This document shows, piece by piece, positions 1 through 64,000 of a DNA stretch of 64,000 nt. Position 1 is the first letter of the stretch. Every line of letters begins with the position of its first letter. The stretch spans positions 62,001-126,000 of the forward strand of contig CAMYJW010000030.1 of NCBI GenBank assembly GCA_947258815.1. The letters run 5' to 3'. The position numbers and the translations under genes are program-made. This stretch comes from an uncultured Sphingomonadaceae bacterium. Its GTDB lineage: Bacteria; Pseudomonadota; Alphaproteobacteria; Sphingomonadales; Sphingomonadaceae. Under the pieces are notes generated by a model. That model did no database searches. It had not been told where the DNA came from and saw nothing but the letters and a program-made list of their open reading frames with translations.

Positions 1-1280
1 GCGATCCGTTCTGGCGTGTCCAGCAGTTTGAGCGGGCGTTTTTGTCCAGAGGAAGGCTGGCACTGCAAGGCCGGCATAGATGTGCCGACCGCACCCAGCA
101 CCTCCCACACCTGCGCGCGTTCGGGAATGTGGCTGGCATACGGCACCGGGCGGCGCACCGCACTCGCCCCAAGCCGCACCGACAAGCGATCAATGCAGGC
201 AGACAGGCTGGTGCCATGCGTTTCGGCCGCTTTCTCAAAATCGCCTTGCGCCAGTGCCAGCGGCTCTGTCCAGATAGCGCGCAGCCGGGCCAGCTCTATC
301 CCGAAACCGGCATCGACATTATCCAGCTTGCGCCCGAACAAACCGGCGATATGCGGCCCATCGCGGGATGGCGCGGCAAGTTCGAGGCTGCACACCGCAA
401 CATCGCCATCGACTTTCCACAATCCCAGCTCAAGCCGCCGTGCCCCCAGCCCCATACCTTCCAGCGTCCGGCCCATATCGCCGCATAAATCAGCAAGCAC
501 ACGATCAAGCAGATCGCGGTGGCGGATCGGCTCCATCAGGCGGCGCTGGACCAGCGGGACATTCCGGGGAAGCACCGGAAGGATCGGTTCGGGCACCCGG
601 CCCAGCAGCTGATCGATGCGGATAAGCGGATTGGCGGCAGGGGCCTGAATTGTGCGAAACCGGCGCATCAGCGCATCGCGGGCAACGCCTTGCAGATCGC
701 CGATCCGTTTGAGGCCAAGACGGCGCAGCACCAGCAGCGTGGCATCGTCAAGCCGCAAGGCGGCAACCGGCAAGCTGAAAAGCTGTGCCGCGGCTTCGTC
801 TTCAGACGCCATGATCGCACCATCATGGCCATAATGAGCCAACGCCCAGGCGGCTCCGGCACTTGGCGCAAGGGCGGCGCGCACAGCAAGTTTGCGGCGC
901 GTCATCATCGTGCGCACATCGGCCAGCAGAGCATCCTCACCGCCGAACAGGTGGGCAACCCCGGTGATATCGACAATCAACCCGTCAGGCGGATCGAGCG
1001 CGCTCCATGGCCCCCAGCGCCGCGCCCACAGCGCCAGCTTTTCAAGGAATGCCAGATCGCCCGCCGGATCGGCCGCCACAGTGGCAAGGGTCGGACAGAC
1101 AGTGCGCGCATCGGCCAGCATCGTTCCCGCCTGCACGCCTGCGGCAATTGCGGCGGCATTGGCGGCGGCAATACGCGGCCCGTGCGCGGTGTCGGCAATC
1201 AGCGCCAGCGGCGCGGCATCAGCGCCTTCGCCTTCTTCCAGCCTTTCAGTAAGCCGCCAGCGATCGACCGCTAACCGCAT
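1..1280 (-). CDS. imuB: ImuB-like Y-family DNA polymerase, truncated by window edge
   Basis: Minus-strand reading from ATG at 1280 is open to the window edge (MRLAVDRWRLTERLEEG...LIADTAHGPRIAAANAAA...GLIVDITGVAHLFGGEDALLADVR...); overlaps the 3' end of imuA. Confidence 0.85.
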   Translation of the reverse strand, partial: MRLAVDRWRLTERLEEGEGADAAPLALIADTAHGPRIAAANAAAIAAGVQAGTMLADARTVCPTLATVAADPAGDLAFLEKLALWARRWGPWSALDPPDGLIVDITGVAHLFGGEDALLADVRTMMTRRKLAVRAALAPSAGAAWALAHYGHDGAIMASEDEAAAQLFSLPVAALRLDDATLLVLRRLGLKRIGDLQGVARDALMRRFRTIQAPAANPLIRIDQLLGRVPEPILPVLPRNVPLVQRRLMEPIRHRDLLDRVLADLCGDMGRTLEGMGLGARRLELGLWKVDGDVAVCSLELAAPSRDGPHIAGLFGRKLDNVDAGFGIELARLRAIWTEPLALAQGDFEKAAETHGTSLSACIDRLSVRLGASAVRRPVPYASHIPERAQVWEVLGAVGTSMPALQCQPSSGQKRPLKLLDTPERI

Positions 1281-1995
1281 CAGCCAGATCGCCATGATCC
1301 GGCGTGGCGACGGTTGCGACGATTTTCTCGGCACACAATCTGCCTGCTTCATCGCGCATGATCCATTCTCCGGGAGGGTGATTGCGGGCGCGCAGCAATC
1401 CGGCTTTCCAGCTTGCGATACCGGGGGCTGCCGGGTTGCGGCGTGGCGGCGGCGAAGGCGCGGCATCGGCCCGCCAGCGCATCCGCGCCGAAGACAGATC
1501 GCGCGCCGCATCAAGCCGGATCAGCCACAGCGGCACGCCATGGCGCTCTGCCGCCAGACTGAGCCTGCGCGAAGCGGTGAACGACAGCGCTTTGGGATTG
1601 CCTGCGATCTCTGCGATCACGAACGCCAGATCGCGACAGCGCAGCCCTTCTTCTATTGCAAACAGCGCATCCTGCGCATTCTCCGTAGCGACATGGATCA
1701 ACCGGTGGCGAAGCGCACGCGGCAGACCGGGGCGATAGGGCCGGCCCGTGCGGCGCCGCGTATCGCGATCCTGCACCCACAGCCAGGCACGCTTATCAAG
1801 CGTATCGGCCAGCGGATCGGGCGCAAGGCTGCGCATCCGGTCTTGCGCAAGGGCCAGTGCGAAAGCCGCACCGCTGGCTTCGTGCATGGATGTAAACACT
1901 TCACCATGCGCGGTTTCATCGCGCACCACGCCGGGGTGCCACTGTGCGGCACTGGCAGCATTGAACCGCGCCAGTTGAGATACCTGCATCATCAT
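1246..1995 (-). CDS. imuA: ImuA-like SOS mutagenesis accessory protein
   Basis: 249 aa ORF directly upstream of imuB with a LexA box in its promoter; family inferred from context and sequence. Confidence 0.75.
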   Translation of the reverse strand: MMMQVSQLARFNAASAAQWHPGVVRDETAHGEVFTSMHEASGAAFALALAQDRMRSLAPDPLADTLDKRAWLWVQDRDTRRRTGRPYRPGLPRALRHRLIHVATENAQDALFAIEEGLRCRDLAFVIAEIAGNPKALSFTASRRLSLAAERHGVPLWLIRLDAARDLSSARMRWRADAAPSPPPRRNPAAPGIASWKAGLLRARNHPPGEWIMRDEAGRLCAEKIVATVATPDHGDLADAVSGRSLAAY

Positions 1996-2020
1996 CGAAT
2001 CACTTCTCGGAACACATTAT

Positions 2021-2035
2021 GTTCTTCTTATGTTC
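2021..2035. promoter_or_regulatory. LexA (SOS) box, alphaproteobacterial type GTTC-N7-GTTC
   Basis: GTTCTTCTTATGTTC read directly; lies 26-40 bp upstream of the imuA start. Confidence 0.85.
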
Positions 2036-2114
2036 CGGCCGTATCCGATTTACCAGACCTTTTTTAAAAGGTTGGAGACTTTGAAACTTAACATTGGCAT
2101 CAGAACTGTTCGTT

Positions 2115-3635
2115 TCAATCAATCGCGATGATAATCAGCAAACGATCGAAAAAGGGCCAATCACTTTCCAACAGCCCCGGAAACAGACCGAACAGCAGGA
2201 TCAGGAACACCGCCACCGGCGCAAGCCATGCAACAAGCCCGCGCCACAGGCCAAACCACGCCCCCTCAAGCCCGCTTTGTGCTGCAATCAGCGCACGATC
2301 CGCTCTCCAACCGACGAAAATCGAAAGCCCCAGCCCGGCCAGCGGCAACATCACTTTGCCAGTCAGCCCGTCGAGCGTATCGAGAATATCGGCCTCGGCA
2401 AAAATGCTCCAGAAACCCAACAGCCGGACATCGCTCCATGCTCCGTATCCCAGCACACAGGCAATGCCGACAAGGAACGCGGCACTTGCCACCAGCGCCG
2501 CCGCCGCCACCCGGCCCAGCCCGAACCTGTTGCGCACCCATTCCACCGGCCCGGCCAGCAGCGAAATCGAACTGGTCAGCGCGGCGAAGAAAATCAGCAC
2601 GAAAAACGCAAACCCGATCAGCGCACCGCCCGGCATCGCCTGAAATGCCACCGGCAGCGATTTGAAAATCAGCGATGGCCCGGCAGCAGGATCAAGCCCG
2701 GCGCTGAACACGATCGGGAAAATCATCAGCCCGGCCAGAATCGCAACGCCGGTATCGGCAGCGGCAATCATTCCCGCGGTTGGCGCCAGCTTCACATCGC
2801 GGCTGACATATGAGCCATACGTAATCATCGCCGCCGAGCCGAGGCTGAGCGAAAAGAACGCCTGACCGAGTGCTTCATTCATCACGCCGGGCGTCAGCTT
2901 CGAAAAATCGGGCGTGAACAGGAACGCCACGGCCTTTGCAAATTCTCCGGTGAATGCGCCATAAATCGTGATCGCCACAACCAGCACGAAAAAGGCAGGC
3001 ATCAGCCAGCTTGCTGCCCTTTCAATGCCGCCATGCACGCCCACCGCAACAATCGCGAACGTGACCCCCATGAACAGCGCATGCAGCCCGATCATCCGCC
3101 CCGGACTGGCAAACAGCGTGTCCATCAATCCGCTGACATCGTCCTGACTGCGGCCTTCAAACGCACCGGCAAACGGCGCACCGGCCAGCAGACTGCCGAA
3201 AAAATCTCCGCCTGAAAGGAACACGTAGCTCAGCACCCATCCAGCAACGACCGAATAGAATGAGAGGATCAGAAACGCGGCGACAATCTCCACGCCGCCA
3301 AAAAAGCCCCAGCCCCGGCTTACGCCTGACTGCGCGGCAACATCGGAAACAGAGCCCGCCGCATCGGAATGGCTGCTCCCGGCCCGGCCAAGCAGGATCT
3401 CGGAAAGCACCATCGGCAGGCCGATCAGCGCAACGCAAGCGATGTAAACCAGCACAAACGCACCGCCGCCATTCTCTCCGGCCAGTGTCGGGAAACGCCA
3501 GATATTGCCCAGGCCAACAGCCGCGCCGATTGCCGCCAGCATGAACGCGGTGCGCGAGGACCAGCCTTGTTCCCCGCCATGTGCCGTCCCTGCCCCAACC
3601 ATATCCTGTCCTCCGATCCGCGCCGGATCATGCAC
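2115..3635 (-). CDS. Sodium-dependent (SNF/NSS family) transporter; start may be 3602
   Basis: [40 protein letters not shown] is the NSS-family N-terminal signature. Confidence 0.9.
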
Positions 3636-3697
3636 GAAATACCACGCAGGTCGAGTGCCGCTTTGCCAAAGGCTGCATCGACGCTAAAAGACCGGGC

Positions 3698-4570
3698 ATG
3701 TCTACAACCTTTCAGCTCGATACCTCGACCAGCAGGGCCAATCCCACACCCGCGCCAATGCGGCGGCTTACCGTTCCCAAAATCCGCGCGCGCAAGAAAG
3801 ACGGTGTAACGCAAGAGCCGGTCGCGATGCTGACTGCCTATACAGCGCGTCAGGCGCAACTGCTCGACCCGCATTGCGACATGCTGCTGGTTGGCGATTC
3901 ACTGGGTCAGGTGATTTATGGTCTGCCATCGACCGTGCCGGTAACGCTGGAGATGATGGCCAATCACGCCGCCGCCGTGGTGCGCGGCTCCTATCATTCG
4001 GTTGTCGTCGTCGATATGCCGTTTGGCGCTTATGAAACTTCGCCCGAAAAGGCATACGAAAGCGCTGCGCACCTGATGAAATTCAGCGGCGCGGCGGCGG
4101 TGAAACTTGAAGGCGGCGAAGTGATGGCCGAGACGGTCAACTTCCTTGTCAACCGCGGCATTCCGGTGGTCGGTCACGTCGGGTTGACCCCGCAGGCGGT
4201 CAATGTGCTGGGCGGCTATATGGCGCGCGGGCGCAGCGATGCGGAAAGCGCGAAAATCGTGAACGATGCAAAAGCGCTGGATGAGGCCGGTGCGTTTGCC
4301 ATCGTCGTCGAAGGCGTGGTTGAGCCGATTGCGATTGAAGCCACAAAGGCCGTCTCATGCCTCACCATCGGCATTGGCGCATCCGCGCAGTGCGACGGAC
4401 AGGTGCTCGTCACCGAGGATATGTTGGGGATGTTCGAACGCGTGCCGCGCTTCGTCAAACGTTATGAGGAAATCGCCGATACCATTTCCGCCACCGCACA
4501 GCGTTATGCCAAAGACGTGCGCGACCGGACGTTTCCAGGCGAAGAACAGACCTACCAGCCCAAAAGCTGA
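3698..4570 (+). CDS. panB: 3-methyl-2-oxobutanoate hydroxymethyltransferase
   Basis: [44 protein letters not shown]...[12 protein letters not shown]; start moved to the ATG at 3698 in the ORF frame. Confidence 0.93.
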
Positions 4571-4579
4571 TCCTCCCGG

Positions 4580-5548
4580 TCAGCCGCTTTCCGAACCGCG
4601 CGCCAGCCTGCCTGCAACAACAGCAGCGATGATCATCTGCGCCAGATGATAGACCAGCAACGGCAGCAAGACGGTGCCCGCGATTGCTGCCGGAAACATG
4701 ATCGTCGCCAGCGGCGCGCCCATCGCGATGCTTTTCTGACCGCCCGCAAACAGCATCGCGATCCGATCGGGGCGTGACAGGCGCAATGTGCCGCCCAGCA
4801 GCCACACACCGCCATAAGCAACAAGCAACAGCAGCGCGCAGACGATAAGAACGATCATCCAGACATCGGGTTCAAGCTGCGACCATATATCCTGCTCAAC
4901 CGCCCCGGAAAACGCGACGTAAACGCCCAGTGCAATAACCCCCTTGTCCATCAGCGCGATCCTTGCGCGATAGCGTGAAACCCATTCGCCCGTGTATTTC
5001 TGCAGCGCCTGTCCCAACACGAAGGGCAACAACAGGATCGTCAGCACTTTTACCAGCGTCTGTCCTGAAAGCACCGTATCCCCGCCCCCTGCCAGCAACG
5101 AATAGAGCGGCACGGTCAGGAACACGCCAAGAATGTTGAGCAACGCGGCCGCAACCACCGAACTGGCGACACTGCCCCCGGCAAGCGAACTGTAAACCGT
5201 TGCCGACTGGACCGTTGAAGGCAGCACCCCAAGATAAAGAAAACCCATCGCAAGCGCAGGCGGAATGAACGCAGCCGTGCCCTGCCAGGCCAGCCAACCC
5301 GCCATACCCATCGCGCCGAACACCCAGATCACCAGCGGCACCAGCAGGCGATGATTGCCCAGACCCTGCCAGACTTGCGCACGCGAAAGCCGCATGCCGT
5401 AAAACAGGAACAGCATGAAAATGGCGACATTCACGGTGCCTTGCGCCACCGGGCGCACGTCGCCGGTCACAGGCAGAACAGTCGCCAGCACAATCGCCGC
5501 AACGATCAGCCGCACCATCGGATCGATCCGTTTGAACAGCGCGATCAA
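4580..5548 (-). CDS. Bile acid:sodium symporter (SBF-like) family protein
   Basis: Polytopic ORF with LPSTVQSATVYSSLAGGSVASSVVAAALLNILGVFLTVPL and FAGGQKSIAMGAPLA motifs. Confidence 0.85.
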   Translation of the reverse strand: MIALFKRIDPMVRLIVAAIVLATVLPVTGDVRPVAQGTVNVAIFMLFLFYGMRLSRAQVWQGLGNHRLLVPLVIWVFGAMGMAGWLAWQGTAAFIPPALAMGFLYLGVLPSTVQSATVYSSLAGGSVASSVVAAALLNILGVFLTVPLYSLLAGGGDTVLSGQTLVKVLTILLLPFVLGQALQKYTGEWVSRYRARIALMDKGVIALGVYVAFSGAVEQDIWSQLEPDVWMIVLIVCALLLLVAYGGVWLLGGTLRLSRPDRIAMLFAGGQKSIAMGAPLATIMFPAAIAGTVLLPLLVYHLAQMIIAAVVAGRLARGSESG

Positions 5549-5659
5549 GTGCCCGCGATCCTCAAAGGCAAATCATCCGCGCCCATCCGAAAACTCCCAA
5601 AACGGTGAACTCCGCGATTGCCGCAGCATGCCGCCGATGTCGAGCATTGATGCGCGCGT

Positions 5660-7432
5660 TCAGCCTTTCGTCGAGGTGCGCAACTTTCGCCGCGCCTCTG
5701 CCAGCGCCGGGTTATCGCCCATAATCGCGCGCGCCTTTTCCAGCAGTGCTCTGGCAACCGGCTTGTGATCCTGATTTCCCACAAGGCTCATCCCCAGTGC
5801 CTGCGCCGCAACCGGATTTGATCGGTGCAGCCGATAGGCAGTGCGCGCGCTTTCCTCCGCTGCAATGGTGTCGCCCGTGCGCAGCTGAGTCAAAGCAAGG
5901 TCCGACAGCAATTGCACATCGCGGCCCGCGCCGTTCATCCGCAACGTTTCGTAAATGCCGCGGGCGCGATCCCAGTCCCCGGTGTAGGCCGAAAGCCAGC
6001 CAGCCAGTCTCATTGCAGACGCGCTGCGTGGATGGTTTGCCAGATAGGCTTCGACAAGCGCATGGGCCTGGCGCATGTCGCCCGCCATCAGCATCGCCTG
6101 AAACCGACGCTCCATCAGGCTTTCGGGCATGCGAATGCGTGCGGCTCTCTTGTAATAATACATAGCGGAGCGCGCGCTGCCTTTGGCGAGTGCAACGTCG
6201 CCGGCAAGCGTCAGATGATCGAAATAGTCGGGATTGTCCGCAAGCCATGTCAGGACGAGATCCTGCGCGGCGGCGGTCTGTCCCGATGCCAGCAGTTCAC
6301 CGATCCGGCTTCCGCTGGCAACCGGCTGAACTGCTCTTGTGCGCACTTGCGCCGCTGCCTCAAGATAGGGCGCGGCAAGGTTGCGCTGGCCAAGATTTTC
6401 ATATGCGCGCGCAACAAGCATCTGCAGATAAGGCGCGGCACCCGGTTCGCGGGCTATCGTTGCAAACCTCTCCACAAGATACTTGTGTTCCCCGCCAAGA
6501 AACAATGCGCGCGCGAGCAGATGTCTCACCCGGGCATTGGCCGGCTGCTTGCGCTGCAGAGGCGAGAGCGCTTCTACCGCCAGCGTGTAGTTGCCGTTGC
6601 CCAGCTCTATCACGCCTTCAAGCAACATTGCGCCGGGAACCCGGCGATACTTGCCCAGGGTCTTGTTCATCAGCACCCGCGCAAGGCGGTAATTTCCGGC
6701 CCGCGCCGCCATCACCGCCTGAAGATAGAACGCGCGGGCGTTGTCGGGATCGAGTTCGAGCATCCGGCGCGTAAGTTGCAACATCCGCGATGCCTGTCCG
6801 ATCTCGCCTGCTGTCGCGGCGTATTCGCCGAGCACGGAAATATCCTCAGGCGCCAGTCGGTGGGCCTTTTCAAACCACGGCAAAGCAGCGACAAGACCGA
6901 CCCGGTCCCGTTCGATCTGTCCTTTGAGCTCCAGTGCCCGGACATTCGCTAAATCCAGTTTCAACGCGTGTTCCGCCGCTCTGATCGCCAGCAGATGTTC
7001 GCCGCCGATATAGCGAAGACGCGCCACTTCCACCCATAGCGTCGCATCGCGCGGTGTAACCGCGATCGCCCTGTCGTAAGCTTTTCCGGCCGCGTGGAGA
7101 TTGCCTTGGGTGCGTTCAAGCAAGGCCAGCGCCCGAAAGCCGAAAGCAGCGCTTGCTGGCGCAAACGCGCCTCGTTCAAGCCAGCGGCGCGCCTGCCTTG
7201 GCTTTTCCTGTTTCAGCAGCGCGCTGCCCATATAGGCCGCAATTGCCTTGCGCGCGGCACCCTGATCGAGCGCCTTTCTAAGCAGGACTTCTGCCTCTAC
7301 GGCTTCATCGCGGGAAAGATGCTGGCTCGCTTCGACTATCAGACTGCCCGCGTCTGCGGACGCCCCTGCCTGCACCGGCAAGACCAGTGCAAACAGTGCC
7401 GCAAGCACACCCGATATCAGCACGGGCTTCAT
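5660..7432 (-). CDS. TPR-repeat protein, XrtA/PEP-CTERM-associated PrsT-like
   Basis: Signal peptide, multiple TPR motifs, directly downstream of prsR/prsK. Confidence 0.7.
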   Translation of the reverse strand: MKPVLISGVLAALFALVLPVQAGASADAGSLIVEASQHLSRDEAVEAEVLLRKALDQGAARKAIAAYMGSALLKQEKPRQARRWLERGAFAPASAAFGFRALALLERTQGNLHAAGKAYDRAIAVTPRDATLWVEVARLRYIGGEHLLAIRAAEHALKLDLANVRALELKGQIERDRVGLVAALPWFEKAHRLAPEDISVLGEYAATAGEIGQASRMLQLTRRMLELDPDNARAFYLQAVMAARAGNYRLARVLMNKTLGKYRRVPGAMLLEGVIELGNGNYTLAVEALSPLQRKQPANARVRHLLARALFLGGEHKYLVERFATIAREPGAAPYLQMLVARAYENLGQRNLAAPYLEAAAQVRTRAVQPVASGSRIGELLASGQTAAAQDLVLTWLADNPDYFDHLTLAGDVALAKGSARSAMYYYKRAARIRMPESLMERRFQAMLMAGDMRQAHALVEAYLANHPRSASAMRLAGWLSAYTGDWDRARGIYETLRMNGAGRDVQLLSDLALTQLRTGDTIAAEESARTAYRLHRSNPVAAQALGMSLVGNQDHKPVARALLEKARAIMGDNPALAEARRKLRTSTKG

Positions 7433-7436
7433 CCGC

Positions 7437-8801
7437 TCAGGCTTGGAGATCGTATTGCTTCAGCAGATCGTACAGCGTGGGCCTGCTGATGCCGAGCATC
7501 TTCGCAGTGCTTGAAATATTGCCTTCGCTGCGGGCCAGCGCGTGACGGATGATCTTGCGATCGGAAAGCTCGCGCGCGCTCTTGAGGTTCAACGCGTTGA
7601 CCGATTCCTCATCGGGATCCTGAAGATCGAGATCCGCTGCCGAAACGAGCTTCTCATCAGCCATGATGACCGCCCGTTTCACCCGGTTTTCAAGTTCGCG
7701 CACATTGCCCGGCCAGTTCCATGCATCGATCGCCGCCAGCGCATCGGGAGAAAACCCGCGCACCTTCAGGCCCATCTCATCGGCAAACCTGCCGAGAAAC
7801 ACTTTGGCAAGCAGCGTCGCGTCGCCCGGACGTTCGGCAAGGCCGGGGATCTTCACAACAATCTCTGCAAGGCGATAATAGAGGTCTTCGCGGAACGAGC
7901 CTTCGGCAATCATCGCTTCGAGATTCTGGTGCGTGGCGCAAACCACACGGGTATCGACTGCAATCGAACTGCGCGAGCCGATGCGCTCGATAACGCGCTC
8001 TTGCAGGAACCGCAGCAGCTTGACCTGAAGCTGAAGCGGAATGTCCCCCACCTCATCAAGAAACAGCGTGCCGCCGGCGGCCTGTTCGATCTTGCCCTCG
8101 GTGGTTTTCACTGCCCCTGTAAACGCGCCCTTTTCGTGGCCAAACAGTTCACTTTCCAGAAGGTTTTCAGGAATTGCCGCACAGTTGATGGCAACGAACG
8201 CACCGTCCGAGCGGTCGCTTGCGTCGTGCAGTCCGCGCGCCAGCAATTCCTTGCCGGTGCCGCTCGCGCCCAGCAGCATAACCGAAACGTTGGTGTTCGA
8301 AACCCGTTCGATCGTGCGCGCGACACGGACCATTTCAGGCGCGGCAGTGATAATCCGGCCCAGCACGCGATCGTCCTTTTCAGACTTGTCGGCAAGCCTG
8401 CGGTTTTCCTCTTCAAGCTGCCGCAGTTGCAGCGCGCGCCGGACTATCAGACCGATCGTTTCGATATCGACGGGCTTCTGATAAAAATCGTAAGCGCCCT
8501 TGGCGATCGCCTGAAGCGCACTTTCGCGCGCGCCGTGTCCACTGGCCACGATAACCTTGGTATCGGGCTTGAGCGACATGATCTCGTCGAGCACGGCGAA
8601 ACCTTCGCTCACGCCATCGGGATCGGGCGGCAATCCAAGATCAAGCGTCACGACATCGGGCTCCTCAGACCTGAGCGCAGTAAGCGCAGAGGGTCTGTCG
8701 CCCGCAATGATCACTTCAAAATCCTCATAGGCCCACTTGAGCTGGGCCTGAAGGCCGGGATCATCCTCAACGACGAGCAGTTTGGGTTTGGCCTCGGTCA
8801 T
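7437..8801 (-). CDS. prsR: Sigma-54-dependent response regulator, PrsR-like
   Basis: Receiver domain, AAA+ GASGTGKELLARGLH and GAFTGA motifs, C-terminal Fis-type HTH. Confidence 0.88.
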   Translation of the reverse strand: MTEAKPKLLVVEDDPGLQAQLKWAYEDFEVIIAGDRPSALTALRSEEPDVVTLDLGLPPDPDGVSEGFAVLDEIMSLKPDTKVIVASGHGARESALQAIAKGAYDFYQKPVDIETIGLIVRRALQLRQLEEENRRLADKSEKDDRVLGRIITAAPEMVRVARTIERVSNTNVSVMLLGASGTGKELLARGLHDASDRSDGAFVAINCAAIPENLLESELFGHEKGAFTGAVKTTEGKIEQAAGGTLFLDEVGDIPLQLQVKLLRFLQERVIERIGSRSSIAVDTRVVCATHQNLEAMIAEGSFREDLYYRLAEIVVKIPGLAERPGDATLLAKVFLGRFADEMGLKVRGFSPDALAAIDAWNWPGNVRELENRVKRAVIMADEKLVSAADLDLQDPDEESVNALNLKSARELSDRKIIRHALARSEGNISSTAKMLGISRPTLYDLLKQYDLQA

Positions 8802-10927
8802 GATGCTACCTTCCTGTCGGCAATCGGGGGTGTGTCTGAATTGCTGTCGCTCACCGCAAGCGGAATGCGCACGATAAAGCGCGATCCCAGTCCTTCGCGC
8901 GATTCGACCTCAAGCCGCCCGCGCATGGCTCTCACCAGTTCGCGTGCTTCGAAAGCGCCGATGCCGAAACCACCGGCCTTGGTGGAAACGAACGGCTTGA
9001 AAAGCTGCGCGCGCACAAACTCGGGCGACATGCCGCTGCCTGAATCGACCACTTCGAAACGCGCATTCAATCCATCATGCGTCAGGCTGAGGAACACCGG
9101 ACTGCCTGAAGGGCTGGCATCCAGACCATTCTGGATCAGATGGACCAGCACCTGTTCAAGCGACTCGTTGTTTGCCGTGATCTGCAAATCGTCGGATTGT
9201 GCCAGCAGCACCTGAGCATTACCTGCAAAACGCTGCATCACCGTTTTGGCCACATCTGCCGCCGCAACGGTTTCAAGTTTCTCGACGATACCGTTTCCAT
9301 AGCGTGACAGCCGGGCAATCAGCGCATTCAGCTTTTCAGCAGAATTGCGCAGCGTCACCAGCATATCATCGCGAAATTCCTTCTTCTCGGCATGAAGTTC
9401 GGCATTGCGCGCAAGCAGGCTGAGCTGGCTGGCAAGGTTTTTGATATCGTGCATCACGAACGCGATCCGACGATGAAAATCGTCAAACCGGCTGGCTTCG
9501 GTCAGCGCATCCTGGCTGGCATTTTCCGCAAGATAACTGGCGAGCTGCTGGCCAACAACGCGCAACAGATCAAAGTCTTCCCAGTCGAACTTGCGCGCCA
9601 TCGATGGCCTTGCCAACACGATCAGACCGACCAGGCGTTCATAATGGATAAGCGGCACCAGCGCCCATGCACGGGGATGATCGATAAGCCATTCAGGCGC
9701 GCGAACCGCGGCGGCACCGGCCGCAGGCCCTGTCTGCGTGCGCAGATCGTCAAGATCGGCGATGAAACCCTCGCTTTCAATCGCGCCCAGATCCTGCATC
9801 TCAAATGCGTTTGCGGGGACCTCGATTTCCGGCCAATTCCAGCGCGCGGCGAGCGTTAGTGCGCCATGGTCACCCGGCGCAAGCAACAGTCCGCCCGGAC
9901 ATTCTGCAATGTCCGCCACGGCCTTGACCACGCGCTCACCAAGCGGTGAGGCTTCGGCGCCGCTGTTCCCGATCGTGCGGGTGAAACGCAGCCACTCTTC
10001 GCGGTAGTCATAACGATGCTGAAAGAAGTGTTTGGCAAGAATGACTTTCAGCCAGCCCCGCATTCGCTTGGAGGGCAACAACACCAGCGCCACGGCGCTG
10101 GCCATCGTGAGAAATCCCAGCTCCATCAAGCGGGCAAAATCCCCTCCCGCGTATGACAGCCACTGCGCAATTGCCACCATCGCGACGATGTAAGCGCCGA
10201 TCACAAGCAACGAAAACGTCTGGAAGGTAACCGCGCGCGAGGGTTTGAGGCGCAGTTCCTTGCGATCCTTGCTGGCACCGATCGCAATCATGCAGGCCAG
10301 AATGATAACCGCGATGCCGCGCGACGCGGCAATCTCCATCGGCCAGCCACTGCCAAGATAGGCGATCGTGTAAAGATTGAGATCGAACACCCACAAGATG
10401 CCCAGACCGGCGGCGGGCCAGCGCAGCACCGCACGCAGTTGTCGCGATGCGCCGGCATAGAGATTATGCACCAGCATCAGCGCACCCACGGCAACAAGAA
10501 GCCGCAGCATCGATGTCACCTGAAATGCGATCTCCGCGATTTGCGGCGTCGCATCCGTGCGCGCCATCAGCCCGGTAAGACCAAGATCGAGCAGTTCGAC
10601 AAACGCAAGCGCAAATATCAGCGGCCGGATCGGCGTTACGCTGGCATGGCGGCCATCACCTGAGAAAAGCTGATAGACAACTGCCAGCCAGGCAAGGTTT
10701 CGTGTGCTTTCGGTGATCTGCGCGGCGAGTGAAAAAACGCCGCCACCGATCACCGCCAGACACCAGACAGCGGTTAGGAAAAGGGCGATGACGACGGGCA
10801 TTCCCGCCGGTCCGAACCGTCCGCGTCGGCCGAACAGCCAGATCGCAAGCGCCACGGTTCCGGTCGCCGCGACAAGATGCCCCGCCAGCCCGCCGTATTG
10901 CCAGATCTGATTGATCGTCAGCCCCAT
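8798..10927 (-). CDS. prsK: Membrane histidine kinase, PrsK-like
   Basis: N-terminal membrane helices, GAF-like region, FVMHDIKNLASQLSLLARNAELH kinase motif, C-terminal ATPase domain; ATGA overlap with prsR; start at 10927 overlaps the epsB stop. Confidence 0.85.
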   Translation of the reverse strand: MGLTINQIWQYGGLAGHLVAATGTVALAIWLFGRRGRFGPAGMPVVIALFLTAVWCLAVIGGGVFSLAAQITESTRNLAWLAVVYQLFSGDGRHASVTPIRPLIFALAFVELLDLGLTGLMARTDATPQIAEIAFQVTSMLRLLVAVGALMLVHNLYAGASRQLRAVLRWPAAGLGILWVFDLNLYTIAYLGSGWPMEIAASRGIAVIILACMIAIGASKDRKELRLKPSRAVTFQTFSLLVIGAYIVAMVAIAQWLSYAGGDFARLMELGFLTMASAVALVLLPSKRMRGWLKVILAKHFFQHRYDYREEWLRFTRTIGNSGAEASPLGERVVKAVADIAECPGGLLLAPGDHGALTLAARWNWPEIEVPANAFEMQDLGAIESEGFIADLDDLRTQTGPAAGAAAVRAPEWLIDHPRAWALVPLIHYERLVGLIVLARPSMARKFDWEDFDLLRVVGQQLASYLAENASQDALTEASRFDDFHRRIAFVMHDIKNLASQLSLLARNAELHAEKKEFRDDMLVTLRNSAEKLNALIARLSRYGNGIVEKLETVAAADVAKTVMQRFAGNAQVLLAQSDDLQITANNESLEQVLVHLIQNGLDASPSGSPVFLSLTHDGLNARFEVVDSGSGMSPEFVRAQLFKPFVSTKAGGFGIGAFEARELVRAMRGRLEVESREGLGSRFIVRIPLAVSDSNSDTPPIADRKVAS

Positions 10928-12312
10928 CAGCGCGCGCCCTCGTGCCACAGCACAACCCGCAACGTCTGGAGAATGATCAGCAGATCGAGGAAGGGCGTGT
11001 AATTCTTCGCATAGTACAGGTCATATTCCAGCTTGTGGCGCGAATCCTCGATCGAGGCGCCATAAGGATAATTGATCTGCGCCCACCCGGTGATTCCCGG
11101 CTTCACCATGTGTCGTTCAGCGTAATAGGGCAGCTGGTCTTCCAGATCGGCGACAAATTCCGGCCGCTCCGGGCGCGGACCGACAAAGCTCATCTCGCCT
11201 TTCAGAACCGACCATGCCTGTGGCAGTTCGTCGATCCGCACCTTGCGGATAAACTTGCCAATCCGCGTCACCCGCGGATCGTCCTTGCTTGCCCATTTCG
11301 CGCCGTCCGCTTCGGCATCGGTCCGCATCGAGCGAAGCTTGATGACATCGAAGTTCTGACCGAACAGGCCAACACGCTTCTGCCGGAAAAAGGCCGGGCC
11401 CTTGCTGTCCAGTTTCACCAGCAGCGCAAAAAGCAGAATTACCGGCAGCGTGACGATCAGCAGAGCGGCGCTGGCCGTCACATCGAACACGCGCTTGGCT
11501 GCACTCGAAAACATCCGGCCCGATGAGAAGCCATCGGAAAAGATCAGCCAGCTCGGATTGACGGTGTCGAGATCGACGCGCCCGGTCTCTCGCTCCAGAA
11601 AGCTGGAGAACTCGTTGACATGGACGCCGGCGGTCTTGACCCGCAGCAGGTCCTTGAGCGGGAGCGCGTTGCGGCGTTCTTCCAGCGCCAGCACGACTTC
11701 GCTTACGCCGAGATTTTCGACATAGCGGTTAAGGTTGTGAATGGCGGACCGCGGAATCGCTTCTTCAACCACAGGCTGGCTTTCGCTCATCCCGATGTAG
11801 CCAACGATGACAAACCCGCTTTCGGGCTTATCGCCAAGCACGCGCAAACGCTGCGCGCGGTTTCCGGCCCCCAGAACAAGCACGCGCCGTCGAAACGCGG
11901 CTGTCCCCAGCAACCCGCCTATCACCAGACGATTGAGGATCAAAAGCAGCAGAGCCAGCGCCATGCTGTATGCCAGTGTCGACCGCCAGAACTTCTCGCT
12001 TGCCAGCACAAAATCGAGAAACGAAAGCGCAATGACACCAAGCGAGATCGCAACCAGCAGCCGGGCTGCGGCAAACCGCAGGGATCGCAGGGAATCGGTT
12101 CCGTAAACACCCACCGAAATCATCGCGGTTGCCATCATTGCGGCAAACCCTGCATGGGACCATGCGCGGTCTTCTATCAGGCCCAGATCTGAGCCGATCT
12201 GACTGATCCTGATGCGCCACGACAGTTCGCTCGCACCGACGAGCAAAATCAGGTCAACCAGCCACAACAGAATAACCGCGTGCGGAATATAGTGTTTGAA
12301 AAGACGGATCAT
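10927..12312 (-). CDS. Polyprenyl glycosylphosphotransferase, XrtA/PEP-CTERM-associated sugar transferase (EpsB-like)
   Basis: C-terminal bacterial sugar transferase domain [43 protein letters not shown]...[13 protein letters not shown]. Confidence 0.9.
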
Positions 12313-12458
12313 GATCGGGTGTCAAATGCCTCCTGACCTTTGCGGCCATTCGGGCGCCCTAAAGCAAAGGCGTAAAATGTCGGTAAATCTGACACTCGGC
12401 GCGGATGGCCCGATTATTGGCAGTAACCGTGATTTCCGGGGATTTCAGGATACCCGTG

Positions 12459-12479
12459 TCGGGATGGCTTACATCCCGA
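12459..12479. repeat. Perfect hairpin TCGGGATG-gctta-CATCCCGA in the epsB / 12590 intergenic region
   Basis: 8-bp perfect inverted repeat with 5-nt loop read directly; no T run. Confidence 0.7.
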
Positions 12480-12589
12480 TCAGGGCCCTCAGGCCACATC
12501 AGGCATTTGTGCGGCAGTCCTCTGGAAAGGTCAGATTAACCATAGCCACTCGCAATTGAGTTAACTCGCTTGGTTTACAGCGCAAAGCC

Positions 12590-13144
12590 ATGGCCCGCCA
12601 AGTTCCCACACATCCGATATCGGCGAAGATGTATCGCCATTTCGCCGTCATCACGGTTGGCATAACCGCCTGCCTTGCGATGTTCGCCGACGGTGAAAAC
12701 CGCGAAGCGATGGAACGCGAGCTTGCGCACCGCAAGAACAACAGTGCGATGGTAAAGGCGGAAAACGACCTGACGAGCCAGGGCAAGGGCGGCAACACCA
12801 ATCGCAATATCGTCGTTAGCAAGAAGCATACGGGAACCTTTGGAAACGATTCAATCGTTAGGCCGCCCGATACCGGCGTCGTTGCCGGCGATATTGTTTC
12901 GGTTGGCCCGGAACGCACGATTTCCGCGCCGCAATCCTACACGGGAGCGGGATTGGCCGAATCCGAAAACATCGTGATTCCCGAAACGCCGCCACAAGGC
13001 ATGGCAATCGAGGAATTTGAAAAGATGCGCCAGGAGCTGCTGCGCAAAAAGAGACGCCAGCAACAGGCCCGGACCACATCGGCCTCCAGCGCGGACAACA
13101 TTTTCGAAGCGTCCAGAGAACGCACGCAGACGCGCGCATTCTGA
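12590..13144 (+). CDS. Hypothetical protein with N-terminal hydrophobic segment
   Basis: 184 aa ORF in an otherwise uncovered interval; no recognisable family. Confidence 0.55.
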   Translation: MARQVPTHPISAKMYRHFAVITVGITACLAMFADGENREAMERELAHRKNNSAMVKAENDLTSQGKGGNTNRNIVVSKKHTGTFGNDSIVRPPDTGVVAGDIVSVGPERTISAPQSYTGAGLAESENIVIPETPPQGMAIEEFEKMRQELLRKKRRQQQARTTSASSADNIFEASRERTQTRAF

Positions 13145-13183
13145 TCCGCAGAAAATCGGGTTAGTTGCCTGTTGGCGCTGCTT

Positions 13184-13783
13184 TCAGGCAAAGCACTCAC
13201 GCGCAAGAAACCCGCGGGTTTCAGGGCCGATCAGCGCAGCATGGCCATAATTGGGGTGATCGATAACCGCCATTGCCTGCCCTTCCCCGCTTTTCCACGC
13301 AGCGATCGCCTCGGCCGGAAAATCGAAATGGAAGAAATGGACGGCACTGGCCTTATTATCGCTTTCGCGCGTGCGCTCGACATCGCCTTCAGGCCGCGCC
13401 CGGATAACATGATCGCCGATCTGGATCGCAACATGATTTTCCACACCGCCAATCGTGCGCAAAAATGCATCGCGGCGATCGGCATCGGCCACTTCGAACA
13501 AGACAGTCGCAGTCAGCTCCGCGCCTTTGGGAACCATCGGATCATAGGCAGCCAGTTCATCGACAAGCTGTTCGTCACCGCCCTTTTCGATGCGCAGCAT
13601 TTCCTGAATCTGAAGCCACATGCTGTCCCAGTTTTCAAACATGAATGTTGCATTCGGGCCAACGCTGAGGCGGGTCATCTTCTTGCGTTCAAGCGCTTCC
13701 TGCTTCTTGTCGGCACGGATCGTCTCGTACTGTTCAAGTGGCAGAATATCGTCGGCGGTAATCGTCCGCTGATCACGCGGCAT
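13184..13783 (-). CDS. DUF3501 family protein
   Basis: MPRDQRTITADDILPLEQYETIRADKKQEALERKKMTRLSVGPNATFMFENWDSMWLQIQEML; start at the CAT (ATG) at 13783. Confidence 0.85.
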   Translation of the reverse strand: MPRDQRTITADDILPLEQYETIRADKKQEALERKKMTRLSVGPNATFMFENWDSMWLQIQEMLRIEKGGDEQLVDELAAYDPMVPKGAELTATVLFEVADADRRDAFLRTIGGVENHVAIQIGDHVIRARPEGDVERTRESDNKASAVHFFHFDFPAEAIAAWKSGEGQAMAVIDHPNYGHAALIGPETRGFLARECFA

Positions 13784-13794
13784 CGGTGTTCTCC

Positions 13795-15132
13795 TTAAAG
13801 GGCGTAAGCAAGCGCCATCACTTCTATCGGGTGGCCAATGCGCGAAGGCGGTTCCTTGCCGCTTGCTTCGATAACCTGGCGCAGATGCGGCCCGGCCAAC
13901 GGACATTCGCTGACGATCATATCGGGATCGGTCTTGGTAAGGGCCCGCCCCGTCGGACGGCCGACTTTCAGCGCGGTATCGAAATTCTGTTTGAAAATGC
14001 CCCACTTGCCGCCGTGGCCGGAACAACGGTCTGTCAGCTGCGGTTTGGCTTCGGGGATCAGACGCAGCATTTCCATCGCTTTGGGGCCCATGTTCTGCGC
14101 CCGCGCATGACAGGCGAAATGAACGCCGATCGTTTTGGCCATTGGCGCGATCGGAGCAAGCCCGGTCTCTTTAGAGAGGGCGACAATATATTCAGAGACA
14201 TCGAACGTGTGCTTTGAAAGCAGTTCAACCTGTGCGTTATCGGGCTCTATCAGTGGCCATTCGAATTTCAGCATCAGTGCGCAGCTTGTCGTCAGCGGAA
14301 CAATGTCCCAGCCCTCTGCGATCAGCGGCGCAAAATAGCCGGAAATACGCTCTGCCGCATTGGCAACGGCCGCCATATCGCCGTTTTCCAGCTTGGGCAT
14401 GCCGCAGCAATCGGGATACTCGACGCGCACCTGCAGGCCATTATGGGCCAGCACTTTCATCGCCGCTTCGCCGGGCGTCGCATCGTTGAAATTGTCATGA
14501 CAGCCGGCATAAAGGATCACCTTGCGGCCAAATGCCGGGCCATCCGGGTTTGGCGCGGGCACCACGGCCTGCGCGGAATTGGCGAAGGGAGATTCGCGAA
14601 ACGGCGGGACATGCGCGCGCGCATCAATGCCAACAACCGCTTCCATCAGCGGGCGGGTCAATCCGTTGCTCTCGCTAGTCGCCCAGTTTGCAGCACCTGA
14701 AAGCACCGTGCCGGCTTTGCCGTTCCGGGTCATCTTCGCAAGCTCACGATCGGCCAGCGACGTTTTGCCCTTGCGATGTTCGACCGCGCGATGGCGCAGC
14801 ATCAGATGCGGAAAATCAAGATCGAATTCATGCGGCGGCACATAAGGGCACTTCGTCATGAAACACATGTCACACAGCGTGCAGGCATCGACGACAGCTT
14901 TGAGATCGGCCGAACTCAGATCGTCGACTTCCTCATTCTCGCTTTCGTCGATCATATCGAACAGCAGCGGGAAACTGTCACACAGATTGAAGCACCGGCG
15001 GCAACCGTGGCAGATATCGTAAACCCGGCGCAGCTCCGCTTCGAGAGCGGCTTCGTCGTACCAGTCCTCGCTTTGCCAGGGAATGTTGTGACGCGTGGGC
15101 GCGCCGAGACTGCCTTCCATGAGCGGCTCCAT
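13795..15132 (-). CDS. Heterodisulfide reductase-related / GlpC-like Fe-S oxidoreductase (start approximate)
   Basis: Two 4Fe-4S motifs (CHGCRRCFNLC, CTLCDMCFMTKCPYVPP) and a CCG domain (PDCCGMPKLENGD); flanked by DUF3501 and rubrerythrin. Confidence 0.87.
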   Translation of the reverse strand: MEPLMEGSLGAPTRHNIPWQSEDWYDEAALEAELRRVYDICHGCRRCFNLCDSFPLLFDMIDESENEEVDDLSSADLKAVVDACTLCDMCFMTKCPYVPPHEFDLDFPHLMLRHRAVEHRKGKTSLADRELAKMTRNGKAGTVLSGAANWATSESNGLTRPLMEAVVGIDARAHVPPFRESPFANSAQAVVPAPNPDGPAFGRKVILYAGCHDNFNDATPGEAAMKVLAHNGLQVRVEYPDCCGMPKLENGDMAAVANAAERISGYFAPLIAEGWDIVPLTTSCALMLKFEWPLIEPDNAQVELLSKHTFDVSEYIVALSKETGLAPIAPMAKTIGVHFACHARAQNMGPKAMEMLRLIPEAKPQLTDRCSGHGGKWGIFKQNFDTALKVGRPTGRALTKTDPDMIVSECPLAGPHLRQVIEASGKEPPSRIGHPIEVMALAYAL

Positions 15133-15259
15133 CCGGTTGCTGCGCAGATAGCGATGTGATCGAGAGGCGATGGCAGTTCGAAGCGATCGCGCGCTCCAAA
15201 CTGCCTTCGCTGTGGTTCCCGCCAATCAGCCGGGAACCGGAAACATCATGGCCTGGCGA

Positions 15260-15679
15260 TCAGGCGTCCATGCTGTCCAGCGTCTTCTGGAACTTGCCTG
15301 CGTGGCTCTTTTCAGCCTTGGCAAGTGTTTCAAACCAGTCCGCGATTTCATCGAAACCTTCTTCGCGTGCGGTCTTGGCCATGCCCGGATACATATCGGT
15401 GTATTCGTGGGTTTCGCCAGCGATCGACGCCTTGAGGTTTGCGCCGGTATCGCCGATCGGTTCACCAGTCGCGGGATCGCCGCACTCTTCAAGGTATTCA
15501 AGATGGCCGTGCGCGTGGCCGGTTTCGCCTTCGGCGGTGGACCGGAAAACGGCTGCAACATCGTTGTAGCCTTCGATATCAGCCTTCTGTGCGAAATAGA
15601 GATAACGACGGTTTGCCTGACTTTCGCCGGCGAATGCCGCCTTCAGGTTTTCTTCGGTTTGTGAACCCTTCAGTCCCAT
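15260..15679 (-). CDS. Rubrerythrin family protein
   Basis: MGLKGSQTEENLKAAFAGESQANRRYLYFAQKADIEGYNDVAAVFRSTAEGETGHAHGHLEYL. Confidence 0.93.
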   Translation of the reverse strand: MGLKGSQTEENLKAAFAGESQANRRYLYFAQKADIEGYNDVAAVFRSTAEGETGHAHGHLEYLEECGDPATGEPIGDTGANLKASIAGETHEYTDMYPGMAKTAREEGFDEIADWFETLAKAEKSHAGKFQKTLDSMDA

Positions 15680-15790
15680 AACACCTAACTCCTCAGTGTG
15701 AAAAACCAACACTGGTGAAATGGGGCCGTTCGCCCGCAAACGCCACTGCAATTTTCCAACCTTTGTGATCGATAAAACCGATCAACTTGC

Positions 15791-15805
15791 TGCGAATAAT
15801 TCGCA
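15791..15805. promoter_or_regulatory. Perfect dyad TGCGAAT-A-ATTCGCA, candidate Fur/Mur-type operator upstream of rubrerythrin
   Basis: Read directly; about 112 bp upstream of the rubrerythrin start; resembles the TGC-NAAT-centred dyads recalled for alphaproteobacterial Fur/Mur. Confidence 0.5.
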
Positions 15806-15844
15806 AATAGGATTACTGGAGAATGCGCATCACACCTGAAAATT

Positions 15845-15855
15845 TGGTGCCCCTG
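15845..15855 (+). repeat. TGGTGCCCCTG, direct repeat of tRNA-Leu 3' end (candidate att site)
   Basis: Identical to 17400-17410 in the same orientation. Confidence 0.65.
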
Positions 15856-15946
15856 ACGGGAGCGACCTAGAACGTATATTCGCCGAGCTTCGCGATTGGG
15901 AAGACCAACTTAAACCATTCGAGGTTGAGCTTGAGGAGCTTGGCCT

Positions 15947-16282
15947 ATGACCGAACGCGCGCAGACCAAGCCTTTTTCCATCCGACTGACCGAAGCCGAG
16001 CGCGACAGATTGAAGCGCGAAGCGGGTTCACAGAGACTCGGACCTTTTATGCGTGCCAAGCTGCTCGGCCCTGACAGGCGAGCAATGGCGCAAATTCTCG
16101 CCGCACTGGGTTCATCCGATCTGGCAGCGTCAATGCGTGAAATTGCAGACACGGCGCGAAACGGCGCACTCGAAGATACCGACGATCTGCGGCTGTCACT
16201 GCACGCGGCCTGTCTGACAATCGAGCAAATGCGCAACGATCTCGTGCGCGGACTTGGTCTCAAGGTGGACGCCAAGCGATGA
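15947..16282 (+). CDS. MobC-like relaxosome accessory protein
   Basis: KPFSIRLTEAERDRLKREAGSQRLGPFMRAKLLG is a MobC/RHH-like N-terminus; directly upstream of and overlapping the relaxase. Confidence 0.75.
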   Translation: MTERAQTKPFSIRLTEAERDRLKREAGSQRLGPFMRAKLLGPDRRAMAQILAALGSSDLAASMREIADTARNGALEDTDDLRLSLHAACLTIEQMRNDLVRGLGLKVDAKR

Positions 16283-17193
16283 TACTGGTTGGCAATTCTC
16301 GCGGCGGCGCGCGCGATCTGGCGCGCCATTTGACGAAAGAGGAAAACGATCATGTGACCGTGCATGAGCTGCGCGGCTTTGTGTCCAATGATCTCGATGG
16401 GGCGTTTCAGGAGGCCTATGCGGTTTCGCGCGGGACGAAGTGCAAGCAGTTCCTCTTTTCGCTTTCCCTCAATCCGCCTGCCGATGCGAATGTCTCGACG
16501 GAGGATTTTGAGCGGGCCATCGGTCAGTGCGAGAAGGATTTGGGCCTGACAGGCCAGCCCCGCGCGATTGTCTTTCATGAGAAAGAGGGCCGCCGCCATG
16601 CCCATGCTGTGTGGTCGCGCATCGATGCGCAGACAATGACCGCACGGCAGATGTCGTTCCACAAAATGAAGCTGCAAGATGTATCGCGGGAGCTTTATCG
16701 CGAACACGGCTGGCGTATGCCTGAGGGGCTCGCAGATCGTTCCAAATCCGACCCGCGCAATTACAGCCTTGCCGAATGGCAACAGGCCAAGCGCATCGAC
16801 AAGGACGCACGGGAGATCAAAGAAGCATTTCAGGATGCCTGGGCAATCTCGGACAATCGCGCATCATTCGAACATGCTCTGAAAGAACGCGGCTACTGGC
16901 TAGCGCGAGGAGATCGGCGCGGGTTTGTCGCCATCGATCATCATGGCGAAGTCTACTCCGTGCCCGGACAAGCTGCCATCAAGACCAAGGCCGTGCGCGA
17001 ACGATTGGGCGAAGAAGACACCCTTCCCTCGCTCCCGCAGGCGCATCAAACAATGGCGCGGGAGATGTCCGCGATGCTCGCGCGACTAAGGCCGGAAAGG
17101 ATGCAACGGAAAACGCGCAGCGGGTTTTCCTTGCCGAACAAGCGAAGCGCAGTGAGCCAAGATTGCGTGTTACAACACGCACATCTTGCGTAA
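16279..17193 (+). CDS. Relaxase/mobilization nuclease, C-terminus probably frameshifted
   Basis: AIVFHEKEGRRHAHAVWSRIDA histidine motif; a more protein-like continuation is in another frame after about 17085. Confidence 0.8.
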   Translation: MILVGNSRGGARDLARHLTKEENDHVTVHELRGFVSNDLDGAFQEAYAVSRGTKCKQFLFSLSLNPPADANVSTEDFERAIGQCEKDLGLTGQPRAIVFHEKEGRRHAHAVWSRIDAQTMTARQMSFHKMKLQDVSRELYREHGWRMPEGLADRSKSDPRNYSLAEWQQAKRIDKDAREIKEAFQDAWAISDNRASFEHALKERGYWLARGDRRGFVAIDHHGEVYSVPGQAAIKTKAVRERLGEEDTLPSLPQAHQTMAREMSAMLARLRPERMQRKTRSGFSLPNKRSAVSQDCVLQHAHLA

Positions 17194-17367
17194 GCTCAAA
17201 AATTCAAAGCCACTCAAAGTGAATTCGAAACGCACCGATCTGTGAACCGGGGGCGCTGTTTCCCTACGTCAATGCAGAAACTCGTGTTTCCAGAGCCTCT
17301 GCAATATGATCGCGAGACTGGATATAGAACTGCGAAAACATCTATTTTTTTCAGTGCGTTCGCCGGA

Positions 17368-17393
17368 AAATCAGGCCAATTTTTGCCTGATTT
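17368..17393 (-). terminator. Hairpin AAATCAGGC-N8-GCCTGATTT just downstream of tRNA-Leu
   Basis: 9-bp perfect stem read directly, with a T run on the minus strand; 6 bp from the tRNA 3' end. Confidence 0.55.
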
Positions 17394-17399
17394 GTGTAG

Positions 17400-17484
17400 T
17401 GGTGCCCCTGGCCCGACTCGAACGGGCACTTCCGAAGAAAAACGATTTTGAGTCGTTCGCGTCTACCGATTCCGCCACAGGGGC
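17400..17484 (-). tRNA. tRNA-Leu (anticodon CAA)
   Basis: Reverse complement GCCCCTGTGGCGGAATCGGTAGACGCGAACGACTCAAAATCGTTTTTCTTCGGAAGTGCCCGTTCGAGTCGGGCCAGGGGCACCA; CTCAAAA anticodon loop and encoded CCA. Confidence 0.93.
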
Positions 17485-17562
17485 AGCCTGTGCGCATGGC
17501 GGGTTAGCCGCGCCGGGGCGCGGGTTCAACAGAACTTTTGCATGAAATGGAGCAAGAACCGG

Positions 17563-17940
17563 TCAGAAATTCCAGTCAAGCGCCAGATGTGCAAGGCCGG
17601 GCCGCTCCTTCTTTCCCGCACCAAGCGCGGCGAACTGCAATACCGGGCCGGACGATCCGCGCTGGAACGTCCAACTTGGGCCAAGTTCTTCGCGCACGAT
17701 CATACCGTCAGGTGGAACGCTCGCGTTTTCAGTCTGAAGCGGTTCGGCATCGCCAGGCAGCAACACCAGCAGAGATCGGCTATCTTCCGGAGGGCAATCG
17801 CGCGACAGATCGAAATTCAGTTCCATCGGCCAGGGTGTGTCCTTTGCCGAGCCGACCGGAGCTTCGGCGGCAAATGCCACGCCGGTGCCGCCCAACAGCA
17901 CAATACCCGTCAGCACATTCACACATTTCAGCTTGCGCAT
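17563..17940 (-). CDS. Small secreted hypothetical protein (start approximate)
   Basis: MRKLKCVNVLTGIVLLGGTGVAFAAEA signal peptide. Confidence 0.55.
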   Translation of the reverse strand: MRKLKCVNVLTGIVLLGGTGVAFAAEAPVGSAKDTPWPMELNFDLSRDCPPEDSRSLLVLLPGDAEPLQTENASVPPDGMIVREELGPSWTFQRGSSGPVLQFAALGAGKKERPGLAHLALDWNF

Positions 17941-18046
17941 CACCTGGCCCCGCCAATGAGGAGACCGAAGCGATCGCACGATTCTGGTTAAGATGGCGCT
18001 AAAAAGCGCACCGGGATCCGGCCGGAACGCTGCGCAACGGCGCAGC

Positions 18047-18865
18047 TCAATCCTTGAGCGCGCCGATCATGATTTTGTGAATACGCGAATGCAGCGCGTC
18101 ATTCCCCGCCAGCACTTCCGCATCGCAAATCGGCTGCGAACGCCCACGCCAGTCAGACACGAAACCGCCTGCTTCGCGCACCAGCAAACAGCCCGCCGCT
18201 GTGTCCCAGGGTTTCAGCCCTTTTTCCCAGAACGCTTCAAATCGCCCGGCAGCGAGCCAGGCAAGATCAAGCGAGGCCGCGCCATAGCGACGGATTCCTG
18301 CGACTTGCGGCGCCAACGCCCGGTAAACCTTGCTCCATTCCGCCGAATCGCCATAGCCCGCGAAAGGAATACCCGTCGCAATCAGGCTTTCATCGAGATG
18401 CCGACGGGACGAAACGCGCAGACGCCGATCCTGAAGCCATGCGCCGCGGCTGCGCTCAGCCCAGAAGCTCTCGTCCGTCAGCGGCTGATACACCAGCGCA
18501 GCCGTGACTTCGCCCCAGCCCTTGCCATCGAGACGCGGTTCCTGCGCCGCGATCGAAATCGCGAAATGCGGCAGGCCGTGAATGAAATTGCTGGTCCCGT
18601 CCAGCGGGTCGATGACCCAGCGCGGCTTGTCGGGATCGCCTGGAATATCGCCGCCTTCTTCCAGCAGGAAACCCCAGCCCGGCCGGGCCTTGCCCAGTTC
18701 ATCGTAAAGCGTGCGCTCCGACGCCTGATCGGCCTTGGTTACAAAGTCAGCCGGTCCCTTGCGGGACACCTGCAAGTGCTCGACCTCGCCGAAATCGCGG
18801 CGCAAACGCTGACCGGCCTTACGGGCGGCGCGTTCCATCACGCGGATCAATGCTGAAAGGGCCAT
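18047..18865 (-). CDS. Inositol monophosphatase family protein (SuhB-like)
   Basis: DFVTKADQASE...GWGFLLEEGGD...WVIDPLDGTSNFIHGLPHFAISIA signature. Confidence 0.92.
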   Translation of the reverse strand: MALSALIRVMERAARKAGQRLRRDFGEVEHLQVSRKGPADFVTKADQASERTLYDELGKARPGWGFLLEEGGDIPGDPDKPRWVIDPLDGTSNFIHGLPHFAISIAAQEPRLDGKGWGEVTAALVYQPLTDESFWAERSRGAWLQDRRLRVSSRRHLDESLIATGIPFAGYGDSAEWSKVYRALAPQVAGIRRYGAASLDLAWLAAGRFEAFWEKGLKPWDTAAGCLLVREAGGFVSDWRGRSQPICDAEVLAGNDALHSRIHKIMIGALKD

Positions 18866-18887
18866 CTGTTTTCAATCAGCCTTCGGA

Positions 18888-19451
18888 TCAGCCGGCTTTG
18901 CCGACATATGTGCGCTCATAGACATCGACGATAATGCGCGTTCCGGCTGAAATATGCGGCGGAACCATCACCCGCACGCCATTATCCAGAACTGCCGGCT
19001 TATAGCTGGAAGATGCCGTCTGTCCCTTGACCACGGCATCGGCTTCAACGATCTCGGCCTCAACCTGATCGGGCAACTGCACCGAAATCGGCTTTTCGTC
19101 ATACAGTTCCAGCGTGACCGTCATCCCGTCCTGCAGGAAAGCCACCGCATCGCCAACAATATCGGTGGACAGATTGATCTGATCGAACGTGTCGGTATCC
19201 ATGAACACCAGCATGTCGCCATCGGTATAAAGATACTGGAAATCCTTGGTGTCGAGCCGCACTTTTTCGACCGTGTCGGCACTGCGAAAGCGCACGTTGG
19301 TTTTGCGGCCATCGATCAGGTTCTTCATCTCAACCTGCATATAGGCACCGCCCTTGCCCGGCTGGGTGTGCTGAATCTTGGCAACTTTCCAGATACCGCC
19401 TTCATATTCGATAATGTTGCCGGGGCGAATATCGACACCGCTGATCTTCAT
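18888..19451 (-). CDS. efp: Elongation factor P
   Basis: [57 protein letters not shown]; 187 aa from the ATG at 19451. Confidence 0.95.
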
Positions 19452-19555
19452 GAGAATTGCCTTTGATGGGAAAGAACCTGGTTCGGGGAACGCCGGGCAC
19501 TTAGCGCGGCGCGCACGATGTGGCAATCGCCAGCAGCAGATGCTAACCCGATGCG

Positions 19556-19930
19556 ATGAAACGCGCTGCCCTATCAGCCTTTGTCGCAATCGCATTGGCG
19601 GTTGCCCCGTCCGCACTTGCCGTTCCGGGCGGTGAGATCGGCACCTTGCCGACCGGGCGATACATCTGCGAGCTGCCCGGCGATGCGGCAGGCCCCTATC
19701 GCGTACGCACGCCCGATGAAGATTTCGCGGTTGTCAGTGCGTCGGGATACATCGTCAACGGCGTGCGCGGAACGTACCTTCTCACCGGCGATACCGTGGT
19801 GATGACCAGCGGAGCCTTCAAAGGCCGGCAGTTCAGGCAGGTTTCAGACGGTTTCCTGCGCCACCTTGGCCCGGCGGCGGCGGAAAAGCCCATGCGCTGC
19901 GTGCTTTCAACACGCAACAACACTCTATAG
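19556..19930 (+). CDS. Small secreted hypothetical protein
   Basis: N-terminal signal peptide [25 protein letters not shown]. Confidence 0.6.
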
Positions 19931-19949
19931 ACCCGCGCTCATCGCCCGA

Positions 19950-20192
19950 TCATCCACCGCCAACACGCGGCAACATGATAACTTCATGTGCATCGGCGAG
20001 CGATGTTGACCAGTCCGCCGTCACCACGCCATCGATAGCAAACGCAGCGCGCACCGTGGCCAGTTCGGCAAAGCCCGGCGCGATCCTGTCAATCTCTTCA
20101 ACCAGCGCAAACAGCGTTGCCGCGTCCAGATCAAGCCTGTCCCGCCCGTCGAACAGTTCCCTGTCAAACGGCGGCATCACCACAATGCGCAC
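19950..20192 (-). CDS. MoaD/ThiS-family small protein
   Basis: 80 aa ending in GGG, DAHEVIMLPRVGGG; adjacent to molybdoenzyme genes. Confidence 0.75.
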   Translation of the reverse strand: MRIVVMPPFDRELFDGRDRLDLDAATLFALVEEIDRIAPGFAELATVRAAFAIDGVVTADWSTSLADAHEVIMLPRVGGG

Positions 20193-20199
20193 GGTAGCG

Positions 20200-22470
20200 T
20201 TATGCCTTGGACTGCATCAGGCCATAGATGCGATCCGGCGTCAGCGGCAGATCGCGCATGGGCGACCCGGTCGCATTGCTGACCGCATGTGCGACAGTCG
20301 CCAGCGGAGGAACGATCGGAACCTCACCCACGCCTTTCACGCCATATGGATGCGCAGGATTGGGCTTTTCGATCATCACAGCGTCGATCATCGGCAGATC
20401 CGAAGCGACCGGCATGCGATAATCGAGGAACCCCGGATTATCGAGCTTGCCATCCTCGTTATAGAGATACGCTTCATTAAGCGCCCATCCAATGCCCTGA
20501 ACCGCACCGCCCTGCATCTGCCCTTCGACATAGCTGGGATGGATCGCGCGGCCAACATCCTGAAACGCGGTGTAGCGCCCGATGCTGGCATGCCCGGTTT
20601 CGGGATCAACATCCACGTCGCAGATATGAACGGCAAAGCCGGGCAGGAAATCGTTGGGGTTGACTGAAGATTCCGCCGAAATCGGGCCGCCGGTGCTGTC
20701 TGCCTTCGCAGCGATATTGCCGATCGAAAGCGTTTCGCCAGCCTTTTCCCCGCCCGTGCAGCGCGCTTCGCCATCGCTCCACGCAACGTCATCGACCGAA
20801 CAGCCCCACAGCTTGGCCGCACGCGCACGCATGATATCGATCACTGTCTGCGCTGCCTCGATCACGGCCTTGCCGGTGGCAAATGTCGTCCGGCTGCCGC
20901 CCGTCAGCATCGAATAACCAACCGAGCCGGTGTCAGCGATTGTCACGGTGACGTTATCGTAATCGATGCCCAGCGTTTCGGCCGCCATGATCGCCATTGA
21001 TGCGCGGCTTCCGCCGATATCGGGATTGCCTTCGATAACCATCACCGAACCATCTTCGCCGATCGCAACCGAAGCCGTTGATGGTCCGCCATAGTTCACC
21101 CAATAGGAGCAGGCGATCCCACGCCCCTGATTGGGGCCAAGCGACGCGGAATAGTGCGGATGCGCCTTTGCCGCTTCAAGACATTCCAGCAGCCCGATTT
21201 CGCCATAGGGCGTGCCGTGCATTGTCATGTCGCCGGGAACGACCGCGTTCTTTATGCGCATATCCAACGGATCGATGCCAAGCTTGGCCGCCAGATCGTT
21301 CAGCGCACTTTCCAGCGCAAAATTGACCTGTGGCGCACCGGGCGCGCGATAGGCGGCGTGCTTGGGCATGTTGCTGAGCACTTCCCAGCCCGTCACCCGG
21401 AAATTGGCGATCCGGTAGTGCCCGACCGAGGAAATCAGCCCCGCATGCGTTTCATTGCCCGGCGACGTTCCGGCGCTGTATCTGAACTCAACATCGGCAG
21501 CGACCAGTTTACCTTCGGCATCGGCGCCAAGGCTTACGTCAACCACGGCGCCGGGCGCGGGGCCGGACGCGCGGAACACATCGGCCCGATCCATGGTCAG
21601 CCGCACCGGACGCCCCGCCTTCTTGGAAAGCAACGCTGCAACCGGTTCAAGATAGATCGTGGTCTTGCCGCCAAAGCCGCCGCCAATCTCCAGCGGCATG
21701 ACCCGGACATGGCCCATTTCCACATTCAGGATCGTCGCGACCAGCGAGCGAACGTTGAACGCGCCCTGGCTTGAACACCAGACATCGAGCTTTCCATCGG
21801 CCTTCCACGTCACCACGCAGGCGTGCGGTTCGATATACCCCTGATGCACAGGTGGCATCGTATAGCGCGCGGTGACAGTGGCCGCCGCGCTCTTCAGGGC
21901 CGCTTCGGTATCGCCCTGGGTCTGCTGGATACGCATCGAAACGTTCGACGGTTTCTCGGGTTTCTCATCCAGCCCTTTCGTGAAATTGTCCTCATAAAGC
22001 AGCGGCGCATCCTCACGCATGGCATCGAGGATGCCGGTGACATGCGGAAGAACTTCATAGTCCACATCGATCAGGCCAAGCGCTTCCTGCGCAATCGCTT
22101 CGCTGGTCGCTGCAACGGCGGCAAGGGCGTGCCCTTCATACAGCACTTTGCCGACCGCCATGCAGTTACGCGCGAGATCCGCGATATTGCCCGCCGCTTC
22201 GCCCATCTGGACGACGGCATCTTCAAGGTTCGGGAAATCATCGCCCGTGACGATCGCTTTTACGCCGGGGAGCGCGGCGGCCTTCTTCGTATCGACAGAG
22301 CGGATACGCGCATGGGGATGCGGGCTGCGCAGAATTGCGCCCTGAAGCATATTCGCCGCTTTGTAGTCAGGGCCGAAAACCGCCTTTCCGGTGACTTTCT
22401 CAACCCCGTCAGGCCGCACCGGTCGAGTGCCGACAAGCCGGAAAGAATCTTTCTTTTCAGGAGCGTTCAT
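20200..22470 (-). CDS. Xanthine dehydrogenase-family molybdopterin-binding subunit
   Basis: GGGFGGKTTIYLEPVAALLSKKAGRPVRL and AYRAPGAPQVNFALESALNDLA motifs. Confidence 0.93.
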   Translation of the reverse strand: MNAPEKKDSFRLVGTRPVRPDGVEKVTGKAVFGPDYKAANMLQGAILRSPHPHARIRSVDTKKAAALPGVKAIVTGDDFPNLEDAVVQMGEAAGNIADLARNCMAVGKVLYEGHALAAVAATSEAIAQEALGLIDVDYEVLPHVTGILDAMREDAPLLYEDNFTKGLDEKPEKPSNVSMRIQQTQGDTEAALKSAAATVTARYTMPPVHQGYIEPHACVVTWKADGKLDVWCSSQGAFNVRSLVATILNVEMGHVRVMPLEIGGGFGGKTTIYLEPVAALLSKKAGRPVRLTMDRADVFRASGPAPGAVVDVSLGADAEGKLVAADVEFRYSAGTSPGNETHAGLISSVGHYRIANFRVTGWEVLSNMPKHAAYRAPGAPQVNFALESALNDLAAKLGIDPLDMRIKNAVVPGDMTMHGTPYGEIGLLECLEAAKAHPHYSASLGPNQGRGIACSYWVNYGGPSTASVAIGEDGSVMVIEGNPDIGGSRASMAIMAAETLGIDYDNVTVTIADTGSVGYSMLTGGSRTTFATGKAVIEAAQTVIDIMRARAAKLWGCSVDDVAWSDGEARCTGGEKAGETLSIGNIAAKADSTGGPISAESSVNPNDFLPGFAVHICDVDVDPETGHASIGRYTAFQDVGRAIHPSYVEGQMQGGAVQGIGWALNEAYLYNEDGKLDNPGFLDYRMPVASDLPMIDAVMIEKPNPAHPYGVKGVGEVPIVPPLATVAHAVSNATGSPMRDLPLTPDRIYGLMQSKA

Positions 22471-22955
22471 GCGGGAGTCCTTTCCTGCCGGAGTTCAGCC
22501 GCGGCATCCATCACCGCGCGAATGATCTTGTCATAGCCTGTGCAGCGACACAGATTGCCCGCCAGCCAGTAACGCACTTCGGTTTCGGTCGGATCGGGAT
22601 TGCGATCGAGCAGAGCCTTTGCCGCGACGATAAAGCCCGGCGTGCAAAATCCACATTGCAAGGCTGCGTGATCAAGGAACGTGCGCTGCACCGGATGCAA
22701 TTCGCTTCCTTCGGCAACACCTTCGATCGTGCCGATCACCCGGCCCTGCGCTTCCGCCGCCATCACCAGGCAGGAGCAGACCATTTCGCCATCCAGCATG
22801 ATGGTGCATGCTCCGCAATCGCCAGAGCCGCAGCCTTCCTTTGTGCCTGTCATATCCAGTTCGTCACGCAGGACATCAAGCAGCGTCTCGCCCGGCCCGC
22901 ACAGAAACTCTCGTTCATCACCGTTGACGCTGGTGGTTACGTGAAGCTTGCTCAT
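22467..22955 (-). CDS. (2Fe-2S)-binding subunit of the xanthine dehydrogenase-family enzyme
   Basis: GTKEGCGSGDCGACTIMLDG and CGFCTPGFIV...NLCRCTGYDKI. Confidence 0.95.
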   Translation of the reverse strand: MSKLHVTTSVNGDEREFLCGPGETLLDVLRDELDMTGTKEGCGSGDCGACTIMLDGEMVCSCLVMAAEAQGRVIGTIEGVAEGSELHPVQRTFLDHAALQCGFCTPGFIVAAKALLDRNPDPTETEVRYWLAGNLCRCTGYDKIIRAVMDAAAELRQERTPA

Positions 22956-23821
22956 GCTGTTCCCCCTGCCCGTTCACGGGCGATCATCACGGTGCGTTTC
23001 GCCAGCACTCCGGCCATGGCGATGCGGTATTCAATTGTACCGCGTTTATCGTCAATCGGCTTGCAGGCATTACGAACCGCCTGCGCCATCGCTTCCATCG
23101 CGGCATCGTCAAAGCCTGAACCTTCAAGCGCCTTGCCAGCGTCTTCCACCAGAACGACGGTCGGCGCGGCGGCGCCAATCGCAATCCGGGCCGAAGTGCA
23201 GACACCCTCGGCATCAACCGTGATGTTGGCCCCTGCACCGACAACGGCGATATCCATTTCAGTGCGCGGAATTGACCGCAGATATGCATCCGATCCGCCC
23301 GCGCTGCGTTTGGGCAGTTTGATCGCGGTTACCATCTCGCCCGCCTGAAGCGATGTTTTGCTGGGCGCGACGGGAATGGCCTCAACCGGCACCTCACGTT
23401 CGCCTGACGGGCCTGCGATCAGGCAGGTGGCTCCCGCAGCGACAAGCGCCGGAACGCTGTCTGCCGCAGGCGATGCATTACACAAGTTGCCGGCCATCGT
23501 GGCGCGGTTGCGAACCTGCACCGAACCGATAAGATTGGCCGCTTCGACAACCCCCGGCCATGCTGCAACGAGTGCCGCATCTTCCTTGAGCGCGGTGCAT
23601 GGCGTCGCCGCACCGATGACGAAACCATCGCCATCGCTGCGAATACCGTTCAGCCCGGCGATCCGCTTGATGTCGACAATCGCACCGGCCTCGCTTCTGC
23701 CTGACTGCATCTGAACAATCAGATCAGTGCCCCCGGACAATGGACGAGCCGAAGGATCGCCTGCCAGCAGGGCAACAGCCTGTTCAATTGTCTCAGGTGT
23801 GTGAAACGCACTCAGCGCCAT
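22952..23821 (-). CDS. FAD-binding subunit of the xanthine dehydrogenase-family enzyme
   Basis: ARPLSGGTDLIVQM and VRNRATMAGNLCNASPAADSVPALVA; ATGA overlap with the downstream subunit. Confidence 0.94.
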   Translation of the reverse strand: MALSAFHTPETIEQAVALLAGDPSARPLSGGTDLIVQMQSGRSEAGAIVDIKRIAGLNGIRSDGDGFVIGAATPCTALKEDAALVAAWPGVVEAANLIGSVQVRNRATMAGNLCNASPAADSVPALVAAGATCLIAGPSGEREVPVEAIPVAPSKTSLQAGEMVTAIKLPKRSAGGSDAYLRSIPRTEMDIAVVGAGANITVDAEGVCTSARIAIGAAAPTVVLVEDAGKALEGSGFDDAAMEAMAQAVRNACKPIDDKRGTIEYRIAMAGVLAKRTVMIARERAGGTA

Positions 23822-23996
23822 TCAGTCCTCCAAAATCATTTGTCGAAGGACGCTCCACTTTCTGATGAGATTCGTCAAGCGCTCTTGGCCTTCATGCCGC
23901 AACATGTTGCGCGGCGCACAGCAATCAGAGACACGGTTGGAGAAGGGGGTGGAGACGGGGTTGCGCCAACAATACCGATTCTGCGATGAGCAAACG

Positions 23997-24719
23997 ATGG
24001 CAATACCGCGCCTCATTCACCAGACCGCGCCGGATTTCGATAGCCTTCCATATCCGGTCCGGGCCAGCATTGACCGGATGCGGAACGCAAATCCCGGATG
24101 GGAATATCGATTCTACAACGATGCCGCACAGCGCGCTTTCCTGAACGATCATCTGGAACCAGAGATCGCTTCGCTGCTGGACCGGGTGAACCCACGATAT
24201 GGCGTCGTGCTGGCGGATCTGTTCAAATACCTCATCATCCAGCTTGAAGGCGGCGTATATCTCGACATCAAAAGCACGGCGACAGTGCCGTTCGATGAAG
24301 TGCTGCTGGCAGACGACAGTTTCCTGATCTCGCAGTGGCGCAACAGGCTGTTCCAGCCCTACTCCCTCTGGGGCAAGGCACGCGAACTGAAACACATCCG
24401 GGGCGGCGAGTTCCAGCAGTGGTTCATCGTCGCGGAACCCGGTCATCCGTTCCTGAAGCAAGTCGTCGCGAACGTGGGGCGCAACATGGCGTGCTATTCC
24501 CCCGCGCGCAACGGCGCGGGCAAACGGGCGATTCTGCGCCTCTCCGGCCCGGTGTGCTTCACTTTGGCGATAGAACCGATGCTGAAACTTTACCCGCACC
24601 GGCGCGTGGACATCGAGGATCTCGGCTTCCGGTATTCGCTATACCCTAGCAAATACGCGCACATGCGCGAGCCGGATCATTACGCGCGCTTCAGGGAACC
24701 GGTGATGACCTCTGACTGA
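23997..24719 (+). CDS. Glycosyltransferase family 32-like (OCH1-type sugar transferase)
   Basis: IPRLIHQTAPDFDSLP...DLFKYLIIQLEGGVYLDIKS (DXD region). Confidence 0.85.
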   Translation: MAIPRLIHQTAPDFDSLPYPVRASIDRMRNANPGWEYRFYNDAAQRAFLNDHLEPEIASLLDRVNPRYGVVLADLFKYLIIQLEGGVYLDIKSTATVPFDEVLLADDSFLISQWRNRLFQPYSLWGKARELKHIRGGEFQQWFIVAEPGHPFLKQVVANVGRNMACYSPARNGAGKRAILRLSGPVCFTLAIEPMLKLYPHRRVDIEDLGFRYSLYPSKYAHMREPDHYARFREPVMTSD

Positions 24720-24776
24720 AGGGCTTGCCGAACGCCCGATAAAATCACCGACAGCGCGATTCCCCATTGCGCGCGG

Positions 24777-27299
24777 TCAGTAAACGCCGCCCTGCTCTTC
24801 AGCAAAATCCCCGGCTTCAGCCGCGTTCGAATCCGCGGTCTGGACTTGCGACGCGCGGTTTCGTCCGGCCCTTATCTGGGCAATCAGTTCATCGCGCTTG
24901 CGGGAAAAATCATCCGCTTTTGTCCAGCGGCGCGGTTCCGTATCGGCTTTGAACGCTTCCCAGATCACCGTTGCTTTGGGATCCTTGCCCGGCTCCGCAC
25001 CCATCACCTGTTTGCCCGACGTCCGATCAATCCGAACCATGCGGATTCCGGCGGGTGCAACGAACGGCTCCTGGCTCCAGCGGCTTTTGGTCTCTTCAAC
25101 CAGTCGCTTGAACATCGGTGCGGCAAGGCTTCCTCCCTGCGCATATCCGCCCATGTTGCGCGGCTTGTCAAAACCAAGATACATTCCGGCCACGTATTTC
25201 TGCGATCCGCCGACGAACCAGACATCGGTCGGCCCGGTGGTCGTTCCCGTCTTGCCGAACAGCGGGATGTCCAGCCCTCGCAAATTGGTCGCGGTGCCGC
25301 GCAGGATCACGCCGGTCAGCATGTGCATGGTCTGGAACGCGGTGCCGGGGTCCATCACCTGTTTGCCGCGCGGCGCGATACGCGGCATCGGCTTGCCGTC
25401 CCATTCCTTCATGTTGCAGCCCAGACAACGACGCGTATCGGACTTCCAGATAACCTTACCCTTGCGATCCTGGATAAAATCGATGAGCGAAGGCGTGGAT
25501 TGAATCCCCGCATTGGCAAGCGCGGAATAGGCGTTGACCATCCGCAGCACCGTCGTCTCACCCGCGCCCAGCGAGAAAGCCAGATAGGGCTTGTATTCGC
25601 CGATACCCACGGTCTTTATCATCTTGACCACACGATCCATGCCCGCATCGTTGGCGATGCGCACCGTCATCAGGTTTCGTGACTGTTCCAGCCCCCAACG
25701 CAGCGTGTGGTTGCCGCTGCCGCCGCCGCCGCCATAGTTGCTAAAGCATTTCTGGCCCAGCGCGGCGCTCTGATACACGCAAAAACGCCCGTCCAGCACT
25801 TGCGATGCCGGTGTCAGCCCTGCTTCAAGGCCAGTCGCATAGACGAACGGCTTGATCGTCGATCCGGGCTGGCGCACAGCCTGCGTCGCCCGGTTGAACG
25901 ACCCCAGCCCGGCATCAAAGCCACCCTGCATGGCAATTACGCGCCCCGTTGAGGGCTGTTGCACGACCAGACCGCCCGAAACTTCGGGGATTGTCCTGAC
26001 CGCATAGCCACCGCCTGAAGGCGCCGCCGCGACAATATTGCCCACCTTCGCCGCGCCCGGCACATTGCTGAGACTTGCGGTTTCGCCATCCGAAAAGCCG
26101 ATGCGGCCATTGCTTCCCGACCGATCCAGAATAACGCCGACCCGCCAGTTGTCATGGTTTATAGACCGGTTGAGCATAATCAGCTGCGACTGCCATTTAT
26201 CTGGATCGAGCTTGAGGTGCGCAATCGGTCCGCGCCAGCCCTTGCCGCGGTGATATCGCAGCATACCCGATCGCAAGGCGGTCTGGGCCGCGTCCTGCAT
26301 ATCGGTGTCCAGCGACGTGCGAACCCACAGCCCGCCGGAATAGACGCTGTTCGGGCCATCATCGGCATTCTCGCCGTGGCGCGCGATCAGCCTGCGCCGC
26401 ACTTCCTCCACAAAATAGCCGACTTCGGACCGGAACGTCGCCTTGCGGCGGGGAATCAGACCAAGCGGCCTCGCCTTTGCCCCATCGACATCGGCACGTT
26501 TCGCCCAGCCATTGTCGACCATCTGTTCGAGCACATAGTTGCGGCGATCCAGCGCGGCTTGTGCGTGTTTGGCCCGGCTGTAGCGTTCGGGGGCTTTTGG
26601 AAGGATCGCAAGGAACGCCGCTTCATGCAGGTCCAGATCGCCGACATCCTTGTCAAAATAAGCCCGCGCCGCCGCCTGAACACCGAAACTTTGCCGTCCA
26701 AGCGGAATTTCATTGAGATACAGTTCCAGAATCTGCGGCTTTTCCAGCACCCCCTCGACACGACCGGCAAGGATCATTTCCTTGAGCTTGCGGGTAATCG
26801 AATACTCGTCACCAATCAGGACGTTCTTCGCGACCTGTTGCGTGATCGTTGAACCACCTTTGGCCCGCTCGCCCGATCCCAGCTTTGACACATAATCGAA
26901 TACCGCTCCGGCAAGGCCGGTCACGTCAACGCCGCCATGGGTCCAGAATGTCTTGTCCTCGGCAGAAAGAAACGCGTTGATCAGGGTTTCCGGGAAATCC
27001 TCAAAACCCAGCTGAACACGACGCTCGCGCGCATAACTGTAGACGATTTCACCATCCATCCCGCGCACCATCGTCGGCAGCGGCGGCTGATAGTCCAGCA
27101 ACTTTTCCGCTGAAGGCAGATCGCGGGTCAGAAAATACCAGAAAACCAGAAACGCCAGAAGCGCGCCAGCGACCGCGATCACCAGCCAACGAAACCATTT
27201 CTCGGTTTGCCAGGCGTTGCGCACCCAGGCCAACGGCCCGGAGTCGCGGCGAATCTTGTAGCGGGAGTTTTCAGCTTCAGGAGGAGCAGAGTCATTCAT
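24777..27299 (-). CDS. mrcA: Penicillin-binding protein 1A family bifunctional enzyme
   Basis: GT51 motifs AEDKTFWTHGGVD, GGSTITQQVAKN and transpeptidase RQPGSTIKPFVYATGLE, GKTGTTTGPTDVWFVG. Confidence 0.93.
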   Translation of the reverse strand: MNDSAPPEAENSRYKIRRDSGPLAWVRNAWQTEKWFRWLVIAVAGALLAFLVFWYFLTRDLPSAEKLLDYQPPLPTMVRGMDGEIVYSYARERRVQLGFEDFPETLINAFLSAEDKTFWTHGGVDVTGLAGAVFDYVSKLGSGERAKGGSTITQQVAKNVLIGDEYSITRKLKEMILAGRVEGVLEKPQILELYLNEIPLGRQSFGVQAAARAYFDKDVGDLDLHEAAFLAILPKAPERYSRAKHAQAALDRRNYVLEQMVDNGWAKRADVDGAKARPLGLIPRRKATFRSEVGYFVEEVRRRLIARHGENADDGPNSVYSGGLWVRTSLDTDMQDAAQTALRSGMLRYHRGKGWRGPIAHLKLDPDKWQSQLIMLNRSINHDNWRVGVILDRSGSNGRIGFSDGETASLSNVPGAAKVGNIVAAAPSGGGYAVRTIPEVSGGLVVQQPSTGRVIAMQGGFDAGLGSFNRATQAVRQPGSTIKPFVYATGLEAGLTPASQVLDGRFCVYQSAALGQKCFSNYGGGGGSGNHTLRWGLEQSRNLMTVRIANDAGMDRVVKMIKTVGIGEYKPYLAFSLGAGETTVLRMVNAYSALANAGIQSTPSLIDFIQDRKGKVIWKSDTRRCLGCNMKEWDGKPMPRIAPRGKQVMDPGTAFQTMHMLTGVILRGTATNLRGLDIPLFGKTGTTTGPTDVWFVGGSQKYVAGMYLGFDKPRNMGGYAQGGSLAAPMFKRLVEETKSRWSQEPFVAPAGIRMVRIDRTSGKQVMGAEPGKDPKATVIWEAFKADTEPRRWTKADDFSRKRDELIAQIRAGRNRASQVQTADSNAAEAGDFAEEQGGVY

Positions 27300-27362
27300 C
27301 GCGTTTGCCCTCTAGCATGACGGGTTCCCGAAGTGCCAGCGCATTGGTTTCAGCCTTGATCC

Positions 27363-28313
27363 TCATGCGCCAGCCTGCCGCGCGAAGAACACGCGGATTG
27401 CCTGCGACGCGGCCTGCGCGATCGCTTCGCGCCCTTCTTCCGACGCCAGAAAAGCCGCATCGCCGCGGTTTGAGATATAGCCGGTTTCAAACAGTACCGA
27501 AGGCACATCGGGCGATTTAAGCACGGCGAACGCAGCGGATTGCACACGATCGGTATGCAGCCGCGTCTTTCCACGCAGTTCGCGCAGGATCAGTTGTGCC
27601 AATTCAACCGAACCGGCCTGTGCCTCGCTTTGCGACAGGTCCAGAAGTATCGTGCTGACAACATCGGTTTCCGATGAGAGCTGCACACCATTGACCACGT
27701 CGGACTGATTTTCCCGCTTCGCGATCCGCGCGGCTGTCTGGCTCGATCCCTTGTCGGACAGGACATAAACGCTTGCTCCGCTCGCGTCCTTGCTCTCGGC
27801 GCTGTCGGCGTGGATCGATACGAACAGGTCCGCCTTCAGCCGCCGGGCAATGTTCGATCGCTCTGCAAGCATCAGATAGCGGTCTTCATCGCGGGTCAGC
27901 GCCACGCGCACGCCTCCCGCATCGAGCAGCCTTGCCCGGATCGCCCGCGCGATGCGCAGCGTTACGCCCTTCTCGCTGATCGCGCCGGTTCCGGCACCAG
28001 GATCATGGCCACCATGGCCGGGATCAAGCACGACAAGCGGGCGGCTGGCATCGGGCGGGCCCTGAATTTCCGGCAATCCGATTTCACCGTCGGCCTGCGG
28101 GAGATCAATATGCAGAACGTAATCATAGCCCGAACCGGGCAATCCGAACGTCCGGTCGAGCGCGAACAGCGCAGCGGCGATCGTAACCGGGATGGCCAGA
28201 ACCAGCGCAAGTAGCAAATGACGCGACATGCCGCGCTGACTAAGCATAGCTGCATGATGTCGCAATGGCCTTTGGGGCGGCTTCCCACCGCAAATCGCCA
28301 ATTCAGCGCACAA
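27363..28313 (-). CDS. N-acetylmuramoyl-L-alanine amidase (start may be near 28247)
   Basis: PLVVLDPGHGGHDPGAGT...FVSIHADSAES...SVLFETGYISNRGDA. Confidence 0.92.
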   Translation of the reverse strand: MCAELAICGGKPPQRPLRHHAAMLSQRGMSRHLLLALVLAIPVTIAAALFALDRTFGLPGSGYDYVLHIDLPQADGEIGLPEIQGPPDASRPLVVLDPGHGGHDPGAGTGAISEKGVTLRIARAIRARLLDAGGVRVALTRDEDRYLMLAERSNIARRLKADLFVSIHADSAESKDASGASVYVLSDKGSSQTAARIAKRENQSDVVNGVQLSSETDVVSTILLDLSQSEAQAGSVELAQLILRELRGKTRLHTDRVQSAAFAVLKSPDVPSVLFETGYISNRGDAAFLASEEGREAIAQAASQAIRVFFARQAGA

Positions 28314-28459
28314 AATGCATGTGTGTAATAAACTTGCCGTGCAAACCCATGAATGCTAATCGAATTTCCAACGGGGACGTAAGGTCCCGGTCAGGTCGCG
28401 TTGGTCACATGTAAATGGGCCAGAAAGCACCCGATTGGAGACGTATCCTCCCGTTTGTC

Positions 28460-28486
28460 TGTTTCGGAGGATTTTCTCCCGAAACA
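28460..28486 (+). promoter_or_regulatory. Stem-loop TGTTTCGGAG-GATTTT-CTCCCGAAACA in the long upstream region of RNase E
   Basis: 10-bp stem with a single bulge and a U-rich loop, about 290 nt upstream of the rne start. Confidence 0.5.
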
Positions 28487-28776
28487 CAACAGGTTGACGC
28501 GAGCTATGAGAAGCCATTTGCCGTCTGGACAGCCTATCGCCAACAAGGCGCGGGCAGTGATGACGACTATTCCTGCGTGTTCGGAATCGCCACGCATTCT
28601 CACGTTCGCAGACACAGTTACGACCGGTGAGGCGCAAGCCCGCCGCGTTCGCATCCATCAAACCGCCAGCAGCCGGAGCGGCATTGCCGCTTTGCCGGGC
28701 CTGCAAGGCATTCTGAAACATCAACGCGCCTGCCTGACGGCCAGGTCCCTCACGCAGAGCGCATGGAGATTAAACA

Positions 28777-31587
28777 ATGGCCACGCGCATGTTAATCGAT
28801 GCGCGCCACCCGGAAGAGACGCGGGTGGCGGTCCTCAAAGGCAACCGCATTGAAGAATTCGATTTTGAATCGGCGGATCGCAAACAGATAAAAGGCAACA
28901 TTTACCTCGCGAAAGTCACGCGGGTTGAACCATCGTTGCAAGCTGCATTCGTCGATTTTGGCGGAAACCGGCATGGATTTCTCGCATTCAGCGAAATCCA
29001 TCCCGATTATTATCAGATCCCCAAGGAAGACCGCGAAGCGCTGCTCGCGGAAGAGGCAGCGCATGCGGAAGAAGAAGCCGCACTGCGTGCCGCTGATGAG
29101 CTTGATGGCGGCGACAGCGACGCCGATACGCCGGATGACGAGGATTCCGACGATGACAACACCAACGGTCTGACCGAAGTTGACACCTCCGAAAAAGGCA
29201 AGGTTTCGACAATCGAGGCCGGGCATGTTGAAAACGGAGAAGAAGACGAAGACTCAGAATCTGCTGAAAACCCGGACGACGATTCGACCGAGGAAAACGC
29301 ACAGGCCGAATCAGAAGACGAGGACGAGGAAAACTCCCGGCCACGCCGCAGAGGTCGTCGTCGCCAGGGACGCGGCCGATCCAAGGAAGCCGATGATCTG
29401 CGCGCCCGGCGCATGGCATTGCGCCGTCGCTACAAGATTCAGGACGTTATCCAGCGGCGCCAGGTTCTGCTCGTTCAGGTCGTCAAGGAAGAGCGCGGCA
29501 ACAAAGGCGCCGCACTGACATCGTATCTCAGCCTTGCAGGCCGATACTGCGTGCTGATGCCCAATTCCAGCCACGGTGGCGGCATCTCACGCAAAATCAG
29601 TTCCGCGGCAGACCGCAAACGCCTGAAGGCGATTATCAGCGAGATGAATCTTCCCAAATCGATGGGATGCATCGTTCGCACAGCTGGGCTTTCGCGCACC
29701 AAGACCGAGATCAAGCGAGACTTCGATTATCTCGCCCGGCTTTGGGACGAATTGCGCGAAACGACGCTGAAATCCTCGGCGCCGGCCCTGATTCACTCGG
29801 ACAGCGATCTGATCAAGCGCGCCATTCGCGACATTTACAACCGCGAAATCGAGGAAGTCGTCGTTGAAGGCGAGGACGGTTACAAGGCCGCCAGATCGTT
29901 CATGAAACTGCTGATGCCCAGCCACGCGCGCCGGGTAAAAAGCTACAACGATCCCGTGCCGCTGTTCCAGCGTTACGGCGCGGAAGATCAGCTCACGGCG
30001 ATGTACGATCCGGTCGTGCAGCTCAAATCGGGCGGATACATCGTGATCAACCCGACCGAAGCGCTCGTTTCGATCGACATCAACTCGGGCAGGTCGACGA
30101 AAGAACACGGCATTGAAGCCACCGCCCTCAACACCAACGTCGAAGCCGCGCGCGAGATCGCCCGGCAACTGCGTCTCCGCGATATGGCCGGACTGGTGGT
30201 CATCGATTTCATCGACATGGAATACGGATCGAACGTCCGCAAAGTCGAAAAAGCGATGAAAGACGCACTGAAGAACGACCGTGCCCGGATCCAGGTCGGT
30301 CGAATCTCCAGTTTTGGGCTGATGGAAATGAGCCGCCAGCGCCTGCGCACCGGCGTGCTTGAAGCGACCACGCGAGACTGTCCGCATTGCGACGGCTCAG
30401 GTCTTGTGCGCACGGCCGGGTCTGCGGGGCTGTCTGCGCTCAGGCTGATCGAAGACGAGGCCGCGAAAGGCAAAGGGCAGATCATTTCGCTCTACGCTAG
30501 CACCGAGGCGGCAATCTACCTGCTTAATACCAAGCGCACCGACCTGGCTGACATAGAAACCCGGTATGGCGTTACGGCACAGGTTATTCCCGAAGGCGAA
30601 AATGAAGGCGCCAAGATGCGCGTCGAATCGAGCGGCCCGCGCAATGACAATATGCCGGAATTCGTTCCGATCATCGACGAAGACGAAGATGATGGCGCAA
30701 ACGAGGAGTTTGACGCCGACTTCCAGGCCGACAACGATGATGACGGTTCGCGCCGCAAGCGCCGTCGCAGACGCGGCGGACGCGGACGCAATCGGGATCA
30801 GCGGGACTCGCAGTCCTCCGAAAACACGGACGACGCTGCCGAGAATAGCGAATCCGGCCCTGACGACCGCGCGGAAACGGCGGATGATGACAGCGACGCG
30901 CCTCGTAAGCGCCGCCGCAGAGGTGGCAGACGTCGGCGTGGCGGGCGCAATCAGGGTGTTGAAGCAGAAACGGAAACTGCTCCTGAGGACGATTCGCCTT
31001 CCGATCCCGCAGAGGATGGCGCGTCACCCGATGATGTTCAGACTGAAGTGAACGCTTCGCCCGAACCCGATAGCGAGCCCGATGCAACGCCTGTGGAAGA
31101 CTCTGAAAAGCCCGCACCCCGTAAGCGTACGAGGCGGAAAAAGGCAGAACCAGAGGCCGATGCAGCAGCGCAAACCGATGCAATGGCTGAGGAGTCCAAG
31201 GCTGCTGATCAGGATTCAACCGATGCCAAACCGCCTGCAAAACCCAAACGCACCCGGCGGAAAAAGGCCGATGCGGACGACGCGGCAACAGCGGAAGAGG
31301 CACCTGCAAAACCCAAACGCACGCGCAGGAAGAAAGCCGAAGTTGAGGTTGAAAAGCCCGACAGTGCCGGCGAACAGGAGGTCATCGAAAAACCTGCCCG
31401 CTCGCGCAGGAAGAAGGCCGAAGCTACCGCTGAACCCGCTGTTGCGGAAGTGGCGGACGCTCAACCGCTGGAAGCATCCGATTCTGCACCGGCGCAACCG
31501 GAACAGACGGTCGGAGCCGATGCCAGCGATGCCAGCGATGAAGGCAAAACGCGCCGGGGTTGGTGGCAACGCACGTTCGGGGAATAA
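28777..31587 (+). CDS. rne: Ribonuclease E/G
   Basis: S1-like N-terminus split by an acidic insert, VDINSGRSTKEHGIEATALNTNVEAAREIARQLRLRDMAGLVVIDFIDM, CPHCDGSG Zn-link, long charged C-terminus. Confidence 0.95.
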   Translation: MATRMLIDARHPEETRVAVLKGNRIEEFDFESADRKQIKGNIYLAKVTRVEPSLQAAFVDFGGNRHGFLAFSEIHPDYYQIPKEDREALLAEEAAHAEEEAALRAADELDGGDSDADTPDDEDSDDDNTNGLTEVDTSEKGKVSTIEAGHVENGEEDEDSESAENPDDDSTEENAQAESEDEDEENSRPRRRGRRRQGRGRSKEADDLRARRMALRRRYKIQDVIQRRQVLLVQVVKEERGNKGAALTSYLSLAGRYCVLMPNSSHGGGISRKISSAADRKRLKAIISEMNLPKSMGCIVRTAGLSRTKTEIKRDFDYLARLWDELRETTLKSSAPALIHSDSDLIKRAIRDIYNREIEEVVVEGEDGYKAARSFMKLLMPSHARRVKSYNDPVPLFQRYGAEDQLTAMYDPVVQLKSGGYIVINPTEALVSIDINSGRSTKEHGIEATALNTNVEAAREIARQLRLRDMAGLVVIDFIDMEYGSNVRKVEKAMKDALKNDRARIQVGRISSFGLMEMSRQRLRTGVLEATTRDCPHCDGSGLVRTAGSAGLSALRLIEDEAAKGKGQIISLYASTEAAIYLLNTKRTDLADIETRYGVTAQVIPEGENEGAKMRVESSGPRNDNMPEFVPIIDEDEDDGANEEFDADFQADNDDDGSRRKRRRRRGGRGRNRDQRDSQSSENTDDAAENSESGPDDRAETADDDSDAPRKRRRRGGRRRRGGRNQGVEAETETAPEDDSPSDPAEDGASPDDVQTEVNASPEPDSEPDATPVEDSEKPAPRKRTRRKKAEPEADAAAQTDAMAEESKAADQDSTDAKPPAKPKRTRRKKADADDAATAEEAPAKPKRTRRKKAEVEVEKPDSAGEQEVIEKPARSRRKKAEATAEPAVAEVADAQPLEASDSAPAQPEQTVGADASDASDEGKTRRGWWQRTFGE

Positions 31588-31608
31588 CCTGCAGCATTGA
31601 AAAAGCAC

Positions 31609-31651
31609 AAAAAATGAGAGGGGTAGCCATTGGTTGCGCCTCTCATTTTTT
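31609..31651 (+). terminator. Rho-independent terminator after rne
   Basis: AAAAAATGAGAGG...CCTCTCATTTTTT inverted repeat with T run. Confidence 0.9.
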
Positions 31652-31802
31652 GATTCAGCGCTCAATCAACTGACCAAATCTTCATGCGATCGGGTGAAAG
31701 TCAGCCAGGCATCGCCACACAGGCTTGCCCAAGAGCGGGTTTTCGCTAGATAGGGAGCACCATTGCGGCAATGCCGCACTGCAAAATTACAGGGAACACT
31801 CA

Positions 31803-32585
31803 ATGGCGACCTTCACTCTCCCGAAAAACAGCAAGATCAGCAAGCAGGGCAAGAAGCACTCTTCTGAAGGCGCCTCGCGGGTCAAGACATTCACGGTCTA
31901 CCGCTACGATCCCGATAGCGGCAAAAATCCGCGTTACGATACGTTCGAAATCGATCTCGATGCCTGTGGCCCGATGGTCCTTGACGCACTCATCAAGATG
32001 AAAAGCGAACAGGATCCGTCGCTCACCTTCCGCCGGTCGTGTCGCGAGGGCATTTGCGGTTCCTGTGCCATGAACATGAACGGATCCAATGGTCTGGCCT
32101 GCACTACGGCGATCGAGGATCTCAAGGGCAGCATCCGGATCACACCCCTTCCCCACATGGAAGTCGTGAAAGATCTGGTTCCCGATTTCACCCATTTTTA
32201 TGCGCAGTACGCGTCAATCCGGCCTTGGCTGCAAACCGTTTCCACAACGCCCTCGGGCAAGGAACGGCTGCAAAGCCCGCAGGAACGCGAAAAGCTCGAC
32301 GGGCTTTACGAATGCATCCTGTGCGCGTGCTGCTCTACCGCGTGTCCAAGTTACTGGTGGAACTCCGACAAGTTCCTTGGCCCCGCTATCCTGTTGCAAG
32401 CCTATCGCTGGCTTGCCGATAGCCGGGATGAAATGACCGGCGAACGCCTGGACGAGCTGGAAGACCCGTTCCGGCTATACCGTTGCCACACGATCATGAA
32501 CTGCGCGAACGTCTGCCCCAAAGGACTGTCCCCCGCGCGCGCAATTGCCGAAATCAAGAAAATGCAGGCTGAACGGCACGTCTGA
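31803..32585 (+). CDS. sdhB: Succinate dehydrogenase iron-sulfur subunit
   Basis: [24 protein letters not shown]...[17 protein letters not shown]...[15 protein letters not shown]. Confidence 0.95.
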
Positions 32586-32586
32586 C

Positions 32587-33045
32587 GTGAAGCCGTCCGC
32601 CGATTTCGTTCACGAACCGGATCCCGACAACCCCGGCTGGTATCGCTGGGATCTTACCGACCCAACGCGGTTCAACTCGCAGGCCATGGGCGATCTTCTG
32701 ATCCGGTCCGAGGGTGAAGACAGCGCGCGTTTGCGCATGATGCCCGAGCGTCGCCACTCAAACCTGCTGGACGGTGTCCACGGCGGCGTGACGCTTTCAC
32801 TGATAGACATTGCCCTGTTCGCCACGGTTCAGACGGTTCTGAACGTGAACGGCGCCGGATCGGTAACGCTGGATGTGGAATGCCGGTTTATTGGCGCGGC
32901 TACAACGGGCAAACCTCTCGATGCCGTAACCCAGGTGCTCAGGGAAACGGGGCGGATGGCGTTCATGCGCGGACTTGTCGAGCAGGAAGGATCGTTGATT
33001 GCTTCCTATTCCGGCACGATCCGCAAACCTTCGGCACCCAGATGA
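32587..33045 (+). CDS. PaaI-type hotdog thioesterase (GTG start)
   Basis: HSNLLDGVHGGVTLSLIDIALFATVQT hotdog motif; overlaps the zapE start. Confidence 0.8.
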   Translation: MKPSADFVHEPDPDNPGWYRWDLTDPTRFNSQAMGDLLIRSEGEDSARLRMMPERRHSNLLDGVHGGVTLSLIDIALFATVQTVLNVNGAGSVTLDVECRFIGAATTGKPLDAVTQVLRETGRMAFMRGLVEQEGSLIASYSGTIRKPSAPR

Positions 33046-34157
33046 CCGGCCTTCTTGCGTGTTACGAGACGCTTCTGGCATCAGGCGAACTGAGGGCCGA
33101 TGCGGAACAGGCGGCTGCGGCAGAGCGCCTTGATCTGCTTCAGAGACAACTTGAAAGCCTTTCTGCAAAATCCGGGTTTTTCAGTAAATTTCGGAACAAG
33201 AAGATAGAATCGCCGCGCGGCGTATATATGTGGGGCGGTGTCGGCCGAGGCAAATCCATGCTGATGGACCTGTTTCACGATACCTTGCGCATTGAGAAGA
33301 AGCGGCGCGTACATTTTCACGCGTTCATGCTGGAAGTTCACGATCTGCTGCGGGAAGAGCGCAAGAAAGAGTCTGGCGATCCGGTGCCGCCGGTCGCGGC
33401 GACTCTTGCCCGCAACACGTCTTGCCTCGCCTTCGATGAAATGGTCGTAAACAATTCGGCCGATGCAATGATCATGAGCCGGCTGTTCACCAATCTCATC
33501 GTCGAGCAAGGCGTTACAATCGTCACCACATCCAATCGCGCACCCGGCGATCTTTATAAGGATGGCCTCAACCGCGAACATTTCCTGCCGTTCATAGCTC
33601 TGATCGAGAGGGAACTGGATGTTTTGCCGCTGAACGGCCCAGTCGATTACAGGCTGGACAGGCTTGGCGGCATGGCATCCTGGCACACGCCCCTTGGAGA
33701 ACCGGCAACCGCCCAGGTTCGCGAGGCATTCTATCGCCTGACCGACTATTCGCCCGAAGATATCGACCATGTGCCGTCGGGCGAAATCGATGTCGGCGGC
33801 GGCCGCATGATGCATGTCCCCAAAACGCTTAAGGGCGTGGCCGTGTTCAGCTTCAAACGGCTATGCAAGGAAGCACGGGGCGCATCGGATTTTCTTGCGA
33901 TTGCAAGAACTTATCACACGGTCATCATCGTGGGCATCCCGGTTATGGGACCGGACAACCGCAACGAGGCGGCGCGCTTCGTCACGCTCATCGACGCGCT
34001 TTACGAGAACAAGGTCAAGCTGTTCGTCACCGCCGATACCCAACCGGAAAATCTGTATCAGGCAGGCAATGGCAGCTTCGAGTTCGAAAGAACGGTAAGC
34101 CGGCTCAACGAAATGCAAAGCGCCGACTACCTCGCCCTGGGTCATGGTGAGGCCTGA
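33042..34157 (+). CDS. zapE: AFG1-like ATPase, cell division protein ZapE
   Basis: GVYMWGGVGRGKSMLMDLFHDT and RVHFHAFMLEVHDLL; LAFDEMVVNNSADAMIMSRLF. Confidence 0.92.
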   Translation: MTGLLACYETLLASGELRADAEQAAAAERLDLLQRQLESLSAKSGFFSKFRNKKIESPRGVYMWGGVGRGKSMLMDLFHDTLRIEKKRRVHFHAFMLEVHDLLREERKKESGDPVPPVAATLARNTSCLAFDEMVVNNSADAMIMSRLFTNLIVEQGVTIVTTSNRAPGDLYKDGLNREHFLPFIALIERELDVLPLNGPVDYRLDRLGGMASWHTPLGEPATAQVREAFYRLTDYSPEDIDHVPSGEIDVGGGRMMHVPKTLKGVAVFSFKRLCKEARGASDFLAIARTYHTVIIVGIPVMGPDNRNEAARFVTLIDALYENKVKLFVTADTQPENLYQAGNGSFEFERTVSRLNEMQSADYLALGHGEA

Positions 34158-34244
34158 TCGTGCAGGGAAAGCTATGCATCTCTTGATCGAGTGTGACATA
34201 ACACGCACACGCAAATCGACCACACAGAGGGGAGCCAAAGCAAG

Positions 34245-35531
34245 GTGAACAACGATTGCCGGACAGAACCAACCGCCACCGATGCACATATTGAATGGCT
34301 CGCCAAAAACGCAACTGAGCCAAATGCGGATCCTGACGACACAAGTAATGCTTCGCTTTACTCCCAGGACAACTGGCAACCTGTGTTCAAGCGCATGCGG
34401 GAGACCGCGCCTGTAAACCGGACAACCGGCACATCCATCGGCGATTTCTGGAACGTGTGCAGTCACGCGCTCCTGCAGGAAGTGGAATCGCGCACCGACG
34501 TGTTCTCGTCATCGTGGGAACACGGCGGCATTGCGCTCGCAGATCCACCGCCGGGCGAAGACTTTGAACTGCCGATGTTTCTGGCGATGGACGATCCAGA
34601 GCATGCCGAAAGGCGGCGAACCGTTGCGCCGGCATTTACGCCCGCCGAAATCAATCGCTTGTCGGTCGATATCCGCAAGCGAACGGGCGAATTGCTGGAT
34701 AGCCTGCCGCTTGGCGTTCAGTTCAACTGGGTCGATGAAGTTTCTGTTGAACTGTCGACCCAGATGCTGGCGCTGCTGCTTGGTTTTCCGTGGGATGACA
34801 GACATTTGCTGGCATTCTGGTCAGACTGGGCGGGGAATATGGAAGTCACGCAGATTCCTGAACTTTTCCAGCTAAGGCGCGAAATTCTGGTCGAAATGGC
34901 TGGATACTTTCACGGACTCTGGGAGGCAAAACGAAGCGCTCCGAAATCTCCGGATCTGCTTTCGATGATGATCCACAGCGACAGTATGTCGGAAATGGGT
35001 CCGCTGGAGTTCATCGGCAATCTTTCGCTCCTCGTCGTAGGCGGCAACGATACGACCCGAAACAGCATGTCGGGGCTCGTCATGGCGCTTGACACTTTCC
35101 CGGATCAACGCGCTCTGCTTCAGGCCGATAAATCACTGATTCCCAATGCTGTCCACGAAGTGATCCGCTGGCACACGCCCATCGCCCACATGCGCAGAAC
35201 CGCAACGGCCGATTGCGAACTTGCCGGCCAGAAAATTGCCAAAGGCGATAAACTTGCGCTCTGGTACATCTCGGCCAACCGCGACGAAGCTGTTTTTCCA
35301 GACCCCGACGCATTCGATCTGCGCCGCGAAAATGCACGAAGGCATCTTTCGTTCGGACATGGCACGCACCGCTGCGTTGGCGCCAGACTGGCGGAACTCC
35401 AGCTTCGAACACTGATCGAGGAGATGTCTGAACGTCGGCTTCAGGCGAATGTAACGGGCGAAGTCGGGCGCACGCACGCCAATTTCGTTCACGGGTTTCA
35501 TAAGCTTGAGGTGGAACTTAGCCGATATTGA
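34245..35531 (+). CDS. Cytochrome P450 (GTG start)
   Basis: LSFGHGTHRCVGARLAELQ heme motif; GGNDTTRNS I-helix. Confidence 0.95.
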   Translation: MNNDCRTEPTATDAHIEWLAKNATEPNADPDDTSNASLYSQDNWQPVFKRMRETAPVNRTTGTSIGDFWNVCSHALLQEVESRTDVFSSSWEHGGIALADPPPGEDFELPMFLAMDDPEHAERRRTVAPAFTPAEINRLSVDIRKRTGELLDSLPLGVQFNWVDEVSVELSTQMLALLLGFPWDDRHLLAFWSDWAGNMEVTQIPELFQLRREILVEMAGYFHGLWEAKRSAPKSPDLLSMMIHSDSMSEMGPLEFIGNLSLLVVGGNDTTRNSMSGLVMALDTFPDQRALLQADKSLIPNAVHEVIRWHTPIAHMRRTATADCELAGQKIAKGDKLALWYISANRDEAVFPDPDAFDLRRENARRHLSFGHGTHRCVGARLAELQLRTLIEEMSERRLQANVTGEVGRTHANFVHGFHKLEVELSRY

Positions 35532-35576
35532 TACCTGCTTTTGCATTCGGCAACGTCGTTTCCCCAAACCTTGGTT

Positions 35577-35595
35577 AACTGGCAGTTTACCAGTT
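35577..35595. promoter_or_regulatory. Dyad AACTGG-N7-CCAGTT upstream of the TonB receptor
   Basis: Perfect 6-bp arms read directly, 45-63 bp upstream of the 35640 start. Confidence 0.45.
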
Positions 35596-35639
35596 TCGCC
35601 TAGTGCTCTTGGCTGAGTCGCAAGCTAACGAGCAATTAA

Positions 35640-37829
35640 ATGCAAAAGAATATGAGATTTCATCGGGGAAAGAGGGCTTTTGCAGGCCCGATCCTGTCTT
35701 CGTTGCTTGCGATAAATCCAGCCTTCGCCCAATCTGACACCCCCAGTCCGTATATCGAAGCGAACTCACGGAATGAAATTATTGTAACGGCGCGGAAAAT
35801 ACCCGAAAACCTTATTTCCACTCCTGTTTCCGTTACAAGCATTTCCGCCGATACGCTCTCCAGCGCCGGACTGCAGAACACGACCGATCTTACCGCGCTT
35901 GCACCTAACGTCGATATCAATGGCGGCATCGCAGGCCAGCTTCAGGGTCAGATTTCGATCCGTGGAATTTCAACGCTGGTTCGCAACATTGGTCTTGAGA
36001 CCGGGGTCGGTATCTATGTCGACGGCGTCTATGCTGGGCGCCCTGAAAATTTCGCGCAACAACTCCTTGACGTAGAGCGGGTAGAGATCATTCGCGGCCC
36101 GCAAGGCACGGAATTTGGCAAGAACACCATCGCCGGTGTCATCCACGTTCAGACCCGTCAACCCGACGACGAAACCCGAGCCAGCCTTCAGGTTGAAGCG
36201 GGTAACTATTCCTATTTTTCCGGTCAGGCCTCGCTCGGCGGAAAAATAACTGAGCAGTTCTCCCTGCGTGGAGCAATTTCATACGCAAATCGGGACGGCT
36301 TTTACAAACATCTGAGTGGCGGCAAGGATGCTGGTTCGACCGACCTGTTAACCTGGCGTCTTTCAGCAAAATATCAGCCGACATCCGATTTTTCGGTAAT
36401 TCTAAGGGCTGACGGGCTGAGGGATCGGTCCACTCCGGCATTTTTTCAATCGGGCACCTTGGCTGGATTTCCAGATCAGTTCCCGTCCAATCAACCGCAC
36501 CGGATCAACAATAATCGTCCCAACCTTCTCGATCGCGACAACAACGGTGTCTCGATGACGATTGACTGGAACGCGGGGAACGTGGCGTTGACCAGTATCA
36601 CCGCATATCGAGAATCTGGATACGATGCGCAGCTGGATGACGATCAGGAACAGATTGATTTTGTCGCCGCAGACGATTTTTCCGATGATTCAGATTTCTT
36701 CAGCCAGGAACTTCGCGCCACGGGTCTGCTAGGTGCTTTCAGATACCTGGTTGGCGCATACTATTTCGATCAGACGGTAAAGACTGACCGGCGAATTGCG
36801 ATCGGCGAAGCATTGGGAATTCCCGGTGAACCGGCTGTCACAACCACGGGACGAGTCAAGGCGGAGAGCATTGCACTGTTCGGTCGCCTTGACCTTCAGG
36901 CCACTGAACGCCTGCTGCTTTCTGGCGGAATTCGGTTCACCGAGGAAAAGAAATGCGCCGAGTTCGTTCAAGGCGATGCCACGGGAATTTTCACGCTGCT
37001 GGGTATTCCGAATCTGGATTTTGCAGCACGCTCAAAAGACAACGATTTTTCGCCGACGATATCGGCAAGCTATGAGATCGCAGACGGCGTGAACGTGTAT
37101 GGCCGGTTTGCGCAGGGCTTCAAGAGCGCCGCCTTCAATATCGATCTGGCATCTTCGCTGGACGGACTTTCTGCACGTCCCGAGAAAGCAACAAGCTATG
37201 AAGTGGGTCTCAAGACATCACTGCTCAACAACCGCCTGTTTTTCAACCTGTCAGCCTTCCTGACCGACCATAACCGTCTGCAGGTTTCACAGATTTTTGG
37301 CAGTGGTCTGGCGCTTAGCAACGCTGGCAAGGCAACCGCCAAGGGCGTTGAATCGGAAGTGTCGTTTCGGATTCTCCCGAACCTTCGCATCGAAGGTAAC
37401 GCCGCGCTGCTTGACACGCAGTATCAGGATTACCGCAACTGCCTGATCCCGGCATCGGTTGGCGGTGGTGTTGCCGATTGCAGTGGCAATGATCTTGTGC
37501 TCGCGCCGAAATTTACCGGACACGCGGCCATTCAGCTTGACCAGCCCGTGCGTTTTGGTGAGATTTTCGCCCGTGCCGATATCGACTACCGATCATCGGT
37601 TTTCTTTGAGCCGACAAATTCCGCGGACTTCAAGGGAGACAGCCGTACGCTTGTCAATATGCGCGTTGGCATGAAGCATGATAACTGGAGTGTTACGGGC
37701 TGGGTCGAGAACCTCACGAACGAAACCTACAAGACCTATGCCGATGACAGATCTGCCCTGGGCGTTCTGAGAACTGCTGCCTACGGTTCGCCAAGAACCT
37801 ACGGACTGACTGTCGCCACGCGCTTCTGA
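35640..37829 (+). CDS. TonB-dependent receptor
   Basis: NEIIVTARKIPENL TonB box region, plug domain RVEIIRGPQGTEFGKNTIAGVI, terminal aromatic F. Confidence 0.95.
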   Translation: MQKNMRFHRGKRAFAGPILSSLLAINPAFAQSDTPSPYIEANSRNEIIVTARKIPENLISTPVSVTSISADTLSSAGLQNTTDLTALAPNVDINGGIAGQLQGQISIRGISTLVRNIGLETGVGIYVDGVYAGRPENFAQQLLDVERVEIIRGPQGTEFGKNTIAGVIHVQTRQPDDETRASLQVEAGNYSYFSGQASLGGKITEQFSLRGAISYANRDGFYKHLSGGKDAGSTDLLTWRLSAKYQPTSDFSVILRADGLRDRSTPAFFQSGTLAGFPDQFPSNQPHRINNNRPNLLDRDNNGVSMTIDWNAGNVALTSITAYRESGYDAQLDDDQEQIDFVAADDFSDDSDFFSQELRATGLLGAFRYLVGAYYFDQTVKTDRRIAIGEALGIPGEPAVTTTGRVKAESIALFGRLDLQATERLLLSGGIRFTEEKKCAEFVQGDATGIFTLLGIPNLDFAARSKDNDFSPTISASYEIADGVNVYGRFAQGFKSAAFNIDLASSLDGLSARPEKATSYEVGLKTSLLNNRLFFNLSAFLTDHNRLQVSQIFGSGLALSNAGKATAKGVESEVSFRILPNLRIEGNAALLDTQYQDYRNCLIPASVGGGVADCSGNDLVLAPKFTGHAAIQLDQPVRFGEIFARADIDYRSSVFFEPTNSADFKGDSRTLVNMRVGMKHDNWSVTGWVENLTNETYKTYADDRSALGVLRTAAYGSPRTYGLTVATRF

Positions 37830-39580
37830 TCGCGCTCAAGCCACGGCTTGATCGGCCCTGCCGAACATACGACGGGCAATTCGCCGTTCATAAGCAACCG
37901 GGCGGCCTTGCGCCTTTGCACCTTGCCGCTTGTCGTTCGCGGTATCGCCCCTTCCGCAACGAATACCAGGTCCGTCAAACCAAGATCGAGCTGCTCGATA
38001 CACATCGAACGCAACGCCAACGCGAGTTCCTGCGACGCACTTTCGGTCAATTCGTTCAGTTGCGAACGGGCACGTTCCGCAATCAGCACGACATGGCGCT
38101 CATCCCCGATTTCGATCTGCACGGCTGCCGACCGTGCCTGTCCGACATCACCCGATATGTCCGCCCAGATCAGTTCAACATCGCTGGGCGCGAAATTGCG
38201 ACCCTTGATGATGATCAGATCGCTGATCCTGCCCACCACGTAAATTCCATCGGTGCTGGCAAAACCCAGATCGCCGGTTCGCGCATATGGCCCCTCGCCG
38301 GTCGAAAGGAACGCGCCGAACACGTCCTGCGTCGCTTCATCGCGCTGCCAGTACCCCTTGGCGATGTGCGGCCCGCTCAGCCAGATTTCTCCCATCTCGC
38401 CGGTCGGCAGATTGCGCCCCGTATCAGGGTCCACGATAATCGCGGTGCTGCCGGCCATAGCCGGGCCGCAACATGTCAGGTTGACACTGCCACCAGCATC
38501 TTCCTCCACCACCTCGGCACGCCCTTGCGAAAGGGCACCACTGTCAAACCGGCCATATACGGGCTCGCTCCATGGGGGAGCGGCAACGGTCACCAGCGTG
38601 CATTCGGCCAGTCCGTAACAAGGCAAAAACGCGCGCCTGTCGAACCCTATCGGCGCGAAAGTCCGCGCAAACAGATCGAGCGTTCCGGGGCGAACCTGCT
38701 CGGCTCCGTTGAAAGCTACCCGCCAGCTCGAAAGGTCGATATCAGGCAGCCCCTTGCGCTGCGCCTGTCGAACGCAAAGATCAAAACCGAAATTGGGGCC
38801 GCCGCTGGTGTGCGCGCCATATCGCGCTATCAGTTCCAGCCAGCTCAGCGGCGATTTGATGAATGCCGCCGGCGCCGTGAGCACACATGTCGATCCCAGG
38901 AACAGCGGCTGAAGGATGTTTCCGAACAGGCCCTGATCGTGGAAGTGCGGCACCCAGCCAACGAAATGGGAATCACCATCATGGCCAAAAGCATGGCGGA
39001 TTATCGTTTCATCGGCCAGCACGTTGCCATGCGTGATCATCACGCCTTTGGGTTCCTTGGTGGTGCCAGATGTAAACTGGAGAACGGCCAGATCATCGGG
39101 CCCGACGGCAACCGGATCGAACGGCTCCCGATAGTCCGTCAGGCTCTGGAACTCGAGAAAACGGGTTGTCCCGCCTGCAAGCGCGGCGTTGAGCTCCTCC
39201 CCATACATCTTTGCCATCGATGCATCGAGAACCAGCGCTTCGGGATCGAATTGCGCCATGAGAACCAGCAGATTGTTCAACCGCGCGCGACGGCGACCGA
39301 TCGGCGCGATCGGAACCGCGACGCTGCCAACCGCAAAACAGGCCAGCAACGCCCGCACGAAATCGAGACCGGGCGCAAACAGCAGCCCGATCCGCTGGCC
39401 CGCCAGACCGTTTGCCGCAAATGCGCCTGCAAGTTCGCGAATTTCAGTGCCGAGCTGCGCATACGTAAGGCGTTCGACAGCGCCATCACCAAGATCGAAA
39501 ATCAGCGCCGGCCGCTCCGGCTGCGAACGGCCGTGGTCAAGTATTATATCAACTATCGAGCGGTCGTAATTGATTTTCAT
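37799..39580 (-). CDS. Fatty acyl-AMP ligase (FAAL)
   Basis: LQFTSGTTKEPKGVMITHGNV and VPHFHDQGLFGNILQPLFLGSTCVL...SGGPNFGFDLCV, FAAL-type motifs. Confidence 0.92.
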   Translation of the reverse strand: MKINYDRSIVDIILDHGRSQPERPALIFDLGDGAVERLTYAQLGTEIRELAGAFAANGLAGQRIGLLFAPGLDFVRALLACFAVGSVAVPIAPIGRRRARLNNLLVLMAQFDPEALVLDASMAKMYGEELNAALAGGTTRFLEFQSLTDYREPFDPVAVGPDDLAVLQFTSGTTKEPKGVMITHGNVLADETIIRHAFGHDGDSHFVGWVPHFHDQGLFGNILQPLFLGSTCVLTAPAAFIKSPLSWLELIARYGAHTSGGPNFGFDLCVRQAQRKGLPDIDLSSWRVAFNGAEQVRPGTLDLFARTFAPIGFDRRAFLPCYGLAECTLVTVAAPPWSEPVYGRFDSGALSQGRAEVVEEDAGGSVNLTCCGPAMAGSTAIIVDPDTGRNLPTGEMGEIWLSGPHIAKGYWQRDEATQDVFGAFLSTGEGPYARTGDLGFASTDGIYVVGRISDLIIIKGRNFAPSDVELIWADISGDVGQARSAAVQIEIGDERHVVLIAERARSQLNELTESASQELALALRSMCIEQLDLGLTDLVFVAEGAIPRTTSGKVQRRKAARLLMNGELPVVCSAGPIKPWLERDQKRVATVSP

Positions 39581-39643
39581 ATCTTTTAGACCCGGACCGT
39601 TATCATCAATCTCTCTGGTTCACCCGAAATTCCGCATAAGGCA

Positions 39644-40510
39644 TCAAACGGGGCTGAGCGCGATCCGCAACAACGCAATCTTGCGCATTCTGAAGCCCGC
39701 CGCCGACATACGAAGATATCGCGAATATTTGTCTGCCGGATCGGTTTGCGGGTCGACGACACCGCTCCTCACCGCACGCTTGAGGTTTCTGCTCCAGATT
39801 TCGCAAGTGCGCGCGTAATCGAGGCCATCGTCGCGCACCTTTTCTATGTTGAACAAACCATTGGCCGCGACTTCGATATCTTCGAGTGTCGGCAACTCGG
39901 CATCAGGAAATATATCATTTGATATAAATGGGTTGGCTTCTTCAGGTGTCATATTACCATAAGCAATGGTCTGCAGCGAAACACGCCCTTTGCCCTGCGT
40001 CCACGCCCGACAGGCCTTGAAGAACTCGCGATAAACCTCTCGCCGTTCATCAACGGTCTGCTCAGGGTGAGCAAAGTGTTCGAACGCACCGATCGAAATG
40101 ATCCCGTCAAATGGCGCATCCGGTTTGAAATCACGCCAGTTCGTCAGCACTGCATCGATACCGGGAGTTTTCTGGCCACGCAGATGCGCGTGTTGCTCTT
40201 CGCTGAGCGTGACGCCAACGCATTCCTTCACGCCAAAATCGTCCTTCAGGACACGCATCATCGCGCCCCAGCCACACCCGACATCAAGCACGCGCATACC
40301 CTCACCCGCGCCGATCGATTCAGCGTGATACGCGTGCTTGCGGTGCTGGGCTTCGTCCAGCGATGCGTCCTCAGCCAGTCCATCCCACATCGCGCTGGAA
40401 TAGGTCAGCGTCGGATCGAGCCAGGCTGCGAAAAATGCATTTCCCACATCATAGTGATGCCGGATAGCCGAGGCGGAACCGCCAAATTCGATCTCTGGCG
40501 TGGCAGTCAT
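39644..40510 (-). CDS. Cyclopropane-fatty-acyl-phospholipid synthase-like SAM methyltransferase
   Basis: IRHHYDVGNAFFAAWLDPTLTYSSAMW and VLDVGCGWGAMMRVL; ATGA overlap with the upstream ACP. Confidence 0.9.
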   Translation of the reverse strand: MTATPEIEFGGSASAIRHHYDVGNAFFAAWLDPTLTYSSAMWDGLAEDASLDEAQHRKHAYHAESIGAGEGMRVLDVGCGWGAMMRVLKDDFGVKECVGVTLSEEQHAHLRGQKTPGIDAVLTNWRDFKPDAPFDGIISIGAFEHFAHPEQTVDERREVYREFFKACRAWTQGKGRVSLQTIAYGNMTPEEANPFISNDIFPDAELPTLEDIEVAANGLFNIEKVRDDGLDYARTCEIWSRNLKRAVRSGVVDPQTDPADKYSRYLRMSAAGFRMRKIALLRIALSPV

Positions 40511-40815
40511 TGGAGCGCCGAATATTGCTGATCGCCGGACGCCATCGCACGAACGGCCGCTGCCATGTTTTCAGAGGCCTGTGCTATCGATTCAGCTTCA
40601 AACAGCAACTCAAGCGGCAGTTCGTCGGGCAATTCCAGCCAGTCCTCAAAACCGGTCATCAATTCGATGGCCTTCCCTGAATCGATGCCGAAACTTTCAA
40701 AGCTTGCATCACGCGACACCGCTTCCGCCGTGATGTTGACGAATTCCGCAATTCGCGCGCTGATCCACGCTTCAATTTCCGCGGAGGTGATTTCCTGAAT
40801 TCTTTTGACGCTCAT
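40507..40815 (-). CDS. Acyl carrier protein (start approximate)
   Basis: FESFGIDSGKAIELMTGFEDWL phosphopantetheine-attachment motif. Confidence 0.88.
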   Translation of the reverse strand: MSVKRIQEITSAEIEAWISARIAEFVNITAEAVSRDASFESFGIDSGKAIELMTGFEDWLELPDELPLELLFEAESIAQASENMAAAVRAMASGDQQYSALQ

Positions 40816-40883
40816 CCCATCTCTCCGGATCGCAAGCATGCCCTACCGGAACATTTTACCACCACGATGACAAGCCTTGCGGG

Positions 40884-41684
40884 CTAGGAAACCCGGCGAA
40901 CGGGCGAGTTATCCAGAGTTGAGAAAGAACCGTAATATTCGGCCGGTCGTTTCGACGGCGCCTCGGCAATTGGCGTGGGAGCGGCCTCAGGCTGAGAAGC
41001 CAGCTTCTTCAGGTCCGGCCGCGTGCACATGATCCGGTTCGCCGCATCGTGAACGCTGTTTTCTCCGGGCCGAAGTTCATGAATCTCGATGAAAGACGGC
41101 TGCGGCAGGCCCCACATCTTTCGCATTTTCTCAAGCGCGGTTTCCGAAACCTCAAGCTCATAGGCAACGGCATCGCCTTCATCGTAAGGCACGGCCGGAC
41201 CAAGCAACTTGAGCTTCCAGCCGACACCATAACAAAAGCTCAGCATTCGGACATCGGTGAAGCCGACACAGCGATCAACGCCCGCATTCAGCGCAATTTC
41301 AAGCGGTGCGATCATGCACGCGGCCTTTCGCCGCAAATTGTGCCTGCGCACGCCGCGTTCAACCGAAAATCCACGACTGAGTTCCCAGGTCTTGCCATCG
41401 TTGATCGGGCGAATATCGGCGGGAAGCACATGGGCAAAGTGATCGACGAGCATCGAACGATCGTCAGCGGGCCGAAAGCGCAGCCCCATCACAACCTCTC
41501 CATCAGACGAAAAGCCGACGACATTGCTTGCGCGTTCGTCGTCATACTCGTCAAATTCCATACCATCCAGAACCGGCAGGTTCCAGCTCAGCTCATCAAC
41601 GAAAACAGCCTTGCGGGCGCGATGAATCCCTTTGATTTCTTCGCCATACAGGTGGCAGTTTTCCGGCGAAATGAGGTGTATCAA
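40884..41684 (-). CDS. LuxI-type acyl-homoserine-lactone synthase (TTG start)
   Basis: RARKAVFVDELSWNLPVLDGMEFDEYDD, MGLRFRPAD, WELSRGFSVE; RBS AGGGAG upstream of TTG. Confidence 0.93.
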   Translation of the reverse strand: MIHLISPENCHLYGEEIKGIHRARKAVFVDELSWNLPVLDGMEFDEYDDERASNVVGFSSDGEVVMGLRFRPADDRSMLVDHFAHVLPADIRPINDGKTWELSRGFSVERGVRRHNLRRKAACMIAPLEIALNAGVDRCVGFTDVRMLSFCYGVGWKLKLLGPAVPYDEGDAVAYELEVSETALEKMRKMWGLPQPSFIEIHELRPGENSVHDAANRIMCTRPDLKKLASQPEAAPTPIAEAPSKRPAEYYGSFSTLDNSPVRRVS

Positions 41685-41742
41685 CTAACGCTCCCTAACC
41701 CCTGTATTTACCCGTATATTCGCAAAACGGTATCATATTTAT

Positions 41743-41752
41743 ATCATATGAT
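41743..41752. repeat. Palindrome ATCATATGAT in the AT-rich luxI upstream region
   Basis: Perfect 10-bp palindrome read directly, about 60 bp upstream of the luxI start. Confidence 0.5.
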
Positions 41753-41955
41753 GGAACGAAGACTAGATGAAACTTTCCTGCTAACTATACCCACGAAACG
41801 GTTGATCTTGCACAATGCTCGCCTCGACGCGCCCCTGATCGACGCGCCTCCGGCGCAACGGGCCGCCACGCAACGTCTAGGCCGGGCGACGACGCACCGC
41901 CAAACGGAACCAGAACATCCCGACAGAGATTACGCGTGATGCACTATATTTATGC

Positions 41956-41997
41956 GATATCGTAGGGTGTTATGGCGGTATTCACACCCACCATATC
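41956..41997. repeat. Compound dyad GATAT...GGGTGT-N13-ACACCC...ATATC between the luxR-like stop and luxI
   Basis: Nested inverted repeats read directly. Confidence 0.55.
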
Positions 41998-42004
41998 AAT
42001 CGGG

Positions 42005-42571
42005 TCAGCGGTGACCGGCTGACATTTTCAGTTGGGCACGATCACGATGCACCTGCACTGCAAAAGCTGAAATGCCAAGCTGTTCTCCCGCATCCAGGTC
42101 GCAGACACCCTGCTCTGAAAATTCAAGAGATCTACGTTGGGCAGTTGTGAGCTGAACTGACTGCGTATCCGATTTCGCCTCAACAAGCGTCAACAGACGG
42201 CAGAGATACAGAACCGACATCGTATGGAGGTTCGCCTCGTCCTCACGGGTCAGCGAGGCACCGGGATGAAAGACTTCAACGATATATGGGCGATCATCCC
42301 ATCCCCTTACCGCGAATTCGGTGGATGAGGTGTTTCCACAATCAATTTCCGCTGATCCCTGACCGGTTCGGGAGCTGAGAAGCATCGAACGGTTTTCGCT
42401 CTCGTCAAGCGCGTAGCAGACATGGCCGGAAACACCGTTCAGTTCGAGTGCGCGCGAGAAGCGCTCGCGAAGGTCCTCTGCCGTCAGCGCATCGTTTACA
42501 CCATTACAAAACTCGGTGAACGCCGGAACACTGCCAGACTGCATCTTCGTGGTTGGGAAATGCTGAACCAT
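42005..42571 (-). CDS. Short LuxR-family-like regulator with divergent HTH
   Basis: C-terminal LTTAQRRSLEFSEQGVCDLDAGEQLGISAFAVQVHRDRAQLKM aligns by eye to the LuxR HTH; 188 aa; next to luxI. Confidence 0.6.
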   Translation of the reverse strand: MVQHFPTTKMQSGSVPAFTEFCNGVNDALTAEDLRERFSRALELNGVSGHVCYALDESENRSMLLSSRTGQGSAEIDCGNTSSTEFAVRGWDDRPYIVEVFHPGASLTREDEANLHTMSVLYLCRLLTLVEAKSDTQSVQLTTAQRRSLEFSEQGVCDLDAGEQLGISAFAVQVHRDRAQLKMSAGHR

Positions 42572-42666
42572 ATCGCCTCTCAGTAAGAAGCTGGCGACAA
42601 TCGCGCCGATCGGTCAAAATCCGGTTAACACCTGTCGCGCACACAGGCTCAAAGGCGCTAGAACAA

Positions 42667-42686
42667 GGTTTACTTTGCGTTAAACC
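42667..42686. promoter_or_regulatory. 20-bp dyad GGTTTA-N8-TAAACC between the luxR-like gene and the GGDEF/EAL gene
   Basis: Perfect 6-bp arms, lux-box-like size. Confidence 0.45.
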
Positions 42687-42767
42687 GCCGTTGCTAATGA
42701 GATCATTACATAAATTTGACCTGTCGCATGAATACCATTGAGGCCCGGATGAGGAGCCGAACCGCAG

Positions 42768-44930
42768 ATGCCTGAAAACCATCGCCTGATTGAGGTTCAG
42801 ACCATTGAACCAACAAGGCACGGCAGCCTGATCGAGGATGAACTCGGAGCGGCCGGCATTCACCTTGTTCGCGTTGGTGCTGAGGGCTTCGATGCGCCGA
42901 AAACCGCCCTTTCCAGCAAGCTCGGGATAGGACCGGACAGCTCCGCCCGAAACATTTTTCGTCAGCTCGGCACGAAGAACCGCAAACACCTGCTCAGCGC
43001 CATGATCGTGGCCCGAAAAACCGCAAGCGCAACCTGCAAGCTTGAGATGTCGGACGATACCGTAAAAAAGCCCGGAGACATCCAGTGGCTTCGCGTTCAC
43101 GTCCGGTTCGACCAATCAGACGCGCATGCGCGCTGGACGTTCGTTGCAGTCGATATTTCCGGCGAACAACTTGCTCTGGAAAATCTCAAGGCGGAAGAAG
43201 AACATCTGCGCCATATCGTTGAGTACAATCCGCAGCTGCCCTGGATCGCGGATGCAAATGGCCAGATTATCGATTTTACGGACCGTTGGCTGAACTCGAC
43301 CGGTATGTCTCGCAATGAAGCCGTTGGCGAGGGTTGGCTAAAAAAGACGCATCCCGACGATATCGAACGTGTCGGCGGAACGATCTCCAGATGCCATAAG
43401 AGCGGCGAACCGTTTGATGAGACGATCCGCCTCGAAGTCAACGGAACCTACCGATGGATGCGCGCCCGTGGATACCCGCGCCGTGATGAAAACGGCAACG
43501 TCGTCTGCTGGTATGGATACACTGAAGACGTCCACGAGAAGGTCCTGATCGATCAGCAGATTCTCTGGGACGCGGAGCACGATTCACTGACCGGGCTGCA
43601 CAATCGCGCCTATTTCTCGACGAAGCTGGAAAAAGCCATCAAGGCCGCGCCTGCAAATCTGAAGAAGGTTGCGCTGCTGCTTGTCGATCTGGACAATTTC
43701 AAACAGGTCAACGATCTGATGGGGCACGTTGCCGGCGACGATCTCATTCGCAAGTTCGCCGAGGCGCTAAGGGCGGCAGCTCCTGCGGACGCTGCGGTTG
43801 CGCGTCTTGGAGGCGACGAATTCGCGATTCTGCTGAACGGCCTCAACGAAGTCTCCGAAGCGGTCGAGGTTGCAGAGGCAATACTGCGACTGCAGGGCAA
43901 TTTCGATTTTGGCGGGCGCTCGGTAACCTATCACGCAAGTGTCGGCATCGGCATGTTCCCGGAGCACGGCATCGATGCCAATCAGCTTTTGCGGCACACC
44001 GACCTTGCGCTCTACAAGGCAAAATCGAATGGCCGCGCCCAGATACAGGTTTTCGCGAAGGAAATGCTGGATGACATGCAAGAGCGTGTCGCCATGGTCA
44101 ACCGGGCCAGAACCGCAGCGCGCGAGGGCCGCATCCTGGCCTACTATCAGCCAAAAGTCTGCCTCAGAACCCGCAAGCTGGCGGGTTTCGAAGCCCTGCT
44201 GCGCTGGCAGGACAATCTGGGAAAGATCCATGCACCGGCAAGCATCTACGCCGCGTTCGATGAAAAGACTGTCGCGGAACTGCTCGGAAAAACGATGATC
44301 AGCCACATCTTCGATGACATCTCGTCATGGAAGAGCCAGGGCCTGGAATTTCATCAGGTTGCAATCAACGCATCGCCTGTTGAAATGCGGCAATCAGATT
44401 TCGTCACCCGGCTTACCGACGAGATGAAGGCCTGCGATATTGCAATTTCAGAAATCGAAATCGAGATAACCGAAGGCGTTTTTATCGGAACCAATGCGGA
44501 TACGTCACGCAAGTCGATCGATCAGTTGCACAAGGCCGGAATTCCCCTTGCGCTTGACGATTTCGGAACCGGCTATGCGTCGCTGTCTCACCTTCGCAAT
44601 CTGCCAGTCTCCACGCTGAAGATCGATCGAAGTTTTGTGCAGGATCTGGCCGATAACACATCCGATTTTGCAATCGTTTCCGCCATTATCGCCATGGGCA
44701 AGGCCAGCGGGATGAAAGTTGTCGCCGAAGGTATCGAAAACAAGACACAGGAAGATCTGCTTACTGACCTCGGCTGCGATATCGGGCAGGGCTTTCTGCT
44801 TGGAAAGCCGATCCCGGCGCATGACGTCGCATGGCTGATCGAACACTGGGAAGAATATCTGGAACGCAACGTACAACCGCCCAAATGGGCCATAGATGTT
44901 CCGATGAGACGCGCAAACGACGCAAACTGA
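42768..44930 (+). CDS. PAS-GGDEF-EAL protein (c-di-GMP turnover)
   Basis: ARLGGDEFAILL and FEALLRW, DDFGTGYASLSHLRNLP motifs intact. Confidence 0.94.
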   Translation: MPENHRLIEVQTIEPTRHGSLIEDELGAAGIHLVRVGAEGFDAPKTALSSKLGIGPDSSARNIFRQLGTKNRKHLLSAMIVARKTASATCKLEMSDDTVKKPGDIQWLRVHVRFDQSDAHARWTFVAVDISGEQLALENLKAEEEHLRHIVEYNPQLPWIADANGQIIDFTDRWLNSTGMSRNEAVGEGWLKKTHPDDIERVGGTISRCHKSGEPFDETIRLEVNGTYRWMRARGYPRRDENGNVVCWYGYTEDVHEKVLIDQQILWDAEHDSLTGLHNRAYFSTKLEKAIKAAPANLKKVALLLVDLDNFKQVNDLMGHVAGDDLIRKFAEALRAAAPADAAVARLGGDEFAILLNGLNEVSEAVEVAEAILRLQGNFDFGGRSVTYHASVGIGMFPEHGIDANQLLRHTDLALYKAKSNGRAQIQVFAKEMLDDMQERVAMVNRARTAAREGRILAYYQPKVCLRTRKLAGFEALLRWQDNLGKIHAPASIYAAFDEKTVAELLGKTMISHIFDDISSWKSQGLEFHQVAINASPVEMRQSDFVTRLTDEMKACDIAISEIEIEITEGVFIGTNADTSRKSIDQLHKAGIPLALDDFGTGYASLSHLRNLPVSTLKIDRSFVQDLADNTSDFAIVSAIIAMGKASGMKVVAEGIENKTQEDLLTDLGCDIGQGFLLGKPIPAHDVAWLIEHWEEYLERNVQPPKWAIDVPMRRANDAN

Positions 44931-44972
44931 CGCGCCGAATGCCTGAAATGCGCTGGCTTGCCCGCGACAACC

Positions 44973-46868
44973 TCAACTCACGCCAAGGTGCGCCAGCGAG
45001 CGATCCAGCATCATCAGTTGCCACAGCAATCGCGAGTGGTCTGACATCCCTGAAATATGCGCCTCGGCCATTGTTGAAAGCCGTTTGCTGTCAAACCAGC
45101 CCGTGCGCGCCAGCGCTGTGCTGGTCGGGATTTCACGCGCAGTGTCGGCCAGGGGCCCGCGAAACCATTGCGCGATTGGCGTTACGAAACCCTGCTTGGG
45201 CCGGTAGAGGATGTCGTCAGGCAAATAGCGGCGCATGGCGTGCTTCATCAGCCACTTGCCCTGCCCCTTGCGAATGCGCAGGTCTTCGGGAAGCGACGCG
45301 GCAAATTCGATAAGCCGGTGATCGAGCAGCGGTTCGCGCGCTTCGAGGCTGACGGCCATGCTCGTGCGGTCCACCTTGGTCAGAATATCGCCGGGCAGCC
45401 AGAATTTGAGATCGGCATATTGCGCACGATCCAGACCCGATCGCGCCGGTGCATCGCGCATCAACGCTTCGAAAGGCTGTTCGGCCCGATAATCTCCGCG
45501 CAGTTTCAGAAAATCGCTGGAGTAGATGCGATCGCGCAGCTCTGGCGGCGTCACCGACATCGCCCGCGAATACCCCTCCTCGCTGCTCGCCGAGAGCGAC
45601 ATGAAGGTTGTTTTCGCGCGCAGGAACCGGGGCGCCCAGTCCGCCTTCGGGTATATCCTGCCGAGCGTTCCAAACACCGGACCGCGCAATGCCTGCGGCA
45701 GAAAACCGCGCATCCGGTCTTCATAGTGCTGAAACACATGGCGGCGATACCCGGCCAGCGCTTCATCCGCGCCATCGCCCGAAAGCGCGACTGTCACCTG
45801 TTCGCGCGCCAACTGGCAGACGCGCCATGTCGGTAAGGCGGAGGCATCGGCAAACGGCTCGTCAAACATGCCCGAAAGTGCATCGAGTGCTTCGAAGTCA
45901 TCCGGTGAAACAGTTCGCGAACGGTGATCGGTGGCAAACGTCTGCGCGATTGTCCGCGCATAGTCACTTTCATCCAGAGCGCGCTCATCAAATCCGATTG
46001 AGCATGACCGGACAGGATCGGCGCTTGCATCAGACATCAGCGCGACCACGCTTGAGCTATCCACCCCGCCCGACAGGAAAGCGCCCAGAGGAACGTCGGA
46101 CACCATTCGCGACGTCACCGCCTGACGCATCAGATGCAGCAGTTCCGCCTCAAGATCGGCTGGCTTTTCCGCGCGGCGATCTGCAAAGGAAACGTCCCAC
46201 CAGCAAGCCGGTTCCGGCAAAGGCGCGCCCGTTCGCAGCAGCATGGAATGCCCGGCGGGCAGCTTCTTCACGCCCTTGAGGATCGATCGCGTATCGGGCA
46301 CATAGCCCCAGGTGAGATAGTCCTCCACCGCCAGAGGATCGACTTCGCGCCGCAGCTGCGGATGTGCGGCCAGCGCTTTCAATTCCGAGGCAAATGCCAC
46401 GCTACCGTCGCTCAACCGCACGTAAAACAGCGGTTTAACACCCAGCCGGTCCCGCGCAAGAAACAGCGTGCGCTTCTCCAGATCATAGATCGCGAAGGCA
46501 AACATGCCGTGCAGATGGGTTACGCAATCAACACCCCAGCGCTGCCACGCGGCAAGAATAACCTCGCTGTCGCCATCGGTGCGGAATGTCGCGCCAGCCT
46601 CGCCCAGTTCCTTGCGCAGTTCGCGAAAGTTGTAGATCTCACCATTGAAAACCAGCATCGCGCGACCATCGCCCGACGCCATCGGCTGCGGAGATCCTTC
46701 AAGGTCGATGATCGAAAGCCTGCGATGGCCCAGCCCGACGCCGGGCGCGGTCCAAACCCCATGCCCGTCAGGCCCGCGATGCGCGATGGCATCGCACATG
46801 CGTTCAACCCGCACCGGATCGACCGGCTTGGGCGTTTCGAGATGAAAGATACCGGCAATCCCGCACAT
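44973..46868 (-). CDS. Asparagine synthase (glutamine-hydrolysing) family amidotransferase, XrtA-associated
   Basis: MCGIAGIFHLE N-terminal Cys, SGGVDSSSVVALMSD; start corrected to 46868. Confidence 0.92.
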   Translation of the reverse strand: MCGIAGIFHLETPKPVDPVRVERMCDAIAHRGPDGHGVWTAPGVGLGHRRLSIIDLEGSPQPMASGDGRAMLVFNGEIYNFRELRKELGEAGATFRTDGDSEVILAAWQRWGVDCVTHLHGMFAFAIYDLEKRTLFLARDRLGVKPLFYVRLSDGSVAFASELKALAAHPQLRREVDPLAVEDYLTWGYVPDTRSILKGVKKLPAGHSMLLRTGAPLPEPACWWDVSFADRRAEKPADLEAELLHLMRQAVTSRMVSDVPLGAFLSGGVDSSSVVALMSDASADPVRSCSIGFDERALDESDYARTIAQTFATDHRSRTVSPDDFEALDALSGMFDEPFADASALPTWRVCQLAREQVTVALSGDGADEALAGYRRHVFQHYEDRMRGFLPQALRGPVFGTLGRIYPKADWAPRFLRAKTTFMSLSASSEEGYSRAMSVTPPELRDRIYSSDFLKLRGDYRAEQPFEALMRDAPARSGLDRAQYADLKFWLPGDILTKVDRTSMAVSLEAREPLLDHRLIEFAASLPEDLRIRKGQGKWLMKHAMRRYLPDDILYRPKQGFVTPIAQWFRGPLADTAREIPTSTALARTGWFDSKRLSTMAEAHISGMSDHSRLLWQLMMLDRSLAHLGVS

Positions 46869-46879
46869 GGCGCTGGCCT

Positions 46880-48442
46880 CTACTCCACGCCGCTGATGCG
46901 GTCCATCCACTGATCGAGCGGGGCAACAGCCTTGTGAAAGGCGCGCACCGCATCCTCGGCCGGCTGATCGGGCCTGTCCTCAGCCGAAAGGATAAGCATC
47001 GCGGTGGGGCGGGCGGTCAATGTCAGCCGGTCAATCATCGTTGCGAGTTTGAGTCTGGCGTTGCTGCCGCTCAACAGTGACCCTGTATGATACCAGGTCA
47101 TCGCCAGCCGGTTGATCCGGCCTCTTGCCAGCATGCGTTCGCTGTATGCGCCGTCAAGCGATGGCCCTGAGGCCAGCCATGACCATTCGCTGTCAGGCAT
47201 CAGCGCGCCTTCGCCAAATCCGCCTGCTTCGCGGCCTTCGCCCTGCCCTGCATACAACGCAAGAAACACATCGACCTCGCGCCCCTGGATATCGCGATAC
47301 CGGCCCAGAAGACGATGATCGGCGCCGTTCGCGCGGGGTTCCCAAATCACTTGCGGCGCATAGTCAACGCGCTGCCAGCCTTCAACGACAGGGAGCGCCG
47401 CAATTGCGGGCAACTGCGCTTCAAGGCGATTTGCCGCCGCCGCCCAACCCTGGCTCGCCAGAACGATCAGAGCCAGACTCGCAACCGCCACAGCCGGGCC
47501 CACGGCAAATTTTGAGAGCCGTTCGAGCAAAACCGAACGATTGATCGCATCGACATCAACGATCGGATCTTCAATCGGGCGATCGAAGTAGCGCCATGCG
47601 CCCACCACCACCAACGCAAGCACGATTGCAAAGAAGAACCAGCCGTAAACGATGTGATCGAAACCCGCTGCAACCTCGGCACCGAAAATTTGTGCAGCAT
47701 AGATTGTCGCAAAGGCCCTGAACCCGTTAGCCAGTATCGGCACGACAATGCAGGCCAGAAGGAAGATCGCCCGTCGTTTCCAGCCCAGGAAACACACGTT
47801 TGCCACCAGCAGGCCAAACGCGATCATCGCAATCAGGAACTTCACGCCCGAACAGGCCTCGGCCACTTCGAACAGGCCGGCTGGCGTGTCGATGAAAACG
47901 CCGTCGATCACCGCGGGAATGCCGCTCAGATCGACCAGCGCAATCGTGATCGCGGCGGTGATCATCTGTAATGTCGGGATCAGTTCATCGCCGAACGGAA
48001 CCAGCAGCAACATATAGCACAGCGGAAACAGCAGCCCTGCACCGACGCGCACGCCAAGTAGCACCGGCACGGTCGATGCCAACAGTACCGTCGCGCCCAA
48101 TTGCCGTGCAAGATCAAGCCCGGAGAATGCACCCAGCACCCACATAAACGCCGCGCCAAGCGCAATCACCAGACCCGGCCACCATGGCCTGGGCGCAATT
48201 TCCGCCAGTTCGGGCGCGCGCTGGATAACCATCCAGCCGATAATCACCGGGATCAGAATGATGTGATTGTAGGTTGAGCTGTTCCAGGCCTGATCGGCAA
48301 TCGCCGCCCAGTCACGGAAGAACACCGCCCCCAGCACCAGCCAGACAACCGCAAGGCATGCAAGTGGCGCGCGCCAGACGTGTGGAATGTGCAATCCGTC
48401 ACGCAGCGCCCCGAAGGGGAGTGTCAGCCCCTCACGCGGCAT
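46880..48442 (-). CDS. xrtA: Exosortase A with C-terminal EpsI-like domain
   Basis: EACSGVKFL (Cys), NGFRAF (Arg), DHIVYGWFFF (His) catalytic triad; long C-terminal extension WQRVDYAPQVIWEPR... Confidence 0.9.
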   Translation of the reverse strand: MPREGLTLPFGALRDGLHIPHVWRAPLACLAVVWLVLGAVFFRDWAAIADQAWNSSTYNHIILIPVIIGWMVIQRAPELAEIAPRPWWPGLVIALGAAFMWVLGAFSGLDLARQLGATVLLASTVPVLLGVRVGAGLLFPLCYMLLLVPFGDELIPTLQMITAAITIALVDLSGIPAVIDGVFIDTPAGLFEVAEACSGVKFLIAMIAFGLLVANVCFLGWKRRAIFLLACIVVPILANGFRAFATIYAAQIFGAEVAAGFDHIVYGWFFFAIVLALVVVGAWRYFDRPIEDPIVDVDAINRSVLLERLSKFAVGPAVAVASLALIVLASQGWAAAANRLEAQLPAIAALPVVEGWQRVDYAPQVIWEPRANGADHRLLGRYRDIQGREVDVFLALYAGQGEGREAGGFGEGALMPDSEWSWLASGPSLDGAYSERMLARGRINRLAMTWYHTGSLLSGSNARLKLATMIDRLTLTARPTAMLILSAEDRPDQPAEDAVRAFHKAVAPLDQWMDRISGVE

Positions 48443-49667
48443 CGCGACATGTCCGTGCGTTCGCGCCCATGATATCGGGCAAGGAAGCCAGCGCCGCTTC
48501 CCAGCTGGCATTGGCCACCACAAATTTGCGCGCGGCCTGCCTCATTGCCTGCGCCGCGCCGGTGTCCTTCAGCAAGGAAACCGCCGCATCGGCAAGGCTG
48601 GCGTTGTCCGCCGCAATCTGGAAATCCCGCCCGGATTGCGCACCGATCCCGGTTGCAGCCTCGGGCGTGAGAACAACCGGCAAGGCCATCGCCATCGCCT
48701 CAAGCACCTTGTTCTGAACGCCGCGCCCGATATCAAGCGGCACCAGCGCCAGATCGGCGGCTTTCAGCCAGGTGAGAATGTCAGGCACCCGGCCCCAGAC
48801 ATGGCAGCCATCTTTTCCATGGCGATTGAGAAGTGAATCGGGCGGATTGCGCCCGACAATGTGAAACGTCGCATCGGGTATCCGGGCACGAACCAGCGGC
48901 AGGATTGCGTCCATCGCGCGCACAACCGCATCGATGTTGGGCGCATAGTCCATCTGCCCGGTGAACACGATGCGCGGCCCCGGCGCCGCCAGCATCCTGG
49001 GTTCCGGCTCTGCCTTCGCAGGATCGAAACCGACACTGTCAATCCCGTTTGCAAGCGTGCGAACATCGGTTGCGGCCCGCAATGTGTCTGGCAGACGCTG
49101 CCTGAACAACGCGACTTCGGCATCGGAAATCAACAGGCTGACATCGGCCCGGCTTGCCAGCCTTGCTTCTTCGACACGCAGCTTGCGCCCTTCGCGCGCG
49201 TCGATCCAGCTGCGCACACCATGCTTGCCAGCGGCGTAAGCCTCAAACTTCGCGGAATCGACATCGACAAAATCGGCCACAATCCGCCCGCCGAACGATG
49301 GCGGCACATACTGGCCCATCTGGCCCGAAAACACATAGATCGCCGAAATCGGACGGCGTGCCAGCAAGTCTGCAACGTATGCTGCAAGCTCTGCACTGTA
49401 GAACGCTGTAAGGCTTACCGGTGTGCGCATCGCCAGCGCCTGCACGCCGGCAAGCGGTAAAGGCTTGGACCGGCGGACAAGATTATAGCTTTTCGCAAGG
49501 TCCGCCATTGCCGCTTCCTCTGCCAGATCGGCATCGTCATCGGCGAAAGTAGCCACATGGACCGGTGCGATCCGGGCAAGGCGCTTCAGGATATGGTGGG
49601 ACCGGATCTTGTCGCCGCGATCGGGTGGGAACGGGATGCGATGGGCGAGAAACAGAATCTCGCGCAT
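48432..49667 (-). CDS. Glycosyltransferase, XrtA-associated (family 1-like)
   Basis: FLAHRIPFPPDRGDKIRSHHILKRLA, GPRIVFTGQMDYAPNIDAV. Confidence 0.9.
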   Translation of the reverse strand: MREILFLAHRIPFPPDRGDKIRSHHILKRLARIAPVHVATFADDDADLAEEAAMADLAKSYNLVRRSKPLPLAGVQALAMRTPVSLTAFYSAELAAYVADLLARRPISAIYVFSGQMGQYVPPSFGGRIVADFVDVDSAKFEAYAAGKHGVRSWIDAREGRKLRVEEARLASRADVSLLISDAEVALFRQRLPDTLRAATDVRTLANGIDSVGFDPAKAEPEPRMLAAPGPRIVFTGQMDYAPNIDAVVRAMDAILPLVRARIPDATFHIVGRNPPDSLLNRHGKDGCHVWGRVPDILTWLKAADLALVPLDIGRGVQNKVLEAMAMALPVVLTPEAATGIGAQSGRDFQIAADNASLADAAVSLLKDTGAAQAMRQAARKFVVANASWEAALASLPDIMGANARTCRDAA

Positions 49668-50746
49668 CAGCCAAGCCCCCTCGCGATCAGCGGCCCAAGC
49701 CGATTGGCAACAGATAAAGGCAGGCGCTGCCAGAGGGCGATCTGCAAGCGATGTTTCGCGCTGGTCGGATCGGCATCGCGGGCTTCGTGGCCGGGAGCGG
49801 TCCAGCTTGCATATGTCAGCGGTTCGGGTTCAAAACCCCAGTTGCGTTTGAAGTGATAGGCGCCGCTGTTTGTCTTCGACCGGCCAAAATCGAACTGGCT
49901 GCATCCGCGGCGACGCGCGTGCAGCATCAGTTCGTAATACATCCGGTCATTGGCGCGCAGGCGGCGCGCATCCCACGTTCCGCCACCCCAGTAAGGCATC
50001 ACCGCACCACGATGATACAGCGAGAGCACGCTGGCGACTGCGCGCCCTTCGTGGCGCACGGTGAGAATATCGGCATCCTCGCCGAACTGATCGAGCACCG
50101 CATCGAACAGCGCGCGCGGAAACACCGGCGTGCCCAGATTGCGAACGCTTTGCGCATAGACATCGTAATGCGCCCTGCGATCTTCCTCGGTGCGGCCGAT
50201 CACGATTTCGTGGCTGATTTTCAGCCCTTTGCGGACTTCGGCGCGCTGTTTGCGCGGAATCGCCAACAGCTGCGCTTCATCATCATCAGCAAGGGCGGTA
50301 ACAAATCCGCAGTGCGAATCCGTGCGGTGCGCCCAGCCCGCCGCACCCGCATTCGGCAAAGTGCCGCCGCGCAGCTCTATCGTGGGGCAGGACAAGCGCT
50401 CAGCCAGTTCCCGTGCCGCCGCGAACAGCCTGTCAAGATCGGCATCATCCGATGCCAGCACGCCCCCGCCCACGGCAAACCCGGTTGACGCAAGCAGCCT
50501 GCCGAAAATCGGCGACGAAACATCGGACAACGGCAGGTATGCGCAAATTTCGCCTGAATTTTCAGCCACCAGCGCCATATCGCGATTGCCTGTTCCCGCC
50601 CGCACCGCTTCAAGCCATGCCGGGCGGTGAAACGGCGTGCCCTCTGGATGCGCGTTGACGAATGCGTCTATCCGCGCGCGTTCGTTCGGATCGGACAGAT
50701 CGGTCAGCCTGATCCGGTCATCCGTCATGATGAAGGGCGCGTTCAT
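49667..50746 (-). CDS. FemAB-family XrtA/PEP-CTERM-associated protein
   Basis: FHRPAWLEAVRAGTG...LRANDRMYYELMLHARRRGCSQFDFGRSKTNSGAYHFKRNWGFEP. Confidence 0.9.
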   Translation of the reverse strand: MNAPFIMTDDRIRLTDLSDPNERARIDAFVNAHPEGTPFHRPAWLEAVRAGTGNRDMALVAENSGEICAYLPLSDVSSPIFGRLLASTGFAVGGGVLASDDADLDRLFAAARELAERLSCPTIELRGGTLPNAGAAGWAHRTDSHCGFVTALADDDEAQLLAIPRKQRAEVRKGLKISHEIVIGRTEEDRRAHYDVYAQSVRNLGTPVFPRALFDAVLDQFGEDADILTVRHEGRAVASVLSLYHRGAVMPYWGGGTWDARRLRANDRMYYELMLHARRRGCSQFDFGRSKTNSGAYHFKRNWGFEPEPLTYASWTAPGHEARDADPTSAKHRLQIALWQRLPLSVANRLGPLIARGLG

Positions 50747-51615
50747 GCGGCAAGCGTAACGGCCTCAGCCGCTTCCCGTCTTGCCAGCACGTCCATGCGG
50801 CCCCAGCTGAATTCATTCACCAGCTGGATCAGCTTATCCGACATGCCTTCAAGGTTTGTGTAATGGCGCAGGCGTGATTTCATCGGCGCCTGTGGCACAC
50901 GCGGCTGATCGGGATCGATTTCCCACGGATGGAAATAGAACACCGCAGGTCTGCGATCGCGGCGGTTCACCTGCCGGATTGCCCAGCGCGAAAAGCCATA
51001 GGGCAGCACCCGGAAGAACCCCCCGCCCCCGGCGGCGAGCCTCCGTCCGGCGAACGTGGCGGTGGTTACGGGAATCTCGATCAGATCGGACCAGGGCAGC
51101 GGTTTGAAAGCAAAGCGCGGCGCTTCCTGCCAGCCATAATGATCATGCGCGACGGGAGCGACGCTGGAACTGTATGCAAAGCCCTGTTCAGCCAGAATCA
51201 TGTAGGCCCATGGCGTGCGCTGATCGATGGAGAAGCTGGGCGCGCGATAGCCCAGGATCGGCATTCCTGCGGCATCTTCGAGTGCCTTTCGGCTTTTCTC
51301 AAGGTCAAGCGCGAAACTCTCGCGATCCATGCGGAACACCCGCGCATGATCCCATCCGTGACTGGCAAGTTCATGGCCCTGCGCGGAAATTCGCTGCATC
51401 AACGCCGGATGACGTTTTGCCACCCAGCCAAGCGTGAAGAACGTGGCCTTGACATCGGCATCGGCGAACATCTGCAAAATCGCATCGCAGTTGCGCTCGA
51501 CACGATCGGTCAGCGAGCCCCAGTCATCCTTGTCGATGACATTCTCGAACGCGCCAACGTGGAACCAGTCCTCGACATCGACGGACAGGCCATTGGTGGG
51601 ATACAGTTCATCCAC
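50743..51615 (-). CDS. Polysaccharide deacetylase, XrtA-associated
   Basis: NGLSVDVEDWFHV, FFTLGWVAKRHP, ELASHGWDH NodB motifs. Confidence 0.93.
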   Translation of the reverse strand: MDELYPTNGLSVDVEDWFHVGAFENVIDKDDWGSLTDRVERNCDAILQMFADADVKATFFTLGWVAKRHPALMQRISAQGHELASHGWDHARVFRMDRESFALDLEKSRKALEDAAGMPILGYRAPSFSIDQRTPWAYMILAEQGFAYSSSVAPVAHDHYGWQEAPRFAFKPLPWSDLIEIPVTTATFAGRRLAAGGGGFFRVLPYGFSRWAIRQVNRRDRRPAVFYFHPWEIDPDQPRVPQAPMKSRLRHYTNLEGMSDKLIQLVNEFSWGRMDVLARREAAEAVTLAA

Positions 51616-51638
51616 GCTAGGATAACTCCGGTTTGAGA

Positions 51639-53195
51639 TCAGGCAGCGTCGCGATCGCCCTCACCCGATTCGATCCATTCGATCAGCATGGTAAGCGTGT
51701 GGCGAATGGTGCGGTCCTGCTCGATAATCCGGCCTTCAAGCGCGGAAATACGCTCGCTCAGATCGTTGATCTGCGCGTCCGCGTCCTTATCGCGCCCGAT
51801 ATTGTCATCGTGCGCGTCAGACAGTTCCACCACGGCCTGTTGCAATTCCGCGATCTGTTCGTCGCGCTCCGCCAACATCGCCTGAACTTCGTCGGCAGCA
51901 AGACCTGCGACGGCCTCTACGCGCGCGGCAGCAGACGGCGCATCGGCTGGCTCTGCATCGGGCACCGGCGCTGGCGACGCTTCAACCGGCATTTCGAACT
52001 GTCCGGTCGGCTCGGCAGCCTCTGCCGTTTCGTCTGCACCCGGTTCTCCGGTCGGTTCAGGCCCGTCGCCCGGAGCCGCGAACGGAGGCGAGAATGCGGC
52101 CGGAGCCGCATCGGCTTCTTCGCTCGCATCCATTTCGGATTCGAACGGATCTTCGACAAGTTCCGAGATACCCCAGTTCACGTCCGCCGCATCGTCGCTT
52201 TGCGCGCCCTCGTTCGTCTCGGCATCTTCGCGAACCGGCGCTTCGTCCAGTTCGGAGATATCCTCAACCGTAATGCCAACCCGGCTTTCAGACCCTTCAG
52301 GTTCGTCACGGGTTTCAGCAACAGCGGGCGAGGCAGTATCTTCGGCTGGTGTGGCATCAACCGCACCGGCCAGGCCGAATGCGCCATCGTCGCACAAATC
52401 CGTCAGAACCTTTTCGACCATCGGCCCGTCAATCCGCGCGCGCTCATCGACCGAGCCAAGCAGCAAAAGGCGATTGACGATCTGGTTGATCCGGCGCGGA
52501 ATGCCCCCGGTCGCCTCATGAATCTCAACAAAAACCCGCTGATCGAAGGACGGATTGCCATCCCATCCCACGCATTTCAGGCGATGTTCGATATAGTGCT
52601 GCACTTCCTGCAACTCCATCGCCGCAAGGTGATGCGTGGCGATAACGCGCTGGCGCAGCTGCTCAAGCCCGGAATGTTTCGCCAGCGTATCGCGAAACTC
52701 GGGTTGGCCAAGCAAAAGCGTTTGCAGCAGCGGATGCGATCCAAGCTGAAAGTTTGAAAGCATGCGCAGCTCTTCAAGCGCTTCAACAGACAGGTTCTGC
52801 GATTCATCGACAATCAGCAGACAGCGCCGTCCGGCCCGCGCCTCATCGTGCAGAAAGCTCTCGATCGCGCCAAGCGCCGATGCCTTGTCATGCCCTTCGA
52901 TCATCAGGCCGAACGCCTGCGCGACGACATGGATGATCTCTTCGCCATCAAGCTTGCTGGTCACAACTTGCGCCGCGGTCAGCCGCGAAGGATCAATCGT
53001 CTGCATCAGGTGCGCAACAAGCGTGGACTTCCCCGCTCCGACCTCGCCGGTAATCACGACAAAACCCTCACCCTGGGCAAGTCCATATCCAAGATACGAC
53101 AGCGCCTTGCGGTGTGTCTGGCTTTCGAAATAAAATGCCGGATCGGGTGTCAGCTGGAACGGACGACCGGTCAGACCATAGAAATTATCGAACAT
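51639..53195 (-). CDS. XrtA-associated ExeA/GspA-like AAA ATPase with acidic C-terminal extension
   Basis: MFDNFYGLTGRPFQLTPDPAFYFES, TGEVGAGKSTLVAHLM, LLIVDESQNL. Confidence 0.9.
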   Translation of the reverse strand: MFDNFYGLTGRPFQLTPDPAFYFESQTHRKALSYLGYGLAQGEGFVVITGEVGAGKSTLVAHLMQTIDPSRLTAAQVVTSKLDGEEIIHVVAQAFGLMIEGHDKASALGAIESFLHDEARAGRRCLLIVDESQNLSVEALEELRMLSNFQLGSHPLLQTLLLGQPEFRDTLAKHSGLEQLRQRVIATHHLAAMELQEVQHYIEHRLKCVGWDGNPSFDQRVFVEIHEATGGIPRRINQIVNRLLLLGSVDERARIDGPMVEKVLTDLCDDGAFGLAGAVDATPAEDTASPAVAETRDEPEGSESRVGITVEDISELDEAPVREDAETNEGAQSDDAADVNWGISELVEDPFESEMDASEEADAAPAAFSPPFAAPGDGPEPTGEPGADETAEAAEPTGQFEMPVEASPAPVPDAEPADAPSAAARVEAVAGLAADEVQAMLAERDEQIAELQQAVVELSDAHDDNIGRDKDADAQINDLSERISALEGRIIEQDRTIRHTLTMLIEWIESGEGDRDAA

Positions 53196-53213
53196 CGTGA
53201 CTTTCCTTCACGC

Positions 53214-54944
53214 TCAGAAGCTGTATTTCACGCCGACCAGGGCGGACGTGACCCAAATATCATCGAGCAGCGGATCTCCGCTGTAACTGTAACCATCGAT
53301 CGCCACCGCGGCCTTCGCGGTGAAGTGGTCGGTCAATTTGCGATAGTATGCTGCGCTTGCGCCCAGTTCGTTCTCATCGCCACCAAAGCTGCCTCCGCTT
53401 TCGATCCAATTGGCATAGAGATAGGTTGCAAAGCCCGCGTTGCGGCCCAGATCCGCATCGAGATATGCGGAGAGCCAGAACTTCTCGTCGATCAGGCCAT
53501 TGTCATCGGCAAGGACCGTGCCATCGGCGGCGATAAACTTGCGGCGATCGTATCCGCCGCCAATGCCGGCCTTGAGGTGCCCCATCTTGCGCGTGTAGCT
53601 GGCGGCAACGCCGCGCGCGCGAAATGTCGCCGAACGCAGCGAGCCAAGCGATCCCGCAAGGCAGTTTCCGGCTTCAAGCGAGGATACACAACCGCCGATA
53701 TTGCCGTTCACCGGGTTACGAATAGCGGAGAAATCGGTCGGCATATCCGCAAGCACCTGATTCACCTGGCCGCCAAATCCGGCGACGTTATCGTAGACGG
53801 CAATGGCAAGCGCACTGCGCCGATTGGGCGCATAGCTCAGCGTCCCGGTATAGCTGGTCGAACCGTAACGGCGACCGACGCTGGCCGTCAGCGACGTCCG
53901 GGCCGAGGGGCGCCACATGACGCCAACATCCCAGATCAGGCCATCAACATCGTAAGCCAGTTTTCGCGGTGAGCTTTTATCGGTGACATAATCACCATCG
54001 GCGCGCCGCACCGGCTCGCCATCCGCATCGCGCAGGGCATCGCGGCTCGATATTTCGACTTTTTCATAACCGACCGCGCCCGTAACCGCGAGCGAATGGG
54101 CAACCGGCACCGTCACCGTTGCGCGCGCCTGCATATCTTCAACGCGCTGGTCGAGATCGGAGAGATCTTCGCGATAGATGCTGCCGGCAACGCCCACGCC
54201 CACCGGAAGAACCGTTCCCGGTTTCAACGCAGCCGAAGCATCGGCGGCATGAACCACACTGTCGTCGAATGTGTCGAATGGCTGATCATCGGCATCGAGG
54301 CGAAACGCGTCGTTCGTCTCCACTTTCGAGTAACCGGCGCGGTAGTTCGCCTTGATCTCCACATCGCCCGCATATGCAGACACCGATGGTCCCGCATAGA
54401 CCGAGTATATCTGCGAAACGGTATCGCGAACAGCAAGCGCACCATCGACAACCCGGCCCCCATCATCGACTGTGTAGCGCGCGGCCAGTCCGCCAGCCTG
54501 CAGGCGCACACCCGGCGCGATGGTGACATAGCCATTGGCAAGGCCGCTGACGTAATCCTCGTCGCCTTCGCTTTTCTGCCAGGAGAAATCCCGCTCATAA
54601 CGCAGCGAAACCGCGCCACCGCTGTTGCGGCTGGAAACGATGCCATCGATGCCAACAGCAACGCGCGAATAGGTAAGCACCTCGTCGCGCGGCGAAAGCT
54701 CACCTTTAACGACTTGCGCGACTTCGATGTAAGGTTCGATATCCTTGTAGTGCGCAGCTGGCCGGCGTCCGTTACGTGAACTGCCGCCGCCAGAAGGGCC
54801 GGAGAGCCCGTCATCCTGCGAACCGCTGCTTTGCGAAACATCGCCATAATCGATCGACTGCGCATGGGCCTGCACGGGCAGGCTGACACCTGCGATCGTT
54901 GCAAGAGACAGAAGCGTTACAGGAAGGCGTTTCATGGCGCTCAT
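53214..54944 (-). CDS. Outer-membrane beta-barrel protein, XrtA-associated
   Basis: Signal peptide, alternating beta-strand pattern, C-terminal ALVGVKYSF. Confidence 0.82.
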   Translation of the reverse strand: MSAMKRLPVTLLSLATIAGVSLPVQAHAQSIDYGDVSQSSGSQDDGLSGPSGGGSSRNGRRPAAHYKDIEPYIEVAQVVKGELSPRDEVLTYSRVAVGIDGIVSSRNSGGAVSLRYERDFSWQKSEGDEDYVSGLANGYVTIAPGVRLQAGGLAARYTVDDGGRVVDGALAVRDTVSQIYSVYAGPSVSAYAGDVEIKANYRAGYSKVETNDAFRLDADDQPFDTFDDSVVHAADASAALKPGTVLPVGVGVAGSIYREDLSDLDQRVEDMQARATVTVPVAHSLAVTGAVGYEKVEISSRDALRDADGEPVRRADGDYVTDKSSPRKLAYDVDGLIWDVGVMWRPSARTSLTASVGRRYGSTSYTGTLSYAPNRRSALAIAVYDNVAGFGGQVNQVLADMPTDFSAIRNPVNGNIGGCVSSLEAGNCLAGSLGSLRSATFRARGVAASYTRKMGHLKAGIGGGYDRRKFIAADGTVLADDNGLIDEKFWLSAYLDADLGRNAGFATYLYANWIESGGSFGGDENELGASAAYYRKLTDHFTAKAAVAIDGYSYSGDPLLDDIWVTSALVGVKYSF

Positions 54945-56065
54945 CCTCCATATCCATAGTAAGTGCCGAAGCTGCGGCCACTTGGGCTGAAATGAACCGC
55001 ATTGAGCAGCAGCTCGATATTGGGACAGCCGGAAAGCAGCGAAATCGCGTCTTCAAGCGCGCCCTGACCGGTCTGGTCAGCGCGGGCCACCATGATGACC
55101 TGCCCCACATATTTCGCCAGTTCGGCGGCAGGCGATGCGGCAAGTGCGGGCGGAGAATCCACCACCACAAGCCGCTGCGGTGTGCCTTCGGTCAGACGGT
55201 CGAGCACGCGGGCCGTGCGCGAAGAACCAAGATATTCCGTGTCCGAATTGGTCGTATCGCCCGCAGGCAATACCCACAGGCCCGGAATATCCGTGCCGAT
55301 CACAAAATCCGCAACATCGGCGCTGTTGTCAGCAAGCGCGTCCATCAGCCCCGGACCGCCGGGCAGCCCAAGCGCAGTCAGAACCGAAGGCTTGGCAAAG
55401 TCCGCATCGACAAGCAGAACCTCGCTTTCCTTTTCCGCCGCAATCGCAAGCGCAAGGTTCAGCGCACAGAATGTCTTTCCTTCGTTGGGATGAGGCGAAC
55501 TGATCAGAATTCGCTGCGCAAGCGCGCCGCCGCCCTGCTGTCGCAGGTCGGACGCCTGCAGCATGATCTTGCGTTTCACGATCCGAAATTCTTCAAGCAA
55601 CGCGGTGACTTTGCCTTCCGGTACGATCAGTCCCTGGTCGCGAAGGCTCTTGCGATCGACAGGATGGCGTTCATCGCGAAACCTGACCGGCTGGACCACC
55701 GGCTCGGATTGCTCGTGGTCAGTCGATCTCCTGAGCGCGGCTGTGACGGGCACGGTTTCTGCAACCGGGTCTTCAACCGGGTCCTCCGCGCACGGTTCGG
55801 CCAGACCTGTCCGGGCGGAAGGCACATGAAGCACATCGGGTATCGGATCGGGCGCGGGTTGCTGTTCCGCTTGTGCTAATGCGGGCGTCTCCGGTTGCCG
55901 GTGTACCGCGCGGCGCGGTTTCTCCGGGCCCAGATCACCGGGCACAGGCGGGGGCGCAAAACTTGTAAAATCAAGTTTTCCCGCGGCACGTTCTATCAGG
56001 GAATTGCCTTTCACGGCCTTTGCACCATCACTGGGCGGAACGGGGATTTTGCGCTGTTCAGTCAT
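54941..56065 (-). CDS. XrtA-associated tyrosine autokinase (BY-kinase)
   Basis: ISSPHPNEGKTFCALNLALA Walker A, VLLVDADFAKPS, C-terminal YYGYGG. Confidence 0.92.
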   Translation of the reverse strand: MTEQRKIPVPPSDGAKAVKGNSLIERAAGKLDFTSFAPPPVPGDLGPEKPRRAVHRQPETPALAQAEQQPAPDPIPDVLHVPSARTGLAEPCAEDPVEDPVAETVPVTAALRRSTDHEQSEPVVQPVRFRDERHPVDRKSLRDQGLIVPEGKVTALLEEFRIVKRKIMLQASDLRQQGGGALAQRILISSPHPNEGKTFCALNLALAIAAEKESEVLLVDADFAKPSVLTALGLPGGPGLMDALADNSADVADFVIGTDIPGLWVLPAGDTTNSDTEYLGSSRTARVLDRLTEGTPQRLVVVDSPPALAASPAAELAKYVGQVIMVARADQTGQGALEDAISLLSGCPNIELLLNAVHFSPSGRSFGTYYGYGG

Positions 56066-56076
56066 TTCGATCCCCC

Positions 56077-57597
56077 TCAGGCCACCATGCCGCGCTGGAA
56101 AAATTCAGCCGCAAGCAAAACGATGAACAGTCCGGCCAATGCCGCGCTCGCGCCGTAAAAATACTTGAGTTTGCGCTTGCGCACTTCGCGGCTCGCCTCC
56201 GTCAGCGTCTGGGATATCGCACCCAGAACAGGCAGGCCGGTCGCCTTCTCAAGGCTGGCCGTGGTTGCGAATGTCGAACGCAGTTGGCTCATCGCGAAGG
56301 CCGCGCCGCAGCCTGCACCGATCCCGACAAACAACACTCCGAACAACAGCAGCGGCCGGTTTGGCGCGACAGGCGCTCTGGGCGTCGTCGGCGGATCGAC
56401 GATCTCGAACTTCACGGCTTCGCGCTCTGTCTTCACTTCACCGCGAAGACGCAACTCCTCGCGGTCCTGCAACAGTTTGTCATACTGTTTGCGCAGCACA
56501 TCATAATCGCGGCTGATGCGCTGGGCCTGGGCGGCGATTTCAGGATTGCTGATCTGCTGGGCCGTCAGTTTGGCCAGTTCGGATTGCAGGGCTGTTTTAC
56601 GGGAGTTGAGCGCCTGCACATTGGCTTCACGCTCGGCGCGAATGGAAATCAGCGATGTGTATGCCGGATTGGGCAATCCGGTTCCGCTGGTTTTCTCGTT
56701 CTGGGCCGCAACCTTGAGCGTCTTGATCTGGTTTTTCACGCTTATCACGTCAGGATGGCTGTCTGTCAGCCCGCGCGCGCGCATACCGGCAAGATCGGTT
56801 TCCGCACGCATCAGCGAAGATGCAGCACTGCCAATTGCGCCGCCTGGCAAGGCCTTGGGCGTGCCGGCAAGCTGTCCGCCAATCGCGGCAAGTGCGCTTT
56901 GGGCAGCAGCAAGATCGGCGGATACATTGCGCAATTCGGTGCGGGTCGATTCAAGGCGTTGCTGGTTCGCCGCGCCGCCCTGGATCATTTCCGGGTGTTC
57001 GGCCTCGAAAGCCAGCCTGCGCTGTTCCGCGCGCTCCAGCTCTTTCTCACGCTGGGCAAGCTGCTGGTTCACGAATTCCATCGTTTCAGTCATCTCGCCG
57101 CGATTGCCGGAGAGGTTTTCTTCACGAAAGATGTCGATCAGCTTCTGGACGATATCCTGCGCCAGCTTGGCATTCTCGGCTTCGGAGAACGAACCGTTGC
57201 CCGATTCAGCGGTGATTTCAAACAGGTTGTCCTGTTCGCTTACAACCTTGATATCCTCGGCAAGCGCAAGGACGGTCTTTTCCATTTCCTTGGGCGATTG
57301 AACCGTGTCTCCAAGCTGCGTGGACCGGACCACTTTTTCCAGATTGACCGCGCTGGTCAGCGTCTGGCGAATGCGTTCGATATCGCGCTTGCGATCGGCG
57401 ACACCGATGCCGACCTGCTCAGCCAGAGCATCGTCAAGCTGCACAAAAATGCGCGATTTCGATTCGTAGCTGTTGGGAATGAAGGCAACGACAAGCCACC
57501 CCAGAAGGCAAACGCCCCACGCGACGCCAAGCGCCAGCCAGCGACGGTTCCAGACACTATACAGCGCGGCAATTGCCTGATCGTAAAGCGAGTTCAT
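56077..57597 (-). CDS. XrtA-associated polysaccharide chain-length determinant (Wzz-like)
   Basis: N- and C-terminal TM segments flanking coiled coil; WLVVAFIPNSYESKSRIFVQLDDAL. Confidence 0.9.
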   Translation of the reverse strand: MNSLYDQAIAALYSVWNRRWLALGVAWGVCLLGWLVVAFIPNSYESKSRIFVQLDDALAEQVGIGVADRKRDIERIRQTLTSAVNLEKVVRSTQLGDTVQSPKEMEKTVLALAEDIKVVSEQDNLFEITAESGNGSFSEAENAKLAQDIVQKLIDIFREENLSGNRGEMTETMEFVNQQLAQREKELERAEQRRLAFEAEHPEMIQGGAANQQRLESTRTELRNVSADLAAAQSALAAIGGQLAGTPKALPGGAIGSAASSLMRAETDLAGMRARGLTDSHPDVISVKNQIKTLKVAAQNEKTSGTGLPNPAYTSLISIRAEREANVQALNSRKTALQSELAKLTAQQISNPEIAAQAQRISRDYDVLRKQYDKLLQDREELRLRGEVKTEREAVKFEIVDPPTTPRAPVAPNRPLLLFGVLFVGIGAGCGAAFAMSQLRSTFATTASLEKATGLPVLGAISQTLTEASREVRKRKLKYFYGASAALAGLFIVLLAAEFFQRGMVA

Positions 57598-57622
57598 TGC
57601 GGTTTTCCGGTCCTTCCGTCGC

Positions 57623-58279
57623 TCAGAACATGCTTTCCGGGATGATGATCACATCACCCGGCGTGAGCATCACATTGGCCTTGCTGTCGCCCTTCTTGAG
57701 AAGGTCGCCCAGACGCAGCGCAAACTCGGTCTGCTTGCCCTTGGTCTTGTCGAACCGGATCAGCCGCGCCCGGTTGCCCGCAGCAAATTCGGACAGGCCG
57801 CCCACCGCGATCATCGCGTCAAGCAGCGTCATATTCGCGCGGTAAGGGATTGAGGCAGGCTTTTCCGTCGCGCCGACGATCCGCACCTGCTGGCTGAACG
57901 TTCCGGCAAACTTGTTAACGATAACCGAGACAAGCGGTTCCTCGATATATTGCGAAAGCTGGAGACGCAGATCCTCGGCCAGCATCGAAGGGGTCTTGCC
58001 CACAGCGGGCATATCGGTGATCAAAGGGGTGGTGATGCGCCCATCGGGCCGCACCTGAACTTTCGCGCCCAGTTCCGGGTTGCGCCACACAAACACCGTC
58101 AATTCGTCAAGCGGGCCAATCACATACTCTTCGCCCGGCCCTTCCTGCATCGCCACAAACGAAGCGGGAGGCAGCTGCGGACCGGATGACGTGCCCGCGC
58201 ACCCTGCCAGCGCGAGACTGGCCATTGCGCTGCCGGCCAAAAGGCGTGTCAAACGGCCACCAAGGCGAGTTTCTGACAT
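57623..58279 (-). CDS. Polysaccharide export lipoprotein, XrtA-associated (Wza-like)
   Basis: Lipobox LALAGCAG; EEYVIGPLDELTVFVWRNPELGAKVQVRPDGRITTPLI. Confidence 0.92.
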   Translation of the reverse strand: MSETRLGGRLTRLLAGSAMASLALAGCAGTSSGPQLPPASFVAMQEGPGEEYVIGPLDELTVFVWRNPELGAKVQVRPDGRITTPLITDMPAVGKTPSMLAEDLRLQLSQYIEEPLVSVIVNKFAGTFSQQVRIVGATEKPASIPYRANMTLLDAMIAVGGLSEFAAGNRARLIRFDKTKGKQTEFALRLGDLLKKGDSKANVMLTPGDVIIIPESMF

Positions 58280-58389
58280 GTGTGCATCCCTGTCTGCGCC
58301 ATGAAACGCATGCCGGGCTGCAGAGCCGACGCGCGAGACTTGGCAAAATCAGCCTCCGCTATCGGCAAAAAGGGTGAATATAGCGTTAG

Positions 58390-58450
58390 CCTTGATCGGC
58401 AATCTTAACCTGTTCCCATTTCGGGACAGGCGATCAAGGAATCGTTAAGA
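58390..58450. repeat. Interleaved inverted repeats upstream of the export operon
   Basis: CCTTGATCG (58390-58398)/CGATCAAGG (58431-58439) interleaved with TCTTAAC (58403-58409)/GTTAAGA (58444-58450), with an inner CCTGTTCCC...GGGACAGG hairpin. Confidence 0.75.
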
Positions 58451-58455
58451 CTTTC

Positions 58456-59682
58456 TCACACAAGGGTTTCTTGCGCTGGCCCCTGCCCCAGGAACGTTGC
58501 CGGGCTGGCGCTGGCGCCATAGGCACCCGCGCAGAATATGGCGACAAGATCGCCAACCTGCGCGCGCGGAAATCCCGCGTTGTCGGAAAGCCGGTCGAGC
58601 GGCGTGCACAGGCAGCCGACGATATGCGCGGCTTCCTCTACCGGCGCATCGAAGCGCGTGGCGATGGCAGCGGGATAATTGCGGCGGATCACGGTGCCGA
58701 AGTTGCCCGATGCCGCAAGCTGGTGATGCAGCCCGCCATCGGTAATCAGAAACACCTCTCCATGGCTTTCCTTGCGATCGACGATCCGCGCCAGATAGAC
58801 GCCCGCCTCGCCAACCAGATAACGCCCCAGTTCGATGCAAAACTCTGTTTGCGAAAGAGAATCCGGTAGCCGGGCGAACTCTTCCGCCAGTTTTTCCCCG
58901 ACCCGGTCAAGATCGACGGGTTCGTCTCCGGGGAAATAGGGAATGCCCAGCCCCCCGCCCAGATTGCAATGCGGCAGCGGTGCGCCGCTTTCTTCCGTCA
59001 ATCTTGCGGCCAACGCCAATGTCTGCTGCTGCGTTTCCGCAATAGCATCCGCATCAAGCGCCTGACTGCCTGCAAAAATATGAAACCCGCGCCACTCTGC
59101 CCCGCTGGACACAATCTGGCGCACCAGCGCCGGAACCCGCTGCGCATCGATCCCGAACGGCTTGGCCCCGCCGCCCATCTTCATGCCGGAACCTTTAAGA
59201 TCGAAATCGGGATTGACGCGAATGGCAAGGCGCGGCGTTTTTCCAAGTTTTTCGGCCAGACGCAGCGCCCGTTCTGCCTCAGCCTCTGATTCCAGATTCA
59301 GCGTCACGCCAGCGGAAATTGCCGCGCAAAGCTCTTCGTCGCGTTTGCCAGGTCCGGCAAAGCTGACCGTGGAAAGCGCAATTCCAGCGTCACGCACCAG
59401 TTCCAGCTCCCCGCCCGATGCAATGTCGAAGCCGTCCACCAGTTCAGAAAAAAGTTTAAGAATCGGGCCGAAAGGATTGGCTTTAACGGCATAATGAAGT
59501 GAAAGACGCTCTGGCATGGCCTGGCGCAACGCGGCGACCCGCTGACGGATCAGATCGGCTGAATAGACGAACAGCGGCGTCGATCCGGCGGCCTCAACCA
59601 GTCGCGTAACCGGCGTTCCGCCAATCGCAAGAACGCCATCAATCGCGGCAAAACCCGGCGGGATGGGACCAAGCGGCTTCAT
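58456..59682 (-). CDS. PLP-dependent decarboxylase, exosortase A system-associated
   Basis: HYAVKANPFGPILKLFSELVDGFDIASGGEL, fold-III ornithine/DAP decarboxylase motifs. Confidence 0.92.
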   Translation of the reverse strand: MKPLGPIPPGFAAIDGVLAIGGTPVTRLVEAAGSTPLFVYSADLIRQRVAALRQAMPERLSLHYAVKANPFGPILKLFSELVDGFDIASGGELELVRDAGIALSTVSFAGPGKRDEELCAAISAGVTLNLESEAEAERALRLAEKLGKTPRLAIRVNPDFDLKGSGMKMGGGAKPFGIDAQRVPALVRQIVSSGAEWRGFHIFAGSQALDADAIAETQQQTLALAARLTEESGAPLPHCNLGGGLGIPYFPGDEPVDLDRVGEKLAEEFARLPDSLSQTEFCIELGRYLVGEAGVYLARIVDRKESHGEVFLITDGGLHHQLAASGNFGTVIRRNYPAAIATRFDAPVEEAAHIVGCLCTPLDRLSDNAGFPRAQVGDLVAIFCAGAYGASASPATFLGQGPAQETLV

Positions 59683-61205
59683 GCGGCAAGTTCCGCCTGA
59701 AGACCGGCACGGTCAACCTTGCCATTGGGGCTGACCGGCATCGCCTCGCGCCAGTGAATATGCTGCGGCTGCATGAAATTGGGCAACTCCTGTAACAACG
59801 CGCGCGGAAGATCTTCGACGGCATTGGCGTTGCCCGATACAGCGCGCACGATCAGATGGATCGCATGGCCTAGCCGTTCGTCGGGCACGCCAAGCGCGAC
59901 CGCCTCTGCCACCAGCCCGGTTGCCAGCGCGGCGTCTTCTATCTCCTGCGGGCTGATCCGGTTGCCCGCGCTTTTGATCATCGCATCGCGCCTGCCGACG
60001 AAATAGAGCAACCCATCGCCATCGCGCCTGACCCGATCACCGGACCACACCGCCAGTCCGCCATACCCGGAAGCATTCGGCGCTGGCCTGAAACGCTCGG
60101 CAGTTCGCGCTTCATCCTGCCAATAGCCTTTCGCAACCAGCGGTCCGCAATGGACCAGTTCGCCCTCCGCGCCTGCATCGGCCAGGTTTCCGGCATCGTC
60201 GATCACCAGAATTTCCGCATGAGGAATGGCCTTGCCGATCGAGGTGGGGTGCGTGTCTATCAGCGAAGGATCGAGATAGGTCGATCGAAATGCCTCTGTA
60301 AGCCCATACATCGCAAACAGCCGCGCTTGCGCAAACAGGCCGCGAAGCCGCGAAACCAGCCCCGGCGTGAGCGCACCACCACTGTTCGTGAGCCGCCTGA
60401 GGTTTGCCGCTGTCTCATCAGGCCAGTCCAGCTCGGCCAGTTGCACCCACAGCGGCGGAACCGCGGCGAGCGTGGTGATTGCGTGTCTTGCAACCGCTTT
60501 CACCACATCGCGCGGCATCAGATAATCCAGCGGCACCACGCACCCACCGGCAAACCATGTGGAAAGCAGCTGATTCTGGCCATAATCGAATGCCAGCGGC
60601 AAAACCGCCAGTGTGCGGTCATCAGCGCTCAAATCCAGGTACGTCGCGACACTTTGCGCCCCCAGCCACAGGTTCGCATGGCTAAGCATTACGCCTTTGG
60701 GCTTTCCGGTCGACCCGCTGGTATAGAGAATTGCAGCAAGGGCATCGGGATCGGCGTCCGACGACGGCAATTGCCGATCGCCGCGCATAGCCTCTTCCAG
60801 CGCGGCGTTCTCTTCCACAACGCTGCACCCTTCAGGCACATCGCCCGGCTCCAGAGATTTCAGCCGCGCAGGCGTACCCATTAGCAGGCTCGCTCCGCTG
60901 TCCGCCAGAATATGACGGACCTGCGCGTGTTTGAGCAGCGGGTTTACGGGAACATGGATCAGGCCCGCACGCGCTGCAGCCAGCGGCATTAAACACGCGA
61001 GTTCACCTTTCGCGCACCACGTCGCCACCCGAGCCCTGGCTTCGGGAACGCGCGAAGCCAACCATCCGGCAAGCAGCGAGACACGCGATCTTAAGGCTTC
61101 AAAACTAAGCGTATCGTTGCGCAGCACGAGTGCTGGCGAATTGGCTTCCCCGCATTCGGCAAGGTGGTCAATTGGCCGTGAGAGCATTTCAGGCGAGCTG
61201 CGCAT
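59679..61205 (-). CDS. AMP-forming acyl-CoA ligase, exosortase A system-associated (start may be 61187)
   Basis: AAILYTSGSTGKPKGVMLSHANLWLGAQSVATYL, C-terminal NGKVDRAGL. Confidence 0.92.
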   Translation of the reverse strand: MRSSPEMLSRPIDHLAECGEANSPALVLRNDTLSFEALRSRVSLLAGWLASRVPEARARVATWCAKGELACLMPLAAARAGLIHVPVNPLLKHAQVRHILADSGASLLMGTPARLKSLEPGDVPEGCSVVEENAALEEAMRGDRQLPSSDADPDALAAILYTSGSTGKPKGVMLSHANLWLGAQSVATYLDLSADDRTLAVLPLAFDYGQNQLLSTWFAGGCVVPLDYLMPRDVVKAVARHAITTLAAVPPLWVQLAELDWPDETAANLRRLTNSGGALTPGLVSRLRGLFAQARLFAMYGLTEAFRSTYLDPSLIDTHPTSIGKAIPHAEILVIDDAGNLADAGAEGELVHCGPLVAKGYWQDEARTAERFRPAPNASGYGGLAVWSGDRVRRDGDGLLYFVGRRDAMIKSAGNRISPQEIEDAALATGLVAEAVALGVPDERLGHAIHLIVRAVSGNANAVEDLPRALLQELPNFMQPQHIHWREAMPVSPNGKVDRAGLQAELAA

Positions 61206-62271
61206 GATGGTTTACAGTGGTTCCAGTCGGGAAATTGGCCAGGTGATTAACGTCGAATATCACGCCGATCTTAAGGAAGTGCAATGCGATGCACTGCTTT
61301 CGCGCGCGCTATCCCCAGACTCGCAATCCGCACCTTTCGATCGCCTCGATTGGTGGCAGGGCCTTGCCGATCATTGCGGGCTGACACCGCGCCTTGCCGT
61401 GGCGCGCGATGGCGATGCGCTGGTCGCGCTGCCGCTGGCGGAAGAGACGGGCCAGCTGGTGAGCCTCGCCAACTGGTACACCTTCCGTTTCCGTCCGGTC
61501 TGCTCCGGCAGCGGAGATCGGCAGGCATTGCTTGGCGCGATTGCCACCGATCTTGCCCGCCGCTGCCATCGCATCGTGCTTTCAGGCGTGCCCGACGAAG
61601 ACGGCAGCGCAAGTGCGCTCGAAAAGGCATTTCGCGGTGCTGGCTGGCATGTTGAACGCACGCCATGTGATACCAACCACGTCTTGCCCGTCGCGGGCCG
61701 ATCATGGGAGGAATACAAAGGCAGCCTTCCCGGAAAATTGCGCACCACGCTCAAGCGCAAGACCGGCAAAGTCGAATGCCGCGTGCTGACCCATTTCGAT
61801 GCGGATATCTGGCGCGCCTATGAAGATATTTATGCCAGCAGCTGGAAGCCCGAAGAAGGCTCGCCCGAATTTCTGCGCGCATTTGCCCGGTGCGAAGGCG
61901 CGGCCGGGCGCTTGCGGCTGGCTGTTGCCCATGCGCGCGACGGCAGCCACCAAAGCACTGCCATTGCCGCGCAGATGTGGACCGTCGAAGGCGGCACGGC
62001 CTATATTCACAAGCTGGCGCACCGCGAAGACGCCAGATCGCTGTCACCCGGTTCGATCCTGAGCGCCGCGCTGTTCCGGCATGTTATCGACACCGATGGA
62101 GTGGAACTTGTGGACTTCGGAACCGGCGACGATCCTTACAAGCGAGACTGGATGGAGCAGGTTCGCCCGCGCTTCCGGCTTGACATAATGCGTCCCGCAC
62201 ATCCGCAAAATTGGCTGATTTTCGCCAAAACAGGCTTGCGTCGCCTTGCCGGAAGACGCAAGCAGAGCTAA
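61204..62271 (+). CDS. GNAT/FemAB-like acyltransferase (start uncertain)
   Basis: WEEYKGSLPGKLRTTLKRKTGK...AYIHKLAHREDARSLSPGSILSAALFRHVID. Confidence 0.82.
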   Translation: MMVYSGSSREIGQVINVEYHADLKEVQCDALLSRALSPDSQSAPFDRLDWWQGLADHCGLTPRLAVARDGDALVALPLAEETGQLVSLANWYTFRFRPVCSGSGDRQALLGAIATDLARRCHRIVLSGVPDEDGSASALEKAFRGAGWHVERTPCDTNHVLPVAGRSWEEYKGSLPGKLRTTLKRKTGKVECRVLTHFDADIWRAYEDIYASSWKPEEGSPEFLRAFARCEGAAGRLRLAVAHARDGSHQSTAIAAQMWTVEGGTAYIHKLAHREDARSLSPGSILSAALFRHVIDTDGVELVDFGTGDDPYKRDWMEQVRPRFRLDIMRPAHPQNWLIFAKTGLRRLAGRRKQS

Positions 62272-62312
62272 TGCGCGCCGTCTTACCGATACGGCAAGCC
62301 TTGAGGGGGGCC

Positions 62313-62576
62313 ATGACTACCGATACCGACCAGATTCTGCGCCGCATTCTTGGTGATGTGCTTGGTCTCCGGCCGGGCCAGGCGGACGAGTTCGACGGTG
62401 ATACCGGCCTTTTCGGCCACTTGCCGGAACTGGATTCAATGGCAGTCGCCGGATTGCTGACCGAAATGGAAGATCGTCTCGATATCCTGATCGAGGATGA
62501 CGACATCGAAGGCGAGATGCTTGAAACCTATGGCGCCCTGCTTGCTTTCGCCGAGGCGAAACGCACGCAATCGTGA
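62313..62576 (+). CDS. Acyl carrier protein, XrtA-associated
   Basis: LFGHLPELDSMAVAGLLTEMEDRL phosphopantetheine site. Confidence 0.9.
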   Translation: MTTDTDQILRRILGDVLGLRPGQADEFDGDTGLFGHLPELDSMAVAGLLTEMEDRLDILIEDDDIEGEMLETYGALLAFAEAKRTQS

Positions 62577-63253
62577 CTCCGGCGCTCTGGCCATGCCCGC
62601 TGCCCGGTGGCGGGATTGCTGAAGAATATGCGTTGACGTTCGACCGGCAGCGCGAAAAACGCCTGCTGATCGTGCCAGCGCTGTTTGACGAGGCCAACCG
62701 CCTGCGACGCTTCACCGCCGAAGTTATCCGGCGGCTGGACGGTGCCGGGATTGATTGCGTTCTGCCCGATCTGCCGGGCACGAACGAAAGCACGCAGCCT
62801 CTGGCAACGCAGGATACAGAAGACTGGCGCGATGCGATGATGGCTGCGGCGCGTCACTTTGAGGCAACGCATGTGCTGGGCATTCGCGGCGGCTGTCTGT
62901 TCACACCTTCCAACTTGCCACGCTGGCATTATGCACCTGTAAAAGGCGCTTCGATCCTGCGCCAGATGGTCCGTGCGCGGATTGTTGCATCGCGCGAAGC
63001 GGGAACAGAGGAAACCAGCGAGGGACTGCTCAAAACCGGCGCCGATACCGGGCTGGAACTGGGCGGACACCGGATCGGCGCGGATTTTCTGCGCGTATTC
63101 CAGACTCTCAAATCCGATGAGACGCCTGACGTTCAGCAAATACCGCAAGACATGATCGGCGCAAGCGGCCTTTGGCTGCGCGCGGAGCCGGGTGAAAGCC
63201 GCGATCAGGCTGACGCGCTGGCTGCTGTAATCGCGATGGGGCTAAGCGCATGA
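62573..63253 (+). CDS. Alpha/beta hydrolase, exosortase A system-associated (hydrolase 2 type)
   Basis: LIVPALFDEANRLRRFTAEVIRRLDGAGIDCVLPDLPGTNES; GTG start, 4-bp overlap with the ACP. Confidence 0.82.
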   Translation: MTPALWPCPLPGGGIAEEYALTFDRQREKRLLIVPALFDEANRLRRFTAEVIRRLDGAGIDCVLPDLPGTNESTQPLATQDTEDWRDAMMAAARHFEATHVLGIRGGCLFTPSNLPRWHYAPVKGASILRQMVRARIVASREAGTEETSEGLLKTGADTGLELGGHRIGADFLRVFQTLKSDETPDVQQIPQDMIGASGLWLRAEPGESRDQADALAAVIAMGLSA

Positions 63254-64000
63254 GCCGGCGCCACTGCACATTTGCGTGCGAAGGCGCACAACTTATCGGC
63301 TCGATAGACGAAGCCGATGGCAGCACCGGCCTGCTTATCGTTTCAGGCGGCAATGAAATTCGTGCAGGCGCATTCAGCGGGCAGGCCCAGCTTGCCGCGC
63401 GGATTGCCGAAGCCGGATTCCCCGTGTTTCGTTTTGACCGGCGTGGCGTCGGCGACAGCGAAGGCGCGAACGGCGAATTTACGCAAAGCGGCCGGGATAT
63501 CGCCGCCGCGCACGCCGCGTTTCGCGACGAGTGTCCGCAGGTAAAACGCATCGTCGCGCTGGGAAACTGCGACGCGGCAAGCGCGCTGATGCTGGCGCGC
63601 GGTGCCGGGGCCGATGGCCTGATCCTGTCCAATCCGTGGACTTTCGAGGATGGCGAGGACGCGCAAGAATTGCCCGATGCCGTGCGCGATCACTATCGCC
63701 GCCGCCTTGCCGATCCGGCTGCTGTCAAACGCCTGCTGACCGGCAAAGTCTCTCTCTCCTCGCTGGTTGGCAGCCTGAAGAACGCGCTTGCCCCCGCTCC
63801 GCCGCCAAGCGGGCTGGTGCAGGATATGGCCGCTGGAATTGCAGGCTTTTCAGGCGAAATCGCATTCCTTGTCGCAGAACGCGATCGCACCGGACAGGCG
63901 TTTCTTTCTGCGTGGGACAAGGCCGATGCGCGCATCCGCAAATGCCCGCAAGCCACGCATGCCTATGTTGAGGATGACGCCCGCGAATGGCTTGGTGCAC
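63250..64000 (+). CDS. Alpha/beta hydrolase, exosortase A system-associated (hydrolase 1 type), truncated by window edge
   Basis: GLLIVSGGNEIRAGAFSGQAQLAARIAEAGFPVFRFDRRGVGDSEG, open to the window end. Confidence 0.85.
   Translation, partial: MSRRHCTFACEGAQLIGSIDEADGSTGLLIVSGGNEIRAGAFSGQAQLAARIAEAGFPVFRFDRRGVGDSEGANGEFTQSGRDIAAAHAAFRDECPQVKRIVALGNCDAASALMLARGAGADGLILSNPWTFEDGEDAQELPDAVRDHYRRRLADPAAVKRLLTGKVSLSSLVGSLKNALAPAPPPSGLVQDMAAGIAGFSGEIAFLVAERDRTGQAFLSAWDKADARIRKCPQATHAYVEDDAREWLGA

Follow-up and report, generated by a model that had tools for sequence, protein, structure and literature searches.

Known LuxI enzymes draw mostly on acyl chains from primary metabolism, so the diversity of acyl-homoserine lactone (AHL) signals is bounded by the chains that a cell already produces. 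The nearest described precedent for a synthase gene linked to a tailoring gene is the R1-I1-crotonase circuit of Mesorhizobium japonicum, a three-gene system in which the tailoring gene is needed for 2E,4E-C12:2-HSL (PMC10470506). Some 2-enoyl AHLs do not give the m/z 102 fragment (PMC10470506). Synthases of the BjaI/RpaI clade depend on acyl-CoA and are fed by CoA ligases (PMC4234381). Fatty acyl-AMP ligases (FAALs), for their part, share single operons with a free-standing carrier protein (ACP) and an acyl-modifying enzyme in the JamABC/TtuABC-type and polyyne modules (PMC11837247), and in Acinetobacter the abaI locus controls the A1S_0112-0119 operon, whose FAAL, ACP and NRPS genes make the lipopeptide acinetin 505 (PMC5376624, PMC8088503). 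The strings “quorum”, “homoserine” and “cyclopropan” do not appear in the 2025 FAAL review (PMC11837247). Searching the open-licence literature for links of AHLs to FAALs or cyclopropanes and of luxI to ACP in Sphingobium, we found no description of a luxI–ACP–methyltransferase–FAAL operon, in agreement with the initial annotation of the locus analyzed here, which knew of no characterised example; subscription literature may hold one.

We analyze a window of 64,000 nucleotides from the genome of an uncultured Sphingomonadaceae bacterium (3.35 Mb, reported completeness 100%; G000). The initial annotation had proposed a four-gene signal- or lipid-synthesis operon at 37799-41684. All four genes are intact and run in one direction, on the minus strand, and the family calls are borne out. 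The FAAL gene (37799-39580) matches PF00501 (E 2e-60), with FAAL models leading its NCBIfam list at scores below their whole-protein cut-offs. Among solved structures, its relatives listed at E<=1e-40 are FAALs or domains of FAAL type, and the alignment with solved FAALs extends across the region where the FAAL-specific, CoA-blocking insertion would lie. Next to it lies a short-form SAM methyltransferase of the CFA/mycolic-acid type, hereafter MT (39644-40510; PF02353, E 3.4e-57), and then an ACP gene (40507-40839; PF00550, E 5e-8) with an intact FGIDS phosphopantetheine site, which is conserved in the relatives; its second ATG, at 40815 and preceded by GGAGAG, is a more probable start than 40839. 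The ATGA coupling described between ACP and MT is real, an overlap of 4 nt. The luxI gene (40884-41684; PF00765, E 1.6e-24, 87 bits against a cut-off of 24) is the single PF00765 match in the whole genome; it starts with TTG, as in the Sphingobium relatives, and has a C-terminal extension of about 60 aa.

The four genes stand, and the unit is larger than they are. A compact LuxR-like regulator of 188 aa (42005-42571, minus strand) sits just upstream of luxI on the same strand, with a LuxR-type HTH and a shortened N-terminus resembling a ligand domain; divergent from it lies a gene for a PAS-GGDEF-EAL c-di-GMP enzyme assigned by Pfam (42768-44930, plus strand). At the other end, a TonB-dependent outer-membrane receptor gene, likewise assigned by Pfam (35640-37829, plus strand), converges on the FAAL gene and overlaps its end, and upstream of the receptor, in the same direction, lies a cytochrome P450 gene (34245-35531, plus strand), a probable accessory member. 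The earlier set had thus missed the receptor, the importer and the c-di-GMP gene; with them the locus has the look of a complete signalling cassette. We read it as a self-contained quorum-signalling unit with its own acyl-chain supply, a reading that takes in putative catalytic steps, a putative product and a putative hand-over of the chain, and to which we assign a probability of roughly 62%.

With LuxI/LuxR AHL quorum sensing the cassette shares a LuxI-family enzyme with an intact active site and, just upstream, an HTH protein of LuxR type with a receptor-like predicted fold. Unlike that system, it has a LuxI clade <=29% identical to the other LuxIs compared and a regulator without a recognisable PF03472 autoinducer-binding domain, and it adds FAAL, ACP and MT within the operon as well as the TonB-dependent receptor and the GGDEF-EAL gene. 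The Mesorhizobium circuit resembles it in having a luxI-linked tailoring gene, but there a single CoA-type enzyme does the tailoring, whereas the cassette has a FAAL–ACP–methyltransferase supply on a carrier protein. Likewise, CoA ligases feed BjaI and RpaI, while the ligase of the cassette is a FAAL with a dedicated ACP. The window locus has the elements of a carrier-bound tailoring module (FAAL, ACP and acyl-modifying enzyme), as do the JamABC/TtuABC-type and polyyne modules, from which it differs in carrying a methyltransferase rather than a desaturase and LuxI as the sole candidate release step. In Acinetobacter, too, a luxI-type system is associated with a lipid operon that contains an ACP gene, but what AbaI-dependent quorum sensing controls there is an NRPS lipopeptide, whereas the cassette has neither an NRPS nor a separate releaser.

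The arrangement is conserved. Searching about 85,000 species genomes with LuxI as query returned five relatives (L032-L036), 50-65% identical; the comparison with other LuxIs put its identity to the relatives at 55-66%. A genus scan found MT in seven of 94 Sphingobium genomes, three of them further loci; it occurred with LuxI and the rest in 7/7, and none of the 94 genomes had MT without LuxI. Our comparison comprises ten records, namely the window, seven Sphingobium species genomes, one MAG and plasmid pTomMM15a, a plasmid copy in Sphingobium sp. TomMM15. The core order LuxR-like–LuxI–ACP–MT–FAAL is kept in 10/10 records bearing this LuxI, with translational coupling (in the Sphingobium loci luxI and ACP overlap by 1 nt, ACP and MT by 4 nt), so the association, whose lack of conservation had been named as grounds for giving it up, holds. 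A TonB-dependent receptor gene is likewise present in all ten, shortened in one, and its side of the operon varies: it lies between the GGDEF-EAL and LuxR-like genes in L032-L034 and beyond FAAL in the window, L035 and L036. The PAS-GGDEF-EAL gene adjoins the cluster in nine of the ten. All five relatives from the LuxI scan have the core order, the receptor and the GGDEF-EAL gene; the flanks differ, and nothing beyond the cassette genes is common to these five and the window. Plasmid pSRL2 of S. indicum B90A carries a copy that is the same place as L067, with the receptor cut short beside IS6100 and the GGDEF-EAL gene absent from the stretch read. P450 genes occur in four records, those adjoining the receptor in L039, L065 and L067 encoding proteins 67-69% identical to that of the window, and are absent from L032-L036. 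Other luxI genes in 60 related genomes had no FAAL, ACP or MT homologue within 1.5 kb, and a search of 401 genomes of the order to which the window belongs (E<=1e-40) recovered no second MT, its own match being the only one.

All seven genes are under purifying selection and are co-diverging. They are open in the loci used for the selection analysis, where median dN/dS among near pairs was 0.10 for MT, 0.15 for LuxI, 0.16 for the receptor, 0.19 for FAAL, 0.21 for both the LuxR-like and the GGDEF-EAL genes, and 0.27 for ACP. Between the seven proteins, correlations of the pairwise distance matrices are 0.93-0.99. These values bear on the view that the locus is a decayed or fortuitous neighbourhood, in which a luxI solo and a broken luxR happen to lie by unrelated lipid genes. 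That view has a source in the literature: Gan et al. 2015 (PMC4288048) reported luxI solos in Sphingobium whose neighbours were “N-terminal truncated” LuxR-like genes. Two other luxI genes of S. chlorophenolicum NBRC 16172 adjoin genes for PF03472 receptors, so by elimination the unpaired luxI of Gan et al. in this strain is the cassette luxI. Against the view of a decayed neighbourhood, the cassette is conserved in 10/10 records across 50-75% identity, dN/dS is low throughout, also in the LuxR-like gene, and the order has been rearranged with the content staying the same. Conservation and dN/dS together rule out chance neighbourhood or a decaying luxI solo as a general explanation, and we give the idea almost no credence; they also argue against treating the Sphingobium luxI solos and truncated LuxR genes as remnants.

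The window copy of the LuxR-like regulator matched no family in a default Pfam scan, and its HTH is the weakest of the set (E 0.012, below the cut-off), whereas the GerE/LuxR-type HTH (PF00196) is found in 9/10 orthologues, at best with 6.7e-10; PF03472 had no match in the orthologues. The lack of this domain and the weak HTH of the window copy count against our reading. A single-sequence fold of the window protein gave a pLDDT of 37, and the usable model came from an orthologue alignment. The AlphaFold model of the L032 orthologue (pLDDT 84) has LuxR quorum receptors as its first 21 PDB matches (best E 1e-4), among them the TraR anti-activation complex, SdiA, RhlR, CviR and QscR, at a whole-chain TM of about 0.44 with high rmsd, a different domain orientation and a shortened ligand domain. 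By this model, the compact protein is predicted to fold like the LuxR receptors of AHL type. Six genomes were checked for a canonical AHL receptor, which is absent in two, the window genome and MAG G430; neither has a PF03472 protein anywhere, and in MAG G430 too the cassette luxI is the sole luxI. We do not claim a lux box upstream of luxI: in Sphingobium, the spacer between the LuxR-like gene and luxI has a promoter-like stretch that is conserved, together with a partial dyad, which in L034 reads CCTGTATAATATGTTACAGG, is degenerate elsewhere and is not common to the window.

The closest solved relatives of the MT are the mycobacterial CmaA2 (E 2.8e-56), MmaA2 and CmaA1, and the MT is a short form that lacks the N-terminal domain found in housekeeping Cfa. 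We rejected a housekeeping Cfa role, since the window genome has three other full-length CMAS genes and MT is of the short FAAL-linked type. The Glu, His and Tyr positions of CFA/CmaA enzymes form what we take to be the bicarbonate site, with His presumably the bicarbonate ligand. Glu144 and Tyr232 are retained in MT, and Gln180 stands in place of the CFA/CmaA-type His in 15/15 members of the FAAL-linked MT family aligned; this exchange makes the reaction type uncertain, and true cyclopropanation should not be assumed. The group that results may be a cyclopropane, a methyl or a methylene.

Relatives of the MT at 39-53% identity occur in Rhodococcus, Pseudonocardia, Thalassospira, Polaromonas and Tistrella plasmids. 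Outside the sphingomonads, in Actinobacteria and other Proteobacteria, they adjoin FAAL and ACP genes (an ACP was not detected in Rhodococcus), and no LuxI lies near them in these loci of other phyla and classes. Judged by gene content, the FAAL–ACP–MT module exists independently of LuxI. Several of these modules include a P450 and a desaturase, and the desaturases suggest, by analogy, that MT acts on a double bond of the chain; no desaturase is linked to the cluster in sphingomonads, which counts against our reading. The modules of Pseudonocardia and Thalassospira include a thioesterase or hydrolase, whereas the cluster, in the loci compared with the window, has no conserved thioesterase, NRPS or acyltransferase, which leaves LuxI as its sole candidate release enzyme. 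From the coupling of LuxI to the module in sphingomonads, together with the lack of a thioesterase there, we infer that LuxI provides the release step.

The same modules can be turned to a different account, in which the initial annotation had seen its alternative. An ordinary AHL, made from CoA or from a housekeeping ACP, would switch on a FAAL–ACP–MT (and P450) lipid pathway whose releaser is encoded elsewhere, and the TonB-dependent receptor would import the lipid or a ligand bound to it. That LuxI-free modules exist implies that they yield something without LuxI; the Acinetobacter operon is a precedent for such control, and one survey found luxI in 47% of luxR-linked biosynthetic clusters (PMC5872303). 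The lack of ACP-recognition residues in this LuxI, described below, also fits. However, apart from LuxI the cluster conserves no acceptor or releaser, luxI is coupled translationally to ACP and not to a receptor gene, and a canonical AHL receptor is missing from both the window genome and MAG G430. We consider a quorum-controlled lipid pathway unlikely, though it is the rival to be taken most seriously.

In LuxI, R24, F28, W34, D45, D48, R69, E101 and R104 are invariant in the ten aligned sequences, and the active site, as read from this alignment, is intact. Among solved structures, the closest are those of BjaI and RpaI, both of which use acyl-CoA, and the basic pair of the ACP-recognition helix (Lys/Arg in LasI, EsaI, TofI and TraI) is not found in the aligned LuxI: the window copy and most relatives have Ser and Gly instead, and L036 has Gly and His. 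BjaI and RpaI share this lack, and Christensen et al. (PMC4234381) linked the absence of such residues with CoA use. In our tree the clade lies nearer the BjaI type than the ACP types, branching outside BjaI/RpaI beside a Phenylobacterium plasmid LuxI, with low inner node supports of 0.25-0.88, and the WW(L)PR stretch of the BjaI/RpaI clade is absent from this LuxI. The general statement that LuxI enzymes use acyl-ACP donors, from which the earlier model had started, therefore finds no support for this one. BjaI is also reported to turn over isovaleryl-ACP, at the same kcat with a higher Km (Christensen et al., PMC4234381).

FAALs, by expectation, load carrier proteins and not CoA, so LuxI would have to meet its ACP through another surface, or the hand-over would have to differ. 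The R118-R119-K120 stretch, invariant in LuxI, is a candidate for an alternative ACP-contact surface. Since LuxI is without the basic residues through which known ACP-dependent synthases bind ACP, a transfer from ACP to LuxI would be the weakest link of the model. The proposed route from FAAL through ACP and MT to LuxI is nonetheless the best-supported, because LuxI is the only possible releaser in the conserved set and LuxI-free relatives carry other enzymes; what does not carry over from the earlier proposal is the assumption that uptake by LuxI from ACP comes naturally.

The TonB-dependent receptor raises another alternative, namely that LuxI releases a non-signalling lipid of acyl-homoserine-lactone type, which would act as a surfactant, in the membrane or as a metal ligand and would re-enter the cell through the receptor. 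The receptor's retention in every record despite rearrangement fits this, as do its 186 bits with a siderophore-receptor model, under the model cut-off of 223.5, and the fact that two of the six genomes checked lack a canonical AHL receptor. Yet TonB receptors take many substrates, and a LuxR-fold regulator under purifying selection directly upstream of luxI in every record, along with a c-di-GMP enzyme adjoining the cluster in nine, suggests signalling. We regard the non-signalling lipid as quite improbable.

On the quorum-signalling reading that we favour, FAAL would adenylate a free, probably unsaturated, fatty acid and load it onto the dedicated ACP, and the CFA-type MT would add a SAM-derived one-carbon unit to the chain as a methyl branch, methylene or cyclopropane; in some strains the P450 may then oxidise it. 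LuxI would transfer the chain to SAM and release an unusual acyl-homoserine lactone, to be read by the compact LuxR-like protein, with the TonB-dependent receptor probably serving uptake and the PAS-GGDEF-EAL protein a downstream c-di-GMP output. Gene content thus points to an undescribed, tailor-made signal of acyl-homoserine-lactone type. A more specific version, in which a methyl-branched or cyclopropane long-chain AHL is built from a scavenged fatty acid on a private carrier, recovered through a TonB-dependent importer of its own and not by free diffusion, and sensed by a compact LuxR wired to c-di-GMP, is tentative, and we hold it to be rather doubtful as a whole.

If the favoured reading is correct, the ligase, carrier and methyltransferase linked to this LuxI would form with it an assembly line reserved for one private signal, and AHL chemistry would be extended to C-methylated or cyclopropane chains. 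One would then have to ask if a dedicated ACP can serve a LuxI in which the ACP motif is missing. It would also give a function to the “luxI solos” and “truncated LuxR” genes of Sphingobium, which the literature has treated as remnants.

The cassette adjoins different sequences from one locus to the next. In the window, its immediate neighbour is an exosortase A (XrtA/PEP-CTERM) exopolysaccharide locus (44973-61205) encoding an amidotransferase, XrtA, a glycosyltransferase, a FemAB-like protein, an ATPase, a tyrosine kinase, a chain-length determinant, a decarboxylase and an acyl-CoA ligase; the other cassette loci lack it. Downstream of FAAL, six Sphingobium loci carry a gene (L032 13861-14466, with orthologues in L033, L034, L065, L066 and L067; 78-83% identity) whose 200-aa product is predicted to be secreted and belongs to no known family; this gene is missing after FAAL in the window, in the relatives' loci L035 and L036, and in L039 (plasmid pTomMM15a). 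Within the spacer between the LuxR-like gene and luxI of L034 lies a dyad, CCTGTATAATATGTTACAGG (9949-9968), with lux-box-like half sites spaced by 8 rather than the 6 of the lux box; the dyad is degenerate in the remaining loci.

On pTomMM15a, FAAL is directly followed by a gene for a short phage-integrase-type protein (L039 11824-12453), possibly a trace of mobility. In the copy on pSRL2 of S. indicum B90A, the TonB receptor gene is shortened, with an IS6100 transposase adjoining (L038 3048-5579), and the GGDEF-EAL gene is missing within the stretch read; this plasmid copy is a natural partial loss of the cassette.

We also observe plasmid-borne, LuxI-free FAAL-ACP-CMAS modules in Rhodococcus, Pseudonocardia, Thalassospira, Polaromonas and Tistrella (L040-L044), several accompanied by a desaturase, P450 and thioesterase, which look like a separate, uncharacterised modified-fatty-acid pathway.
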